Origin: Puniceicoccales bacterium | GTDB taxonomy: Bacteria > Verrucomicrobiota > Verrucomicrobiia > Opitutales > UBA953 | DNA: 64,000 bases | NCBI GenBank assembly: GCA_031269335.1 | Contig: JAISZI010000031.1 | Coordinates: 1-64,000, forward strand | Reading direction: 5' to 3' | Part shown: piece after piece, positions 1-64,000 of the stretch | How the letters are laid out: each line of letters begins with the position of its first letter | Numbering within the stretch: the first letter of the stretch is position 1 | Made by a program: the position numbers and the translations under genes | Notes under the pieces: generated by a model | The model's database searches: none | Told to the model about the DNA's origin: nothing | What the model saw: only the letters and a program-made list of their open reading frames with translations

Positions 1-2
1 AA

Positions 3-100
3 GGGGGCATTTTCGGGAACGCTTACGAAAGAAAACATACGCCCGCAAGGTTACCAGCGGGCACCGACCAAAGTTAGGGGGTACTTTCGGGAACGGTTAC
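3..100. repeat. Pair of ~24-bp direct repeats (gggggcattttcgggaacgcttac at 3-26; gggggtactttcgggaacggttac at 77-100)
   Basis: Two near-identical copies 74 bp apart, read directly from the sequence. Confidence 0.6.
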
Positions 101-104
101 AACC

Positions 105-710
105 AAAGCCCCAACGGGGAGGTCCCAAGCATTTCCCAGGGCAGCACCCTGGGTTCGATGACCACACACAAAACAAAGCCCCAACGGGGCGGTCCCAAGC
201 ATTTCCCAGGGCAGCGCCCTGGGGGAAGGATGTGGCGAAGGCGATGGTGTACCCCAATTTACCCGCGTCAACGGCGCATTCTGACGGTAGCCCAGGGCGT
301 TGCCCTGGGATGGTATTGGAGCCGCCCCTTTGGGGCTATGGTTTGTGTTATTGGCGAATACCCAGGGCGATGCCCTGGGCTATGTTAGGGCCGCCCCGTT
401 GGGGCTTTCCACTCCTCCACTCTTTCCCAGGGCGTTGCCCTGGGGGAAGGATGAGGCGAAGGCGATGGTGCGCCCCAATTTACCCGCGTCAACGGCGCAT
501 TCTGACGGTAGCCCAGGGCGTTGCCCTGGGATGGTATTGGGGCCGCCCCGTTGGGGCTATGGGCAGTCGTGCAGGCGGGACGCCTGCGCTCCCATGTCTG
601 GGCTATGTTGGAGCCGCCCCTTTGGGGCTATGGTTTGTGGTGTTGGCGAATACCCAGGGCGATGCCCTGGGCTATGTTAGGGCCGCCCCGTTGGGGCTTT
701 CCACTCCTCT
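105..710. repeat. Array of short palindromic repeats (family A): CCCAGGGC-NNN-GCCCTGGG, GCCCC-GTT-GGGGC and GCAGGCG-GGA-CGCCTGC hairpins
   Basis: At least seven CCCAGGG...CCCTGGG copies (near 135, 207, 292, 360, 427, 512, 654) interspersed with GCCCC(GTT)GGGGC hairpins; two copies of a ~70-bp core (about 223-290 and 440-508). Confidence 0.93.
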
Positions 711-753
711 CTTTCCTCTCTCTTTCCTCCTCTTCCCTCCCTCCACTCCGTCC

Positions 754-1533
754 TCAAAGAGACTCTGTCGGGAAGATCGCTAAAAAATCTTGTGGGAGTG
801 GTGATGTGGCGGTGAAGGACTGGGGGGTGTTTTTCCAGGAGAAGGCGATGGAGATGGATTGGGCGTGGAGGAAAAGGCGGTTGAAGGCGGAGAGGGCGGG
901 AGAGGGCGGGAGTTTTTCGAGGCGGCGGTTTAGGAGGAAGTCGCCGTATGTTTTGTCGCCGATGATGGGGTGGAAATGTGCGGCGGATTGGACGCGCAGT
1001 TGGTGGGTGCGGCCGGTTTCCGGGGAGAGACGGAGGAGGGATAGTGCGGTGGGGGAGGTGGTGGAAGCGAGGCATTGGTAACGCGTTAGAGCCGGAATGG
1101 CGCCGGCGCCTCCGATTTGGGTGCGCAGTGCGCCTCCGTGATTGCGGCGGGTGAGGCGGTCGCGCCAGATGCCATTGGGGGGGGTGAAACGTGAGCCTTT
1201 GACCACGGCGTAATAAATTTTTGTGATATTTTCGGCGCAGTGGGATTTGAAGATTTTCTTAATTTCGTTGGCGAGAGCGTTGTCGATGGTCGCGAGCAGG
1301 ACGCCGCTCGTTGGGGAGTCCAATCGGTTGAGCAGGTGGAGGCGCGAATTATGCGGCAGGCTGTAACATTCGTCGGCGAGGTTGTAGGGCGCGTCGAGGA
1401 GCGTATTGCGTTGGGCGCCGTCGCGGTTCGGGTGGGAGAGGATGCCCGCCGGTTTGTCTATTGCGAAGAGCGGAAGAGAAGGGTGGACGGCGAGGACGCG
1501 GACACCCGCGCCGAGCGGCAGTTCTGGCGTCAC
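754..1533 (-). CDS. RluA/RsuA-superfamily pseudouridine synthase
   Basis: Motifs FAIDKPAGILSHPN, HLLNRLDSPTSGVLL, GRTHQLRVQSAAHFHPIIGDKTYG. The ATG-initiated ORF reaches 1623 and overlaps the autotransporter 3' end; a GTG at 1533 removes the overlap. Confidence 0.85.
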   Translation of the reverse strand: MTPELPLGAGVRVLAVHPSLPLFAIDKPAGILSHPNRDGAQRNTLLDAPYNLADECYSLPHNSRLHLLNRLDSPTSGVLLATIDNALANEIKKIFKSHCAENITKIYYAVVKGSRFTPPNGIWRDRLTRRNHGGALRTQIGGAGAIPALTRYQCLASTTSPTALSLLRLSPETGRTHQLRVQSAAHFHPIIGDKTYGDFLLNRRLEKLPPSPALSAFNRLFLHAQSISIAFSWKNTPQSFTATSPLPQDFLAIFPTESL

Positions 1534-1558
1534 GGCGGGCTGCGGGGAGGGGGTTGGG

Positions 1559-4500
1559 TTAGAAGCGCACGCGGAAGGAGACGTTGATCTGGTGGATTTG
1601 TTGATTTTTGAAGTCGTATTCAAAGTGATAACCCGCGTGGACGCTCATTCCCTTGATGGTATCCCAGACATCTTCGGCAAATTCCAAGTCGAAGGTGGGT
1701 CCGATGCGGAAGCTGTTTTCGGCGGACGCCGGGGCGTTGACGCGGAAGCGGTTGCCGGAGAGATCGGAGGCGAAGCGGGCGGTGATTGGGGCGTCGGCGT
1801 CGAGCAATTCGCGGGCGTAAGAGAGGTCGAAGCCGAAGCGCAGGGAGTAAGTTTCGGTTTCGGTGGGGACTTGCCAGTTGACACCTGTGCCTACGCGGGC
1901 GCGCAGAGAGTCTTGGGTGAAGGAATCGACGCGCAGGGCGGCTTCGTGGCCTTGTTCGGTGAAGCCTTTGACCGTGGCGGAGTCGTATTCGAGGGAGGCG
2001 TGCGGTGTGAGGTGCAGGCGTTGTTGAAGTCGGACGACGGAGCCGAGGGTAAACGTTGCGCCGAGGTCGTAACCGTCGGGTTTTGCGGTGGCGTCGCCTG
2101 CCTGTGTTTGGTGTTTGATATCGTAGAAATTATATCCTGCGAAGACGGAGGCGTCGGCATACCAGAAGTCGTTAAACATGTAGGTTCCGTAGATGGCGCC
2201 GCGGAAGGAGTCGTGGTCTATGCGACCGGTGCTGAAGGCGAGGTCGGCTCGACCGATGGAATAGCCGACATTTGCGCCGAGGACGAGGTGTGTATTAACG
2301 TTGTAATCGGCGCCGACGAAGCCGCCGTGGGAACGTTGGTCGAAGGCGGGACCTTTGAGGTTGCCGTTGTTTCGTTCAAGGAAGCCGGTGGCGAGGATGT
2401 ATGGTTGGAAGTTATCGAGCGAGGCGCGGACGGCGCGGCCGTAGCGGAGGCTTTCGAGGTGACTGTGGAGGACGGCGGAGCTTTCGTGGGCGGCGCGGAT
2501 GGGCATCGCTGTCAAGGCGGCGAGCGACACGGGGGAGGCGGCGTTGAAGGCGCGGCTGACGTCGCTGGAGCCGAGGAGGCGGCTGACGGTGGCGATGAGG
2601 GCTGTGTCTGTGCCGCCGAGGATGTCGTTGCTGAGGTAGCTCTCGTAATTGCCGAGCGATTGGTGGAGTTGCAGCGTGCGGATGTCGCCGACTCGGCTGG
2701 CGAAAAGGAGCGTGAGGCCGCCGTCGCCCTTGTTGTAAGTGAGAATTTCTCGCGTGCGCGGGATGTCGATCTGGTTGTCGAGGTCGTCGGTGAGGATCAG
2801 CGAGATGTTATTTTGGGAGAAGTTTCCGGAAACACTGGCGTCGGTGCTGCCCTCGGTGTCGGAGAGAATCTTAAATTCTGCGCCGCTGGGCAGTGCGTCG
2901 AACACGCTTTTCTTCAAGCGGATAGAGAGGGAGCCGACGGTGTCGAGGATGGCTGAACCTGCGTAATGAATGGAGGAGAAGGAGTCGGCGGAGTCCATGC
3001 TAAGCTCGAGGGCGCCTTCGTTGAGGAAATTGCCGGAGAGCGTGATTTGACCGACGGAGTTGCCTGGGCGGACTGTGCCGCCGAGTCTGTTGTGGAGTGT
3101 CGCATTGATGACGCCATTTCCCGTGAGCAGCGCGCCATTTTCGACGCGTAAAGCCGAGGCGGTGAGGATCGGTTCTTGGTCGGTTGGCGTTCCGGTGAGG
3201 TGCAGGGTCGTTCTTTCGCCGACGGCGATGATGCCGGAGAACTCCGCGCGTGAGGCGAGGGTGTAAGCGACGGCGTTAACGGTGGTGTCTTTGGCGCCGA
3301 GGGTGATGATGCCGTCGCCTGTGCCGAAGCGGGGCGTGAGCGCGGTATCTGTTTGCGCACCAAGGAAAAGGTTGCCGGCACCGGAGGCGTCGAGGGTGGC
3401 GCCCGCCGGCAGGGAATCGGCGTCAACGGCGAAAGTGCCGTTGCTGGCGAGGAAGGTGCCGACGAAGGCTTTGTCGGTGCCGATAGTGGTCGCGCTGTTG
3501 AAATGCAGGTAGGCGCCGCCGTCGTATTCGATGATGCCGCCTTCATCTTTCGTGCTGTAAATTGCGATGGCTGGGCTTGTTTCGCCGAATGCGACGCGGG
3601 TGAAGCGCAGTGTCGAATTTGGGTCGAGGGCGACTTTGACGACGGAGGAGCCGTCGTTCAGGCGTGCCGGAGTGGCGGCGGCGCCGATTTGGAGAATGGT
3701 GGAGCGGTGCACTTCGATCGTGCCCGTGATTTGATTGGAGGCGCTGGCGAGGATGGCGACGCCGTCGCCGTTGAGGTCGCCGTGCATGTCGATGGTGCCC
3801 GTGCTCGTGACGGCTTGGTCGAGCGAAGTCGTGCCCGTGCGGGAAATGGCGAGTATGGCGCCGGTCTGGACGTTGATGGTGGAGGCGACGTTGAGGGTGG
3901 CGCGACTTCCGCGGGCTTCGCCGTTGCCGATGTAGAGCGTTCCCTCGCCGACGAGGATGTCGGCGTTGCCGTTGAGGCTGTTGTGGACTTGGATGAGGCC
4001 GGTGAGGACGGCGGTGCCGCCGCCTGTTTTTTCAATGCGCCCGGTGCCCGTCACGTTGCCGAGGGTGATTTTCCCCGGTTCGCGTTCTGTCCCCGTGGCG
4101 GGCGAGAGGAGGAGGTTGGTGTCGCGGGAAGTTTCGATGGGGGCGAGGTGTTGTTGGTTTTTGAGGTAGATGACATTGTCGCTGAAACGCAGCGTGCCCG
4201 CGTTCAAATACGTTGTTCCCGTGCCCGTGTGTGTGCCGAGGTAAGTTACTGTGCCCGTGCCGTTTTTGGTTAATGTCCCCGTGCCCGAAATATCGTTTAC
4301 CAAGGAATAAGAGTCTTCGCGGTTCAGCTCGATGGACGCGCTATTTTCGAGTTTTGCGGTGCCGAAAGTGCCGGCGGCTTGCAGGCTCAGGACGCCGGCG
4401 GTGACGCGGAAAATGCCGCCGAGGGTGTCGTTTGTCACCGGAATCGCGAGTGTGTTCGTGCCCTGTTTTTCAATAATGCCTTGGCTCTCAACATTTTGCG

Positions 4501-7500
4501 AGAAAGCCAAAGAGACGGGCAGGTTGATGACGAGTTTCGCGTCCTCTTTGATCAGCAAGGAGCCGTTGACGAAGGAGCCGTGGAGACCGTCGCCGAGTTG
4601 CAAGGTGCCGGCTTCGACGGTGATGCGTCCGCTCAAGCCGCTGTTGTAGGAGCCGGAGAGGAGGAGTTTGCCGGTGCCCGTTTTTATCAGCGAAAGCGTG
4701 TCGGTGCTGTTGTCGAACACGCCCGAAAACTCCGAGTCTTCGCCGCGTGCGCCCGTGCTGATGACCTGTTCGCCCGGGGTGGTCGCCGTGATGCGCGCAT
4801 TTGTCGTGCCTTCGAGGGTGCCGATTTTGGTGGTGCCGCCGCCGAGCACCAACACCGGGGCAATACCGTCGAGGATGACCTTGGCTGCTGCGAGGTCGGC
4901 ATTTGCGCGGGTCGCGAGTTCGCCGGTGCCGATGATGAGTTTTCCCTCAAACGCTGCTGTTTCGCCGTTGAGGACGAGCGTCCCCGTGCCTGCTTTGATG
5001 AGACTTGCGCCGTCGGCTCCGCCTTGGAGGATGCCGTTGAGAATGAACGCGCCAGAGTCGCCGGCGTCTATGGTGACGCGGGTGGTCTGCCCGTCTCCGA
5101 TGATGATCGTATTTGCGATGGAGCGGTCTTCCAAGCGGGCGCGGGCGAGAGTGCCCCCCGTTATCAAGATGGCGTCGGGACCGAGTGCCTTGTCGTGGCC
5201 GAGGGCGATTGTGCCTTCGGAGAGGATGGTGGCGGCGTAGCGTTCGCCGGTGATGCTGTCGGCCCTGCCGCGATAGGTATTTTCGGCGTTGATCGTCAAG
5301 GTGCCCGTGCCCGTTTTCCAAATATAGCCTTCGCCCTCTATGGTGCCCGGTCCGCTGATGGAGTAGTCGTTGCGGTTATTGTTAAAGAAGATTACGCCGA
5401 GGGTGACGGTTTCGCCCGCGTTTTTGCCAACGGTTATCTCGAAGCCCGCGGCGGAGTCGTCGAAAAGCGCGCTGGACGCGATGTCGTATCCGAGGAGGGT
5501 GGTGCCGTCGGTGAAGTTCGGGAACACATTATTCCAGACCGTTTCGTCGCCCGCCATTCCTCCGACCCAAGTGATAAAATTATCTGTGGAAGAAGAAGTT
5601 ACGTTGAGAATGAGGCGCGAGACGCCGGGTCCTATTTCCGGGCGATTTTGAATTTGGTAGGTATAGCGCGGGTCGTAGGGATTCCCCGGTATGTTCAGCA
5701 ATTGAGTGTAGTCGCCGTTGAGTGTGCCGTATTCGACAAGCGTGTATTCGCCCGGTGTGATGAAGGCTTCCGTCATCCTGATGCGGACGGTGGCGATGGC
5801 GTTGAGGTTGAGCGTATCGGTTTTGAGGACGGAACTTGCGTCGCCCGGATAGCGGGCGAGGTTGTATTCCAATTCGGAGCCGACGCTGGCGACGGTCAGG
5901 GAGCCGTCGAGGCGCAGCAAATTGCTGGCGGAAAGCGCGGTGGTGCTGCTGCCGTTGCCGATGATGAGAGCGCCGCCGTCGAGGATGAAGTCTCCCACCA
6001 AGTCGGTGCTGAGGTCGGTGGTTGCCGAACCGGCGGTGATTGCTTTGCCCGCACCGAGGACGAAGCCGTCGGCGAGCGGTGTCGCGTCGAGTGTCGCCCG
6101 TGGCGAGACGATGATGCTTGCGCTCGCGGGCAACGCCGCAGCCGTGGAGAACGCGAGCGTGCCTTCGATGACGCGTGTTTCGCCCGTGTAGTGCAGGGAG
6201 CCGCCGAACGTCAGTTTCGCGCTTCCGGTTTTCTCGAAGATGAAGCTGTTGTTCGTGCCCGCGCCCGAGGCGCCGAGGGCGGCGTTGAAAACTGCGTCCG
6301 CGGTGGCGTGCCATGCGAAGACCGGTGTCGTGCCGAGGGCGGAGTTGATGACCGCGTTGCCCGGGCGGAAGCCTTCGACGGCGAGGCTGGAGACGGAGAC
6401 GTCATTCCCGTTCAAGTCGAGGATACCCGCGGAGAGTGCTGAGCCGAGGGTGACGCTGGTTTGGGCGGGAATGGCGTTTGCGGCGCCCACTTTGAGGGTG
6501 CCGTTTGCGATTGTGGTGCCGCCCGTGTAGGTGTTGGGGACGACGGCGTCGTTTTCGGAACCATGTGCGAGCACCCATGTGCCCGAGCCATTTTTGACGA
6601 GGCTTGTTTTTGCGCCCACCACCCAGTCCGGGTCTTTCAGCCCGACGGCGAGGGTATTGTCGGCGGTATTTGTTCCGGAAAGGGTTAATGGGTAATCCGA
6701 TACGTTGATGCTGAAGCTTGTCACGCCCGTGATGCGCACAGCCGAGGCGCCGCTGGACTCGATCGTGGCAAAATTGCCGTCGAAGTGGATATTGTGGTCG
6801 AGCGGTTCCGATTCGCCGCTGGGGGTGATGAAGCGCACGGTGCCGTTGTTGATGGCGAGAGTGGCGTTCCCGAGGATGTCTTCGCGTTGGCGGATAATCA
6901 GCGTACTGCCGGGACCGACCGTGATGGCGCCGTCGGTATCGCTGGCGGGGTTGGTCAATTCGAGGTAACCGCTGTCGAGGGTGAAGTTGACCGATTCGCG
7001 CAGGCTGCCGCGGATATCGGCGATGTCGGTGTCCACGATGCTGCCGATTACGTGGACGGTGCCGAAGCCCGTGATATCGCCCGTGCCTTCGATTTTGCCG
7101 AAGGTCTGTGTCACATCGCGTCCCACGAGGCGCAGCGATCCGCCGTTTAATTTGAGTGTGGCGTTATCGCCGGCAATGGCGCCGGTGATGCCGTTCGAGG
7201 CGACGAGCTGCAGTTCTCCGGCGGTTATCGCGATTGCGGAGACGCGCACGGGCGGCGTGTCCGGAGTATCGGGGTGAAACGATTCTGCGTTGATGACGAA
7301 GGTCGGGGCGACGTCCGCCACATGCGGCGCGAGCGACAAGGTGTGCGAGCCTTGGACGGTGGTGATGACGGTTGTGCCGCCGGAGGTCAGGGTCGTGTCT
7401 CGGGCGAGGGTCAAGAGAGGCAGGCTGCCGCCGCCCGTGCTGTCGGTTATTGTGCCGTAATTTTCGCCGTCGCCGACGGTTATGGTGCGTTCGACGAGCA

Positions 7501-10500
7501 AGGCGCCACCGGCGTCTTTTTGGGCGAAGTTCAGCCCCGCGATGTCGAGCGTGCCGCCTGCTACGATGACGGTGCCGCCGCTGCCCAGCGCGTAGATGCT
7601 CCCAAGGCGCAAGATGCCGCTCGTCACGCGGGTTATGCCCGTGTGCGTGGAGACGCCGGATATGACCTGCGTGCCGTAGCCGGCTTTGGTGACATTGAGT
7701 TTCGCGTCCCCGTCGGCGAATCCGCCGGAAAATTCGCGCGTTAAATTAGTCGGGACGTTGATGGTGAGCGTTGCTTCGCCGGCGGACCGTCCGTTGGCGA
7801 TGATTCCCCCGCCTGACGCCTCGGAGTTGATGCCGGAGACGTTGACGGCGACGACTGTGCCGCTGCCAAGCAACGGGTGGTTCAGTTCGACTCTTCCGTT
7901 TGACTCGACGGTGAGGAGGCCGGAAGACGGGACGAGCGGGGAAGTGTTCACTGCGCCGAGCGGGTTGGCTTCGTGCAATTCGAGCACGCCGTCGTAAATG
8001 ACTGCGCCGCCGCGGAACAAGCCATTATTGCTTGCGAGGATGAGGGTGCCTTTGCCGCGTTTTTCAATGGGGTAGGTGCCGGAGAGCGTCGCATCCCTTG
8101 AGAGCGTGAGCACGCTTCCGGTCGGAATGAGGAAGGAGCCGCCGTCGGCGGAAGTGACTATCCGGTTCGGGATCGTTATCTGTGTCGGCTCGGCGAGCAA
8201 ACCGCCGGTTTCACTAATATCCGCGACGACGAGGTCGCCGCCCGCGAACGTTATCGCGCCCCCGCCGACGGCCATGTCGGTGCTAATGACGAGGGCGCCT
8301 TCGCGCAGAATGGTGCCGCCGGTGTATCCGTTTTCGCCGGTGAGATGCCAGACGCCGGTTCCCTTCTTTTCAATGGTGAGAATTTCTCCGGAAAGTTCCA
8401 AGGGGATGGGCAGACCGAGGATGCCGCCCGCGGTGGTCACGGTGCCGAGCAAACCGGTGCTGCGCAGGTAGTCATAGCCTTCACGACCACCGGCACCGGT
8501 GAGGGTGAGCGTGCGCGCACCGGCTCCGGTGAACGCTACGGGGTCGGTTCCGTTGAACCAGACGCGTGTATTTTCACCCGTGGAGGCGATTTCAATGGCG
8601 CCGCCGTTGAGGCGCGTGCCTTCGGAGGTGCTGCCTACGCCGACGGTGAAAGAGCGGTTTGTCGTGGTGGCGTTGTTGACATCGCCGCGGAAACGCAGTG
8701 TGCCGCCGTCGAGTCGGAGAAATTCCGCGCTGTTGACTTCGTTGGATGTGTCACCGCCGGTGCCGAGAAGGCTGTCTGCGTTCGGGTTGTATGTTGCATC
8801 TACCGCGCCTACTCGTTTATTGCCGAGCAGGGTTACGCCGACGCCGCCAGTTACTTCTATTGCGCCTTCGATGATTACAACGCTACGGGAGAAGGAGTTA
8901 AGAAATTGCGCTTTTTCACTTGCACCTGCATTTCCAATTCCGCCTCCTTCAATCGCCAGAACGAGCGTTCCGGAGCCGCGTTTTTCGAGAGACACCTGCC
9001 CGGAGATATGACCCCCGGAAAATCCGCTCTCCGCAAACGTTACACTATTAATTAAGCGATAAGTTTTTGATGTGTCAACGGTTATTGAGAACGGGCGAAC
9101 TTCGGTGTTTATAAGTATATCTCTACTTGCACTGGAGTCGTTGTCATTGAACTCTACGGAACTCCATGTTTCAAAATATGTTTTCAACCCATCCTCGACG
9201 TTTACCCAGTTCGTGACTTCCACCTTATCATTCCAAATTCTTTTATCAGCTTCAGCGGCGTCGTGATCGTCCCAGATAAGCACCCTTGTCGCCTTGATTA
9301 TGTGGACTAACAAGGATTTGCGATCGAGAGACACGTCGAGGGTGGGCAGTGCGCGCTGGCTATTGGTCACGCCACTGGTGTCTAAATGGAAGGTATCAAA
9401 CATAGCCTCTGTGATGGTCCCACCGAGAGCAGACAGAGTCAGAACCGGGAGTCCGTTGCTGCCGGAGAGAGCATGATTATCCCAGTCAACGGCGTCGCCG
9501 GAGATAGCGATGACGTTGGAGCCGGTGGCGGAGAAGGTAACGGTGCTTATCAAGTCGGCGGAAGCGTCGTTGGTTATGGCAAACTGGAGGCGGGAGTTAT
9601 TGGTGGTGAGGCTATTGACATTGAGGGTTTCGCCGCTTGCGGCGGAGCCGATGCGCAGGGAATGCCCGCCTGTGACTATCAATTCTCCGGCGATATCGAT
9701 GATGCCGCCGCTACCGGTGTGTCCTGCGTAGGAGAGGGCGTTTCCGTTGAGGGTGAGTGAGCCGTTGGTAACGGTGAGTCTCGCGCCGCTTTCCATTTCG
9801 AGCCTTTTTGGCGTGACGGTATTGGAGATGTTTCCGAAGGTCAGGGTACCTTGTTCTATGCGGATGTAGCCCGTGTTTCTTAACGTGATATTACTCAGGT
9901 CGATAGTTCCGGTGCTTTTGACTAAAATGTTCCCCTCGGAACTGATGGCGTTGGCGATGGTGGTGCCCGTTCTCGAGAAGGCGAGTGTAGCGTCAGCGGC
10001 GACGATCACGGCACCTCCGTTGCTGATGGCTCCGGTGGTCCCGCCGTTGCCCACTTGAAATGTGCCTTCATTGATAGTGGTCGTTCCTGTGTAAACATTG
10101 TTGCCCGACACCACCATTGTCCCCGGTCCCGTTTTCAAGAGGTTGCCGGTCTTTGACGCATTGCCGATGACGGCGGTTACTAACAGACCGGGTATCCCGA
10201 CATCGGGATCGCGCAGCACGGCAAATTCGTTCAGGTCGACACCATCCCCACCACTCAATCGCACGCCCCGTCCGTCTGTACGGCCCATGTCTTCAATTAG
10301 CGAGGTGCTGCTTCCGTTGACGGTGACTTTTCCGTTAAATGTGATGCAACCCCATGCCTCCTGTACAATTGGATTCATCTTAAATTCGTTTCGTATCGTT
10401 CCGCCGTTTAGGAAGATGTCTCCAAAGGCATTATTTCTTTGGCGGACATCATCATGATCTACGACGAGTAATCCGCCCGCCTCAATAGTTATCACTGCAC

Positions 10501-13500
10501 TGGGGACAGCGTTTCCTCCACCCCAACTATCGAAGTGGGCGATTCGCAATGTGCCTCCGGACTCGATCTTGATTGGGGCAGAAGGAAGTTTGTAACGGTA
10601 ATTTTCCGAGGATCCCCCGACAAAAAGTTCTCCCTCCTTAATTACCAAGCCGTTGTTGACGGAGCGAAGATCCTGAACCCTCAACTTTCCCTCTCCTTCT
10701 TTAACGAGGGTAAGCCCTATGCCAGCAATGGGAACGATGAGGTACTGCACAGCTTCATCGATATTTATATCTCCGCCGCCGGTGTCGATGGTGAGTACTC
10801 CTGTGGAAGAAGTTATTCTGCCGGCACCAGAAATAAGGACCTCGCCTCCCGCCGTGCTAGTGCGGGAAATTTTCTCCACGTCGAGAATCGTGGAATCCGA
10901 GCCGGTCAGCAGCATCCTCCCCGAAGCGAATTGTATTTCCTTAAAATACGACCTGCCGCCAGTGAAATAAAGTGTTCCCGCGCCGGTGGTGTTGGCCATT
11001 CGGAGAGTGGCGTTTCTCCAGTTGGCGCCGTCACCGTTTCCGTCGAAGTAATAATTAAGCCCATTTCCTATTATTGTGCCGCTGTATGCGCTGCTGCCGG
11101 TGGAAGTGAAATGCCGGTATTTGCCGTCGGCTGGACCGAGTGTGATGTCGCCGGTGCCGGAAAATGCGCCGCCGAAATACAGGTGCTCGGTGGCTCCGCC
11201 GCTTCCGATCAAGTTGAGGTTAACGGAAGCATCAAGCTCGGTGTGAATCACGTTGCTAACACCGTTGACAGTAACGTCCAGGGTCGTGCCCGCAGCTGCA
11301 AAGGAGACCACGCCGGAGCCAAGGGCGTTTGTCTCCGCAGCTACCACCGTTCCGCCTTCGATAACAGTGCCGCCGCTGTAAATGTTGGGGGTGCTGATTG
11401 TCAGCTTCCCGCTGCCTCTTTTCGTCAATTTTGCACCACCGGCTATAGTGCCCTCACCAGAGATAATATAGTCCTTCGTAGTATTATCTACCACGATGCT
11501 CCCCGGTGTGACACTGACGTTTGCTGGAATCTCAACCTCGGTATGCTGGGCGGTGTCGTCAAAAAGGACATTGTCGCCGGTAAAAAATCTGTCGCTGGAG
11601 TTGTCTTTGAGTTTTATCCAGTTTAGACCAGCAGCCTCGTAACCCCAAGAATTCCCTCCTAAAATGCCGTTCCAGAGGAGGTTGGCGGGCAAGGCGTCTT
11701 CCGGCACTAAGAGGACAATTCTACCGTCGCGCTCTTCGATGAGCGGTGCTTCTCGGAAGGATTCAACGTCTTTAACCGCGAAATCGCCGTTATTTTTAAC
11801 AAAATTTCCGGAGTATAACAAGGCGTCCACTTCGCCATCTACCGCATGGGAGAGGAGGGCGCTGACGTCCAGCAAGACGGTGGCGTTACTGTTGAGTGTG
11901 ACGTTGCGAAAGGACACGGCGGGTTCGTCGCCGATGGCGGTGAGGCTGAGCGTGGTGTTTTGGGCGAGCGTGATATCGCCGAATTTATTTCGGTCTAAGG
12001 TGAGCGTCCCTCCGTCAAGTTTAAGGTTTAGGTCGTCGGTCTGGACGTTGGAAAGGATGAGCATGCCGTCGCCCTTTTTCACGATTTCGCCGTTGCCGGT
12101 CACTGCGCCCGTGACGGCGAAGATGCCGTTTGAATTATTGACCGCAAACACGCTGTTTTGCTCGATGTGCAGCGGTCGGCTTAATTCGCCTGAATCGGAA
12201 GTGCTGACCCCAAGTTCGCCTTGGGCGACCGTCACGGGACTTCTGAACGTCTCCAAATTGCCGGAAAGGGTGAGCGAGCCGAGGCCGCGTTTTTCGAGGG
12301 GGCGGGAGCCGGTGATTGTGCCCGAAAAAGTGCTGACGGAGGCTGGGGCATCTTGCGCTCCGATGATGAATGCGCCCGTGCCCGTGCCCAGCGCGATAGT
12401 GCCCGGAAGCGAACCCGCCGCGAAGCCGGCGATCTGCGTGGAGGCATTTCCGGTGAGGGCGAGGGTGGCGCCGGCGTTGGCGAAATTGAGCAAGCCGATC
12501 GTGTTTTCGCCCGATGCCGTGGCAATGGTGAAGGTGACGGCTTCCGTTATCGTCGTTTCGCCTGTGTAACGGAGCGCGCCTTCGAGCGTTATCGTGCCTG
12601 TGCCTTCTTTATAGACGGAGACATTTCCCGTAATGGAACCGCAGTAGTAGGAACTAAGCACGCTGGTGCCACCGTCGTTACCGATTTTAAGCGTGGAGAC
12701 GTGCGCGGTGTCGGAATTGGTGATCTCGCCGCCGGTGTAGGGGGAGGTGGAGTCAACCTCCGTGATCCGTGAACTGCTGGCGAGGAAGGCTACGCGTTCG
12801 CTGTGCCCGTTGAGGTCGAACACGCCGCCAGCGACGACAAGACCGGACTGAGCGTTAATCTGGTTTCCTTTATCGTGCACCGGCTGCCCCAAGGAGGCTT
12901 CATGGATGATTTTTACAAGACCGTCTTTGATGACGAGACCTTCGGCACCATCATTATTGCTGGAACCGGCACCAGTCACGCGTGTCGGGCTGACTGCGGC
13001 TCTGTCTCCCGTGGAGGCGGCGTGGATCGTGCCCTCGGCGTTGAGTTGGGCGTTGAGTTCCACTACGCCGCCCCAGACAGTTACGGCGGCTCGGATGTCG
13101 TCTGGCGTGGAGGTGGCAAGTTCAACAGTGCCCAGCGAGGGACCATAATTGAAGGAGGGGGCGACGCCATGCGGACCTTGAACGTCGCCGCCAAGGTTCA
13201 GGCGGCGGCTATTCCAGCTATCTAAGGGGTAGTTCCAGTAGCGTTTAACGATGACTCTTCCGTCGGGGTCGCGGACGTAGATGTGGTTCCTCCTCTCGGG
13301 ATTGTCTCTATTATCATATTCGAGGTAGAGTTGGTTAATGGTAACCGTCTCCGTGCCTGTATAATCCAAACTTCCGCGATACATGAAAACAACCCCTTGG
13401 ATGCCATCACCGTTGTCACCGATACTTTCGGGGTAGGCAAAGGTTAGGAGGGTTGAATTCTGATACAGCGCAATGAAAGAACCACCGGTCGGGTAAGTCG

Positions 13501-14083
13501 ATGTACTCTTAGAAGTAAATTCATTGCTCCCTTTGAGTTCATTTCTCTGGGTGAAGATAATGTGATCGCCGCTCCAAGGGGTATTGCCATACTCGATACC
13601 GACCAAGAATGTAAAATCACCTATGATGGTGGCGTCAACGGAAACAGGCTCGCCATATGGACGTAAGCCATGTCCGATGCGGATGTGAGAATTGGCTGCA
13701 TTGGGGGAGAGATAGACGATGTCGCCCTCGCCCGGAATTTCGGTGACGGCACCGGTGCCGTCTGCGTTTTTTGAGAAATTATCAACAAACTCCCACCAGT
13801 GCGCGGAATTTGCGTCCCCGACACCGAAACCCGTCCAGTAGTAGATCTCGGCAGAGGCGGAAGGCGCGTCGGCAAAAAAGCCTGCGGCGGAAGTCGCTGC
13901 AATCGCGGCGGCATTGGCGAGAAACCGCACAAACCCGCGCTTGCTGCGGCGAGCAGCGGGAGAAGTGCCGGAAACAGAAGAAGTGCCGGAAACAGAAGAA
14001 GACGTAGAAGTGTCCATAGGAGGAGAGCAAAGCGGATGGTTTTTAGGTTCTGACGAAAAAGTGGTGTGAGTGGAAGTTTTCAT
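1559..14083 (-). CDS. Giant autotransporter (4174 aa): signal-peptide-like N-terminus, very long PATR/beta-helix passenger, C-terminal autotransporter beta-barrel ending in ...SFRVRF
   Basis: Recurrent passenger strands (e.g. LIKTGTGTLVLNG, YTGTTTINEGTFQVGNGG, GSGTLVLA), barrel segment FQPYILATGFLERNNGN...FVGADYNVNTHLVLGANVGYS, terminal aromatic. Confidence 0.95.
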   Translation of the reverse strand: MKTSTHTTFSSEPKNHPLCSPPMDTSTSSSVSGTSSVSGTSPAARRSKRGFVRFLANAAAIAATSAAGFFADAPSASAEIYYWTGFGVGDANSAHWWEFVDNFSKNADGTGAVTEIPGEGDIVYLSPNAANSHIRIGHGLRPYGEPVSVDATIIGDFTFLVGIEYGNTPWSGDHIIFTQRNELKGSNEFTSKSTSTYPTGGSFIALYQNSTLLTFAYPESIGDNGDGIQGVVFMYRGSLDYTGTETVTINQLYLEYDNRDNPERRNHIYVRDPDGRVIVKRYWNYPLDSWNSRRLNLGGDVQGPHGVAPSFNYGPSLGTVELATSTPDDIRAAVTVWGGVVELNAQLNAEGTIHAASTGDRAAVSPTRVTGAGSSNNDGAEGLVIKDGLVKIIHEASLGQPVHDKGNQINAQSGLVVAGGVFDLNGHSERVAFLASSSRITEVDSTSPYTGGEITNSDTAHVSTLKIGNDGGTSVLSSYYCGSITGNVSVYKEGTGTITLEGALRYTGETTITEAVTFTIATASGENTIGLLNFANAGATLALTGNASTQIAGFAAGSLPGTIALGTGTGAFIIGAQDAPASVSTFSGTITGSRPLEKRGLGSLTLSGNLETFRSPVTVAQGELGVSTSDSGELSRPLHIEQNSVFAVNNSNGIFAVTGAVTGNGEIVKKGDGMLILSNVQTDDLNLKLDGGTLTLDRNKFGDITLAQNTTLSLTAIGDEPAVSFRNVTLNSNATVLLDVSALLSHAVDGEVDALLYSGNFVKNNGDFAVKDVESFREAPLIEERDGRIVLLVPEDALPANLLWNGILGGNSWGYEAAGLNWIKLKDNSSDRFFTGDNVLFDDTAQHTEVEIPANVSVTPGSIVVDNTTKDYIISGEGTIAGGAKLTKRGSGKLTISTPNIYSGGTVIEGGTVVAAETNALGSGVVSFAAAGTTLDVTVNGVSNVIHTELDASVNLNLIGSGGATEHLYFGGAFSGTGDITLGPADGKYRHFTSTGSSAYSGTIIGNGLNYYFDGNGDGANWRNATLRMANTTGAGTLYFTGGRSYFKEIQFASGRMLLTGSDSTILDVEKISRTSTAGGEVLISGAGRITSSTGVLTIDTGGGDINIDEAVQYLIVPIAGIGLTLVKEGEGKLRVQDLRSVNNGLVIKEGELFVGGSSENYRYKLPSAPIKIESGGTLRIAHFDSWGGGNAVPSAVITIEAGGLLVVDHDDVRQRNNAFGDIFLNGGTIRNEFKMNPIVQEAWGCITFNGKVTVNGSSTSLIEDMGRTDGRGVRLSGGDGVDLNEFAVLRDPDVGIPGLLVTAVIGNASKTGNLLKTGPGTMVVSGNNVYTGTTTINEGTFQVGNGGTTGAISNGGAVIVAADATLAFSRTGTTIANAISSEGNILVKSTGTIDLSNITLRNTGYIRIEQGTLTFGNISNTVTPKRLEMESGARLTVTNGSLTLNGNALSYAGHTGSGGIIDIAGELIVTGGHSLRIGSAASGETLNVNSLTTNNSRLQFAITNDASADLISTVTFSATGSNVIAISGDAVDWDNHALSGSNGLPVLTLSALGGTITEAMFDTFHLDTSGVTNSQRALPTLDVSLDRKSLLVHIIKATRVLIWDDHDAAEADKRIWNDKVEVTNWVNVEDGLKTYFETWSSVEFNDNDSSASRDILINTEVRPFSITVDTSKTYRLINSVTFAESGFSGGHISGQVSLEKRGSGTLVLAIEGGGIGNAGASEKAQFLNSFSRSVVIIEGAIEVTGGVGVTLLGNKRVGAVDATYNPNADSLLGTGGDTSNEVNSAEFLRLDGGTLRFRGDVNNATTTNRSFTVGVGSTSEGTRLNGGAIEIASTGENTRVWFNGTDPVAFTGAGARTLTLTGAGGREGYDYLRSTGLLGTVTTAGGILGLPIPLELSGEILTIEKKGTGVWHLTGENGYTGGTILREGALVISTDMAVGGGAITFAGGDLVVADISETGGLLAEPTQITIPNRIVTSADGGSFLIPTGSVLTLSRDATLSGTYPIEKRGKGTLILASNNGLFRGGAVIYDGVLELHEANPLGAVNTSPLVPSSGLLTVESNGRVELNHPLLGSGTVVAVNVSGINSEASGGGIIANGRSAGEATLTINVPTNLTREFSGGFADGDAKLNVTKAGYGTQVISGVSTHTGITRVTSGILRLGSIYALGSGGTVIVAGGTLDIAGLNFAQKDAGGALLVERTITVGDGENYGTITDSTGGGSLPLLTLARDTTLTSGGTTVITTVQGSHTLSLAPHVADVAPTFVINAESFHPDTPDTPPVRVSAIAITAGELQLVASNGITGAIAGDNATLKLNGGSLRLVGRDVTQTFGKIEGTGDITGFGTVHVIGSIVDTDIADIRGSLRESVNFTLDSGYLELTNPASDTDGAITVGPGSTLIIRQREDILGNATLAINNGTVRFITPSGESEPLDHNIHFDGNFATIESSGASAVRITGVTSFSINVSDYPLTLSGTNTADNTLAVGLKDPDWVVGAKTSLVKNGSGTWVLAHGSENDAVVPNTYTGGTTIANGTLKVGAANAIPAQTSVTLGSALSAGILDLNGNDVSVSSLAVEGFRPGNAVINSALGTTPVFAWHATADAVFNAALGASGAGTNNSFIFEKTGSAKLTFGGSLHYTGETRVIEGTLAFSTAAALPASASIIVSPRATLDATPLADGFVLGAGKAITAGSATTDLSTDLVGDFILDGGALIIGNGSSTTALSASNLLRLDGSLTVASVGSELEYNLARYPGDASSVLKTDTLNLNAIATVRIRMTEAFITPGEYTLVEYGTLNGDYTQLLNIPGNPYDPRYTYQIQNRPEIGPGVSRLILNVTSSSTDNFITWVGGMAGDETVWNNVFPNFTDGTTLLGYDIASSALFDDSAAGFEITVGKNAGETVTLGVIFFNNNRNDYSISGPGTIEGEGYIWKTGTGTLTINAENTYRGRADSITGERYAATILSEGTIALGHDKALGPDAILITGGTLARARLEDRSIANTIIIGDGQTTRVTIDAGDSGAFILNGILQGGADGASLIKAGTGTLVLNGETAAFEGKLIIGTGELATRANADLAAAKVILDGIAPVLVLGGGTTKIGTLEGTTNARITATTPGEQVISTGARGEDSEFSGVFDNSTDTLSLIKTGTGKLLLSGSYNSGLSGRITVEAGTLQLGDGLHGSFVNGSLLIKEDAKLVINLPVSLAFSQNVESQGIIEKQGTNTLAIPVTNDTLGGIFRVTAGVLSLQAAGTFGTAKLENSASIELNREDSYSLVNDISGTGTLTKNGTGTVTYLGTHTGTGTTYLNAGTLRFSDNVIYLKNQQHLAPIETSRDTNLLLSPATGTEREPGKITLGNVTGTGRIEKTGGGTAVLTGLIQVHNSLNGNADILVGEGTLYIGNGEARGSRATLNVASTINVQTGAILAISRTGTTSLDQAVTSTGTIDMHGDLNGDGVAILASASNQITGTIEVHRSTILQIGAAATPARLNDGSSVVKVALDPNSTLRFTRVAFGETSPAIAIYSTKDEGGIIEYDGGAYLHFNSATTIGTDKAFVGTFLASNGTFAVDADSLPAGATLDASGAGNLFLGAQTDTALTPRFGTGDGIITLGAKDTTVNAVAYTLASRAEFSGIIAVGERTTLHLTGTPTDQEPILTASALRVENGALLTGNGVINATLHNRLGGTVRPGNSVGQITLSGNFLNEGALELSMDSADSFSSIHYAGSAILDTVGSLSIRLKKSVFDALPSGAEFKILSDTEGSTDASVSGNFSQNNISLILTDDLDNQIDIPRTREILTYNKGDGGLTLLFASRVGDIRTLQLHQSLGNYESYLSNDILGGTDTALIATVSRLLGSSDVSRAFNAASPVSLAALTAMPIRAAHESSAVLHSHLESLRYGRAVRASLDNFQPYILATGFLERNNGNLKGPAFDQRSHGGFVGADYNVNTHLVLGANVGYSIGRADLAFSTGRIDHDSFRGAIYGTYMFNDFWYADASVFAGYNFYDIKHQTQAGDATAKPDGYDLGATFTLGSVVRLQQRLHLTPHASLEYDSATVKGFTEQGHEAALRVDSFTQDSLRARVGTGVNWQVPTETETYSLRFGFDLSYARELLDADAPITARFASDLSGNRFRVNAPASAENSFRIGPTFDLEFAEDVWDTIKGMSVHAGYHFEYDFKNQQIHQINVSFRVRF
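13962..13997. repeat. In-frame tandem duplication of 18 bp (gaagtgccggaaacagaa x2) in the N-terminal signal region of the autotransporter (SSVSGTSSVSGTS)
   Basis: Two identical adjacent 18-mers. Confidence 0.85.
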
Positions 14084-14113
14084 GGGAGGAAGTGGAAGCG
14101 GTTGGGTTTGGTG

Positions 14114-14863
14114 TTAAAGTTTCGCGATTTCGGCGGCGTCGAGGCCGGTGGATTGAGCAATGACTTCGGCGGAGACTTCGGCGGCTCTAAGCGTGCGTGC
14201 CGTGGCGCGCTTCGCCTCGGCAGCAGCAGCCTGCTCGGCGGCGAGAGCAGCAGCGGCTTGGAAGTAGCGCAGCCACGATTCGTGCAACTTGCGCTCGCCT
14301 CTGCCCGATGGCTTGAACTTCGGCAGCTCCACAAATATCAGCTCCAAACCCTCTATCCGCTTCTCGGTGTGCTGCAAATTCACCACCGCGTAATGGTGGT
14401 AATACTCCTTTGCCATCTCCGGAGTGTTCTCGAATGAATCATTTATAAGATTCAGCGAATAAACAGGTTGGATGTCCTTATAAATGTTTTTGCGCAGATA
14501 AGGCTTTGTCTTCCCCATCTCATCCACCTTGTTCTTCAGGTCTTCCTTGTCGAACTGCGCGATGTATGCCTTCGACGCGTTGAACGTCACGCGATTCGTA
14601 AAACTATCCGACCAATACATTTGCATCTCGACAAGAAACTGCCGCCCCGTGGAGTCCTCGCACCTCACGTCAAGAATGGAAGTGCGAAAGGAATCAATGC
14701 GCGGAAGCGAGGCGAGGGGCAGGTATTCGATTTCGATGATTTCGCGCCCTTCAAGCGGCAACAATGAGTTGAGCAGGCTGATGCACAAATGCTTATGCTG
14801 CCCGAACACCTTTTTGAAAGGGATGTCGTTTCTCGGATCAAGGTAACGCGGTATGGTGGTCAT
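14114..14863 (-). CDS. Rpn family recombination-promoting nuclease / putative PD-(D/E)XK transposase-like protein
   Basis: MTTIPRYLDPRNDIPFKKVFG..., LDVRCEDSTGRQFLVEMQ, YSLNLINDSF..., typical of the Rpn/PDDEXK transposase family; ATG at 14863. Confidence 0.88.
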   Translation of the reverse strand: MTTIPRYLDPRNDIPFKKVFGQHKHLCISLLNSLLPLEGREIIEIEYLPLASLPRIDSFRTSILDVRCEDSTGRQFLVEMQMYWSDSFTNRVTFNASKAYIAQFDKEDLKNKVDEMGKTKPYLRKNIYKDIQPVYSLNLINDSFENTPEMAKEYYHHYAVVNLQHTEKRIEGLELIFVELPKFKPSGRGERKLHESWLRYFQAAAALAAEQAAAAEAKRATARTLRAAEVSAEVIAQSTGLDAAEIAKL

Positions 14864-15134
14864 GGCGGCGTAACAGTGGTTAAAGCGGGAGCGAATCGGC
14901 GCAGCAAAGGCGTGATCATGGAAGTGGTGTGGATTTGAAAAAAGGTTGACGAGAAGTGATGGCGAAAAACACACCAACACCCTGTTCTTCAAGCCCGCTC
15001 CGCCTCGGTTTTCAAGAACAAAAAACAAACGCCGTGTCGCTTGAACGTATCGCTGTATTCAGATACTCACACGACGCGCTTGCTCACAACTCACAACTCA
15101 AAACCGCCCCTTCCTTCGTTCGTGGGAGGATCGC

Positions 15135-16481
15135 TTACACGAGGCGCAAGGCGAAGGGCGAGGGTGTGCCTGAGGCACTGCGGCGGATGCTTTCGATGTA
15201 TTCGTCTCCAAACTTTGCCACAGCGGACTGCACCGGCCACGCGGCGGCTTCGCCGTGGGCGCAAATGGAACGTCCGGCGATTTGGTCTGCGATACTTCCC
15301 AACAGTGCCACGTCTTCCATGTGTCCGCCCCCGCGGATGATGCGGCGTGTGATTCGCGCCAACCATAGCGAGCCTTCGCGGCACGGTGTGCATTGCCCGC
15401 AACTTTCGTGTGCATAAAAGGCGTTCAAGTTGGCGAGTGCCTGAATCATTTCCACGGAGTCGTCCATCACGATCATGCCGCCTGTGCCGAGCGACGAGCC
15501 GCTCGCGGTCAGCGACACGGCGTCGAGTGGCACATCTTCTAATTTCCAGTCGAAGGCGGTGCCGTTGGGCAGTTTTCCGGTAAAACGTTCGCCGAATTTG
15601 AGTATTTTCGTAGAGGAACCGCCTGGAATGAGTGCCTTGAAGGTGCGACCGGCAAGCGGACCTCCGCAGAGATCGTGCAGGAGTTCCCCAATCGTCGCCG
15701 CGCCAGCCTCAATTTCGTAAAGACCCGGACGGCGCACCAACCCGCTGACGCCCCAGAGATGGGTGCCGGTGTCGCCGGGGGCGCCTGTTTTTGCAAATGT
15801 CGCACCGCCAATTTCCAACACGCGGCGCACTTGGGCGAGTGTCTCGACGTTGTTGACAATGGTCGGGCACTGGTAAAGCCCCAGCACCGCCGGAAAAAAG
15901 GGCGGTTTCAACCGAGGTGTCCCGCGCTTGCCTTCGAGCGACTCGATAAGCCCTGTCTCTTCGCCGCAAACGTAACAACCGCCTCCGCGGTGGACGACGA
16001 TGGCGATGCTCGCGCCGTCTTTGTCGGTGAGGCAAAATCCGTGTTGGGCGGCTTCTGCGGCGGCGCGTTCAAGGATACGCGCCCCGTTTTGAAATTCGCC
16101 GCGGACGTAGATGAACACCCGCCGTGCTTCAATTGCGCGTGCGGCGATGAGTGTGCCTTCGATGATTTGGTGCGGGTCGTGGTAAATGAGCCGCCGGTCT
16201 TTGAAGGTGCCCGGTTCGGATTCATCGGCATTTACGATGAGATAAACCGGTTTGCCGGACTTGCGGTCGAGAAAAGACCATTTCACCCCTGTCGGGAATC
16301 CCGCGCCCCCGCGCCCGCGCAGACCGGAAACGCGCACTTCTTCACGAATCGCCGCCGGTTCCATTGTTAATGCCTTGCGAAACGCCGCGTATCCGCCGTG
16401 TCGCAAATAACAATCAATGTCGGTTGTGTAACCCTGCATCCCTGCCCGCGCCAAAAGCACACGCTGTTCGCAAATCGCCAT
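15135..16481 (-). CDS. nuoF: NADH-quinone oxidoreductase subunit F (NuoF/HoxF-like)
   Basis: [51 protein letters not shown]-like, [12 protein letters not shown]...[14 protein letters not shown]; ATG at 16481 (the upstream part of the 647-aa ORF is out-of-frame overlap with murJ). Confidence 0.92.
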   Translation of the reverse strand: [448 protein letters not shown]

Positions 16482-16567
16482 TTCCCGGCAGGAAAACGCC
16501 TTCCGCGCCCGTGGCAAGAACGGGGATAAGAATTTTTCGCGAGGGCATCTTCTTTGCGCCGGCGCGG

Positions 16568-18133
16568 CTATCGTTGGCGGAAGCGGGCGATTTTTTTGCG
16601 AAGGAAATCGGATTCGGGGTGGCGAAAGGCGAAGAGTAGCGCGAAGTAGAGTGCCGCCGAAATGGCGATGAGGAGAACGAGCACGGCAGCTTTGCCGATA
16701 GTGTCGATGCCGCAGGTGGCTATCCAGGCGCAGAGGGGCGCGGCGATAATCCATGCACCGTAAGCGAAAACACCGGTGATGAGCGATGCGGCGAGGCTTT
16801 TGGCGAGCGGGCTGGCGGGGGATTCTCGCGTGAAGGCGGGGTCTTTGCCGCGCAGGGAAACCCAGAGTGCGGCGCACTGGAAGATGGCGGCGGCGAGGTT
16901 TGCGACAGCAAGACCGGTCGCGCCATACGCCCATGCGAGCGGCGGGGAAAGGAGGAGGTTCAGCGCGAAAACCCAACCCGCGATTTTTGCTTGGATCCGC
17001 GTCTCTTTGACGGCGTTCAAGGCGCGTCCCATGAGTATTGCCATGCCGTGAAAGGGCATTGCGCCGGCGAAGACGCACAACACAGGGAGCGCGGCGGCGG
17101 TGTCGTCTGCCGTGAACTTGCCGTGTTCGAAGAGGATACAGACGATAGGCTGGGCAAGTGCGATGATTCCCGCTGCGGCGGGAAGGGTGATCGCGAGCAA
17201 CAGGCGCGTCCCGCGGGCAAACTCCGCGCCCATGCTATCATTTTCACCGGCGGCGGCATGCATTGCCATGATGGGGAAGACGACGGTGGAAATGGTGATG
17301 GCGAAAATGCCGATGGGCAGTTCGACGATGCGATTTGCGAGGTAATAGACGGTGAGCGCACGGTCGTCTGTGTTGAGGGCGAGGAAACGCGAGACGAGGA
17401 AGTTGACCTGTTGCACGCCCGCACCTGCGACGGCGGGCAGGAAAATGGTTTTGAGGCGTTCCCACGATTCGGAGGGGGAGAAGTCTATGCGCGGACGCCA
17501 GCCCTCGCGCCAAAGTGCTGCGGCTGGCGCGAGCAACTGCAAGGCACCGCCGAGCAGGGTGCCGTAACACACCCAGACGGCGAGCGTGCTTTGCCCGTGC
17601 GCAAAGAGGATGCCGCCTGTGCAGAGGGCGCCGATCATGGCGATGTTTAGCCAGAGTGCGCCGAGTGAGGTGACGCCGAAGCGTCCGAGGAGGTTCAATG
17701 CTCCCGAAAATACTGCGGCGAGACACGCGAGGGGCATGTAGGGCATGCACAGCGCGGTGAGGGTGGCGGCTAAACGGTGGCGCGGCTCCATGTCGCAATG
17801 CGAGAGCGACCAAGCCGTCAACATGGTGACGAGGGCAATGGCTACGATAAGCGGCGTGGCGCGGGTGAGGACTTGGTTGAGGAAACGAAACGCACTTTCG
17901 CGTCCACCGAGCCGGTGTTCGTCCGACATCACCGGGACGAGTGCCGCTGTGAGGGCGCCTTCGCCGAGCAGGCGGCGGAAGAGGTTGGGAATTTGCAGCG
18001 CGAAGAGAAGGGCGGAGCCTACCATTCCTGCGCCGAAAAAGCCGGCTGTCAGCTGGTCGCGCAACAGACCGAGTATCCGCGAGCCGAGGGTGCCCGTGGC
18101 GGTAAGCGACATGTTTTTGAAATGTTTGCGCAT
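16568..18133 (-). CDS. murJ: Lipid II flippase MurJ (MviN family)
   Basis: GTLGSRILGLLRDQLTAGFFGAG...SALLFALQIPNLFRRLLGEGALTAALVPV; polytopic membrane protein. Confidence 0.95.
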   Translation of the reverse strand: MRKHFKNMSLTATGTLGSRILGLLRDQLTAGFFGAGMVGSALLFALQIPNLFRRLLGEGALTAALVPVMSDEHRLGGRESAFRFLNQVLTRATPLIVAIALVTMLTAWSLSHCDMEPRHRLAATLTALCMPYMPLACLAAVFSGALNLLGRFGVTSLGALWLNIAMIGALCTGGILFAHGQSTLAVWVCYGTLLGGALQLLAPAAALWREGWRPRIDFSPSESWERLKTIFLPAVAGAGVQQVNFLVSRFLALNTDDRALTVYYLANRIVELPIGIFAITISTVVFPIMAMHAAAGENDSMGAEFARGTRLLLAITLPAAAGIIALAQPIVCILFEHGKFTADDTAAALPVLCVFAGAMPFHGMAILMGRALNAVKETRIQAKIAGWVFALNLLLSPPLAWAYGATGLAVANLAAAIFQCAALWVSLRGKDPAFTRESPASPLAKSLAASLITGVFAYGAWIIAAPLCAWIATCGIDTIGKAAVLVLLIAISAALYFALLFAFRHPESDFLRKKIARFRQR

Positions 18134-18190
18134 GGGCGGGCTGGGAAGAAAAGCGGCACTACCTAAGGTCGGGAACAATGATTTACAAAA

Positions 18191-18215
18191 AAACCGCCGC
18201 AGGTAGCGGCGGTTT
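18191..18215 (-). terminator. Rho-independent terminator (10-bp perfect stem, 5-nt loop)
   Basis: aaaccgccgc-aggta-gcggcggttt; followed on the minus strand by a T-run (TTTTTTTGTAAAT), downstream of the small lipoprotein ORF. Confidence 0.85.
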
Positions 18216-18248
18216 CTTTTCGCTGGTCGGCGAAAGCGGGTTCACGGG

Positions 18249-18407
18249 TCAGCGGTTTGTCGTTCCTAATCCACTCATCATCGGCATGCCGCTCTCCCAG
18301 CTCTGCGGGGCGCCGTGGGGCTGGAGGGATGACGATGGGCGCGGACTTTCACAACCACTGACCGCGAAGAGCGAGGCAACGAGCATCAAAAGTGTGAACG
18401 AACGCAT
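18249..18407 (-). CDS. Small lipoprotein (52 aa), not in the supplied ORF track
   Basis: Translation MRSFTLLMLVASLFAVSGCESPRPSSSLQPHGAPQSWESGMPMMSGLGTTNR*; lipobox VSGC; strong terminator directly downstream. Confidence 0.65.
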   Translation of the reverse strand: MRSFTLLMLVASLFAVSGCESPRPSSSLQPHGAPQSWESGMPMMSGLGTTNR

Positions 18408-18439
18408 GTTAGAAGGAAGTGAACAGGAAGCGGTTAAGG

Positions 18440-19498
18440 TTAAAGACCGGCGACCGGGACATTGTCCACTGCGGAAGCGGGGGCTTTCGCGGCGGGCGGC
18501 GTCGGTGTCGTGGGAACGCTCGGGGCGACGTTTTTCGTGCCAGTCACTTGGGCGCGGACGAGGTTGACGGTGTTGTCGCGAATGAACAGGCGGTGGTTGG
18601 CGCCCGGAAGGATTGTGGCGACGGAAAGGCCTGGCTCGACTTTGGAGATGCGGATTTTGCCGATGTGGACGCCGACGCGGTCTTCTACGTCGTAGATTTG
18701 TCCTTCTTTCAGGGAACGGTTTTCCAGACCGAGGGAGATCGAGAGCACGCCTCGGCGGTGGTCAACGGCGATCACCGTTGTCGGGATGCGCGGCAGGACT
18801 TCTTTTGGCACCGGACCGGTGGCGACGGGATCGGGGTCGGTTACGCTTTTGGAATAGGGGGGTGTGAGTCCGGTCTGCGCGATTGACCAGTTGTAGAGTC
18901 GGGTGTAGCGGCTGGCGGCGCGTTGCAGGTCGTCTTCGGCTTTGTTGCGGGCGCCGACTTGCTCGTCGTAAGCGGCACGGGGCATGTATTGTTCCGTGTC
19001 GTTCATCTTTTTGTTCAGGGCTTCGCGCTCTGCCTGCGCTTGTTGCAGGTCGGCTTCCAATGTGCCGATTTTGTTATTCGCGGCGCCAAGTTTGCCCGTG
19101 AGATCGTCGCGGGTGCGAATGAGGTCGGCTTTCTCGCCTTCCAGTTTGGAAATGGCATCGTTTTTCTCCACGATTGTTTGGTCGCGCTGGGCGATAGTCG
19201 CGTCCCGGGCAGCGATTGTTGCGATGTGTTGCTCAATCTCTTTGCGCTTCGCATTGATGAGGTCGTGGATGCCGGGCATCGCGGTCATGCGGGCAACGAA
19301 GTTTATGCCATCTTTGTAGAGCGGATCGGTGGCACTCCATTTGGCGAGTTTCTTGATCTCTTCATCCTTGGTGAAGGATTCGGTTTTGGTCATGGCCAGC
19401 TTGATATTTTCCTCGTGGATAAAATACCATGCGACGCCTGCGCCGATGGCGGCAAGCAGGGCGATGACTCGGATGAATAGCGACAGTGTCTTGTTCAT
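18440..19498 (-). CDS. Membrane-anchored coiled-coil protein of unknown function
   Basis: N-terminal TM segment LFIRVIALLAAIGAGVAWYFI; long coiled coil (ARDATIAQRDQTIVEKNDAISKLEGEK...); beta-rich C-terminal region. Confidence 0.75.
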   Translation of the reverse strand: MNKTLSLFIRVIALLAAIGAGVAWYFIHEENIKLAMTKTESFTKDEEIKKLAKWSATDPLYKDGINFVARMTAMPGIHDLINAKRKEIEQHIATIAARDATIAQRDQTIVEKNDAISKLEGEKADLIRTRDDLTGKLGAANNKIGTLEADLQQAQAEREALNKKMNDTEQYMPRAAYDEQVGARNKAEDDLQRAASRYTRLYNWSIAQTGLTPPYSKSVTDPDPVATGPVPKEVLPRIPTTVIAVDHRRGVLSISLGLENRSLKEGQIYDVEDRVGVHIGKIRISKVEPGLSVATILPGANHRLFIRDNTVNLVRAQVTGTKNVAPSVPTTPTPPAAKAPASAVDNVPVAGL

Positions 19499-19519
19499 GG
19501 GGAAGAGCGGTGGAGCGTG

Positions 19520-21169
19520 TTAGTGGTTGGTTGTTGGTGCGTTGGCGTCAGGCCGGAGGTGAGTGTAGGTGGTGTTGAAAAAAGGTTTTGTGACTTGTTT
19601 CGTGACGTGCTTGTCGGGGTTGACCGCCAAGTGTTCGCAGACCTTAAAGATGAGTTCGGTCAGTTCTTCAAGCTTTATTTTCGAGGTGGCAAGGGTGCTG
19701 TTTTTTAGGGCGGCGGCGATGCCTTCTGCGTTGAACGGTGTGCCGGGGTGTGCGCGCAGCAGGGCGAGTGCTTCACGCTGGACGCTGAGGACGGTGTCGG
19801 CGGCAAGTTTACCGGCTTGGACGCCGGGTTGGTCGTAGGCGTTGATGTTGATGAGAACGGCGTAGATGCCGACGGTGCGCTCAAAAAGCGCGATGAGCAT
19901 ACCCAGAACGCGGGCATTCACGCGTTCGACGGTGAGGGTGATGTTTGCACGGCCGTTTTCGGAAAGCGCATTGCGCGTGCCGAGTAAGAAGCCTTCGAGA
20001 TAGTCGCCGCTCGTGACTTCGGGGGCGATTTGCGGGGAGATGCCTTCGCGGTCGCGCAAGACTTCGATGAAGAGGGCGAAGAAGTTGGGGACGCCTTCGC
20101 GCAGTTGTTGCACGTAGGCGTGCTGGTCGGTCGAGCCTTTGTTGCCATAGACGGCGATTCCCTGGTTGACCGTGTTTCCGTCGAGGTCGCGTTCTTTGCC
20201 GAGCGATTCCATGACAAGTTGTTGGAGGTAACGGGCGAGCAAGAGGAGCCTGTCTTTATAGGGCAGGACGACCATGTCTTTTGCGCCGCGTCCGTTGGTG
20301 AGGTGAAACCATGCGGCAGCGAGAAGGGCGGCGGGGTTTTCGGCGGTGTTGTGCGAGCGCGTGAGCTTGTCCATCGCAGCGGCTCCATCGAGCAATTCGC
20401 GGATGGGCAGACCTTGCAATGCGGCTGGGAGGAGGCCGACGGTCGCGGTCTCACTGGTGCGCCCGCCCACCCAGTCCCACATCGGGAAGCGGGCGAGGAA
20501 GTTTTCGGCGATGGCAAGTTTGTCGAGTTCGCTGTCTTTGCCGGTGACGGCGGCGGCGTGTGCGCCGAAGACGAGACCGGCGGCTTCGTAACGCATTTTG
20601 GTCTCAATCATGGCGTTGCGCGGCTCCGGCGTGCCGCCGGATTTGGAAGTGACGATGACGAGGGTGCGTCCGAGGCGCGTGCCGAGTTTGGCAAAGACGA
20701 GGTCGAATCCGTCGGGATCGGTATTATCGAGGAAGTGGACGGCGAGTTTGTCTTGGAGCGGGTTGCCGAGTGCTTCGGCGGCGAGTTGGGGACCGAGGGC
20801 AGACCCGCCGATGCCGATGCAGAGCAAATTTTCAAAGGCGCCGTGTGCGCCTTGGATTTTGCCGGAGTGAATTTCGGCGGCGAAATGCTCGATGGCTTCG
20901 ACGGCGGCGGTTATCTCGCTGGCGATTTCCGGGGAAGGAGAGAGGAAGGGGGCGCGGAGCCAGTAGTGACCGACGCGGCGGTTTTCGCCGGGGTTGGCAA
21001 TGGCGCCGTTTTCGAGTGCGTCCATGCGGGTGTATGCCCTTTGCAGATCCGGCTCGATGCGGTCGAGAAATCCGTCGGGCAAGTTTGCCCGGCTGAGGTC
21101 GAGCGCGAACGGTGCTCCGTCGGCGTCGAAGGCGTGGTAGTGGAGTTTGAAATTTTCCCAAGTGTCCAT
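19520..21169 (-). CDS. pgi: Glucose-6-phosphate isomerase
   Basis: LCIGIGGSALGPQLAAEAL, VTSKSGGTPEPRNA, GKERDLDGNTVNQGIAVYGNKGSTDQHAYVQQLREG. Confidence 0.96.
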   Translation of the reverse strand: MDTWENFKLHYHAFDADGAPFALDLSRANLPDGFLDRIEPDLQRAYTRMDALENGAIANPGENRRVGHYWLRAPFLSPSPEIASEITAAVEAIEHFAAEIHSGKIQGAHGAFENLLCIGIGGSALGPQLAAEALGNPLQDKLAVHFLDNTDPDGFDLVFAKLGTRLGRTLVIVTSKSGGTPEPRNAMIETKMRYEAAGLVFGAHAAAVTGKDSELDKLAIAENFLARFPMWDWVGGRTSETATVGLLPAALQGLPIRELLDGAAAMDKLTRSHNTAENPAALLAAAWFHLTNGRGAKDMVVLPYKDRLLLLARYLQQLVMESLGKERDLDGNTVNQGIAVYGNKGSTDQHAYVQQLREGVPNFFALFIEVLRDREGISPQIAPEVTSGDYLEGFLLGTRNALSENGRANITLTVERVNARVLGMLIALFERTVGIYAVLININAYDQPGVQAGKLAADTVLSVQREALALLRAHPGTPFNAEGIAAALKNSTLATSKIKLEELTELIFKVCEHLAVNPDKHVTKQVTKPFFNTTYTHLRPDANAPTTNH

Positions 21170-21232
21170 GCGGGGCGGATAAGAACTGTTTTCGGGCGGG
21201 AGGAAAACACCGAAAATAAGTGTTTTGAGGCA

Positions 21233-21267
21233 AAAAAACGCCGCCCCTTTTCGGAACGGCGTTTTTT
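21233..21267 (-). terminator. Rho-independent terminator downstream of rpsA
   Basis: aaaaaacgccg ... cggcgtttttt inverted repeat (11-bp stem) in the rpsA-pgi intergenic region; T-rich on both strands. Confidence 0.85.
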
Positions 21268-21307
21268 CGGTGTGCCACGGGCGGTGAGCGCGTGGGTGAG
21301 CGAGGCG

Positions 21308-23044
21308 TTATTCTTGCTCTTCCGTTTGGGCGACTTGACCAGCTTCGTCGAGGAGGGCACCGAGGTTGTTAAGGTTGCGGTACTGACCCGATGAATCCGG
21401 GGAGGCGGCTTGGGTGGTGGACGAAGCGGCGGAACCTCCTTTGAGACGGTCAAAGGCACTGATTTCCGCCTGCAACTGGGCGGGATCATAGGTGGCGGCC
21501 TTGATTGAGAGGCCGATACGGCGTTCTTCGCGGTCGATTTTGATGATGCGTGCCGAGACTTGCTGCCCGACTTTGAGGACGTCTTTGATCTTTTCGACGT
21601 GTTCTTCGCCGATCTGGGAGATGTGGACGAGGCCGTCTATCTCGTTTTCCAGTTCTACGAACGCGCCGAAGTTTGTGATTTTGGTGACCTTGCCTTCGAC
21701 GATGTCGCCGATGCGGTGTTTGTGGTCGATGTCCGCCCACGGATCGTCTTGCGTCTGCTTGATTCCGAGGGAGATGCGTTGTTGGTCGGCATCTACGTCG
21801 AGCACGATTGCTTCGACCTCGTCTCCTTTTTTAATGATTTCGCCCGGGTGGGTGATGCGGCGCGTCCAGCTCATGTCGGACACGTGCACCATGCCGTCAA
21901 TGCCTTCTTCGAGTTCAACGAAGGCGCCGTAGGCGGTGAGGTTGCGCACTTTGCCGTGCACGCGTGCGCCGACGGGGTAGTTGTGGCGGACCATGTCCCA
22001 CGGGTTGGCGTCGAGTTGGCGCACGCCGAGGGAAATTTTCTGTTCCTCTTTGTTAACGCCGAGGATGACGGCGTCTATCTCTTGTCCGATTTTGAGCACT
22101 TCGCTTGGTTTGGAGATGCGTTTTGTCCAGGAGAGTTCGGAGATATGGACGAGACCTTCGACGCCCTGCTCGATTTCGATGAAGGCGCCGTAAGCGACGA
22201 GGTTCACGACTTTGCCGCGCACGCGTGCGCCGACGGGGAACTTGCGTTCGATATTTTCCCACGGGTTTTGGACGCATTGTTTGAGGCCGAGCGAGACGCG
22301 TTCGCGGTCGCGGTCCACTTCAATTATCATCACTTCGATTTCTTCGCCGACTTTGAGTAATTCGCCCGGGTGGGAGACGCGGCCCCAGCTCATATCGGTG
22401 ATGTGGAGCAGACCGTCCAAGCCGTCGAGGTCAACAAATGCGCCGTAGTCGGTGATGTTTTTGACGGTGCCCTTGCGTTTCGATCCCGGCTTGACTTCGT
22501 CGAGCAACACGCGGCGTTTTTCGTGGCGTTGTTCTTCGATAAGTTCGCGGCGGGAGACGACGATGTTTTTGCGTTCCGTGTTGATTTTGAGGACTTTGAA
22601 GTCGTATGTCTGCCCTACGTATTGGTCGAGATTTTTGGGCGGTTGGACGTCTATTTGGGAGGCGGGCATGAAGGCATCCACGCCGACGGAGACGATGAGA
22701 CCGCCTTTTACCTTGGCTTTTACGCGACCTTGGACGACGGCGCCTTCGACGCTGTTGGCGGCGATGTTTTCCCAATTCTTCTTTTGCTGTGCTTTGTCGT
22801 AGGAGACGACAGGGCTGCCACTGCGGTCTTCGAGTTTTTCGAGAAAGACATCAATTTCGCCGCCGACTTGCAATTCGCTGATGTCGGGGAACTCGTTGTG
22901 AGGGATGATGCCCTCGGACTTGCCACCGATATCGACGATTATGTCGTTTTGGCGGATTTCTGTGATAACGCCCTTTACAACCGTTCCGGCTTTCAAAAGG
23001 GGGGGCGTGCTCTGTGCGAGCAATTCTTCCATTAACTTGGACAT
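21308..23044 (-). CDS. rpsA: 30S ribosomal protein S1
   Basis: Multiple S1 domains (GTVKNITDYGAFVDLDGLDGLLHITDMSWGRVSHPGELLKVG...); start MSKLMEELL at 23044. Confidence 0.96.
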   Translation of the reverse strand: MSKLMEELLAQSTPPLLKAGTVVKGVITEIRQNDIIVDIGGKSEGIIPHNEFPDISELQVGGEIDVFLEKLEDRSGSPVVSYDKAQQKKNWENIAANSVEGAVVQGRVKAKVKGGLIVSVGVDAFMPASQIDVQPPKNLDQYVGQTYDFKVLKINTERKNIVVSRRELIEEQRHEKRRVLLDEVKPGSKRKGTVKNITDYGAFVDLDGLDGLLHITDMSWGRVSHPGELLKVGEEIEVMIIEVDRDRERVSLGLKQCVQNPWENIERKFPVGARVRGKVVNLVAYGAFIEIEQGVEGLVHISELSWTKRISKPSEVLKIGQEIDAVILGVNKEEQKISLGVRQLDANPWDMVRHNYPVGARVHGKVRNLTAYGAFVELEEGIDGMVHVSDMSWTRRITHPGEIIKKGDEVEAIVLDVDADQQRISLGIKQTQDDPWADIDHKHRIGDIVEGKVTKITNFGAFVELENEIDGLVHISQIGEEHVEKIKDVLKVGQQVSARIIKIDREERRIGLSIKAATYDPAQLQAEISAFDRLKGGSAASSTTQAASPDSSGQYRNLNNLGALLDEAGQVAQTEEQE

Positions 23045-23264
23045 GTTTTTTATGTGACCTGTCGGTGTTGGGCACCGCAGGGTTTGTGGTTTCTTGCTTG
23101 GTTTTTGACTGTTATTCCTTCGCCTGATCCGGCACTTGCGCGGGGGCGTCGAAAAAGAGGGCGGGACGCTGGGGACGGCTGCCATTACTGGCAAGAGAAA
23201 TGTTTGCGTGTGATTCCGGTGGGCGGCAATGGGCACAGGCGAGCTTGGCGGGGCAGCTATTTTC

Positions 23265-23732
23265 TCACGGAATTGGGGGAGGGAAGTGGGTTTCGAGGAA
23301 GTCTTGGAGGATGAGGGTGGCGGCGCGGGAGTCGAGTATGCCGGTGGCGCGGTGGCGGCGGCGTTCGGCTGGGGTGCGGCCGCGTTGGTGGGGGGAGAGG
23401 GTTTTGGAGGCTTCGACGCTTGTGAGGGTTTCGTCGCTGCGGTGGACGGGGAGTTTGAATTGGGTTTCGAGGGTGGCGATGAATGCGTCAACGACCTGGG
23501 TGCGTGCGCCTGCGGTGCCGTCGGGGAGGAGGGGGTATCCGACAACGAGTTCGTTGATGTGGAGGCGGCGGATTTCGGCGTTGATGTGGGCGAGGCGTTC
23601 TTCCGGTGTGGGTTCAATTGCCGGTGGGAGCGGGAAGGCGAGGGTGGTTTCGGAGTCGCCGTGGCTGAGACCGATGCGGCGGTCTCCGTGGTCAATGCCG
23701 AGGAAGTTGCGGACGGGGGTGTTGCTTCTCAT
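23265..23732 (-). CDS. ruvX: Putative pre-16S rRNA nuclease / Holliday junction resolvase-like YqgF/RuvX
   Basis: FLGIDHGDRRIGLSHGD, ELVVGYPLLPDGTAG, PVHRSDETLTSVEA; start at 23732. Confidence 0.9.
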   Translation of the reverse strand: MRSNTPVRNFLGIDHGDRRIGLSHGDSETTLAFPLPPAIEPTPEERLAHINAEIRRLHINELVVGYPLLPDGTAGARTQVVDAFIATLETQFKLPVHRSDETLTSVEASKTLSPHQRGRTPAERRRHRATGILDSRAATLILQDFLETHFPPPIP

Positions 23733-23745
23733 CTGCTTTGTTTTT

Positions 23746-24726
23746 TTAAGATGGCGAGCGTGGGGCGGGGAGAAAATAAGCGCGTTGGCGGTCGGAGACA
23801 GGCATTTGGAGGCGTTCCATGACGCGGAGCATATCTTCCCAGACGGTGCGTTTGGTGTTGTTGGTGTTATTGCGCAGGAGATAGGCGGGGTGGTAAGTTG
23901 GCATGAGCGGGATGCCTTGGAATTCTTGCCATTGACCACGAATTTTACCGAGGGAGCGGTTGGCGTCGGCGCCGAGCAGACCCTCTATGGCTGTGCGACC
24001 GAGGGCGACTATGATGCGGGGCTGGACGATGTCGATTTGGGCGAGGAGGAAGGGGAGGCAGAAATCCATTTCTTCGCGGGTGGGGGCGCGGTTGCCGTAT
24101 TCGGTGGGCATTTCCGGGCGCCATTTCATGATGTTGCCGATATAGACTTGATCGCGGGTGAAGCCCATGGCGGAGATGATTTTCGTGAGGAGTTCTCCGG
24201 CGCGACCGACAAAGGGTTCGCCGAGGGTTTCTTCGTCGGCACCGGGGGCTTCTCCACAGAAAAAGATGGGGGCATCGGGGTCGCCGGTGCCGAAGACGAG
24301 TTTTTTGCCCGGGTGTTTGTGCGCGTTGCAGGTTGGGCAGGTGAGGACACGTTCACGCAACCATGCGAGGCGCAGTGACTTGTCGGCGATATCAGGGAGG
24401 ATAATTTGGGGCGGTGGCGGAAGGGCGGCGGGAGTAGCGACGGCGGGAGTAGCGGCGGCGGGAGTAGCGGCGGCGGGAGTAGCGACGGTGGGAGTGGCGA
24501 CGGTGGCGGGAGTAGCGACGGTGGGAGTGGCGACGGTGGCGGGCGGCGGATTTGGCGGGAGCGGTGTGACCGGTGCGGCGGTGTAGGGCAGGATGGCGGC
24601 GTGCAGGGATTTGAGGGAGGAAGGGAGGAGGGGGACGCAGGAGACGCCGTCGCGTTTCATTTCGGCGAGGCTTTCTCGGAGGAGGTGCAAGAGGGTGTGC
24701 AGTGTGGCTGTTTCTGGTTTTTGCAC
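23746..24726 (-). CDS. Uracil-DNA glycosylase (family 4-like) with low-complexity linker
   Basis: CPTCNAHKHPGKKLVFGTGDPDAPIFFCGEAPGADEETLGEPFVGRAGELL, MPTYHPAYLLR. Confidence 0.92.
   Translation of the reverse strand: MQKPETATLHTLLHLLRESLAEMKRDGVSCVPLLPSSLKSLHAAILPYTAAPVTPLPPNPPPATVATPTVATPATVATPTVATPAAATPAAATPAVATPAALPPPPQIILPDIADKSLRLAWLRERVLTCPTCNAHKHPGKKLVFGTGDPDAPIFFCGEAPGADEETLGEPFVGRAGELLTKIISAMGFTRDQVYIGNIMKWRPEMPTEYGNRAPTREEMDFCLPFLLAQIDIVQPRIIVALGRTAIEGLLGADANRSLGKIRGQWQEFQGIPLMPTYHPAYLLRNNTNNTKRTVWEDMLRVMERLQMPVSDRQRAYFLPAPRSPS
24427..24545. repeat. 15-bp-type minisatellite (ggcgggagtagcgac and variants) encoding an (ATVATP/AATPA)n linker inside the uracil-DNA glycosylase gene
   Basis: About eight imperfect tandem units read directly. 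Confidence 0.9.
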
Positions 24727-24750
24727 GGCATTAGGGAGAAGGAATTGCGG

Positions 24751-27381
24751 TCAGAAGACGGCGCCGAAGGAGAAGTTAAAGCGCACGCCGTCGTTGTTGT
24801 CGTAATGCTTTGATGTTGTCAGCGGCCAGCCGATGTCGATGCGCATGATTGCCGCCATGACCTTTATGCGGAAGCCGAAGCCCGCGTTGTCGTTGTAATT
24901 GGCAGCCTCGAAATTGAAGCTGCCGCTGTTGAGGAATCCCCAGTCGTAGAAGAAGGCGACCCGCAATTCATCGAAGAGTTTGACGGTGTATTCGGCGCTG
25001 AAGAAGGCGTAGGTATTGCCGCCGGTGGGTTCGTCGCCATCGAAGGGACCGACGTGGTCGTATTTGAATCCGCGGAGGTTGTAGGCGCCGCCGAGTTTGA
25101 ATCGTTCGTAGAAGGGGATGTAGCCGCTGCCGTAGTGGATCATGGAGCCGGCGCGGGCGCGGAGGAGGAGGGTTTGCTCGGCGGCGTCGAAGATGGGTAT
25201 CCATTGGGCGGCGTGGGCATCGATGCTGTAGTAGTTAATGTCGCCGCCGAGGGGTCCGCCGGCGACGGTGTTGAAGAGGGAGAAGCGATTGCCGTAGGTT
25301 GGGAAGAAGGCGTCGTTTCGGGTGTCGCGGTAGAATGTGAGTCCGACCTTGGAGGCTACTTTGGCACCTTCTTCGGCGCGGACGAAGCTGGGGGCGCTGT
25401 ATGCAATGTTGCGCGTTTTAATCTCTTCAATGGTGTAGCCGAGCTGTGCGTTGATGTTTTCGTAGATGCGGCGTTGGGCGTGGATGTTGAGGCCGAGGCG
25501 TTGCGTCTCGTAGTCGCTGCTGGAGAAGCTCTCGTTGCGGAGATAGGCTTCATAGCCGACGGAAAGCTCGCGTTCTCCAAACCAGGGAATCTCGAAGCTC
25601 TGGAGGACGAGGTTGGAATGGGTGCCGATTTGGACGCGGAAGCGGAATTTTTGTCCGCCGCCGCGGAAGTAATTGCGATAGTTAAAAATGTCGAAGTTGC
25701 TTTCGGAGTATTCCGCGAATGCGTAAAGTTTTTCGATGCTGGAGAAGCCGCCGCCGAAATTGAGACTGCCCGTGCTTTCTTCGGCAACCTCGATACGCAA
25801 GTCTCTGCGGTTCGGGACGTTGACATTGCTTATTTCCGGCTGGAGTATGACGCTCTTAAAGAAGCGCGTATTCCGCAGTATCGTTTCGGAATTTCTCATG
25901 CGCACGGTGTCGAAAACTTCGCCCGGCGCCATGATCAACTCGCGGGTGATAACGCGGTTACGTGTTTTGGTGTTGCCGATGATGTTGATTGTGCCGAGGT
26001 AGGTTTTGACGCCTTCGGTGACGTAGAAGACGAGATCGACTTCGCCGGTTTCGACGTTCGGGCGGCGGCGGACGGTGACGAAGGTGTTGAGGTAGCCGTA
26101 TTGTCCGTAGTGGTCGCGGATTTTCTGGATGGCGTTTTCAATGGCGGTGGGGGAATACCAATCGCCGCTTTCGATGGAGTCGAAGTTGGTGCGCACTTCG
26201 GAGACGTCGTCGGCTTTGACGCCGTCGGCGAATACGCTGTCAATGACGCGGCTGCCGAAGGGGTAGGGGCGGGTGATGTCGCGGCGACGTCGGGCGAGGT
26301 TTACGAGGATGGTTTTGGTGTTGAAGACATTGATTTCGTGAAGGCGGTCCGGGCTGGCGTTGACGGTTTCGTCGGTCTCGTGTGGTTTTTTTGAGCCGAG
26401 GATATTCCCTTCAATCGATAGTTTGCCGACTTTGTAGCGACGCCCTTCGGAGACTTTTATTTTGAGCGAGATACGGGCATCCTGCCCGCCGGTTTCGATG
26501 ATGTCGCGCTCGATGGTTTCCTCTGGTATTTCGATATCGAGAAAGCCTTGGTTGCGGTAGAAAGCGCGGAGTTTTTCGATGTCGGTGCGAAATTCTTCGG
26601 AGTGGTAGTAGCCTAATTGGCGAATGGGAGATATTTTCAGGAAGCGGTTTCCGGGGAAGTCCGCAGGGTCGAAAAGCAATGCCCATGAGGAAGTTTCGAT
26701 TTGGGGGCGCAGATCGGCCTCCCGGATATGCGTGTTGCCGGAAAATGTTACCGAGGAGATTGTGACATCATAATTTTCTTTAATGACAAAAGTAACAGTG
26801 GCAGTGCCATTTTCCTCGTTGCGGTCGATCTTTGGTGTGATTTCGGCGAAGGGGAAGCCCGATCCGTCATATTTTTTGCGAAGTTTTTCGCAGGTGCGGG
26901 CGATGAGGACTTCGTTGAGCGGGTCGCCTTCGCGAATGAGGCTTTCGTCGATGAGTGCTGTGCCGAAGGTGCTTTCGGTGTCCCAGTAGGTGTTGCCTTG
27001 GAAGCTGACTCTTTCGACGCGCATGCGCGGACCGAGGGTTACGCGCACGCGCACGGTGCCATCGGCGGCGGGCGGGTCTGGGTCTATGCTGACGTATTCA
27101 TAGAAGCCTGTCGCGTAGAGGGCGCGGACGGAGGCGTCGGAAGCTTCTTGGGTGAAGGGCAGACCGGGTTTGAGCCGCATTTGAGCGGCGGCTTCGTCGG
27201 CATTCATCGGGCGTTGTCCCTCGAAGCGGTATTCGATCGTGGAGACAAGCGGTTCGCGATAAAGAGGGGCGGAAGGTGCGGGCGGGCGCGGATTTTCCTG
27301 CGCATGTGCGCAAATAGAAATGCCGGCGGCGCAAGCGGTGAGAAACGCGAATAGGCCGGGTTTAAGGAGATTGTGAGTCAT
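24751..27381 (-). CDS. bamA: Outer membrane protein assembly factor BamA
   Basis: Signal peptide, successive POTRA-type segments (VERVSFQGNTYWDTES...), C-terminal barrel (GSGYIPFYERFKLGGAYNLRGFKYDHVGP), terminal F. Confidence 0.95.
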   Translation of the reverse strand: MTHNLLKPGLFAFLTACAAGISICAHAQENPRPPAPSAPLYREPLVSTIEYRFEGQRPMNADEAAAQMRLKPGLPFTQEASDASVRALYATGFYEYVSIDPDPPAADGTVRVRVTLGPRMRVERVSFQGNTYWDTESTFGTALIDESLIREGDPLNEVLIARTCEKLRKKYDGSGFPFAEITPKIDRNEENGTATVTFVIKENYDVTISSVTFSGNTHIREADLRPQIETSSWALLFDPADFPGNRFLKISPIRQLGYYHSEEFRTDIEKLRAFYRNQGFLDIEIPEETIERDIIETGGQDARISLKIKVSEGRRYKVGKLSIEGNILGSKKPHETDETVNASPDRLHEINVFNTKTILVNLARRRRDITRPYPFGSRVIDSVFADGVKADDVSEVRTNFDSIESGDWYSPTAIENAIQKIRDHYGQYGYLNTFVTVRRRPNVETGEVDLVFYVTEGVKTYLGTINIIGNTKTRNRVITRELIMAPGEVFDTVRMRNSETILRNTRFFKSVILQPEISNVNVPNRRDLRIEVAEESTGSLNFGGGFSSIEKLYAFAEYSESNFDIFNYRNYFRGGGQKFRFRVQIGTHSNLVLQSFEIPWFGERELSVGYEAYLRNESFSSSDYETQRLGLNIHAQRRIYENINAQLGYTIEEIKTRNIAYSAPSFVRAEEGAKVASKVGLTFYRDTRNDAFFPTYGNRFSLFNTVAGGPLGGDINYYSIDAHAAQWIPIFDAAEQTLLLRARAGSMIHYGSGYIPFYERFKLGGAYNLRGFKYDHVGPFDGDEPTGGNTYAFFSAEYTVKLFDELRVAFFYDWGFLNSGSFNFEAANYNDNAGFGFRIKVMAAIMRIDIGWPLTTSKHYDNNDGVRFNFSFGAVF

Positions 27382-28856
27382 GTATGCGTGTGCGCTGGTG
27401 TTTCAAAGCGAGTCAGGCTTTTACGGAATAAAAGTTCGATCTCACCAGTAGGTCCGTTGCGTTGTTTTGCAATGATAAGTTGTCGTGGGACGACGTCGTG
27501 ACCGACTTCGTCGTCATCGGGTTCGGCGGAGTCGGTGCGTTCCTTTTTTTTCACGGCGCGCCGTTTTTTATCAATGATCATGACCATGTCGGCGTCTTGT
27601 TCGATGGATCCCGATTCGCGCAAGTCGCTCATGCGCGGGGCGCGGTTTTCGTCTTCGCTTTTGCGGTTAAGTTGGGCGAGTGCGACGACAGGCAGGTTGA
27701 GTTCTTTCGCCATGGCTTTGATGCTGCGGGAGGCTTGGGCGATTTGTTGTTCGCGGGGGGTGCGTTCGTCCGTGCCGTTGATGAGCTGGAGGTAGTCAAT
27801 CACGACGAGGCCGATTTTTTCCTGCTGGGCAATGCGGCGGGCCTTGGCGCGGATTTCGAGTATGGTCTGCCCGCCTTGGTCATCGATGTAGAGGGGCTTG
27901 TTCTGGTATTCGGCGGCGATGTCGGCAATGGAGCGCAGGGTGTCTTTGTTCGTGAAGCCGTCGCGCACTTGGCGCAGATTGGCACCGGAACGGGAGCAGA
28001 GCAGGCGGAGCGCGAGTTCCCGTGATGGCATTTCAAGGCTGAATAATAATGTTGGGATAACTTTTTTGGCTGTTTTTGTTTTGGGGAAGAGCGCCGCCTC
28101 AATGAAGTTGAGTGCAATCGAGGTTTTGCCCATGCCCGGGCGGGCGGCGACGACGATCATTTGCCCGGGATGGAAACCGAAACACATTTTGTCGAGTTCG
28201 TCGAATCCCGTGGGCACGCCGGTGATGGCACCTTTGTTTTGAGAGAGGAAGTTAACGAGTTCGACAGCCTCGTGGGCGGGTTCCCGAATGTGCGCGATGC
28301 TGTTCGACTTGATTCGGTTTTCGCTGATTTCGTAGAAGTTTTGCTCTACCGTGTCGAGGAGGCTGTCGAGGTCGTCGTCCAAGGTATAGGCGCGTTCTAT
28401 AGCGTCCTGTGCGCTGCGGATGAGTTCCCTTCGGAAATACTTTTCGCAAACAATTTCCAACCAATAAGAGGCGTGGGCGGTGACTTCGATTCGGTTCGTG
28501 AGCGAGGAAATATAAGCGGCGCCCCCGCTTTTTTCGAGATGCCCGGCTTTGCGAAGAGAATCGGTGAGCGTGATGTCGTCGATGGCGATATTGTTGTTTT
28601 TCATTTCCACCATGACCGAGAAAAGCAATTGATTACGAACGTCAAAGAAATATCCGGACGATACATTTTTGGCGATACATTCATTGAGAATGAGACCGCC
28701 GCCGTCAATGATGCAGCTGGCTATTAAACCGGCTTCGGCGTCTAAATGGTGCGGCGGAGACCTGTCCATATTAGCGGCGGTACTTGTGTCGTCAGCGTCG
28801 CCCGTGGAACGTGAACGCGATGCGGTCTTGAATTTGTTGTTTTTAGATGGGCTCAT
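27378..28856 (-). CDS. dnaB: Replicative DNA helicase DnaB
   Basis: PHHLDAEAGLIASCIIDGG, MIVVAARPGMGKTSIALNF, LLFSLEMPSRELALRLL, VVIDYLQLING; 4-bp ATGA overlap with bamA. Confidence 0.96.
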   Translation of the reverse strand: MSPSKNNKFKTASRSRSTGDADDTSTAANMDRSPPHHLDAEAGLIASCIIDGGGLILNECIAKNVSSGYFFDVRNQLLFSVMVEMKNNNIAIDDITLTDSLRKAGHLEKSGGAAYISSLTNRIEVTAHASYWLEIVCEKYFRRELIRSAQDAIERAYTLDDDLDSLLDTVEQNFYEISENRIKSNSIAHIREPAHEAVELVNFLSQNKGAITGVPTGFDELDKMCFGFHPGQMIVVAARPGMGKTSIALNFIEAALFPKTKTAKKVIPTLLFSLEMPSRELALRLLCSRSGANLRQVRDGFTNKDTLRSIADIAAEYQNKPLYIDDQGGQTILEIRAKARRIAQQEKIGLVVIDYLQLINGTDERTPREQQIAQASRSIKAMAKELNLPVVALAQLNRKSEDENRAPRMSDLRESGSIEQDADMVMIIDKKRRAVKKKERTDSAEPDDDEVGHDVVPRQLIIAKQRNGPTGEIELLFRKSLTRFETPAHTHT

Positions 28857-28883
28857 CGATTTTCGTTATCTTTGTTTCGCTGT

Positions 28884-31800
28884 CTATTTTACGCCCCAGA
28901 AATTTATTTTTTCGTTGGGTATCACGACAGGAGCGACCGTTGTAGGAAGGTTTTCGTCATCGCAGTAGAGGAATACTTCCTGATCTTTTTTCAAATCAAT
29001 TTCAAAAACTCCGGGTTTAATTTCATTCACCTTTATTTGAGAAGGTGGCGTTGGACTGGCGCCGCTTGATTTATTTAACTTTGACGGTAGCGCAGATGCG
29101 ATGCGGAAAGGTTGTTTGAAATTTGGTTTTATTTTGCACGGTTCGCCGGCGAGGCTTTTTATTTTAACCCAGTTTGTTTCTCCATTTTTTCGTATTGCCG
29201 TTACGAGAAAAGCACCTTGGGTGCGGAGATTTTGAAATGTGGCATCTTTCCATGCTGGCGGGACTGCCGGGAAAACCCGGATGACATTGCCCCAACTTTG
29301 GAGCAACATTTCTTGGAGTGATTCGGCGGCGGCAATCGAGCATTCGATCACCGGTGAACCTTCGATATACTGCGTGTTAGGCATTACGAAGCGTTTGTTG
29401 TTGTGATGCGCTTTCAAACATTTCAGGGCATTCTCGCCATCGCCAAGATAGGAATATATTGCGGAGGCTGCCGCGTGCGACCATCCGTAAATTTGCCTGC
29501 CTCTATCGACCGTCAACCAATGTTTAATCGATTTTTCAATAATTGCTTTGTTCTCGGCTTGGTCGGTGGAGAGAACGTGCAATGGCCACGTCATCAAGAG
29601 ATGCGACCAGTGCCGGTGGGATTGTTTAAGTGATTTAGTGCGACCGATGCGAAATCCAGTCTCGTCTCGTGGAAAATCTACAAGGTCTCTCAAAATTTCT
29701 TCCCACCGTGGGCGGCGCGTGTCGTTGAATTTATGGCGATTGTCGAGGTAAATCAAGGTTTCACACGCCCAGCGCAAGAGGGATAAATTGTAATTATTAT
29801 CAGCATCGTCGCCGTATTCCGGCGAATGGAACACTGGCAGATGTAACTTGCCGTCGTTGCCTTTCTTTAATAAATTGGAATACAAATTTACGCTCTGTTT
29901 TAATAGCGGATAAAAGGCGTGTGTTTTATGATCGGTAACGAATTTTTCGTTCATGGAAAAGCGGTATTGCTGCCAGTAGAGGTGCAGTGCCCATGTGAAA
30001 TCGCCCGGATTGATGTAGCTGGCGGGCGCGCAGGTTCCATCGCCGCGCAGGCCCTCGTAGTCGGTCGTGTGCGGAACGGTGGCGCAATCGTCGAATTTCC
30101 AGATGTCTTTTGCATTCTTCACAAAGTTGTTTCTTTTTGCGTCAATAAACCGCGTAAAAGATTCGCCAAGTTCGAGGCGGTTGGCGGTATAGACCGGGGA
30201 GTAAGCGAGCTGGATGTTGAGGTTCCACCAGATGCGTGGCCAACCGGTCTCGCGATACCACGGACCGAGCAAGTCTATGACCATGCGGTCGTTGCGTGTC
30301 GCCGAGGCGAGTTTATAGATTTGATTCCAGTAGAAACCTTCGACTTGTGAATCGGGGACGGAGACGAAGCTGGCTGGATAATAGTTGTTCCACCAATGCC
30401 GGTGGGAGTTTTCGAGTTCTTGTGTTGAAATTTTGGCGACTTGCGTGACAGTTTTCACCGCTATTTCTTTTGAGTTGGCGGCGGGGAAAGTGTCGGCGAC
30501 GGTGAGGATTAGGCGCCGTCCATTGTCGCTATCCGCATTAACGAGCCATGCCGTTGTATAAGAACCGCCGGCGGCGCGTTTTTGTTCACAGTATTCGACA
30601 TTTTTTACGCGACCGCTTTCGGGTTGGGGATTAGGTGTTATTTTCGTTTTTTTCATTTCGTTTCGGAAGACGACGGCATTTTTTGGTCCCCACTGGAAAG
30701 TGGCGTTTTTTTCGGCGCCGCTGAATTTGAAATTGGCGATCAGCGCAATTTCTTTGGCGTGATTGAAGGCGCGAAAATTAATGGTTCCCGCGTCGGTGAT
30801 GACTTCTCCGAGGACTTCGGCATTCCAGATGTCTGTGCGCAAGGTGCCGGATTTTATTTTTCCTACTGTTTTTAGTAGAAGACCGCCGATGGGTAAACGT
30901 CCGTTGTCGCGGCGGTGGTCGGTGACGTCGGAACGTCCAATTTCAAATCGAATTTGCTGTTGTGAATCTTGGAAGATAGTCGTGCCGAGTAAGCCGTTGC
31001 CGAGAAAAGCACCGTGGTCGAACTTGAGCGGCAATTTTTCCCAGACTGGGTCTTGTTTTGCGAGGAATGCCTGCCAGTTGATACCTTGCTGGACTGCCTG
31101 TTGTTGCTGCTTGGAGTTCTGTTGGTCGCGGATAAGTTTTCCGACTTCGCGCAAGGTCGCCGCATCGATATCGCTGAAAGCACCGTGGTCGAACTTTCTC
31201 GGCAATTGAATAAGTCTTCCGACTTCGCGCAAGGTCGCCGCATCGATATCGCGGAGTCTTCCATTATAATCGGGTCCGACGTCGATTGAAAAAATATTTC
31301 CGTATTTGACCGCTCCGAGATAATCATTAAAGAGTCTTTTCGCAGGATGAGCCAATTTGTCATGTCTCGGCAAGGAATAAAACCACATTGCACCACCTTC
31401 ATGAGGCGGCAATATCGGGTAAGTAAATTCCGCGATCTTCCAGTTGTTGCGTCCGGCTTTCATGTAGGGTCCTGCCGCGGACGTGTTTGCAAGTGGTCCC
31501 GGTTTCCCCAGTTCGCCGAGGCGTATGTCGGCACTTGTTTGGTCGCCGTGATTGTATCCGATGAAACAGTTGGGCTGGAACTTCTTGCACCATGCGGTCG
31601 TTTCCTCGTGACTTAATCCACCGGTTCCTACCGCGTGGTCGAACCAGATAAATTCGATGGGACCGTAGTTTGTCAGAAGTTCTTTGAGCTGCGCTTTTTT
31701 TGCTTCGGGATTGTGTCCGCCTTTATAGGAATGCCCGTCAACCGCGCCTTTCCAAGTCCAGTCGCCTTCCGAAAAATATAATGCGAGTTTGATTCCATAT

Positions 31801-32387
31801 TTATCACAGGACTTTTTTAGTTCGGCTAATACATCTTTTTTTAGCGGCGCATTTGTCACTTTTCGCTCAGTTGTTTTTGTGTCCCAAAGGCAAAAACCGT
31901 CGTGATGTTTTGTCAGAAATAAAATGTAGCCCATTCCGGCTTCTTTCGCCGTCTTTGCCCATTGGTCGGTATCCACATTCTTTGCTGGAAAGAGTTTGTC
32001 GTAATCCGTCCGTTTGGCGACGCCGCCCGTCCATTCGCGTCCCGAAAACGTGCTAAATGACCAGCAAATAAACGTTCCCCAGCGTAAATTTTTGAGTTCT
32101 TTTACGCGTTCATCGGAAATGGTAGAAGGCGGGACGGAAGCTGGGTTTGGCGCGGGCGCGGCGAAGGTTGTGGGAGAAAATAAAACTATGGGTATGAACA
32201 GCAGCGACAAAATAAAACCGACATATTTTTTAGTCCACTGTGAGGCGATGTTTGTGCGCGCCAGAAAATTCTCTACTGTGCGAGAAAAGGGCAGGGCGCG
32301 AGTTTGTTTTGTATTAAGACGGGCGCGTGAGCCGTCAGTGGCAAGGAATGCCGGTGGTGTAGTGTTTTTTAGCGAGAACATGATCAT
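28884..32387 (-). CDS. Bidomain secreted fucosidase: GH29-type alpha-L-fucosidase fused to a GH95-like domain
   Basis: GH29: RWGTFICWSFSTFSGREWTGG, GYILFLTKHHDGFCLWDTKTTE, IEFIWFD; GH95-like: GNGLLGTTIF, GWPRIWWNLNIQL, RVFPAVPPAWKDATFQNLRTQGAF; signal peptide FILSLLFIPIVLFSPTTFAAP. Confidence 0.85.
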   Translation of the reverse strand: MIMFSLKNTTPPAFLATDGSRARLNTKQTRALPFSRTVENFLARTNIASQWTKKYVGFILSLLFIPIVLFSPTTFAAPAPNPASVPPSTISDERVKELKNLRWGTFICWSFSTFSGREWTGGVAKRTDYDKLFPAKNVDTDQWAKTAKEAGMGYILFLTKHHDGFCLWDTKTTERKVTNAPLKKDVLAELKKSCDKYGIKLALYFSEGDWTWKGAVDGHSYKGGHNPEAKKAQLKELLTNYGPIEFIWFDHAVGTGGLSHEETTAWCKKFQPNCFIGYNHGDQTSADIRLGELGKPGPLANTSAAGPYMKAGRNNWKIAEFTYPILPPHEGGAMWFYSLPRHDKLAHPAKRLFNDYLGAVKYGNIFSIDVGPDYNGRLRDIDAATLREVGRLIQLPRKFDHGAFSDIDAATLREVGKLIRDQQNSKQQQQAVQQGINWQAFLAKQDPVWEKLPLKFDHGAFLGNGLLGTTIFQDSQQQIRFEIGRSDVTDHRRDNGRLPIGGLLLKTVGKIKSGTLRTDIWNAEVLGEVITDAGTINFRAFNHAKEIALIANFKFSGAEKNATFQWGPKNAVVFRNEMKKTKITPNPQPESGRVKNVEYCEQKRAAGGSYTTAWLVNADSDNGRRLILTVADTFPAANSKEIAVKTVTQVAKISTQELENSHRHWWNNYYPASFVSVPDSQVEGFYWNQIYKLASATRNDRMVIDLLGPWYRETGWPRIWWNLNIQLAYSPVYTANRLELGESFTRFIDAKRNNFVKNAKDIWKFDDCATVPHTTDYEGLRGDGTCAPASYINPGDFTWALHLYWQQYRFSMNEKFVTDHKTHAFYPLLKQSVNLYSNLLKKGNDGKLHLPVFHSPEYGDDADNNYNLSLLRWACETLIYLDNRHKFNDTRRPRWEEILRDLVDFPRDETGFRIGRTKSLKQSHRHWSHLLMTWPLHVLSTDQAENKAIIEKSIKHWLTVDRGRQIYGWSHAAASAIYSYLGDGENALKCLKAHHNNKRFVMPNTQYIEGSPVIECSIAAAESLQEMLLQSWGNVIRVFPAVPPAWKDATFQNLRTQGAFLVTAIRKNGETNWVKIKSLAGEPCKIKPNFKQPFRIASALPSKLNKSSGASPTPPSQIKVNEIKPGVFEIDLKKDQEVFLYCDDENLPTTVAPVVIPNEKINFWGVK
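31005..31251. repeat. Interleaved direct repeats at the GH29/GH95-like junction (unit A ~32 bp at 31005 and 31176; unit B 42 bp at 31132 and 31210)
   Basis: B: ataagttttccgacttcgcgcaaggtcgccgcatcgatatcg vs ataagtcttccgac... (1 mismatch); A: gcaccgtggtcgaactt..cggcaatt twice; encodes DIDAATLREVG(R/K)LI and (R/L)KFDHGAF twice. Confidence 0.92.
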
Positions 32388-32454
32388 GGCGAGTGTTGTT
32401 TGGAAGTTTCGTCTGTGGAGACAAGTGTTTTTTTCAGAAGAGAAGGGAAGGTGT

Positions 32455-33753
32455 TTATGTTTTTGGTGGAGGAGGGAGTGTTCCGCGGGTTTGCCCGTGG
32501 CCGATGATTTGGTATTTATAGATCGTAAGTTCTTCCAACGCCATGGGACCGCGGGCGTGGAGTTTGCCGGTGCTGATGCCGATTTCGGCGCCGAAGCCAA
32601 ATGCGCCGCCGTCGGTGAAGCGGGTGCTTGCGTTCCAATAGACCGTCGCACTGTCCACGGCGTTGAGGAAAAATTCGGCGACGGCAGCGTTTTCGGTGAC
32701 GATGGCGTCGGAGTGGCGCGAGCCGTGTGCGGCGATGTGTTCGATGGCGTCGTTGGTGTCGGCTACGATGCGCAGGTTGAGGATCGGGGCGAGCCATTCG
32801 GTGTCCCAATCGGAAGGGGAGGCGGGTTTGGTGATGTTTGGCGCGAGTGCGTGACTGTTGGCGTCGGCGTGGATTTCGACGCCGTAAGCGTTGAGGGCTG
32901 CGGTGATACGCGGGACGAAGGTCGGAGCGATGGCGGCGTCAACGAGCAAAGTTTCCATGGCGTTGCAGACGCCCGGGCGCTGGCATTTGGCATTGAGGAC
33001 GATGTTTTCCGCCATGTCGGGGTCGGCGTCGCGGTGGACAAAGGTGTGACAGATTCCGTTGTAGTGCATGATGACAGGCATCCGTGCATGTTGTTTAACG
33101 GTTTCGATGAGGGTGTGACCGCCTCTGGGAATCATGAGGTCAATGTATTTTTCGAGGGAACAAAGGAGGGGAACGGCTTCGCGGGTGGTGACGGGGACGA
33201 GGGAGGCTGCGCCGTTAAAGCCATGCTTTGCAAGTGCTTGTTCGAGGGCGTTGGCGATGGCGGTGTTGGAGTGAAAGGCTTCTGCGCCGCCCCGCAGGAT
33301 GGTGGCGTTGCCCGCTTTGAGGCAAAGTGCGGCGGCGTCGGCGGTGACGTTGGGGCGCGATTCGTAGATGATGCCGATGACGCCGATGGGGACGGCGCGT
33401 TTGCGGATGCGCAGGCCGTTGGGGAGCGTCCATTCGCGGAGGATGCGCTCGGTGGGATCGGGCAAATCGGCGATTTTTTCGATGCCGGCGGCGATATCGG
33501 CGATGCGTTCTTTTGTGAGGCGCAGGCGGTCTATGAGTGCCGGGTGGAGCTGGGAGGCGGCGGTGTCGGCGGCATTGGCTTCGAGTATCGCTGGGGCGTT
33601 TTGTCTAAGGGAAGAGGCAATGTCGTGCAGGGCGGCGTTTTTTTGCGAAGCGGAGGCGGCGGCGAGAGCGCGGGAGGCGTCACGGGCAACAGAAGCGATA
33701 GCGGTCAGGGTTTCAAGAAGGGCAGCTGTGCCCGATGTTGTTGATGGGTGCAT
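32455..33753 (-). CDS. proA: Glutamate-5-semialdehyde dehydrogenase (gamma-glutamyl phosphate reductase)
   Basis: PIGVIGIIYESRPNVTADAAALCLKAGNATILRGG; ARGPMALEELTIYKYQI-like C-terminus. Confidence 0.96.
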   Translation of the reverse strand: MHPSTTSGTAALLETLTAIASVARDASRALAAASASQKNAALHDIASSLRQNAPAILEANAADTAASQLHPALIDRLRLTKERIADIAAGIEKIADLPDPTERILREWTLPNGLRIRKRAVPIGVIGIIYESRPNVTADAAALCLKAGNATILRGGAEAFHSNTAIANALEQALAKHGFNGAASLVPVTTREAVPLLCSLEKYIDLMIPRGGHTLIETVKQHARMPVIMHYNGICHTFVHRDADPDMAENIVLNAKCQRPGVCNAMETLLVDAAIAPTFVPRITAALNAYGVEIHADANSHALAPNITKPASPSDWDTEWLAPILNLRIVADTNDAIEHIAAHGSRHSDAIVTENAAVAEFFLNAVDSATVYWNASTRFTDGGAFGFGAEIGISTGKLHARGPMALEELTIYKYQIIGHGQTRGTLPPPPKT

Positions 33754-33816
33754 CGTTATTTGGCGAGTGGGGGATGCGGCGTTGCGCGGTGAAGAGGGAA
33801 GCGGGCTGTTTTTCTT

Positions 33817-34557
33817 TTATTTAGAGAAGCCCAACACGTCTTCCATTCCATAGACGCCCGCGGGGAGATTGCGTTGAGCGACCCAGATTGCAGCGCGGAT
33901 GGCACCGGAGGCGAAGATGGTGCGATTTGAGGCGCGGTGGGTGAGTTCGACGCGTTCGCCCTCGCCCGCAAACAATACGGTATGGTCGCCGACTACGTCG
34001 CCGCCTCGCAAGGAGTGGACGCCGATTTCGGTGTTTGGGCGTTCGCCGACGAGACCGGAGCGCCCGTGGCGCAGGGTTTCTGGGGGGAGATTGCGGGCGG
34101 AGCGGAGAATTTGGAGGAGTTTTTCGGCTGTGCCGCTTGGGGCGTCTTTTTTGTGCCGGTGGTGTGCCTCGACTAATTCTATTTGGTAGGACGCGTCGAG
34201 TGCGGTGGCGGCGATTTCGACGAGGTGGTTGAGCAACGTTATGCCGACGGAGTAATTACCCGCCCAGACGACGGGCAGGTTTTTGACGGTTTCTAAAATC
34301 GCGGCGCGTTCTTCCGCCGTGTGTCCCGTGGTGCCGATGACGAGCGGTTTGGCGAATTTCGCGCACAGGCGGGCGAGGGGCAATGTGGCATCGTGGTGGC
34401 TGAAGTCCACGGCGACATCGGCGAGTTCGACGTAGTTTTCGGCGGAATCATCTTTGTCAATTGCCGCCGCGATGGAGACGCCGGCGGCGGTGGCGGCTTC
34501 GGCAAGGGCGATTCCCATGCGCCCCTGCGAGCCGTTTATTAAAATGGAAAAAGCCAT
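33817..34557 (-). CDS. dapB: 4-hydroxy-tetrahydrodipicolinate reductase
   Basis: NGSQGRMGIALAEAA, DFSHHDAT, VIGTTGH, VEAHHRHKKDAPSGTA. Confidence 0.96.
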   Translation of the reverse strand: MAFSILINGSQGRMGIALAEAATAAGVSIAAAIDKDDSAENYVELADVAVDFSHHDATLPLARLCAKFAKPLVIGTTGHTAEERAAILETVKNLPVVWAGNYSVGITLLNHLVEIAATALDASYQIELVEAHHRHKKDAPSGTAEKLLQILRSARNLPPETLRHGRSGLVGERPNTEIGVHSLRGGDVVGDHTVLFAGEGERVELTHRASNRTIFASGAIRAAIWVAQRNLPAGVYGMEDVLGFSK

Positions 34558-34621
34558 GTGAGCAGAAGAGAGAGGCGTGAAGGTGTTTCGGAGGAAAGGT
34601 CTGGCAACCTTTTTGCTGACC

Positions 34622-35497
34622 TCATGCTTCGGCGAGCCGTTTGCAGGCTTCGTCGATGAGGAATCCGGGCGTAGAGGCTCCCGCAGTGACGCCGATGACG
34701 TTGTATTTGCGGAGGTGTTTGAAGTCTAATTCGGCGGCGGTTTCGACGTGGTAGCACGGCAGGTTGTGTTTTTCGACCAATGCGGCGAGTTTCACGGTGT
34801 TCGCGGAGTGGCGTCCGCCGATGACGATGATTGCCTCTGCGCCCTCTTGCGCCAGCACGCGCACTTCGCTTTGGCGTTCACGGGTCGCCCCGCAAATCGT
34901 GTCGAAGACTAACGCATTCGGATAGGAACGTTTCAGGTATTCCGCAAGTTGTTCAAATTCAAAGATAAACATTGTTGACTGGGACACCATGCAGACTTTT
35001 TCGCCGAGCGGTGGCAGCGCGTCAATGTCTGCCCGTGTTTTGACAACGTGCCCGCGGGCATCGGTGTAGCCCATTAAGCCGATGACCTCCGGGTGATTCG
35101 GGTCGCCGAAGATGACGGTTGTATAACCTTTTCTTGACTGGAGTTTTATGCGCCCCGCGATGGTGCCCACGTCGGGGCAGGTGGCGTCGTGAAATTCTAT
35201 GCCGAGGCTTTTTAAGTAAGAGCGGCGTTCGGGCGAGACGCCGTGGGCGCGCACGATCACGACGGCGTGTTTTTTTTCGGCTTCATCCACGTTTATATTG
35301 AGTTCGGAACGGCTCATGTAATCGCCGATTTCGTGAATGCCTTCCGATTCGAGCCGTTCCATCATTTGGCTGTTATGGATGAGGGGACCGTCGGTGAACA
35401 CCGGTCGTTTTCCTTTTATGGCGTATTCGCGGGCGACGTTGATGGCGCGTTCGACGCCCCAGCAAAAACCCGCCGTCTTGGCTCGGATGACTTTCAT
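34622..35497 (-). CDS. ispH: 4-hydroxy-3-methylbut-2-enyl diphosphate reductase
   Basis: KTAGFCWGVERAI, DATCPDV, TICGATRERQ, GGRHSANTVKL. Confidence 0.95.
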   Translation of the reverse strand: MKVIRAKTAGFCWGVERAINVAREYAIKGKRPVFTDGPLIHNSQMMERLESEGIHEIGDYMSRSELNINVDEAEKKHAVVIVRAHGVSPERRSYLKSLGIEFHDATCPDVGTIAGRIKLQSRKGYTTVIFGDPNHPEVIGLMGYTDARGHVVKTRADIDALPPLGEKVCMVSQSTMFIFEFEQLAEYLKRSYPNALVFDTICGATRERQSEVRVLAQEGAEAIIVIGGRHSANTVKLAALVEKHNLPCYHVETAAELDFKHLRKYNVIGVTAGASTPGFLIDEACKRLAEA

Positions 35498-35644
35498 GGA
35501 TTGTGTTGGAAGAACGCGAAAGATGGCGTGAGGGAAGGGCAGGTGCCGGTGTTTTTCAAGGAAGTTTTCGGGATTCTGCGGCGGCGGGGGTGTGTCCGGC
35601 GTTTATTTATTTGCGGGTTCACGGGCAGCGTCTTCTGTCTCCGC

Positions 35645-36205
35645 ATGAAAATAAATTTTCATAATCTCGGAGGGTTACCCGATTTTGTTCGCGTGACACG
35701 CGTGCTGGACGAAGCGCTTGGAGAAGTCGTCTTCGGGTGGTCTGGGGAAGCACTTTGCCTGTGTTGTCTTGGCGAAAATGCTTTGGACGCGCTCCGCGAG
35801 CGTGCAGACCGGTGGGAAGTTCCGGTTCTTTGCGACGGGGTAGGGGTGTCCGACAAGCCCTCTCGTGCCGCGCTGAAAGCCTTTAAGATTAACCGCCCCG
35901 AAGCATTTCCGCAGCTGTTGTTAATAGGCTCGCCATTTCAGCAGAAAGTGTGGCGTCAACTTATCCACATTCGTTCGGGTGAGACAACCTGTTATAGCGG
36001 CATCGCCCATGATATCGGTGTGCGTTGTTACCGGTGTGTCGGCACGGCAGTTGGGCAAAACCCAATCGCCCTTTTTGTTCCTTGCCACAGAGTTATCGGT
36101 CGCGATGGCGCGCTTTGTGGGTTCGCTTACGGAATTCCTCTTAAAGAAAAGCTCCTCGCATTTGAGCATTCGACCAAACACAGACATGGAAGGCGACGCG
36201 GCTGA
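35645..36205 (+). CDS. ogt: Methylated-DNA--[protein]-cysteine S-methyltransferase
   Basis: SPFQQKVWRQLIHIRSGETTCYSGIA, active-site FVPCHRVIGRDGALCGFAYGIPLKEKLLAFE; ATG at 35645. Confidence 0.9.
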   Translation: MKINFHNLGGLPDFVRVTRVLDEALGEVVFGWSGEALCLCCLGENALDALRERADRWEVPVLCDGVGVSDKPSRAALKAFKINRPEAFPQLLLIGSPFQQKVWRQLIHIRSGETTCYSGIAHDIGVRCYRCVGTAVGQNPIALFVPCHRVIGRDGALCGFAYGIPLKEKLLAFEHSTKHRHGRRRG

Positions 36206-36968
36206 AATTATAGAAAACACGGCGGGAAAGTATTTTCCGTCTATGCGACGCGCTGTGGCGCGTTTGTTTGACATCGTTTTTCCCCGCGACTGTCCCGTCA
36301 CGGGAGAGCCTTCTGACAATCCGCCGTGGCGATATATTTCTGCGAAAGGTCTTGCCGTTTTGCCGCGTGTCGCGCCGCCGCATTGCGAGACTTGCGGTTT
36401 TCCTTTTTACGGTGTCCTCGCCGGTTCCCAGATTTGCCCGCATTGCGCACAATTTTCTCCTGTTTTCAGCCACGGTAAAACCGCTGTGATAGCGAAGGGC
36501 GCGGCGCGTGAACTCGTGCATACCTTAAAATATCGCCGTGGCACATGGCTCGCCGAAGACATGGCGCGCATTATCGCCACCACGGAATTTTATCCCGAAT
36601 TTCTTGATTCCGCCATGCTTGTCCCCGTCCCGCTCCATTCTGCCCGTTTGCGGTGGCGCGGGCACAACCAATCGCTTCTCATTGTCAGGCACTTAGCGCG
36701 GATTCTTCGCGATCGTCACTTGCAGGTCGCCGATGTCTTGGAACGCACCAAAAACACGCTTACCCAGACACTGCTCGACCGCGAAGAACGCGCCCGCAAC
36801 ATGCAACGCGCATTCGCTTTGCGCGCCGGTGTCAGCATCGATGTCAACGCCCGTTATGTTGTTTTTGACGATGTTTTTACGACAGGCTCGACCCTTAACG
36901 CTTGTTGTTCTGTGTTGCTCGACGCCGGTGCGAAACATGTCGATGTCGCCACTTTCGCCCACGGCTGA
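36186..36968 (+). CDS. comF: ComF family phosphoribosyltransferase-like protein
   Basis: CETCGFPF...ICPHC zinc-type Cys pairs, LVPVPLHSARLRWRGHNQS, RYVVFDDVFTTGSTLNACC PRPP-binding motif. Confidence 0.88.
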   Translation: MEGDAAEIIENTAGKYFPSMRRAVARLFDIVFPRDCPVTGEPSDNPPWRYISAKGLAVLPRVAPPHCETCGFPFYGVLAGSQICPHCAQFSPVFSHGKTAVIAKGAARELVHTLKYRRGTWLAEDMARIIATTEFYPEFLDSAMLVPVPLHSARLRWRGHNQSLLIVRHLARILRDRHLQVADVLERTKNTLTQTLLDREERARNMQRAFALRAGVSIDVNARYVVFDDVFTTGSTLNACCSVLLDAGAKHVDVATFAHG

Positions 36969-37045
36969 TTGCCCTGTCGGCGTTTTCCCTGTGAGGCGCG
37001 AAGTTTTGATTTGTGAGCGGGCGTAGGAAATAGGCTTGATTTTCG

Positions 37046-37083
37046 TCCCAAAGAGGCGGCTCTAAACCAGCCCCTTTGGGACG
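37046..37083. repeat. Inverted repeat cgtcccaaag ... ctttgggacg in the comF-methylase intergenic region
   Basis: 10-bp complementary arms read directly. Confidence 0.7.
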
Positions 37084-37241
37084 AAGGCAACGGCGCTCCC
37101 CCTTCGGGGGAAGAGGAGCGAGCGGAGGAGTGAGCACCGCCAGAGTAGGTGTTGTGCCCGCGCTCATACTCACAACTCACAACTTCCTTCCCTTTGTGCC
37201 GTTGCGGACCTCGGTCAATTGTCCTACAAGTCGCGAAGTAT

Positions 37242-37826
37242 ATGCCATCTACAAGTTTGACACAGCTTGCCCATTCCGCCCTTCGCGAGACCCTGATGGC
37301 GGGCGATTTTGCCGTGGATGCTACTGCGGGGAATGGTCACGACACCGCATTCCTCGCCGATGCTGTCGGCGTTTCCGGGCGTGTCATTGCCCTCGATATC
37401 CAGCAAGTCGCGCTTGACGCCGTCCGCCTCCGATTGGAGCAACTCAATCTTTTTCAACAGGTAACGCTTTTTTTGCGCGGACACGAGCACCTCGGCGAAG
37501 TTCTCCCCGCGTGCTGGTGCGGCATGGTGGCAGCGGTGATGTTCAACCTCGGTTATCTCCCGTGCGGGGATCACGCATTGGTCACCCGCCCTGAAACCAC
37601 GATTCCTGCGCTCGAAAGCGCCGTTGGCTGGTTGCGCAACGGGGGCATGTTGAGCGTGCTCGTTTACCCGCGCCACCTTGGGGGCGAAGTCGAAAGCGAC
37701 GCTGTTCAACACTGGTTGAACGCATCGCCGTCTGCCCGCGCTTTGCAATGGGCTTTTCACGGCGATCCCGCCGGAAAAAAACGGCATCCGTGGCTCGCTC
37801 TTGGGAAGCGCATTTCGCTCCGGTAA
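37242..37826 (+). CDS. Class I SAM-dependent methyltransferase, YtqB/MnmM (rRNA_methylase) family
   Basis: VDATAGNGHDTAFLADAVG, MFNLGYLPCGDHALVTRPETTIPAL, KKRHPWLALGKR. Confidence 0.85.
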   Translation: MPSTSLTQLAHSALRETLMAGDFAVDATAGNGHDTAFLADAVGVSGRVIALDIQQVALDAVRLRLEQLNLFQQVTLFLRGHEHLGEVLPACWCGMVAAVMFNLGYLPCGDHALVTRPETTIPALESAVGWLRNGGMLSVLVYPRHLGGEVESDAVQHWLNASPSARALQWAFHGDPAGKKRHPWLALGKRISLR

Positions 37827-37839
37827 AAACACGCGCCGC

Positions 37840-39060
<1,221 letters not shown>

Positions 39061-39191
39061 GAAGAAGTGATGGTCGCAATGAGAACTCGGCGGGTATTTG
39101 GCGCAAGAAAACAATGCGGCGGGCGGGTGTTACATGGATTTTACCGTCGCAGTGATTGCATTTTTCAGCGGCAGCTCAATATAGGGCGCGT

Positions 39192-41888
39192 ATGAAATTC
39201 AAAACTTCTGCTTTGCTATCCCATCGGTGCGCCAAAGTTTCGCGCCGTTTTCTCTCTTCTGCATTGCTTGCGGCGGCTGCGCCGTTGGCGAGCGCGTGGC
39301 TGATTTCTTCAGATGTCGCTGCTGCCAATGATGTTGTGCGGCTGACATTTTCCGCCGAGCTGACTTTTTCCGATGGGCGCACGGTAAACTCCGTGGACAT
39401 CCGCCTTTTCCCTGACGCCGCACCGATCACCGTGGAAAATTTTCTGCGCTACGTCACCGAGGGAAGATACAATGAAACTTTCATTCACCGCAGCGAGAAA
39501 GATTTCGTTGTTCAGGGTGGCGGCTATACCGTCGTCGCGACGGAAGAGGGTAACTCGATTACGCCCATTGATAGATACGATGCGATTACTAACGAGTTCA
39601 ACCAGTCGAACCTTCAGGGCACGCTCGCCATGGCGCGAGCTTCCGGGGTTGAGGACTCCGCAACCAGCGAGTGGTTTGTCAACATCGTGGACAACGACCC
39701 GCTGGACGGTGTGGACGGCGGTTTCACGGTTTTCGGCGAACTCCGAACTGCCGCCGATGTGGAGTTTTTCAACGCGCTCAATAGTCTTTCCACCTTCAGC
39801 GTCGATGGAACGGGCTTCACCAATATTCCGACCCTCGACGATCAGGGGTCTCTCGTTTGGATCATTTCCGCCGAAGTTATTTCCCGCGACGAAACCGTGA
39901 ACGACCGCATTCACACATGGGTCGGCGGGACTTCGGGAAAATGGGACCTCACGACGCGCAATTGGAATATCGTAGAGGGGAACGGCATTGCCCGCATTTT
40001 CACGCAGGGTTCCGAAGTCGTTTTTAATACGCCAGTAGGGACGCGCAACGACATTGCCCTTGTCGGTGGGTTGAATGTCGCTGATCTGTGCATAAGCGGC
40101 GGCGGCACCCTTGTTTTTAATGGTGCGGAAGGATCTGGTGGCATCACGGGGCAAGTCGGCGGCGTGGTTCCGAGCAATGCCGGTGCGCTGCTCAAAAAAG
40201 ACGCCGGCACGGCAGTTTTTCAATCAACGGTGCTCGATTTCCCCGGCGGGACCCGCGTTTCCGGCGGGATTCTTGCACTGGATAACACGCTGTTGAGGTC
40301 TAACGTCCGCGTCGATCCTGGGGCGGTGCTCCTCATTGGACCCAATGGATCGGGCACAGGTATTTACGGGAACATCGTCAACTACGGCACCATCCAGACA
40401 GGAAACAACGTCGTGGGGCGGCTCGTCATCAACGGCACCTTGACGAACGAGGGCGTGCTCCTCCTCAAGCTCTTCGCCGATGGTTCGCGGGACATTATTC
40501 GCAATGACACCGCGCAACCGATCGTCATCGGGGGAACGCTCAAACTCGACATTGCCAGTGAGTTTTTCACGGGAAACTCCGCAATCAGCTTCAACTTCGG
40601 CGAATTTGTCGAGGCTGGTGCCGGTGATGTTTCACTCTCGCCGGACACGACACTGGCGTTCGCAAATCCGCTTTTTATAGGAGAAATTACAGACTGGGCC
40701 AGCGGGCAGATTGAACTGCGCCGCAGTATCGAGGGAATCCCGGTGCGCTCCCACTTGATCCGATTCCGGAGTGCCCTGAACGCTCTCCACGCAAATGACC
40801 CCACAGGCGCCAGCGGCAGCTTCGTCGAATCCATTCTCTCCACTGCCTCTGGCGCAGGCGGCACTGGCGCTACCACGCAGGCAATCGCCGTCGCTTCTCC
40901 GCTCGGCTACTCAAGCCTGACCACCATGTCTAACGCCCTCGCCAACAGCAATGTTGCTGCCGTGCGCGGTCGCATTGCGGCGTTTTACAACGGAACCCTC
41001 ACCGAGAATGCCCCCGCCAAAAAGACCGACGCGACCAGCGCCGGCATCCGGCATCCGTATTCCTCGAATCTCTACATCGCCGCCGGCGGTTCCTTGGCTA
41101 AAAACGGCACCGAAAACACGAACCCCTTCTACGACACGCAAACCTACTCCGTCGGCGTGGGCATCGACGGGCACGTGAAAGATAAAATCCTCGCGGGTGT
41201 CCGCCTCGACGGCGGTAGCGGCAATGCCGATTTCCACTTTGACGCGGGCAAGGCGACCACGAACCAGTTTCAAGCCACGGGCTACGCCTCCATTCCCCTC
41301 ACAAACCAGTTCCGCGCCGACACCGCCGTTTTCGCCGCTTACGCCAACCACGAAGTAAAACACCGCACCCTCGCCGGTGGCGCGGTCAATGAGGCTGACG
41401 CCCGCGGTATTACGGCAGGTGTATCTTCATGGCTAACAGGCAGTTTCACGATAACCGAGACGCTCGACTTTTCCCCGTTTGCCGGCGTCGAATTCACCCA
41501 CGCGAGCACAGGTTCGCTCACGGAAGATGGCGGCGAAGCCAATGGCGCACTTTCCATAGACGCCATTTCGCAGAATTCGCTCCGCGTCCGTGTCGGCGGA
41601 GCTGTCCGTTGGCGTTTCCTGCCGGACGCTCACCTTTCCTTGAACCTTGCGTATGCACGAGAACTGCTCGGGACGGACACCGAAATTAAAGCGCGTTTCA
41701 CCGCCGCAGGATTGCCAAAATTCCGCGTGAACGCCCCCGCCCTCGCCGAAAATGCAATTGAGGCGGGTCCCTCCCTTGATGTGAAACTTTCCGATGCCAC
41801 CGCGATCTCCGCGGGATACTTCTTTGAAAGCAATTTTGCCGACCGGACCGCACATCATTTCAACGCTTCTTTTCAATGGCGTTTTTAA
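39192..41888 (+). CDS. Cyclophilin-type peptidylprolyl isomerase fused to an autotransporter passenger and C-terminal beta-barrel
   Basis: Cyclophilin motifs ITVENFLRYVTEGRYNETFIHRSEKDFVVQGGGYT, NLQGTLAMARASGVEDSATSEWFVNIVDNDPLDGVDGGFTVFGEL; passenger GTLVFNGAEGSGG, LLKKDAGTAVFQS; barrel ARELLGTDTEIKARFTAAGLPKFRVNAPALAEN...FNASFQWRF. Confidence 0.93.
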   Translation: MKFKTSALLSHRCAKVSRRFLSSALLAAAAPLASAWLISSDVAAANDVVRLTFSAELTFSDGRTVNSVDIRLFPDAAPITVENFLRYVTEGRYNETFIHRSEKDFVVQGGGYTVVATEEGNSITPIDRYDAITNEFNQSNLQGTLAMARASGVEDSATSEWFVNIVDNDPLDGVDGGFTVFGELRTAADVEFFNALNSLSTFSVDGTGFTNIPTLDDQGSLVWIISAEVISRDETVNDRIHTWVGGTSGKWDLTTRNWNIVEGNGIARIFTQGSEVVFNTPVGTRNDIALVGGLNVADLCISGGGTLVFNGAEGSGGITGQVGGVVPSNAGALLKKDAGTAVFQSTVLDFPGGTRVSGGILALDNTLLRSNVRVDPGAVLLIGPNGSGTGIYGNIVNYGTIQTGNNVVGRLVINGTLTNEGVLLLKLFADGSRDIIRNDTAQPIVIGGTLKLDIASEFFTGNSAISFNFGEFVEAGAGDVSLSPDTTLAFANPLFIGEITDWASGQIELRRSIEGIPVRSHLIRFRSALNALHANDPTGASGSFVESILSTASGAGGTGATTQAIAVASPLGYSSLTTMSNALANSNVAAVRGRIAAFYNGTLTENAPAKKTDATSAGIRHPYSSNLYIAAGGSLAKNGTENTNPFYDTQTYSVGVGIDGHVKDKILAGVRLDGGSGNADFHFDAGKATTNQFQATGYASIPLTNQFRADTAVFAAYANHEVKHRTLAGGAVNEADARGITAGVSSWLTGSFTITETLDFSPFAGVEFTHASTGSLTEDGGEANGALSIDAISQNSLRVRVGGAVRWRFLPDAHLSLNLAYARELLGTDTEIKARFTAAGLPKFRVNAPALAENAIEAGPSLDVKLSDATAISAGYFFESNFADRTAHHFNASFQWRF

Positions 41889-42052
41889 CCCGAAAACCGC
41901 CTTTGAAAAGGCGCGACTTGCGGAAAGCTGCGGGCATCAGCGAGTTGCGCTCTTCGCTCGACGCGCTTCCAGTGCGCCTTCGGAGAAGCGTAACTCACTG
42001 CTCCTCCGCATCTTCCTCGCAATTCACGCCATTCAAAAGCGGTTTTCGGGTT
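41887..42052. repeat. 166-bp long inverted repeat / giant hairpin immediately at the stop codon of the PPIase-autotransporter
   Basis: Outer arms AACCCGAAAACCGC (41887-41900) and GCGGTTTTCGGGTT (42039-42052) perfectly complementary; homology continues inward (GGCGCGACTTGCG vs GGCGTGAATTGCG; GAGTTGCGCT vs AGCGTAACTC). Confidence 0.85.
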
Positions 42053-42170
42053 CTAACCCGAGCCGAATTCCCCGAAATGCTACGCCGCCAGGAGGATTTT
42101 CCTCGACTCTTCGCGCCGCGAGATGAACCTCGCGTGCTTAGCTTTTTTCAGTCACTTCCAGCTACTTCTC

Positions 42171-43571
42171 ATGCCTAAAGTTACCTTGTCCAGCTTGGAC
42201 CCGCGATTGCAAAAACAAGTCGCGTCCGCCGAGAAATCCCTTCTCACCAATCCCTTATACACCGTCGAAGTCCTCCGTAGCATTGTTCAGAACAATCCCG
42301 AATGTCTCGAGGTCCGGCGCCTCTTGCGCAAGGCGCAAAAGCGCGTCTATGGTCCCGTAAAAAAAGGCTTCGGCAGTTTGTTTAGTTCGTTCCCAGCCGT
42401 ATTGGGCGCCAGCAAGCTCGTCGCTACCGCCCCACTCGAAGCGATCAAAGTCGCAGAAAAATTACTCGATAAAAAACCAACCGACTCTGCCGCTAATAAA
42501 CTGCTCGCTTCCGCCGCCGAAAAACTTGCCTGGTTCGACACCGCTGCATTCGCCTACGAAGAAGCCTCCGCCGCCGAACCGAAAAACCTTTCCCTCCTCG
42601 TCGCGTGGGGCACTGTCCTCATCAAAGCCGAAGATTTTGACGCTGCGTTAAACGTTGCCGACGAAGGGCTTAAACGTTTCCCAGGCAACGGCGATTTACA
42701 AGAAGTCGCCCGCCGGGCATCCGTCGCCAAAACCCTTCAAAAGGGCAAATGGGAGGCGCAAGGCGACTTCAAGGAAAAGACCAAAGACCTCTCGGCTGCC
42801 AGCCAGGTTGACGTCGAAAGCCGCATCGTGCAGGACATCGCCGTCGCCGTCCGCATCGCCGCCGAATTAGAACAAAAAATCGCCGCCGACCCCGAAAACG
42901 TGGACTACTACCGCGAGGCAATCCGCAATTACCAAACCGCCGGAGACTTAGATAAAGCCCTTGATGCCATCCGCCGCGCACGCCAAACAAATATCGGACG
43001 CGCCGACGCAGCACTCGAAAAACAAGAAAACGAAATCTCGCTGGCTATCCTCGATAAAAAAGTGGAGACAATCGCCGAACAGCTCGCCGCCGACCCCGAA
43101 AACGACGCCCTGCGAACGAATCACCAACAAGCCGTGAACGATGCGCTTTCCTTTCGCCTCCAAATCTACAAAAACCTCGTCGAACGCTACCCCAACGACT
43201 ACAGCTACCGTTACAGCCTCGGCGTCCTCCTCCTTCAAACTGGCAGCGTAGATGAAGCCATCCAACAGCTCCAAGTCGCCCAACGCAATCCGCGCAACCG
43301 GCACAACGCCATGCTCCACCTCGCTCGCGCCTTCGTCGCCGGAAACAAATTCGACCTCGCCGTCGAACAATTGCAAACCGCCAAAAGCGAAATCCTTCCG
43401 ATGAACGACACGAAAAAGGAAATTATTTACGAGCTTGGCAGCGCCCTCGAAAAAGTCGGACGCGAAAAAGAAGCTATCGATGAATATAAAGCCCTCTACA
43501 TGAACGATTCCTCCTATCGCGACGTCTCCGCCAAAATCAACGCCTACTACGCCGCACAACAAAACGCCTGA
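42171..43571 (+). CDS. TPR-repeat protein of unknown function
   Basis: Multiple TPR-like helices (PEDVDYYREAIRNYQTAGDLDKALDAIRRA-type; YRYSLGVLLLQTGSVDEAIQQLQVAQ). Confidence 0.82.
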   Translation: MPKVTLSSLDPRLQKQVASAEKSLLTNPLYTVEVLRSIVQNNPECLEVRRLLRKAQKRVYGPVKKGFGSLFSSFPAVLGASKLVATAPLEAIKVAEKLLDKKPTDSAANKLLASAAEKLAWFDTAAFAYEEASAAEPKNLSLLVAWGTVLIKAEDFDAALNVADEGLKRFPGNGDLQEVARRASVAKTLQKGKWEAQGDFKEKTKDLSAASQVDVESRIVQDIAVAVRIAAELEQKIAADPENVDYYREAIRNYQTAGDLDKALDAIRRARQTNIGRADAALEKQENEISLAILDKKVETIAEQLAADPENDALRTNHQQAVNDALSFRLQIYKNLVERYPNDYSYRYSLGVLLLQTGSVDEAIQQLQVAQRNPRNRHNAMLHLARAFVAGNKFDLAVEQLQTAKSEILPMNDTKKEIIYELGSALEKVGREKEAIDEYKALYMNDSSYRDVSAKINAYYAAQQNA

Positions 43572-43596
43572 TACACCCCAACACCGGTGTTCTCTC

Positions 43597-44709
43597 ATGC
43601 CCGCTCGCTTTCACTTCTTCACCGGCGACGACGACTACCTCGTAGATCGCGCCGCCCGTGCCTGTTTCGAGAAGTTTAATAAAGAAACCAACGACCCGCT
43701 CTCTTCCGAAATTATCAGCGCCACCGCAACGAAGGAAGATGACGCCCTGGCAATCCTCGCCAATTTCATCCCCGCCGTCACAACCCTTCCTCTCTTCGGC
43801 GGCAAAAAAAATGTCTGGCTGCGCACCCTGAACTGGCTGGCGAGAGATACGCTCTTCGGCCGCTCCGAAGCAGGTAAGGATTGCCTCGCACGCCTTCAAA
43901 AAACACTCGATAAAATCGATCCGGAAAATTTTAACGTCGTAATCAGTGCCTTCCCCGCCGACGGCACCCGCTCCGAAACAAAATGGCTGAAAAATAACAG
44001 CGACCCCTCCGCCTCTGTCCCTCTTCTCAAAGGAAAGGGCGGCGATAAAGGTGTCCCAGCCGCGATACTCGCCGCCGAAGCAAACGCGCTCGGCGTGAAA
44101 TTGTCCGATACAGTCTGCGAAGAACTCCTCGAAAAAGTCGGCGCAAACCTTCGTATGGCGATCGAAGAAGTGCGCAAACTTGCCTCTTATATTGGTGCTT
44201 CCGGCGGTGCCATCACCTCCGATATGATCGCAAAACTCGTCCCGGTTTTCGGAGAAGGCGATTTTTTTGAACCAGTCGAAGCTTTTTATTCTGCCAATAT
44301 CGAATACGCATTGGATTCCCTGCGCCGTTTCTTTTTTCACAACCCAAAGGCGGGGCGGGGTTTGCTGGCCACTCTCCAAAAACGAAACCGCCTCCTCCTC
44401 CAGCTGCGCACCTTGACCGACGCACGAGCCATCAGCGGAAGTTTCAGCGAGGCAGCATTGTCCCGCGCCGCTGCGGAATATGGCTCCGCTTTCGGCGATA
44501 CCATCGGCGAAAAAAACGAACTGAACGTGTTCGCCCAAAACGGATTTTACCTCTCGCGACTCGCCCGCTCCGCAAAAATCTTTTCGCTGCGCAGTTTGAT
44601 CGAACTCCAGCTCGCCTTCGTCGATTGCTACAACTCCATCCTCGCCCGCCCCAACGAAGAAGAAGCCGTCTTCCGCGAATTCTTTGAACGCTGCCTCACC
44701 AAAAAATAA
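43597..44709 (+). CDS. holA: DNA polymerase III subunit delta
   Basis: FFTGDDDYLVDRAARA, LPLFGGKKNVWLR, LRMAIEEVRKLASYIG, FFHNPKAGRGLLATLQKRNRLLLQL. Confidence 0.85.
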   Translation: MPARFHFFTGDDDYLVDRAARACFEKFNKETNDPLSSEIISATATKEDDALAILANFIPAVTTLPLFGGKKNVWLRTLNWLARDTLFGRSEAGKDCLARLQKTLDKIDPENFNVVISAFPADGTRSETKWLKNNSDPSASVPLLKGKGGDKGVPAAILAAEANALGVKLSDTVCEELLEKVGANLRMAIEEVRKLASYIGASGGAITSDMIAKLVPVFGEGDFFEPVEAFYSANIEYALDSLRRFFFHNPKAGRGLLATLQKRNRLLLQLRTLTDARAISGSFSEAALSRAAAEYGSAFGDTIGEKNELNVFAQNGFYLSRLARSAKIFSLRSLIELQLAFVDCYNSILARPNEEEAVFREFFERCLTKK

Positions 44710-44724
44710 TTATTACGCGAGTTA

Positions 44725-46260
44725 TTAAACAATCTTCATTAATTCTGTCGGCTTGGGGACATCCTTAATGATTTGATCGGGATCGGGACCGACGCCGATG
44801 TAGCGCAAATTCGGAGCGGCGACTCCTGCCAGATTCGCAATAGTTTTCACGACAAAGGCGACATAACGCTGCGCTTCGAGAGGAAGTTCGGCGAAGTTAC
44901 GCGCTTCGGAAATATCGCGATCCCACGACGGAAGTGCCGCATAGACAGGACGTAAAGTGCGGCGCAACGCATCGTTGCGCGGCACGCAAGTGTAAGTCTT
45001 GCCGGTGGCGGGATCGCGGTATGCCGTGCAGACAAGCAATACCCCGCCTTTCCATGCACTTCCCGCTGAAAGCGCATCAAGCTTATTTATCACAATGTCC
45101 TGATAACCACCATGACGCAGCGCGTCCGCTTTTTCCACACAATCAAACCAGCCGACCATGCGCTGCCGCCCAGTGCTCGTCCCATACTCCAGTCGGCGCA
45201 AACGTATCGCGAGCGGATGCGCATCATCCATTTGCGTAAGAAAGGTATGCGTTCCGACCTTGGTGTCGTAAGCCTTGCACACGCCAACCGTGTGGACAGG
45301 CTGCACGGGCAAACCCGCCGATTGAAACAGCTCTGGCGTAAAAGTGTGCGAGGCGGTCACGTTAGGCGCAAAACCATGGCGCTTATCAAGCCAGTACGCC
45401 TGACCAAATTCACCGATGACGTAATTTCCTTGCGCAAGGCAAGTTCGGATTCGCTCGCGCACGTCACCGATATTTTCGCGCAACGCATACCCCGCTTCCC
45501 ATGTCGCTTCAATGACCGCAGAGCGATTGAAACAAAAGGCTTCCCCAGACCCAAATCGCGTAAAATCAAACGCTTCCTCAGCAAACACCCCCGATTTTAT
45601 GGTATCGTGGTTGGCGTGCTTTTCGGCATCGCTGAGCTTTTCCAGAAATTCCTGCCAGCGAGCAGGTTCCACGCGACACACATGGCGAATGACACGCTCG
45701 GCACGGTCAATGCGGGCATCGAGTTTCGCAGCAAATTCATCCGCCCCAGCACAAAAATCGGCAAAATATATCTGCCATTGCCCCGCCTCATCCGTGTAAG
45801 CGGGCGTAATCCCGCGCCCAGTGCTCCCGCGCGGCAGCTGCCCAAGGATATTCACGCGGTAATCTTCCCACGCCAAGTCAAGCATCCGGTGCGTGACGTC
45901 GCTAACAAGCGTGCGTTCATCCACAAGCAAACGCGTATATATCGAATAACCAAGCAGATCGAGCGGCTTCGCTTCCCAGTGCACCTTGCGCGGATCGGCA
46001 ACCACACCAGCCCCAAGTGCCAGCGTCTTCACATCGCGTTCAATAAGACCGCCCGGAAGCAAGTTCAACTTGAGACCCCCAACCGTGTGCCCGGAATTCG
46101 CCCCACCATTAACCTTGAGCACAACGCCGACAATGTCGCGCCGCCCATGTTTTTCTTGTAACTCGCGGATAACCTCTGGTATGAGGCGCCCCTTGCCCTC
46201 GTCGCCTGTGCTGATACCGGTGTCGGCTATTATCCGACTTGTGAATGGTGTGAGTGCCAT
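44725..46260 (-). CDS. purA: Divergent adenylosuccinate synthetase (PurA family)
   Basis: GDEGKGRLIPEV, KVNGGANSGHTV, RGSTGRGITPAYTDEAG, EYGTSTGRQRMVGWFDCV, GVCKAYDTKVGTHTF. Confidence 0.85.
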   Translation of the reverse strand: MALTPFTSRIIADTGISTGDEGKGRLIPEVIRELQEKHGRRDIVGVVLKVNGGANSGHTVGGLKLNLLPGGLIERDVKTLALGAGVVADPRKVHWEAKPLDLLGYSIYTRLLVDERTLVSDVTHRMLDLAWEDYRVNILGQLPRGSTGRGITPAYTDEAGQWQIYFADFCAGADEFAAKLDARIDRAERVIRHVCRVEPARWQEFLEKLSDAEKHANHDTIKSGVFAEEAFDFTRFGSGEAFCFNRSAVIEATWEAGYALRENIGDVRERIRTCLAQGNYVIGEFGQAYWLDKRHGFAPNVTASHTFTPELFQSAGLPVQPVHTVGVCKAYDTKVGTHTFLTQMDDAHPLAIRLRRLEYGTSTGRQRMVGWFDCVEKADALRHGGYQDIVINKLDALSAGSAWKGGVLLVCTAYRDPATGKTYTCVPRNDALRRTLRPVYAALPSWDRDISEARNFAELPLEAQRYVAFVVKTIANLAGVAAPNLRYIGVGPDPDQIIKDVPKPTELMKIV

Positions 46261-46393
46261 GTGGAATTTTAAGAACGCCCATGAATAGGCACAAAACCGC
46301 AAAAGGCAACAGCCGAAGGGCGAGAAGTAATTCATATCCTCACGCGAAGCCAACAGCGCTCCCCCAAAGGGGCACCGGAGCGAGCGCAGCCAG

Positions 46394-46432
46394 AGCAAGT
46401 GCTGTGCGCCGTTCACGGCGGGAGGCTCTCCT
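46394..46432 (+). repeat. Left copy of family D repeat (agcaagtgctgtgcgccgttcacggcgggaggctctcc)
   Basis: Near-identical inverted copy at 48114-48153, further copy at about 63902-63945. Confidence 0.85.
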
Positions 46433-46457
46433 CCCTCTCTCCTCTATCTCCTATTCC

Positions 46458-48029
46458 CTATCTCCCCACTTTCCATTCACAGATTTGCCGTTTTTCGCCG
46501 TCGAAAACGACGCCGACTTTTACGAGTGTTTTGCCGGTGCCGGTCCATGCTGTTAAATACTCTTTTGTGTCAATTTGCGCGAGGGCGACGTCGGCGGTGC
46601 CGTTTGTTTTGAACTCAAAACAATAGACGTATTTCGGCGTCTCAACAATGCTGTCGGCGCGACCGCTGGCGGTGCGCACCTCGGAGCGGCAACGCAGTCC
46701 GAGCATATTAAAAATGATGTGAAAAACGCTCTGAAAATACTTCTCTTCTTTTGAGGAAATGTCGTAGGGAATGCCCGCGAGAAACGGCTTTATTCCCTCT
46801 TCGAGAGCGCGGTCTATTTCGCCGTTGTAGAGTAATTCGGGAACCTTGTTTAGAACAGAACTCTTCTTGAAGAGCGGAATCTGCAAGTAACTTGTAGCCA
46901 ATTCGTTGGCGAACGCGCCGCGAACTTCTGTGTTTGGATAATCCAGCGTGAAACGCTCGAAATCGGCGTTGTAATCTTTGATTGTCAGATAGCCGGATTG
47001 GAAAAGAACAGAGGTCGGCTCAAGGTTCTCCAAATCGAATTTGCGCAAATCCTCGACCGTGATTTGGACATTGCTAAATTCTATTATTGGCAGGTTCGCT
47101 TTCTTCAAAAGTTCGACAAGATAGTTTGGTGTTCCGCTCTCAAACCAGTAGGAGTGAAATTCGCCGTTATTGAAATGAAGCAACAAGCCATACGGGTTAT
47201 AGACAGTGAGCGGTTTTTCCGTGAAACGATAACCGTTGTAGAAATTGCGCAACCGCGCAAGATAGGCGTCGCGCCCGCCAAATTTAGCGGCGTGTTTGTC
47301 AATGTATTCGACGAAATCGCGCTCCATCTCCTCCTGCATAATTCCGCAGATGTCGGCGTATTTTGGGTCGAGCGTGATGTCGGTGAGATTGTTCAGCGCA
47401 GAGAAAATACTGACTTTTGAAAACTTGGTGATGCCGGTGATGAAGGTAAATCTCAGGTCTTCCTCCTTCACTTTAACCGTCCGGTAAAAATCGCGTAGAA
47501 TCTCGCGCATGGCGTTGAACTCCTGCGGCTTACCAATCATGCTCAACAAGGGGCTGTCGTATTCGTCAATGATGACGGCGGCTTTTTCGCCGTATTTGGC
47601 GCGGACGTCCTCAATAAGTGCCGCAAACCGAGTCGCGAGTGTCTCGCCGCGCAGAGGAACATCGAGCCGCCGCGCCGCACTCACCAGCCGGTCTTGCAGG
47701 GAAAGGGCGCACGCCGCCGCGCCATCGCTGAATCCTCCGGCACTCATATCGAGCCGAATGACCGGATACTTTTTCCACTCCCAGCCGCTGTCGGCGGCAC
47801 CGATGGCGAGGCCATCGAAGAGTTCGCGGCGAGCGTCGAAGATGGCGTGAAGCGTCGTGCACAACAGCGTTTTACCAAAACGGCGCGGTCGGGCGAGGAA
47901 GAAGACGCGGTCGGGAGCGCGCAGCATTTCGAGAATACGGGCAGTCTTATCCACATAGAGCAAATTCTCCTCACGGATATCCCAAAAAACCTGGCGGGCG
48001 ATTGGCAAGCGTCTCATAACACCGCGCAT
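46458..48029 (-). CDS. AAA-ATPase-like + PD-(D/E)XK nuclease superfamily protein (DUF1703-type)
   Basis: MRRLPIARQVFWDIREENLLYVDKTARILEMLRAPDRVFFLARPRRFGKTLLCTTLHAIF; VIIDEYDSPL; C-terminal GRADSIVETPKYVYCFEFKTNGTADVALAQID. Confidence 0.93.
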   Translation of the reverse strand: MRGVMRRLPIARQVFWDIREENLLYVDKTARILEMLRAPDRVFFLARPRRFGKTLLCTTLHAIFDARRELFDGLAIGAADSGWEWKKYPVIRLDMSAGGFSDGAAACALSLQDRLVSAARRLDVPLRGETLATRFAALIEDVRAKYGEKAAVIIDEYDSPLLSMIGKPQEFNAMREILRDFYRTVKVKEEDLRFTFITGITKFSKVSIFSALNNLTDITLDPKYADICGIMQEEMERDFVEYIDKHAAKFGGRDAYLARLRNFYNGYRFTEKPLTVYNPYGLLLHFNNGEFHSYWFESGTPNYLVELLKKANLPIIEFSNVQITVEDLRKFDLENLEPTSVLFQSGYLTIKDYNADFERFTLDYPNTEVRGAFANELATSYLQIPLFKKSSVLNKVPELLYNGEIDRALEEGIKPFLAGIPYDISSKEEKYFQSVFHIIFNMLGLRCRSEVRTASGRADSIVETPKYVYCFEFKTNGTADVALAQIDTKEYLTAWTGTGKTLVKVGVVFDGEKRQICEWKVGR

Positions 48030-48113
48030 GGTCGCGAACCGGCGGCGCGGCGCAAGGGGATTTGGAGATGGAGATAGGAGGAGAGAAAAGAGGTGGCAGG
48101 AAAGGAGCGGAAA

Positions 48114-48153
48114 GGAGAGCCTCCCGCCGTGAACGGCGGGCACAGCATTTGCT
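48114..48153 (-). repeat. Right copy of family D repeat, inverted relative to 46394-46432
   Basis: ggagagcctcccgccgtgaacggcgggcacagcatttgct; reverse complement matches the left copy with 1 substitution and a 2-nt indel. Confidence 0.85.
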
Positions 48154-48184
48154 TCTTCGTTCACTCGCGCCAATGGCGCATCCT

Positions 48185-49327
48185 CTAATGGTAATGGTAG
48201 CCCAGGGCGTTGCCCTGGGCTGACTTAGGACCGCCCCTTTGGAGGCTCTGGTTTGCCTCTCCATTCTCTACTTGCAGGCGGAGTTGGCCGCAGGCGGCGG
48301 CGATATCGGTGCCTTTTTCGCGGCGCAGGGTTACGGAGATGCCGCATGAGTGGAGTTCGTGGGTGAAGGCTTGTTGGCGAGCGATGGAAGGGCGTTTCCA
48401 GGGGAGACCGGCGACGGGGTTGCAGGGGATTAGGTTCACGTGGGCGTGGATTTCGCGGGCAATTTTGGCGAGGGAGCGGGCTTGGTCTATGGAGTCGTTC
48501 ACACCGGCGATGAGGATGAACTCGAAGGTGAGCATACGCCCGTGTTTTTCGGCGAAGGTTTTACAAGCGGGCAAAAGCGTTTCGAGCGGGTATTGTTTAT
48601 TGATTGGCATTATCTTGTCGCGCACGGCGTTAGTTGAGCCATGGAGGCTTACGGCGAGGCGCACGTCGAGTGGTTCTTCGGCGAGGGTGAGTATTTTTGG
48701 GACGATGCCGGACGTTGAAATTGTCATGCGCCGTGCGCCCAGACCGAGTGCCCAAGGTGCGTTGAGTATGCGGAGTGCGGCGATTAGATTGTCGTAGTTT
48801 GCCAGCGGTTCGCCCATGCCCATTACGACGAGGTTGTCGAGTGTGTCGGCGGCTTTGTTTTCCAAGGCGGACATCACTTGTGCGACGATTTCGCCGGCGG
48901 AGAGGTCGCGTTTCCAGCCTTTGAGGCCCGATGCGCAAAAGCGGCACCCGTAGGCACATCCGATCTGCGTTGAGACGCAGAGTGTCGTGCGTGCTTTTTC
49001 GTTGTCTTTGCCCGTGCGCGGGGCGCGCAAGATAACGGTTTCGATGAGCGACCCGTCTCGCAGGCGTTGGAGGATTTTTCGGGTGACGTCGCTGGAATCC
49101 GTTCCGAGCACGGGGGTGTTTGGGGCAAAGTCAAAGTTGGCGGAAAGCCATTCGCGGAGCGGTCGCGGCAAGTTAGTCATTTGGTCAGGAGAACGGGCAC
49201 GTTCCTTGTAAATCCATTTGAACACTTGTCCGGCGCGAAAAGACGGCTCGTTCCTCTGGGCGAGGCGGAGTGCGAGCGATTCCGGTGTCTCGGCGAACAC
49301 CGGTGGCTTGTCCGGTTGAAACTTCAT
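48185..49327 (-). CDS. rlmN: 23S rRNA (adenine(2503)-C(2))-methyltransferase RlmN (C-terminus read through family A repeat)
   Basis: TLCVSTQIGCAYGCRFCASGLKGWKRDLSAGEIVAQV, VVMGMGEPLANYDN, ISTSGIVPKI; C-terminal ...VENGEANQSLQRGGPKSAQGNALGYHYH. Confidence 0.95.
   Translation of the reverse strand: MKFQPDKPPVFAETPESLALRLAQRNEPSFRAGQVFKWIYKERARSPDQMTNLPRPLREWLSANFDFAPNTPVLGTDSSDVTRKILQRLRDGSLIETVILRAPRTGKDNEKARTTLCVSTQIGCAYGCRFCASGLKGWKRDLSAGEIVAQVMSALENKAADTLDNLVVMGMGEPLANYDNLIAALRILNAPWALGLGARRMTISTSGIVPKILTLAEEPLDVRLAVSLHGSTNAVRDKIMPINKQYPLETLLPACKTFAEKHGRMLTFEFILIAGVNDSIDQARSLAKIAREIHAHVNLIPCNPVAGLPWKRPSIARQQAFTHELHSCGISVTLRREKGTDIAAACGQLRLQVENGEANQSLQRGGPKSAQGNALGYHYH
48194..48250. repeat. 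Single family A repeat copy overlapping the 3' end of rlmN
   Basis: cccagggcgttgccctgggctgacttaggaccgcccctttggaggc. Confidence 0.9.
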
Positions 49328-49485
49328 TTACGGTGCTTTTATGAAAAGGTTTTTCCCTATGAGAAACATCTTTCTGCGCCATCGCGGGCAGGTGTTGCCA
49401 ATTGCTTTCTTGCGCGGGACGGGTGCCCGCTCATGCTCGCGCCTCTTTGCAACCACCGCAGCTAACGCTTTTTTCATTCGTAACC

Positions 49486-51036
49486 ATGACCACGAAACCC
49501 TTCTACATCACGACTGCCATTGACTACGCAAACGGCGCACCGCACCTCGGTCACGCCTACGAAAAAATCCTCACGGACGTCATTGCCCGCTTTCAACGCT
49601 TGCGTGGGCGCAGTGTGCATTTTCTCACGGGTCTCGACGAACACGGGCAAAAGGTGCAGCAGACCGCTGCCCTGCGTGGCCTCACTCCACAAGAAGCCTG
49701 TGATGAGGCCGCCGTCCTCTTCCAAGCTCTCTTGCGCAATCTCAACATCACTCACGATGATTTTTTGCGCACTACCCAGCCGCGCCACAAGCAGGTCGTC
49801 CAATGCCTTTTGCAAAAGCTTTTTGACGCGGGTCTCATCTACAAAGCCGAATACACGGGCTTTTACAGCGTGCGGCAGGAGCAGTTTGTCCTCGAAAAAG
49901 ATAGAAATCAGGACGGTTCGTGGCCCGAAATTTTTGGCGAAGTAACGTCGATTACCGAGGGCAATTACTTCTTCCGCCTATCGCAATACCAAGCGTGGCT
50001 CGTGGATTTTCTTAATAAAAACCCAGACTGGATTTTTCCGAGTTTTCGCCAGAAGCAAGTGCTCGAATTTCTCAAAGACCCCATCAACGACCTCTGCATT
50101 TCGCGCCCGCGGGAACGTCTTGGCTGGGGCATCGCGCTGCCTTTTGACAACGATTTCGTGACCTACGTTTGGTTCGATGCCCTCGTTAACTACTTTTCCG
50201 CCGTAGAGAACACCGGTCTCTGGCCTGCCGACGCCCATGTCATTGGCAAAGACATCCTTGTGCCGCCGCACGCCGTCTATTGGCCGTGCATGTTGCAGGC
50301 GCTCGGACTCGCGCTCCCGCGCCGCCTCATCGTTCACGGTTGGTGGACTATCCGCGGCAGCAAAGCCTCCAAAAGTTCCGGCAACGCCGTTAGCTCGCTC
50401 GACCTCGCCAGCATTTATGGCACCGACGCCTTTCGCTATCACCTCATTCGCGAAATGAGTGTCGGGCAAGACAGCGAGTTCTCCGGAGAACAGCTTGAAT
50501 CGCGCTACCGCTCCGACCTCGCCAACGAACTCGGCAATCTCCTCAACCGCCTGCTCAACATGGGCACGCGCCACACCGGCGGCATCGTCCCCATCGTCGG
50601 CGAAACGCACCCCGTCGAAGAACCGGAGACCGAGCTGCTCGCGCTCTGGGAAAAGACGGCGGCGCAATTCATCGAGCTTTCCGAAGGCTACCGTTTCCAC
50701 ACGGCATTAGAAACGCTCTGGGTCTTCATTCGCTTTATGAATCGCTACGTCGAGCACCGCGCCCCGTGGAAACTCGCCAAATCGGCTGACCCCGCCGACC
50801 GCATCCGCCTCGAAAATTGCCTCGCGCACCTCGCCGAAGGACTGCGCCTGACCGCCGTCCTGCTCTCGCCGGTTATGCCGGACACAGCGGCGCGAATCCA
50901 AGAAAACATCGGCGTCGCTCCGGCTCGCACTTTTGCGGGTCAAATCGAGTGGGACCTGAAAAAAACGGGCGGCGCACACCTCGCCGAAAAAGCGATTCTC
51001 TTCCCGCCGGTCGCTGATCCGGCCGCGCAAAAATAA
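49486..51036 (+). CDS. metG: Methionyl-tRNA synthetase (short form, degenerate KMSKS: SKASKSSGN)
   Basis: YITTAIDYANGAPHLGHAYEKILTDVIARF, TGLDEHGQKV, RERLGWGIALPFD, YVWFDALVNYFSAV. Confidence 0.95.
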   Translation: MTTKPFYITTAIDYANGAPHLGHAYEKILTDVIARFQRLRGRSVHFLTGLDEHGQKVQQTAALRGLTPQEACDEAAVLFQALLRNLNITHDDFLRTTQPRHKQVVQCLLQKLFDAGLIYKAEYTGFYSVRQEQFVLEKDRNQDGSWPEIFGEVTSITEGNYFFRLSQYQAWLVDFLNKNPDWIFPSFRQKQVLEFLKDPINDLCISRPRERLGWGIALPFDNDFVTYVWFDALVNYFSAVENTGLWPADAHVIGKDILVPPHAVYWPCMLQALGLALPRRLIVHGWWTIRGSKASKSSGNAVSSLDLASIYGTDAFRYHLIREMSVGQDSEFSGEQLESRYRSDLANELGNLLNRLLNMGTRHTGGIVPIVGETHPVEEPETELLALWEKTAAQFIELSEGYRFHTALETLWVFIRFMNRYVEHRAPWKLAKSADPADRIRLENCLAHLAEGLRLTAVLLSPVMPDTAARIQENIGVAPARTFAGQIEWDLKKTGGAHLAEKAILFPPVADPAAQK

Positions 51037-51102
51037 CCGCCTTCACGCTGTCCATTCCGCCGCCGCCGCTGTTCCCCGTCCGCTTTTTTCTCCGGCAAAT
51101 CA

Positions 51103-52464
51103 ATGCCCGCCACGCGCCTCATTAGTATTTCCCGCCGCGTCCGTTGCGCAGAGCCGCTCGCGGCGTTGCTCGCCAGAACCGACGGCGATTTTGGCGCGTG
51201 TTTTGAACACCCGACCTCCGGCACGGCTTTCGCAGGCGTAGGCGCGGCGTGGCACGCTGTTTTTCACGGCAAAGAAAGATTTCGACGCGCCCGAGACGCT
51301 GCTAACACGTTGATGGCAAACGCTATTTTTGACGGCGACGTCCGCGAATCGCCGGCGATGATGCATTTTTTCGCCGCGTTTTCCTTTGAAAATGACGCCC
51401 CCGAAGATGCGCCTTTTGCCCCAGGAAACGTTTTTTTGCCGCGCTGGCAGATCGTCCGTTCGGGAGAACAGTGTTTTCTCGTCAAAAACAACCTTGTCCG
51501 CTCAGACATCACCCGCAGCGAAATCGCCGCTATAGTTAATGCTGCTAACGGCGATGCCCTTGCGAGCGAACTTCGCCTCGACGACGCCCCTCTCCGCCTG
51601 CGTTCTCTTCTCGACGCCCAACGCGTTGCGCCAGTGTTCACCGAAGAAGGCGGCTCGTGGTTCTCGGCGGGTGTCGCAGATGTCCTGCGGCGAATTTCCA
51701 ACGGCGACGCCCGTAAAATCGTGCTCGCCCGCAGATTGCGCGCTACCGCGCCAATCCCGTTTTCCATTCCTGCCACCTTCGCCCGCTTGCGCGAAACTTT
51801 TCCACCCTGCCACACTTTCGCCTTCGCCTGCGGAGCCGATCGCATTTTCACAGGTTCGACCCCGGAATGCCTCGTTGACGTCGCCGGAGGCATTCTCAAC
51901 ACCGAAGCTATCGCCGGCTCCGCCCCGCGACCGACGCCCCACGCCGCGCCGGAACCCCTTGCCGCCTGCCTGCTTGCCGACGCCAAAGAACGCCGCGAGC
52001 ACACCACCGTCGTCGAGACCATTCTTGCTTCACTGCGCACCCTCGGCATCGAAGCGCGGGCAGCCGACCGTGCGCATTGCCTCGCCCTGCCGTATATCTT
52101 GCACTTGCGCACGCCCCTTCGCGCCAGCGTTTCTAACAAGATTCACTTGCTCGACATCGCCGCCGCCTTGCACCCGACCTCCGCCACCGGCGGCGTGCCG
52201 ACTGCCGCCGCCCTCGACGCCATTCGCTCCCTTGAACCGAATCCGCGCAGCCTCTACGCAGGCACGCTCGGCTGGTTCGACGCCGCCGGCGAAGGCCGCC
52301 TTCTCGTCGGTTTGCGAAGCGCGTTGATTTCAGGCAACGACGCGCTCCTTTTCGCCGGTGCAGGTATTGTCGCCGGTTCGCTTCCGTCCCGCGAACTCGC
52401 CGAGACACAGGCGAAGTTTCGCGCCATGGCAGACGCCCTCGTCGCCCCGTTGATAAAATCATAG
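51103..52464 (+). CDS. menF: Isochorismate synthase (MenF/EntC family)
   Basis: RKIVLARRLRA, FTGSTPECLVDVAGGILNTEAIAGSAPR, HPTSATGGVPTAAALDAIRSLEPNPRSLYAGTLGWFDAAGEG, LFAGAGIVAGS. Confidence 0.9.
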   Translation: MPATRLISISRRVRCAEPLAALLARTDGDFGACFEHPTSGTAFAGVGAAWHAVFHGKERFRRARDAANTLMANAIFDGDVRESPAMMHFFAAFSFENDAPEDAPFAPGNVFLPRWQIVRSGEQCFLVKNNLVRSDITRSEIAAIVNAANGDALASELRLDDAPLRLRSLLDAQRVAPVFTEEGGSWFSAGVADVLRRISNGDARKIVLARRLRATAPIPFSIPATFARLRETFPPCHTFAFACGADRIFTGSTPECLVDVAGGILNTEAIAGSAPRPTPHAAPEPLAACLLADAKERREHTTVVETILASLRTLGIEARAADRAHCLALPYILHLRTPLRASVSNKIHLLDIAAALHPTSATGGVPTAAALDAIRSLEPNPRSLYAGTLGWFDAAGEGRLLVGLRSALISGNDALLFAGAGIVAGSLPSRELAETQAKFRAMADALVAPLIKS

Positions 52465-52483
52465 GTGCAGCGGCATAACTACC

Positions 52484-52638
52484 TCCCCCGACGGAGGATA
52501 ATGTGATCCGCGCTCGTTTCATTCGCACTCCCCGACGGAGGATAACGTGAATAACCGGCAGTGAAGCGTAGCGGAATCGGCGGATGCCCCCTCCCCGCGC
52601 TCGCTGTGCTCGCGCTCCACTGGCGGTTATTCACGTTG
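52484..52638. repeat. Palindromic repeat cluster (family B copy at about 52502-52538; family C inverted pair 52543/52638)
   Basis: gtgatccgcgctcgtttcattcgcactccccgacgg; aacgtgaataaccggcagtg ... cactggcggttattcacgtt. Confidence 0.8.
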
Positions 52639-52839
52639 TGCCCCTTTGGGGCACTGGTGGCGTATCATAACGCCTGAATCGCTCATTTTTTTACAAAAGA
52701 AGTTTTTTTTATCTTATTGCGTAAATGGCATCGTTTTCGCTTACACTTTGAAACCGTGGTGGATGTCGCGATACTTCCGAATGCAAGGGCTTCGGAGTCA
52801 CCCGAGACATGCCGCCGCGCACTCACAAAACAACAATAC

Positions 52840-53880
52840 ATGAACCAGAACTTGAAAACCGTAGGACTCTCCGCAGTCCTCGCCGCCGCAGCGACACTTC
52901 CTTCGCAAGCTGACGTTACCATCAACCAATACTTATCCATCGAGGGCTACGTCGCCGCGTCAGCTACCTTTACCAAGGTGAGCAGCGGGGGATTACTTGG
53001 CCTGCCCAATGCAGGGAAAAACTATACCCTCTTCGACTCCCAGGCTGAGAACCTCGACCGGGCGTTCGTCGGTCTCAAAGGAAAACACGGTGCTTTTGAC
53101 GGCGAAGTGAGCTTCCTCTATATCCCAGACGGCGGCGGCAACGAAGCGGGCATCCTCGACGCCTACGCACGGTGGAGCCAAAACGGTTTTGCCGTCAAAG
53201 TCGGCAAGTTTCTGACTAATTTAGGCTACGAAGCCTTTCACATACGCGATATGAACCAGCTCACGCGTGGACACCTCGTGGATTTCCCCGGTGGCTATCA
53301 TACCGGCATTGACCTGAGTTATACCGCCCCCGATGAAAAGTTTTCCGTCGGCGGCGCCGTTCTCGACTCGCTCTTTGGCGGACAGGGCTTCTACGACGGC
53401 GACTACAATTTGAAAAACATCGGTTTCGAGTTTTTCGCCTCATTCAAACCAAACAAACAAAGCAAAATTTTTGCCTCTGTCGGATACGACTCCAAAAATG
53501 ATGACTCTTTCCGAACGGATGGAGATGCCGCCAAAGACCAACTCGTCTTTGATTTCTGGGGAAGCTACGATATCACCGACGATATCTCCGTTGGAGCGGA
53601 ATACTCCTATGCCCAAAATAAAGCCTCGGACGACGGCTCGCGCGCCTGGATTCTGTTTGCAAAATATACCCTGCCTCAACTTAATCGAAAATTCTCCCTC
53701 GTCGGCAGAATAAGCTCCATAGACCGCGATTTTGATGACGGTTCAGAATACAGGTTCACGCTATCACCCGCTTACAAATACTCAGATAATCTTCTTTTCC
53801 GCGCCGAAGTCTCTCATTTGCACGGCTCCGGAAACTATAATGATTATTTCTTCGGATTGCAGGCAATTTTTAGTTTCTGA
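52840..53880 (+). CDS. Outer-membrane beta-barrel porin-like protein (OmpL/bbp2-like)
   Basis: Signal peptide MNQNLKTVGLSAVLAAAATLPSQA; DVTINQYLSIEGYVAAS; alternating amphipathic strands; C-terminal FGLQAIFSF. Confidence 0.82.
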   Translation: MNQNLKTVGLSAVLAAAATLPSQADVTINQYLSIEGYVAASATFTKVSSGGLLGLPNAGKNYTLFDSQAENLDRAFVGLKGKHGAFDGEVSFLYIPDGGGNEAGILDAYARWSQNGFAVKVGKFLTNLGYEAFHIRDMNQLTRGHLVDFPGGYHTGIDLSYTAPDEKFSVGGAVLDSLFGGQGFYDGDYNLKNIGFEFFASFKPNKQSKIFASVGYDSKNDDSFRTDGDAAKDQLVFDFWGSYDITDDISVGAEYSYAQNKASDDGSRAWILFAKYTLPQLNRKFSLVGRISSIDRDFDDGSEYRFTLSPAYKYSDNLLFRAEVSHLHGSGNYNDYFFGLQAIFSF

Positions 53881-53959
53881 AAAACGCCGGCGTATCAGTG
53901 AACGCAGTAACGCAGTGGACCTGGCGTCCACTGCGTTCGCTGTGCTTGCCTCCCGGAAA

Positions 53960-54905
53960 GAGGGAGAAGGGAAGAGGGGGAAGGGTGGGGCGAAGGCGAT
54001 GGCGCACCCCCCCCCAATTTACCCGCGCCAACGGCGCATCCTATGCCAGCCCAGGGCAACGCCCTGGGTAATGGGGGCACCACGCAAACCAAAGCCCCAA
54101 AGGGGCGGCACCAACATAGCCCAGACATGGGAGCGCAGGCGTCCCGCCTGCACGACTGCCCGCAGCCCCAACGGGGCGGCCCTAATATAGCCCAGGGCAA
54201 CGCCCTGGGTATTGGGCAACCACAAAAGAAAAGCCCCAAAGGGGCGGCACCAACATAGCCCAGACATGGGAGCGCAGGCGTCCCGCCTGCACGACTGCCC
54301 GCAGCCCCAAAGGGGCGGCCCTAATATAGCCCAGGGCAACGCCCTGGGTATTCGGGAAAAAGCGGAGGAGTGGAAAGCCCCAACGGGGCGGTCCTAATAT
54401 AGCCCAGGGCAACGCCCTGGGTATCGGGCAACCACAAAAGAAAAAGCCCCAACGGGGCGGCACCAATCATTTCCCAGGGCAACGCCCTGGGGGAAGGGTG
54501 GGGCGAAGGCGACGGTGTACCCCAATTTACCCGCGCCAACGGCGCATTCTGATGGGGTAGCCCAGGGCGTTGCCCTGGGATGGTATTGGTGCCGCCCCGT
54601 TGGGGCTTCTGGTGTTAATGACGTTCAATACCCAGGGCGTTGCCCTGGGCTATGATTGGTGCCGCCCCGTTGGGGCTGCGGGCAGTCGTGCAGGCGGGAC
54701 GCCTGCGCTCCCATGTCTGGGCTATGTTGGTGCCGCCCCGTTGGGGCTTTATTTTTGTGGTTGCCCAATACCCAGGGTGTTGCCCTGGGCTATCATTGGT
54801 GCCGCCCCTTTGGAGGCTCTGGTTTTGTTGTTCCCCAATACCCAGGGCGTTGCCCTGGGCTACATTGGGGCCGCCCCTTTGGTGCTTTGGGGACAACGCT
54901 TCCCC
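53960..54905. repeat. Large mirrored array of family A palindromic repeats
   Basis: Nine CCCAGGG...CCCTGGG hairpins (near 54051, 54200, 54330, 54403, 54475, 54560, 54631, 54771, 54840); loop reads AAC in the left half and GTT in the right half, with a conserved core near 54492-54557. Confidence 0.95.
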
Positions 54906-55185
54906 CGGAGGGGGATAACGTGAATAACCGCCGGTGGAGCGCGAGCACAGCGAGCGCGGAACCGGCGGAATCGCCTCGCCACCCACCCGCGCCCTGAAGG
55001 GGCGCAACTCCAGACCTCGGTCATGCGCCGCTGCCTCGGATATGCTCCCGCTGTGCGTCCGTCTCTGCACGCCCCTGCTGCGACTATGCTGCGCTTATGT
55101 CGCCCCCCCCCGCAGGAAAGCACGGCAACGGTTGTTGGTCGCGCGCCCCGTCGGGGCGCGGGGAGAGAGAGGTCGCCGTCCGGCA

Positions 55186-55402
55186 GTTCCGCTGCGCCCC
55201 ACTGCCGGTTATTCACGTTGTCCCCCTTCGGGGGAGCGCGAGTGAAACGAGTGCGGATTACTGTCCTCGCGTTGAAGTCCAACGCCGCTGCTACCTTCGG
55301 GGGAGCGCGAGTGAAACGAGTGCGGATTACTCGGCGAGGCTGGAAGAGGCGAAGATCGCAACCCTCCTTCGGGGATGCGCGAGTGAAACGAGTGCGGATT
55401 AC
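55186..55402. repeat. Family C/B repeats, including three regularly spaced 37-bp repeats (55225-55261, 55294-55330, 55366-55402)
   Basis: ccttcgggggagcgcgagtgaaacgagtgcggattac x3 with 32- and 35-nt unrelated intervals. Confidence 0.85.
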
Positions 55403-55621
55403 GTCATTCCCATTCGGGGGATGCGCCATTGGCTTCGCCTCAAAAGGGTGGCACCAATTGAGGCATAGGGGGGTGATTACCGCTTGCCCCTCTCATTCCT
55501 CCCCCCCCTCCTCTTTCCTCGCTTCTCACTCCTCACTCCTCTTTCCTCGTTCTTTCGTGACGGCGTGGGTGAAACCGGAAGCAAGCCCTGCCTTGCCACT
55601 GTGTTTTTCTCGGTGTCCACT

Positions 55622-56929
55622 ATGTCCACTATGTCCACGGCATCTACTACGCAATGGCTCTATGCCTTGAAGAACCACGGCTCGAAGTTTGGGGTTGAGC
55701 GCATGGCGTTATTTGCGGGTGCTCTTGGGAATCCCGAACGGGCATTTCCGTCAATTCTTGTGGCGGGGAGCAATGGCAAAGGTTCTACGGCGGCGATGCT
55801 TGAGGCGATATATCGTGCGGGCGGGTTGCGGACGGGGCTATACACTTCGCCGCATCTTGTGCGGCTTGGCGAGCGAGTCCAAATTGACCGAATCTCGCTT
55901 TCTGACGCGCTAATCAGCGCGTATGTGGAAGAGCTTGCGGTGGTGGCGAGAGGGATTGCCGACCAAGACCCAGAAGATAGCCCTTCCTTTTTCGAGTTTA
56001 TGACGGCGATGGCATTTCTTGAATTTAACCGACGCAGGGTGGACGTCGGCATCGTGGAAGTGGGACTCGGCGGGCGTTTAGATGCGACTAACATTTTGTC
56101 TCCGGCGGCGTCGGTGGTGACGTCCATCAGCCTCGAACATACGAACTTGCTTGGAGACACTTTAGAAAAAATTGCGGCGGAAAAAGGCGGAATAATCAAA
56201 GTCGGGGTTCCGGTCGTGCTTGGGTTATTGCCCGATGCAGCCGAGCAGGTTTTACGAAAAATTGCCCGCGAGCGAAACGCTCCGGTGTTTTCCGTGCGGG
56301 AGCGTTTTAATGTTGGCGAAAAAGTGTATCCAGAAACGAATCTCGCGGGGGCGCACCAACGGGCAAATGCGGCGCTTGCTTTGCTCGTTGTAGAAGTGCT
56401 TCGCGGGCAATTTCCTGTGGACGATGCCGTGGCGCGTGCAGCCTTGCGGAAAACAGAATGGGCTGCGCGGTGGCAGACATTTACGCTTTCGCGTTCGCGG
56501 CAACTCATAGTGGACGCTGCACACAATGCCGAGGGTGCTGCTGCCATTGAACCCTTGCTGGAGAAACTTACACCCGCGCCGACAATTATCACAGGGGCAC
56601 TGGGAAAAGAACGTGCTGAACCGTTAATTGCGACATTGGCGCGGCACGCCCGTGCGTTGGTTTTCGTGCATATCGGGCAAGAACGTGCGTGCAGCTTTGA
56701 AGAACTCGCTTCTTGTGTCCCGCAAGGGTTTCGGGGGACGATTTCGTGCACCAGCGTCGAGGAGCTTTTTCCTGCGCTGGGAGAGTGCGCGGTAGGAGAA
56801 GACGGCGGAGCGGTGGTCGTCGTCGGATCGGTGTATCTCGCGGGAGAAGTTCTGACTCAATTTTTATACGGTGAAAAAAGCGGAGAGCCGTTTTTACAAG
56901 ACTCGTTGCCCGTGTCGCGTGCCTTTTAA
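55622..56929 (+). CDS. folC: Bifunctional folylpolyglutamate synthase / dihydrofolate synthase
   Basis: ILVAGSNGKGSTAAMLEAIYRAGG, GLYTSPHLVRLGERVQID, VGLGGRLDATNI, VTSISLEHTNLLGDTLEKIAAEKGGI. Confidence 0.93.
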   Translation: MSTMSTASTTQWLYALKNHGSKFGVERMALFAGALGNPERAFPSILVAGSNGKGSTAAMLEAIYRAGGLRTGLYTSPHLVRLGERVQIDRISLSDALISAYVEELAVVARGIADQDPEDSPSFFEFMTAMAFLEFNRRRVDVGIVEVGLGGRLDATNILSPAASVVTSISLEHTNLLGDTLEKIAAEKGGIIKVGVPVVLGLLPDAAEQVLRKIARERNAPVFSVRERFNVGEKVYPETNLAGAHQRANAALALLVVEVLRGQFPVDDAVARAALRKTEWAARWQTFTLSRSRQLIVDAAHNAEGAAAIEPLLEKLTPAPTIITGALGKERAEPLIATLARHARALVFVHIGQERACSFEELASCVPQGFRGTISCTSVEELFPALGECAVGEDGGAVVVVGSVYLAGEVLTQFLYGEKSGEPFLQDSLPVSRAF

Positions 56930-56993
56930 TTCGCGTTGTGGGAACTTTTCTACCCGTGTTGTGTATTCCTTCTGTTACAAACCCAAAAAAGAC

Positions 56994-58190
56994 ATGAAAC
57001 GTAAGGAACCATCGTTTTTCCAACATTCGTTTTTTCATTTTTTAACGTTGTTGTTTTTTTCAACTGCGACCCTTGCTTCAACGGGCGCAGGTGTTGCGTC
57101 GCGTAGTGAAACAAAAGCGCCGTCGGTGCCCGCAGAAGAGGATTCAGGCGCGCCGATCGACCATGAAACTACTTTCGTTGTTATTGATTGGCTGACAGAT
57201 ATGGAAGAAGCGCGGGCACTCGCCAGCCAAACGGGACGAGACATCCTCGTCGCCTTTGTCGGCTCTGATCACAGTATTTGGAGCGGGCGTCTTGAAACGG
57301 AGGTCTTTTCGCATCCCGCCTTTGTCGCGAGTGTAAATAAGCACTTCGTCTGTGTATTAATAGATGATCCGCGCACCTATCGACTTCCCGAAGATGAAGA
57401 GCGTAAAAACACCGCCTTGAGGCAAGCGTGGCGGGTGCAAACAAACCCCACTGTATTCTTGGCGGACGAGACTGGGCGCCCTTACGCCGTCACTGGTTAC
57501 CGCAGCATTAGCGCGCCCGAATATGCGAACCATTTGCTTACGCTACGCACTATCCATGAGCAGCGGGACCGGTTTTTTGCGTCCGCAAAAGCAGCCGGTA
57601 GCGACACTGAGCGCGCGGTCATGTTTTCACGGGCATTGCGCGAAATGGACGAGACGATTGTCCGCTTTCATTACCGCAACGAGTTGATGGAGCTGCGCAA
57701 AATTGATCCCAAGGACTCAACGGGGCTAATCGGCGATATCGAATTTGTCCCCAGAATCACCCAGCTGCGCAACCACGTATTGCGGCTTGTTCGCCAAAAA
57801 AAATACCAAAACGCGACAGATGCGGTGGACACGTTTATCAGGAGGAACGCTCCCTCTGGCGAGCACTTGCAACGGGTGTTGTTTTTGAAATTGCCCGTCC
57901 ACGCTGCGTTTGGCGTGCGCGATCACGAAGCAATTTTACGGCTCATGGACACGATTATCGCCATCAATGCAGAAACGGAACACGGGAAGATGGCTGTCGA
58001 AGTGAAAGCAAACGCTAACGCATTGATTGAAACAGAACGGAAAAAGGCGGTGAACGAAAAAGCTGCGCGAAAGGGAAAAGAGAAATCACCCCCAAAAGAA
58101 ACGTCGAAATCGCCTGTAAAACCGCCCGCAAAAACACCGCCTGCGCCGCCACCCGCGAAAACACCGCCCGCGAAGTCGTCTGCAAAATGA
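56994..58190 (+). CDS. Thioredoxin-fold (Thioredoxin_7-like) secreted protein lacking the CxxC motif; Lys/Pro/Ala-rich tail
   Basis: WLTDMEEARALASQTGRDILVAFVGSDHSIWSGRLETEVFSHPAFVASVNKHFVCVLIDDP, NPTVFLADETGRPYAVTGYRS; tail KPPAKTPPAPPPAKTPPAKSSAK. Confidence 0.78.
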   Translation: MKRKEPSFFQHSFFHFLTLLFFSTATLASTGAGVASRSETKAPSVPAEEDSGAPIDHETTFVVIDWLTDMEEARALASQTGRDILVAFVGSDHSIWSGRLETEVFSHPAFVASVNKHFVCVLIDDPRTYRLPEDEERKNTALRQAWRVQTNPTVFLADETGRPYAVTGYRSISAPEYANHLLTLRTIHEQRDRFFASAKAAGSDTERAVMFSRALREMDETIVRFHYRNELMELRKIDPKDSTGLIGDIEFVPRITQLRNHVLRLVRQKKYQNATDAVDTFIRRNAPSGEHLQRVLFLKLPVHAAFGVRDHEAILRLMDTIIAINAETEHGKMAVEVKANANALIETERKKAVNEKAARKGKEKSPPKETSKSPVKPPAKTPPAPPPAKTPPAKSSAK

Positions 58191-59887
58191 GAGCACGGGC
58201 GCGGAAAATTTTTCGGGGCGGTATCGGCGCCGTTGTCGTCGCCGTTGTCGCTGCCGTGATCTTTGTGAAAGCGACCCCGTTTGGCGGGCGAGGCGTGACG
58301 CGTGTCGTTGACCGGGCGACGGCTGCGGGCGTGTTGCTTCTCAACAACAGTGCGGAACCCGTCTCGCTTGATCCGCAGGTTGTCACCGGTGCGGCTGACA
58401 TGCGCATTGCGCGGGCACTTTTCGAGGGGTTGCTCGTCAACGACCCTATCAGCCTTGAGCCGCGCCCTGCGGCGGCGGTGCGCTACGAAGTCAGTGATAG
58501 CGGGCTTGAATATACTTTTCATCTGCGAGCCGGTTTGCGCTGGTCGGACGGGGAGCGAATCACCAGTGCCGACTTTCTTTTTGCGTGGCAACGCGTGCTT
58601 AGCCCCCGCTTCGCCTCGCCCAATGCCTCGATGTTTTTTGTCGTGAAGAACGCCCGTGCTTTTTACGAAGGGCGTCTGCGTGCGTTTAGTGACACTGGTT
58701 TTTCCGCGCCCGATGCGCAGACAATTCGCATCAAAGTCGAGCATCCTTGCGCCACCTTACCCTTGCTTCTTTGCCATCCCGCATGGGCACCCGTTCCCCG
58801 CCATGTTATTCTCCGTTATGGAGTTGCGGACGCGCCCGGGACGGCTTGGACGCGCCCCGGGCGCATTGCCGGCAATGGCGCCTTTCGCCTCAAGACGTGG
58901 AAGGTTGCCGACCGAATCGAAGTTGAGCGCAATCCCTTTTATTGGAACGATGCCGCCACGCGGCTCAACGGCGTTAAATTTTTTGCGATAACCGACGCGC
59001 TCGCCGAAGAACGCGCTTTTCGCGGTGGTTTGCTGCACATCACGAGCACCGTTCCCCCGATGAAAGTGGCAACCCTGCGCGCTGCCGGGGACGCCGCGCT
59101 ACGCCTCGACCCGTTTTTTTCGACGACCTTTATCCGCGTGAACACCCGGATTCCCCCGCTCAACGATGTGCGCGTGCGCCGTGCGCTTTCGCTTGCCCTG
59201 CGCCGGAGCGAGATCACGGAGCACGTCATGCGCGCTGGGGAAGTGCCCGCCTTTTGTCTAACTCCTGATGGTGTATCGGGATACACCTGCGCTGCGCACC
59301 TTGCCGAAGACGTTGCCGAAGCGCGGCGGTTGCTTGCGGAAGCGGGTTATCCCAACGGCGCCGGGTTCCCCGTCCTCAACTATCTTTACAATGATCACGA
59401 GACGAGCCGCCTGATTGCGCAGGCATTGCAAGAGATGTGGGCGAGCAAACTCGGCATCCGCGTAGAATTATCCAGCCGCGAGTGGAAGGTGTATAAGCGC
59501 GCCGTTGAGAGCGGGGAGTATCAACTCGCCCGTTCGGCGTGGAGCGGCGATTACCCCGATCCCGCCAGTTTCCTCGAACTTTTCACTGCGCACTCCGAAC
59601 AAAATCAAACCGGCTGGCAGGATGCCGCGTTTGACAAAGCTGTTGGCGCCGCTCTGCGTGCCCCTTTGCCCGCCGCCCGCCTCGCCCATTTTCAAGAAGC
59701 GGAAGCGCGCTTGCTCGACAGGCTTCCCGTGATACCGATAGCGCACAACCGCAACAAGTTCCTCATTCGAGCAGAAGTGCGCGGCTGGCATCCCAACGTG
59801 CTCGACATACAATCTTTGACAGCGGTCTGGCTCGAAAAAGAGCAACCTTGCCCGTCCGCTTCCCCCGTGGCAAAAGCTGCCCGATGA
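58187..59887 (+). CDS. Peptide ABC transporter substrate-binding protein (OppA/SBP_bac_5 family)
   Basis: AEPVSLDPQVVTGAADMRIARALFEGL, YTFHLRAGLRWSDGERITSADFLFAWQRVL; 4-bp ATGA overlap with upstream gene. Confidence 0.93.
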   Translation: MRARARKIFRGGIGAVVVAVVAAVIFVKATPFGGRGVTRVVDRATAAGVLLLNNSAEPVSLDPQVVTGAADMRIARALFEGLLVNDPISLEPRPAAAVRYEVSDSGLEYTFHLRAGLRWSDGERITSADFLFAWQRVLSPRFASPNASMFFVVKNARAFYEGRLRAFSDTGFSAPDAQTIRIKVEHPCATLPLLLCHPAWAPVPRHVILRYGVADAPGTAWTRPGRIAGNGAFRLKTWKVADRIEVERNPFYWNDAATRLNGVKFFAITDALAEERAFRGGLLHITSTVPPMKVATLRAAGDAALRLDPFFSTTFIRVNTRIPPLNDVRVRRALSLALRRSEITEHVMRAGEVPAFCLTPDGVSGYTCAAHLAEDVAEARRLLAEAGYPNGAGFPVLNYLYNDHETSRLIAQALQEMWASKLGIRVELSSREWKVYKRAVESGEYQLARSAWSGDYPDPASFLELFTAHSEQNQTGWQDAAFDKAVGAALRAPLPAARLAHFQEAEARLLDRLPVIPIAHNRNKFLIRAEVRGWHPNVLDIQSLTAVWLEKEQPCPSASPVAKAAR

Positions 59888-60465
59888 AAATCGCCATTCT
59901 CGCATCCGGGCGCGGTTCCAACGCCGAAGCCATCCTCGCCGCACAGGAGGCAGGTCAGTTAGGAAATGCCCGCGTGAACGCGCTCTTTTGCGACGTCCCC
60001 GGTGCCCCTGTTCTTGGCATCGGTGCGCGTTTTGGGGTGCCGACCTACCAACCGCCTGCGGGAGTGTTCAAAACAAAGTTTTCTCCCGAAGTGGAACTCG
60101 CATGGGCGCAGGCAATCCGCGAAACCGGCGCAGACTTTCTCGTGCTCGCCGGTTTCATGCGCGTCATCAAACAAGCTCTCCTTGAATCTTTTCCGAATCG
60201 CATCATCAATCTTCACCCCAGCCTCCTTCCGGCATTTGCGGGGTTGGACGCCATCGGGCAAGCGTGGCGGCACGGCGTCAAAATAACCGGTTGCACCGTC
60301 CATTATGTCAACGCCACCGTGGACGGCGGAACTATCATTGAGCAAGAAGCCGTGCGCCGCACGGACGACGACACGATGGAAACGTTTGCCGCAAAAATAC
60401 ACGCCGCCGAGCACCGTCTTCTCCCTGCCGTAATCCGCCGTTTAAGTGAGCGCGAAGCGGCGTAA
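59884..60465 (+). CDS. purN: Phosphoribosylglycinamide formyltransferase
   Basis: MKIAILASGRGSNAEAIL, FLVLAGFMRVI, RIINLHPSLLPAFAGLDAIGQAW, GCTVHYVNATVDGGTII; 4-bp overlap with upstream gene. Confidence 0.94.
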   Translation: MKIAILASGRGSNAEAILAAQEAGQLGNARVNALFCDVPGAPVLGIGARFGVPTYQPPAGVFKTKFSPEVELAWAQAIRETGADFLVLAGFMRVIKQALLESFPNRIINLHPSLLPAFAGLDAIGQAWRHGVKITGCTVHYVNATVDGGTIIEQEAVRRTDDDTMETFAAKIHAAEHRLLPAVIRRLSEREAA

Positions 60466-60497
60466 ATTGACGAAGAAGACGGGCGGCGGTCGTTTTT

Positions 60498-62291
60498 TTA
60501 ACCGTAGAGCGGACCGAAATTCGCGCAGGCGCGAAAATCCGCGCTTTCGAGGCAAGCGGTGCCAAAGGAGTTCCAGACCGCCGGGCGGAAGATGCGGGAA
60601 TCGTCTATGTTGTGCATATAGACGGGGATGCGCAAAATGGCAGCGAGGGCGAGAAGTTGCGCGCCGATGTGGCCGTAGCTGATTGAACCGTGGTTGGCTC
60701 CCCAGTGGTTCATGACGCTGTAAACGTCTTTGAATGCGTTAGTTTTGAAAAGACGCGGGGCAAACCACGTAGTCGGCCATGTCCAGTCTGTGCGCAGATC
60801 AAGGGCGTTGTGGACATCTGTCGGGAGGCTGACCGTCCAGCCTTCAGCGATTTGCAAGACGGGACCGAGACCTTTGACGAAGTTGAGCCGGGTGAGTGTC
60901 ACCGGCATCTCGCCGAGCGTGATGAATTTTGATGACCAACCTCCGCCGGGGAAATACTCCGTGACGGAAGGGTGCCACGTGGTGGCGGCGAGGCACTTCT
61001 CGACTTCTTCGGGGGAAATTTCCCAATGGGGTTTCATGGCTGGGGCACCGTTGAGACTCTGGCGTCCGGAGCCGTCAAGGGCGGCGGCACCGGAATTGAT
61101 AAGGTGAATGATGCCGTTTTCGGCGCGACCATCGAGGGTGTGTCCGGTGACGCGTTTGACGGCGGTCGGACTCCAATAAGTGCGCACATCGGCAAAGACT
61201 TGGGCGGTATTCGTGAGCAGGTGACCGAACAACATGGAAACGGCGTTGAGGGCGTCATTTTCCGTGGCGACAACACGCGGGCGGCGGGTGCCGTTCCAGT
61301 CGAAGGAGGAGTTGAGGATAGCCTCCATGAAGTCGCCGTTAGGGTTGCCGTCCGTCCACTGCCGTTGCCCTTGGAAGCCTGCGGCAATGGCGTTGCGCCC
61401 CTGGGCTTCTTCAAACCAACCGATTTTGGCGAGAGCCGGGTTGCCGTCCATGATATCGCGGACGATGAGTGCCATTTTAACGGATTCGTCCCATTCAAGA
61501 TCGAGGTGGGAACGCGAGCGAACGGAGGCGCCGGTGTTTTTGTCACTGCCTTCTTTGCAATGCGAGGCGACCCAGCCGCGGGCGAGCGTGTATTCTTCGC
61601 TGTCGTAGATTTTGGCATCTATGCGGCGGCGGATTTCACTCATATCGAGGCACTCGACGCGCATGCCGAGGTGGCGTTCGAGGAACTCGTGGTTAAGGGT
61701 GGAACCGGCGATGCCCATAGAAGTTCCGCCGATGGAAACGTAGGATTTGCCCCGCATAAGGGCGGCGGCGAGAGCGGCTTGGGTGAAAACGAGGAGCTTT
61801 TCGCGCACGTCGTCGGGGAGCACTGTGTCGTCGGCGTCGAGCACGTCGTGCCCGTAGATGCCGAAGGCGGGTAGCCCTTTTTGCGCGTGCGCTGCGAGGA
61901 CAGCGGCGAGATAGACCGCTCCCGGACGTTCGGTGCCATTGAAACCGAAGACGGCTTTTGGCGTAAGCGGGTCCATGTCCATCGTTTCGGAACCGTAACA
62001 CCAACATTGGGTAACGGTGATGGAGACGCCGACGTTCTCGTGGCGGAATTTTTCGGCGCACGCAGCGGCTTCGGCAACACCGCCGATAGTAGTATCGGCG
62101 ATGACGCAGCGGACCGGATCGCCGTCGGGCAGGCGAATCGAGCTGGAAATGAGGTGCGCCACGGTTTTGGCGAGCGACATGGTTCTCTCTTCGAGAGACT
62201 CGCGGACGCCGCGGCGACGCCCGTCAATGACGGGACGGATTCCGACGGCTGGTGCAGAAGCGGCGGAGAATTTTTTGGTGTTTGAACTCAT
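60498..62291 (-). CDS. fucI: L-fucose isomerase
   Basis: [90 protein letters not shown]. Confidence 0.95.
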
Positions 62292-62315
62292 GGTAGTGGT
62301 GGTGGTGGTGGTGAT
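62292..62315. repeat. (GTG)n/(CAC)n trinucleotide tract directly upstream of the fucI start codon
   Basis: Minus strand reads ...CATCACCACCACCACCACCACTACC-ATG (fucI start). Confidence 0.85.
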
Positions 62316-62338
62316 GTTTGTTTCTACGGTTGTGATGG

Positions 62339-63829
62339 TTACGGATTGCCCGCTGTGCGGTGAAGCGTGGAAGCGGAGCCGGTAAATTCATCCCAGAGGG
62401 CGGTGTTGGCTGGCTCTCGCGTGCGGGTGGGGAAGGAAGCGGAGACAAGACGGCGACCCTCTTCAATACTGGCGACGCAGCCCGAAGCAAGGAGCTGCAT
62501 GAGGACGTTGCCGAGGGAAGCGGCTTCGTCGGAGCCTTCGGTGACGGGCAGACCGGACGCATCGGCAGTGAGTTGGGAAAGGAGCGTATCGCGAACGCCG
62601 CCGCCGACGATGCAGAGCGAGTCGGGAGCATTGCCGATGTGGCGGGAAATTTTTTCGAGTGCGCTTCGGTAATTGAGGGCGAGGCCTTCGTAGATGGCGC
62701 GAAGAATTTCCCCGCGAGAAGTGGGAACGTGTTGGTCGTGGTCGCGGCACCAAGCAGCGATGCGCGCCGGCATGGAACCGGGGGCGGCAAGCTCAGGCGC
62801 ATCTACATCCAACTTGTTCACGAAGGCGGGTGCCTCGGAACACCAATGCGAGATTTGCGCAAAGTCCGTCGGGGCACCATCTTCCATTTCCCATTGGCGG
62901 CGACATTCTTGGACAAGCCAAAGACCGGCACTATTCTTCTGAAAACGAATTTTGCCCCCTACGCCCGCTTCATTTGTGAAAGAGTCGGCGAGTGCCGCCG
63001 GAGTGGTGACCGGTAAATCCGTTTCAACGCCAAGGAGCGACCATGTGCCAGAGCTAAGAAACGCGCCGCCGGCAGGCAAGGCGGGCAAGGCAGCCACGGC
63101 ACTCGCGGTATCGTGCCCGGCAATGGCGAAAACGGGCGGCGGCGCACCGTGGGCAACGTCGGCAAGCACCGTCGCCGGAGCAAGCCGGACCCCCGGTGGC
63201 GTGAGCGCGCCAAAAAGACCTCGGTCGATCCCTAAAGCGTCCATGACGTCTGTCGCCCATTCCCGTCGGAGCGGATCGTAGAGGGCGCTTGTGCTGGCTA
63301 TTGTCTGTTCGCAAGCCCGTTCGCCACAAAGGAGATAGTTAAAAAAATCGGGAAGAAAAAGAAGGTGGTCGGAGGCGGACAAGAGAGCGGGCTGTTCGCG
63401 GCGGTGTGCAAGCAATTGGCAAGCCGTAGTGATGGGTGCCGGTTGCGCGCCGGTGCGTGCAAAATGCGTCTCCTGCGGAATGAGCGTATCCATGAGGCTG
63501 GGCATTTCGCGTGTGCGCGGGTCGCGATAAGAACGCGGGAAACAAACCGGGTTTCCAGCAGCATCAATCAAGGCGTAATCGACACCCCACGTAGCGACAC
63601 CGATGCCGGCAACCGCTTCACCGTGGTCTGCCAATGCTTTGCGCAGCCCTTCGAGCGTCTCTCGATACAGCGCAACGATGTCCCAATAGAGACCGCCACG
63701 CAATTCAACGGCACCATTGCGAAAGCGGCGTGCGACTTCCATTCGCAGCTTGCTTCCATCAAAGTGGCAAACGGTGACCCGTCCGCTGCCCGCACCCAGA
63801 TCAACTGCGAGAAACACCTTCGTTTTCAT
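62339..63829 (-). CDS. FGGY carbohydrate kinase, L-fuculokinase/rhamnulokinase-like
   Basis: [88 protein letters not shown]; adjacent to fucI. Confidence 0.9.
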
Positions 63830-63901
63830 CAAGGCAAAAGCTGCCGGACAATGTCCGAAAAACAATAAAAAAACGCCCGCCGACGGAAATAATAGGAGAG
63901 G

Positions 63902-63950
63902 AAAGCCCCCGCAGAGAACGGTGGGCACAGCACTTGCTCTGGCTTGGGGT
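63902..63950 (-). repeat. Family D repeat copy upstream of the kinase gene
   Basis: cccccgcagagaacggtgggcacagcacttgctctggcttggg; reverse complement matches agccagagcaagtgctgtgc... at about 46390. Confidence 0.7.
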
Positions 63951-64000
63951 CACACAAGGTAATGAAGCTATTTTGAAGATAGTTTTTGAATAAAACACAC

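Follow-up and report, generated by a model that had tools for sequence, protein, structure and literature searches.

Fusion of a cyclophilin with a type V autotransporter barrel in a genus of Puniceicoccales, a putative surface-tethered prolyl isomerase

We show that one open reading frame in the window, that is, in the whole 64,000-nucleotide stretch of Puniceicoccales DNA analysed here, joins a cyclophilin to a type V autotransporter barrel in a single frame. The reading that we consider probable is that of a type Va autotransporter with a cyclophilin passenger, which would be a surface-tethered, probably active prolyl isomerase that originated by a swap of the C-terminus. We infer the export, surface display, tethering and activity of this fusion protein.

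The gene lies at 39192-41888 on the plus strand, from an ATG at 39192 to a stop codon at 41886-41888, and encodes 898 amino acids with no internal stop, so that the coordinates and the single continuous frame given by the first-pass annotation are correct. Because an AGGG sits 5 nt before it, the ATG at 39192 is favoured over an upstream TTG at 39156. The genome that carries the gene (G000) measures 2.5 Mb and is 94% complete, and the neighbours of the gene are lysC and TPR/holA. Its features are as follows.

39183-39186, plus strand: AGGG, possible weak ribosome-binding site, 5 nt upstream of the ATG, read by eye
39192-39326, plus strand: putative signal peptide in a disordered N-terminus, residues 1-45, with a basic N-region, an A/L-rich core and A-x-A sites; pLDDT below 50
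39330-39896, plus strand: cyclophilin domain, residues 47-235, from PF00160 (96.7 bits), the domain model and the Foldseek match to 1j2a
39885-39920, plus strand: junction motif RDETVNDRIHTW, residues 232-243, of the form RDxxVNDRxHxW common to four fusion proteins
39909-40724, plus strand: beta-rich passenger stalk, residues 240-511, from AlphaFold2 strands and homology to an ordinary autotransporter encoded in G000
40749-41006, plus strand: helical linker, residues 520-605, including the long helix 570-605 into the barrel, from AlphaFold2 secondary structure
41064-41885, plus strand: 12-strand autotransporter barrel, residues 625-898, from PF03797, twelve AlphaFold2 strands and Foldseek

Profile searches and structure prediction agree on this order of domains. 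Pfam Pro_isomerase (PF00160, cut-off 21.7 bits) matches residues 67-200 (39390-39791) at 96.7 bits (E 2e-27), and Pfam Autotransporter (PF03797, cut-off 26 bits) matches residues 630-876 at 112.9 bits (E 3e-32), so that both domains that had been read from the letters are found in one protein, far above their cut-offs. The barrel ends in QWRF, its last residue being F898, which bears out the claim of an aromatic C-terminus. An AlphaFold2 model of the whole protein, built from a 36-row alignment (mean pLDDT 79.8), contains a cyclophilin at about residues 53-232, short strands at 240-511, helices at 520-605 and twelve long strands at 625-897; its pTM of 0.55 is low, so the relative placement of the domains is uncertain. 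The 36-residue pore helix (570-605) directly precedes the barrel, whose first strand starts at residue 625. Searched with Foldseek, the complete model resembles most closely the full-length autotransporter structures EstA (3kvn, E 3e-17) and AaaA (9oqa), with further matches to the NalP translocator (1uyn) and EspP, and the cyclophilins of E. coli are matched independently of these autotransporters. Modelled alone, the cyclophilin domain reaches a pLDDT of 93.6 and a pTM of 0.89; it matches E. coli 1j2a with an E of 2e-13 and a TMt of 0.82, its target-normalised TM to 1j2a, 2nul and 1lop is 0.82-0.87, and to bacterial cyclophilins 0.82-0.89. The beta-helix-like middle part that had been proposed is supported by the modelled strands and by homology, with the reserve that in this region both PATR (8.8 bits against a cut-off of 27) and the autotransporter strand repeat TIGR02601 of NCBIfam score below their cut-offs. 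At the other end, the model predicts disorder up to about residue 45-49, and the letters there read by eye as a signal region that starts basic, continues into a core rich in Ala and Leu and has A-x-A sites near residues 35-45.

The residues of the active site suggest that the fusion cyclophilin is probably an active prolyl isomerase, since the key catalytic residues are kept. We aligned E. coli PpiA with 27 further rows, namely the domain in the window and 26 relatives. R100, F105, Q108, A148, F162 and L171, which we take to be R55, F60, Q63, A101, F113 and L122 of CypA, are identical in 27 of 27 domains. Three CypA active-site positions are changed in the window domain: M61, H126 and W121, which presumably correspond to V106, F178 and about P170. 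V106 is common to all 27 rows, position 178 is F or Y throughout, and P170 falls in a gap-prone stretch of the alignment. In CypA, W121 is a cyclosporin contact, and both W121 and H126 are dispensable in bacterial cyclophilins. Since E. coli PpiA likewise lacks a tryptophan at the position of W121 in our alignment, P170 and F178 leave the membership of the domain among the cyclophilins intact. The domain contains no cysteine.

The same architecture is found in three other species of the genus, in proteins of 934 (G008), 1113 (G004) and 1554 amino acids (G003, with additional stalk modules) that are 35-38% identical overall to the window protein; the search in related genomes that the first-pass annotation had proposed is thus positive. 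We take the other fusion-bearing Puniceicoccales MAGs to belong to a termite-gut series, from their isolate names. All four fusion proteins have, on reading by eye, a basic start and an Ala-rich core, and all four carry RDxxVNDRxHxW between cyclophilin and stalk, a motif that occurs nowhere else in the 2.65 million translated residues of the fetched loci. The fusion was not found in 5 of the 9 genomes of the genus, these five being 79-92% complete. Cyclophilins with other partners also occur in the genus: in G005, CARDB takes the place of the barrel behind a cyclophilin that is 54% identical, and G004 has an additional one behind Ig domains. A large protein of the same genus (L024, 761-5479) combines Ig domains with a C-terminal cyclophilin, and near its N-terminus we read by eye a metalloprotease-like HExxHxxGxxH. 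The neighbours differ in every fusion locus examined, with a uvrA-like gene and a class II (D/K/N) tRNA synthetase at L039, a GH88 enzyme and an isomerase-like gene at L037, and GmrSD at L038. The adjoining genes thus differ between these three loci and the window, and no shared neighbourhood hints at what the protein does.

By its sequence, the fusion cyclophilin is a member of a widespread family of exported cyclophilins, whose close relatives are found in Gammaproteobacteria, Planctomycetota, Verrucomicrobiota, Acidobacteriota and Cyanobacteriota. Domain identity to the best matches is 41-49%, and the C-termini of the relatives vary among GlyGly-CTERM, PEP-CTERM-like, Ig, CARDB and long uncharacterised regions. 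GlyGly-CTERM (TIGR03501) scores above its cut-off at L050, similar tails can be read by eye in Pseudoalteromonas, Alteromonas and Rheinheimera, and PEP-CTERM-like tails, also by eye, at L042 and L112. The window protein has neither sorting tag, and the barrel ending in QWRF stands in its place. Outside the genus, a home-made barrel profile found no barrel-bearing cyclophilin in 76 other loci of genome_contigs, in 20 loci from the order or in 14 from the class or phylum. Viral contigs gave two weak cyclophilin matches.

The genome G000 encodes two cyclophilins, the fusion and a 186-aa protein with no evident signal peptide, and only the fusion has the exported-type layout. A tree built from 122 cyclophilin domains unites the six exported cyclophilins of the genus in one group (96), in which members with and without a barrel are intermixed, and sets the housekeeping enzymes far off. 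In G000 itself, an ordinary autotransporter (G000:C84) shares 33% identity with the stalk and barrel across 709 alignment columns. A second tree, of 44 barrels, places the fusion barrels of G003, G004 and G008 in a clade (96/97) and leaves the barrel of the window unplaced; a single clade of all four is not rejected (p-AU 0.37), and the shared junction motif argues for a single origin. The simplest account of these trees and sequences would be one swap, in which an already exported cyclophilin of the genus exchanged its C-terminus for a new anchor, stalk and barrel together, taken from a resident autotransporter. We rejected the idea that the barrel replaced a lost exosortase route, because 8 of the genus's 9 genomes have an exosortase and G000 itself has PEP-CTERM tails.

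Type Va autotransporters are exported through Sec, insert their barrel with the help of BamA and pass their passenger outwards C-terminus first. The fusion protein would accordingly leave the cytoplasm through Sec, BamA would insert its barrel in the outer membrane, and the passenger would be passed through and fold outside, beginning with the stalk and ending with the cyclophilin, which as the N-terminal part should emerge last. The single Omp85 protein of the genome is a BamA with five POTRA domains, encoded within the window (24751-27381, minus strand). No cleavage site was recognised in the fusion protein, so the cyclophilin probably stays attached. It would then remain tethered, with the short stalk holding it away from the membrane, and could isomerise prolyl bonds of surface or extracellular proteins. 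Autotransporters tolerate folded passengers to a limited degree, and FkpA helps (reviewed in PMC1533851).

Other explanations can be weighed against this evidence. That an assembly error or a frameshift fused two genes has practically no probability: the homologous genomes are metagenome-assembled, but the frame contains neither a stop nor a break, and the recurrence of fusion and junction motif in four assemblies with different neighbours rules such an artefact out. It is unlikely, if by no means far-fetched, that the domain serves as a surface binding or adhesion module with dispensable catalysis, binding proline-containing ligands on proteins of host, food or microbial origin. Relatives do join the same domain to Ig and CARDB, which are typical of adhesive surface proteins, and its fast divergence (41-49% identity to the best matches) would suit such a role; the catalytic arginine and its core partners, however, are identical in 27 of 27 domains, beyond what mere binding demands. 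There is also a slim chance that the cyclophilin acts in the periplasm before secretion, as a chaperone built into the protein and serving its own barrel or other barrels, and that its surface exposure is incidental. Periplasmic PPIases do contact type V clients, as FkpA does with EspP and Par27 with FHA (PMC8151025), the search of G000 yielded no parvulin (PF00639), and the fusion is the sole exported-type cyclophilin of this genome. Yet the domain is N-terminal in the same molecule as the barrel and should exit last, the majority of autotransporters, in other genomes of the genus too, have no cyclophilin, and PPIases of the FKBP type are present in G000, which has two such domains.

The first-pass annotation had proposed a cell-surface or secreted foldase, possibly acting on other autotransporters such as the giant one in the same window. 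Its cyclophilin passenger on a type V barrel stands, and this architecture predicts a cell-surface location; a foldase role for other autotransporters is unsupported. We know of no enzyme dedicated to protein folding beyond the outer membrane, and we consider it quite unlikely that the fusion is a dedicated extracellular foldase, tethered by its barrel, which would help other proteins that this genus, rich in autotransporters, secretes or displays to fold once they have emerged. The giant autotransporter (1559-14083, minus strand; 4174 aa) has seven PATR repeats and a barrel and lies 25 kb from the fusion gene. A pairing of the two is unsupported, given the presence of about 17 autotransporter barrels in the 2.5 Mb of G000, the position of the giant's barrel in a different, supported clade of the 44-barrel tree, and other genomes of the genus that are rich in autotransporters yet have no cyclophilin fusion; we found no evidence for a functional pairing.

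A tethered prolyl isomerase, the reading that we prefer, has parallels in several known systems. Enzymes at the N-terminus of autotransporters are known, EstA and AaaA among them. The window protein resembles EstA (3kvn) and AaaA (9oqa) of Pseudomonas and NalP in its N-terminal passenger, the helix leading into a 12-strand barrel and the aromatic end, but their passengers are an esterase, an aminopeptidase or a protease, whereas here a prolyl isomerase would sit on a beta-rich stalk. With E. coli PpiA and PpiB (1j2a, 2nul, 1lop) it shares the cyclophilin fold, about 30% identity and the main catalytic residues; unlike it, these are free, single-domain periplasmic or cytosolic enzymes, and the PpiA equivalog NF008151 of NCBIfam scores only 81 bits against a cut-off of 308, with a PpiB-like match also far below its own. 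A further parallel is offered by the exported cyclophilins of Gammaproteobacteria, Planctomycetota and Verrucomicrobiota, with a 40-50% identical domain, HRSxxGFVVQGGG and NSATSQWF-type motifs and the same layout of N-terminal signal and cyclophilin; they carry GlyGly-CTERM, PEP-CTERM-like, Ig or CARDB regions where the window protein has a barrel. Lactococcus lactis PpiA, like the protein predicted here, is a surface cyclophilin, but it is Gram-positive and membrane anchored, without an autotransporter (PMC3307742). The earlier statement that cyclophilins are normally cytosolic or periplasmic is therefore incomplete, given this surface PpiA (PMC3307742) and the broad exported family with surface-sorting or adhesive C-termini. 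The lactococcal enzyme shows PPIase and chaperone activity in vitro, but its knockout has hardly any phenotype (PMC3307742), which cautions against reading a major role into activity alone.

Out of 5.39 million open-access papers, 20 name both cyclophilin and autotransporter, and no cyclophilin passenger is mentioned in their titles and abstract openings. Prolyl isomerases thus seem not to have been described as native passengers of autotransporters, a provisional statement that covers the open-access literature. What is new is a passenger class inside a known secretion system, not a new secretion system. If the enzyme is active at the surface, it would offer a simple system to ask whether folding catalysts act beyond the outer membrane. 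The exported family as a whole illustrates an enzyme domain that is kept while the anchoring module, be it a sorting tag, Ig or CARDB domains or a type V barrel, is swapped between lineages.

Two further observations concern the genus and the window. In G006, four near-identical autotransporter barrels lie on different contigs (L178, L179, L180 and L008) in frames of different lengths, which suggests recent duplication or recombination. Elsewhere in the window, a 1255-aa frame at 28884-32651 (minus strand) combines an alpha-L-fucosidase (PF01120) with a glycosyl hydrolase 95 catalytic domain, a double fucosidase architecture.

Follow-up and report, generated by a model that had tools for sequence, protein, structure and literature searches.

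A Long Hairpin behind an Autotransporter Gene

The DNA analysed here (the window) is a stretch of 64,000 nucleotides from a Puniceicoccales bacterium. It holds an ORF of 910 amino acids (39156-41888, + strand, ending ...FQWRF-TAA) that, unusually, joins a cyclophilin-type PPIase domain to an autotransporter-like C-terminus, and downstream of it a TPR-type gene (42171-43571, + strand) that is kept in all nine genus genomes. The initial annotation, made from the letters alone, had described a 166-bp hairpin starting at the stop codon of the former gene, with stems continuing inside. Both points were confirmed: a nearly complete palindrome runs over 41887-42052, its left end overlaps the TAA stop codon (41886-41888), and pairing continues throughout the 166 bp, beyond the outer 14-bp stem.

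On the + strand, the segment 41880-42060 folded at -93.2 kcal/mol, against -53.4 +/- 4.1 kcal/mol for 200 dinucleotide shuffles (z -9.7, none of the 200 as good). The better folder, however, is the minus strand of the hairpin (41887-42052), by RNA parameters (-102.7 kcal/mol, z -10.8) as well as by DNA parameters (-63.1 versus -52.6 for the + strand), and ten full-length copies (nine from the host genome itself, one from the same genus) agreed in having a minus-type strand that is more stable by about 10-25 kcal/mol. A chance structure is ruled out by these z-scores together with the further genomic copies presented below. The hairpin lacks a T-tract, as the initial annotation had noted, and shows no canonical intrinsic terminator signature; an ordinary intrinsic terminator was rejected on the missing T-tract. 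None of 4227 Rfam families matched the window hairpin.

The left terminal inverted repeat, AACCCGAAAACCGCCTTTGAA (41887-41907, + strand), and the right one, read as its reverse complement, AACCCGAAAACCGCTTTTGAA (42032-42052, minus strand), were delimited from the sequence and from comparison of copies; they span 21 bp with one mismatch. Flanking them are a left target-site repeat, TTTTAA (41883-41888, + strand), which contains the TAA stop of the gene, and a right one, TTCTAA (42051-42056, + strand), identified by comparing the flanks and differing from its partner at one position. If the flanking TTnnAA is a target duplication, the element proper is CCCG...CGGG (41889-42050). At the apex of the hairpin lies the conserved tip GAAGGCGCACTGGAAGCGCGTCGA (41958-41981, minus strand), comprising a GAA/GA internal loop, a G-C pair, a G-T wobble, a short stem, and a loop; it is one base off the consensus, with GCGCG in place of GTGCG.

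That the hairpin is a conserved regulatory element belonging to the TPR gene was ruled out, since no such element occurs upstream of the orthologues of this gene in genus relatives. No autotransporter match was found beside the TPR gene in these relatives, where synteny is lost, and the comparison yielded no empty site for the window copy.

A Mobile Palindrome in the Host Genome and Genus

The search of the host genome (2.5 Mb, 113 contigs) returned nine full-length copies, the others being 93-97% identical to the window copy, together with three internally deleted copies that lack the centre (115, 106, and 89 bp), two miniature 38-bp end-to-end palindromes, and one solo end. Most full copies carry exact AACCCGAAAACCGC on both ends. 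Exact direct repeats of 5-6 bp (TTNAA/TTNNAA) flank 7 of 14 host copies, namely TTAAA at C86 and C22, TTGAA at C91, C17, and C65, TTAGAA at C105, and TTCCAA at C60, while repeats with one mismatch flank two others (C81 and C88), among them the window copy with its TTTTAA/TTCTAA. Because left and right flanks agree in the direct and not in the inverted sense, these repeats are duplications rather than an extension of the inverted repeat.

In the same genus, the covariance model found at least 141 matches in the genome G003, and of ten complete copies checked there, six had exact 5-bp NTNAN repeats (TTCAT, TTCAA, ATAAA, ATTAT, ATCAT, CTCAA). G003 and a second relative, G004, keep the architecture with little arm sequence in common, and the same kind of search gave no convincing copy in six of nine genus members. 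G003 contigs often stop inside hairpins (e.g., L113, L128, L131, L143, L174, L194), and the hairpin repeats appear to break this assembly.

Terminal inverted repeats, a family-level target-site duplication, and many copies without a transposase of their own are the marks of a MITE. That the hairpin in the window is a copy of a mobile palindrome, MITE-like and non-autonomous, is shown by about 14 related copies, common ends, direct repeats, and deleted derivatives; of the three identities that the initial annotation had offered, this was the one supported. Bacterial MITEs such as RUP, Correia/NEMIS, ERIC, and RU-2 (reviewed in PMC2229807) resemble it in that they measure about 100-200 bp, end in inverted repeats, duplicate their targets, form a long stem-loop, lack a transposase gene, and occur in many copies. 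Unlike in these, the inverted repeat here covers nearly the whole element, the duplications are 5-6 bp and NTNAN-type instead of TA, and an apical motif is conserved across several phyla while the arms are replaced.

In the window's genus the element is presumably moved by a DDE-type transposase. Searches with PF01609, PF13701, and PF13340 and matching of ends yielded no autonomous partner in these incomplete assemblies. The DDE_Tnp_1 and IS1380-like loci examined had no ends matching the hairpin, the genus contained no DUF4096 element, and 278 kb of G003 contained no long element with matching ends. As to mobilisation by an IS1380/piggyBac-like or IS5-like enzyme, the sole PF13701 match in the genus is a degraded IS1380-like remnant in the host genome (L087, G000:C74:23047-23427), around which no hairpin-like ends were found.

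One Tip on Many Arms

What remains where the arms of relatives diverge is the minus-strand tip motif, GAAGGCGCAC-loop-GTGCGTCGA, 19 bases in all. We scanned 84,980 species genomes with the tip consensus as seed, so that the invariance of the 19 bases in this set holds by construction, and obtained at least 114 exact matches, against about 11 expected by chance (2 x 257 Gb x 6 loop lengths / 4^19). Among the matches listed, about 98 cap hairpins and about 16 look coding, without a hairpin. Tip-capped hairpins occur in Verrucomicrobiota, Actinomycetota, Campylobacterota, Clostridia, and others; the record titles name Puniceicoccales, Acidimicrobiia and other Actinomycetota, Bifidobacterium, Microbacterium, Helicobacteraceae, Clostridia, Myxococcales, Deltaproteobacteria, Omnitrophica, Elusimicrobium, and Granulosicoccus. 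Several of these hosts are MAGs, in which single contigs may be misbinned; the isolates stand. Each of the 20 genomes tested holds multiple hairpins (2-22), and from group to group the arms are mostly unrelated and the tip is the same.

Nineteen loci from other lineages gave no Rfam match at the gathering score, and matches for six further loci were weak, far below the cut-offs. In the open-access literature searched, we found no description of the tip motif, of stop-codon palindromes, or of MITEs in these lineages. The tip-capped hairpins appear to be an undescribed family of hairpin elements recognised by something in the cell. With Rfam RNA families they share a covarying structured strand across phyla, but differ in having no family match at cut-off.

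Variation within the tip could be tested in one set only, a model-based collection from Bifidobacterium, Microbacterium, Helicobacteraceae, and Clostridia, which is still seeded. Here the tip stem shows compensatory changes (UA in 37 and CG in 15; AU in 46 and GC in 6), 48 of 54 rows retain the G-U wobble, and covariation scored higher than in any of 500 shuffles and in all slid controls. In G003, a second family shows GA/GA and a C-G in place of the G-C pair, and again keeps the wobble.

The arms carry an asymmetry of their own. Read on the tip strand, arm mismatches are more often G-T than A-C in 25 of 31 clusters outside Bifidobacterium (p 9e-4), whereas Bifidobacterium clusters show no wobble bias (12:12). 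As comparison of whole-hairpin folds is confounded by the tip, we put a constant loop in its place, and in 42 of 53 clusters the arms still folded better on the tip strand, by a median of 7.2 kcal/mol (p 2e-5). Since a palindrome kept solely as duplex DNA would show no such asymmetry, this points to strand-specific selection on folding, and one strand seems to have been selected to fold.

These data bear on the idea that we are dealing with an ordinary MITE, the tip of which is a functionless relic spread across phyla in horizontally transferred elements. The hallmarks of a MITE are indeed present, and an inner core, AAGG.CGC ... AACGC, that is additionally common to loci of Actinomycetota, Myxococcales, and Granulosicoccus looks like common descent. 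Nevertheless, a relic would hardly stay nearly fixed on mostly unrelated arms, covary in its stem, and keep its G-U wobble, and the strand-specific wobble bias of the arms also argues against it. Furthermore, similarity searches gave no copies on plasmids or phages, and the pattern matches in viral contigs look like chance matches in coding sequence. We therefore regard a relic tip as quite improbable.

Hairpins at the Ends of Genes

In Bifidobacterium and Helicobacteraceae, many hairpins sit at the 3' ends of housekeeping genes (for example guaA, upp, aspS, purD, purH, purA, araD, or ldh) in a single orientation, with the stop codon within the outer arm. Purine and nucleotide genes recur among the hosts (purA, purD, purH, upp, gmk), and guaA, encoding GMP synthase, has a stop-codon hairpin in Helicobacteraceae (L290) and Bifidobacterium (L263) alike. 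Among 30 Bifidobacterium species, guaA carries a hairpin in nine, a fragment in one, and none in 20; the arms of these hairpins vary by species with pairing preserved. Two species (L323 and L325) have an identical guaA site and identical outer arms around differing inner cores, as if the inner core had been exchanged within fixed arms. Also in Bifidobacterium, two to four hairpins with differing arms may follow a single gene in tandem (L273, L281, L282, L289, L265). There are thus two lifestyles, MITE behaviour in the window's genus versus gene 3'-end hairpins in Bifidobacterium and Helicobacteraceae.

Stop codons also figure in the host genome, where 6 of 15 copies overlap one exactly against about 4% expected from equivalent sites outside genes; the p of about 2e-5 is indicative, resting on simple gene calls and a post hoc observation. 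Orientation relative to genes is mixed there.

Could the hairpin, then, be an RNA structure of gene 3' ends, repeated only incidentally, that terminates or stabilises the transcript of the gene preceding it? This is suggested by the stop codon from which the window hairpin starts and by the overlaps just mentioned, by the stop codons held in outer arms of fixed orientation in Bifidobacterium and Helicobacteraceae, and by the guaA hairpins, the arms of which vary yet pair. On the other hand, neither a T-tract nor a terminator signature is present, copies in the window's genus occur in both orientations, those in G003 lie mostly away from stop codons, and the direct repeats indicate insertion. 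The strand selected for folding is opposite to the mRNA of the upstream gene in the window, in Bifidobacterium, and in Helicobacteraceae. The structured 3'UTR or ncRNA considered in the initial annotation is supported in part: strand-specific selection on folding speaks for it, but the folding strand in the window, the minus strand, runs antisense to the autotransporter gene. All in all, we consider a 3'-end RNA structure unlikely.

Strand-specific folding around an asymmetric internal loop also brings to mind a recombination site used as single-stranded DNA, as known from integron attC or REP/RAYT, with a tyrosine or HUH enzyme acting on the folded tip strand. Integron attC sites are imperfect palindromes after the stop codons of genes, and their structured strand is opposite to the gene (the bottom strand folds). 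The parallel is reinforced by the gene 3'-end position, the fixed orientation, and the tandem arrays in Bifidobacterium. Here, however, the tip and not the outer core sites are conserved, copies are scattered, and the 5-6 bp direct repeats in the window's genus are a signature of DDE enzymes rather than of HUH or tyrosine ones. No GTAG tag or attC-like ends were noted.

REP/REPIN elements of the GTAG and CGTC families are 20-40 bp long and carry GTAG or CGTC as a foot tag, the GTAG families being associated with RAYT (Y1) transposases (PMC3733652). They too are repeated palindromes that often lie 3' of genes and presumably work as folded strands, some of them within longer palindromes. In contrast, the elements studied here conserve the apex, measure about 105-190 bp, and have direct repeats; the window element, at 166 bp and with ends AACCCG/TTnAA, departs from REP/REPIN in both size and foot tag. 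Of 20 genomes with hairpins that were tested outside the genus, 14 lack the Y1 transposase domain PF01797, which is found in genus members without hairpins, and REP/RAYT was rejected, because the presence of Y1 does not follow the hairpins. One weak PF01797 match occurs in the host genome. In G003 and G001, long ORFs with Y1 (RAYT-like) domain matches have multiplied to 18 and 8 copies, respectively, unrelated to hairpin presence. Apart from the transposition-like ends, nothing spoke for the recombination site that the initial annotation had listed, and such a site is in our judgement highly improbable.

A Mobile Palindrome with a Proposed Recognition Tip

Taken overall, the best explanation is probably a MITE-like mobile palindrome, the tip of which serves as a functional recognition module. 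A DDE-type transposase supplied in trans would recognise the CCCGAAAACC ends and insert the element at NTNAN-type sites; an autonomous element would be expected to carry CCCGAAAACC or CCTAAAAACGG at its ends. In the window, the insertion would have hit TTCTAA, where the autotransporter gene ends in Phe-stop, and the stop codon would have stayed intact because the insertion duplicated this target. The tip would be the site for a widely conserved putative protein that binds the folded single strand, either as RNA, to which we give about an even chance, or as single-stranded DNA; RNA is somewhat favoured since wobble pairs are tolerated in the arms on the tip strand.

The likeliest benefit would be that the palindrome, or the transcripts or genes bearing it, is shielded from enzymes that cleave or degrade hairpins, and such protection may allow the palindrome to persist harmlessly at the 3' ends of genes. 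There, template switching during replication could extend an inserted hairpin into the flanking DNA and so give rise to mirrored arms.

More tentatively, the hairpins may make up an undescribed superfamily spanning several phyla, a reading to which we lean somewhat less than not. Its defining mark would be an apex structured on one strand (GAA/GA loop, G-U wobble, and covarying stem) and recognised by a putative, widely conserved protein, whereas the arms would be swapped freely, being the ends of mobile elements in some lineages and mirrored gene ends in others. Taken by itself, the mobile element is a new member of a familiar kind; what is unusual is the tip that several phyla have in common, and with it the element possibly represents a new class.

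That hairpins of several phyla share a tip although their arms are mostly unrelated implies a common recognising factor, and none is named in the open-access literature searched. The tip motif provides a handle for isolating this protein, for annotating the repeats at which genome assemblies break up, and for studying the tolerance of bacteria towards long palindromes, and the guaA hairpin in laboratory strains of Bifidobacterium makes the question of recognition testable.
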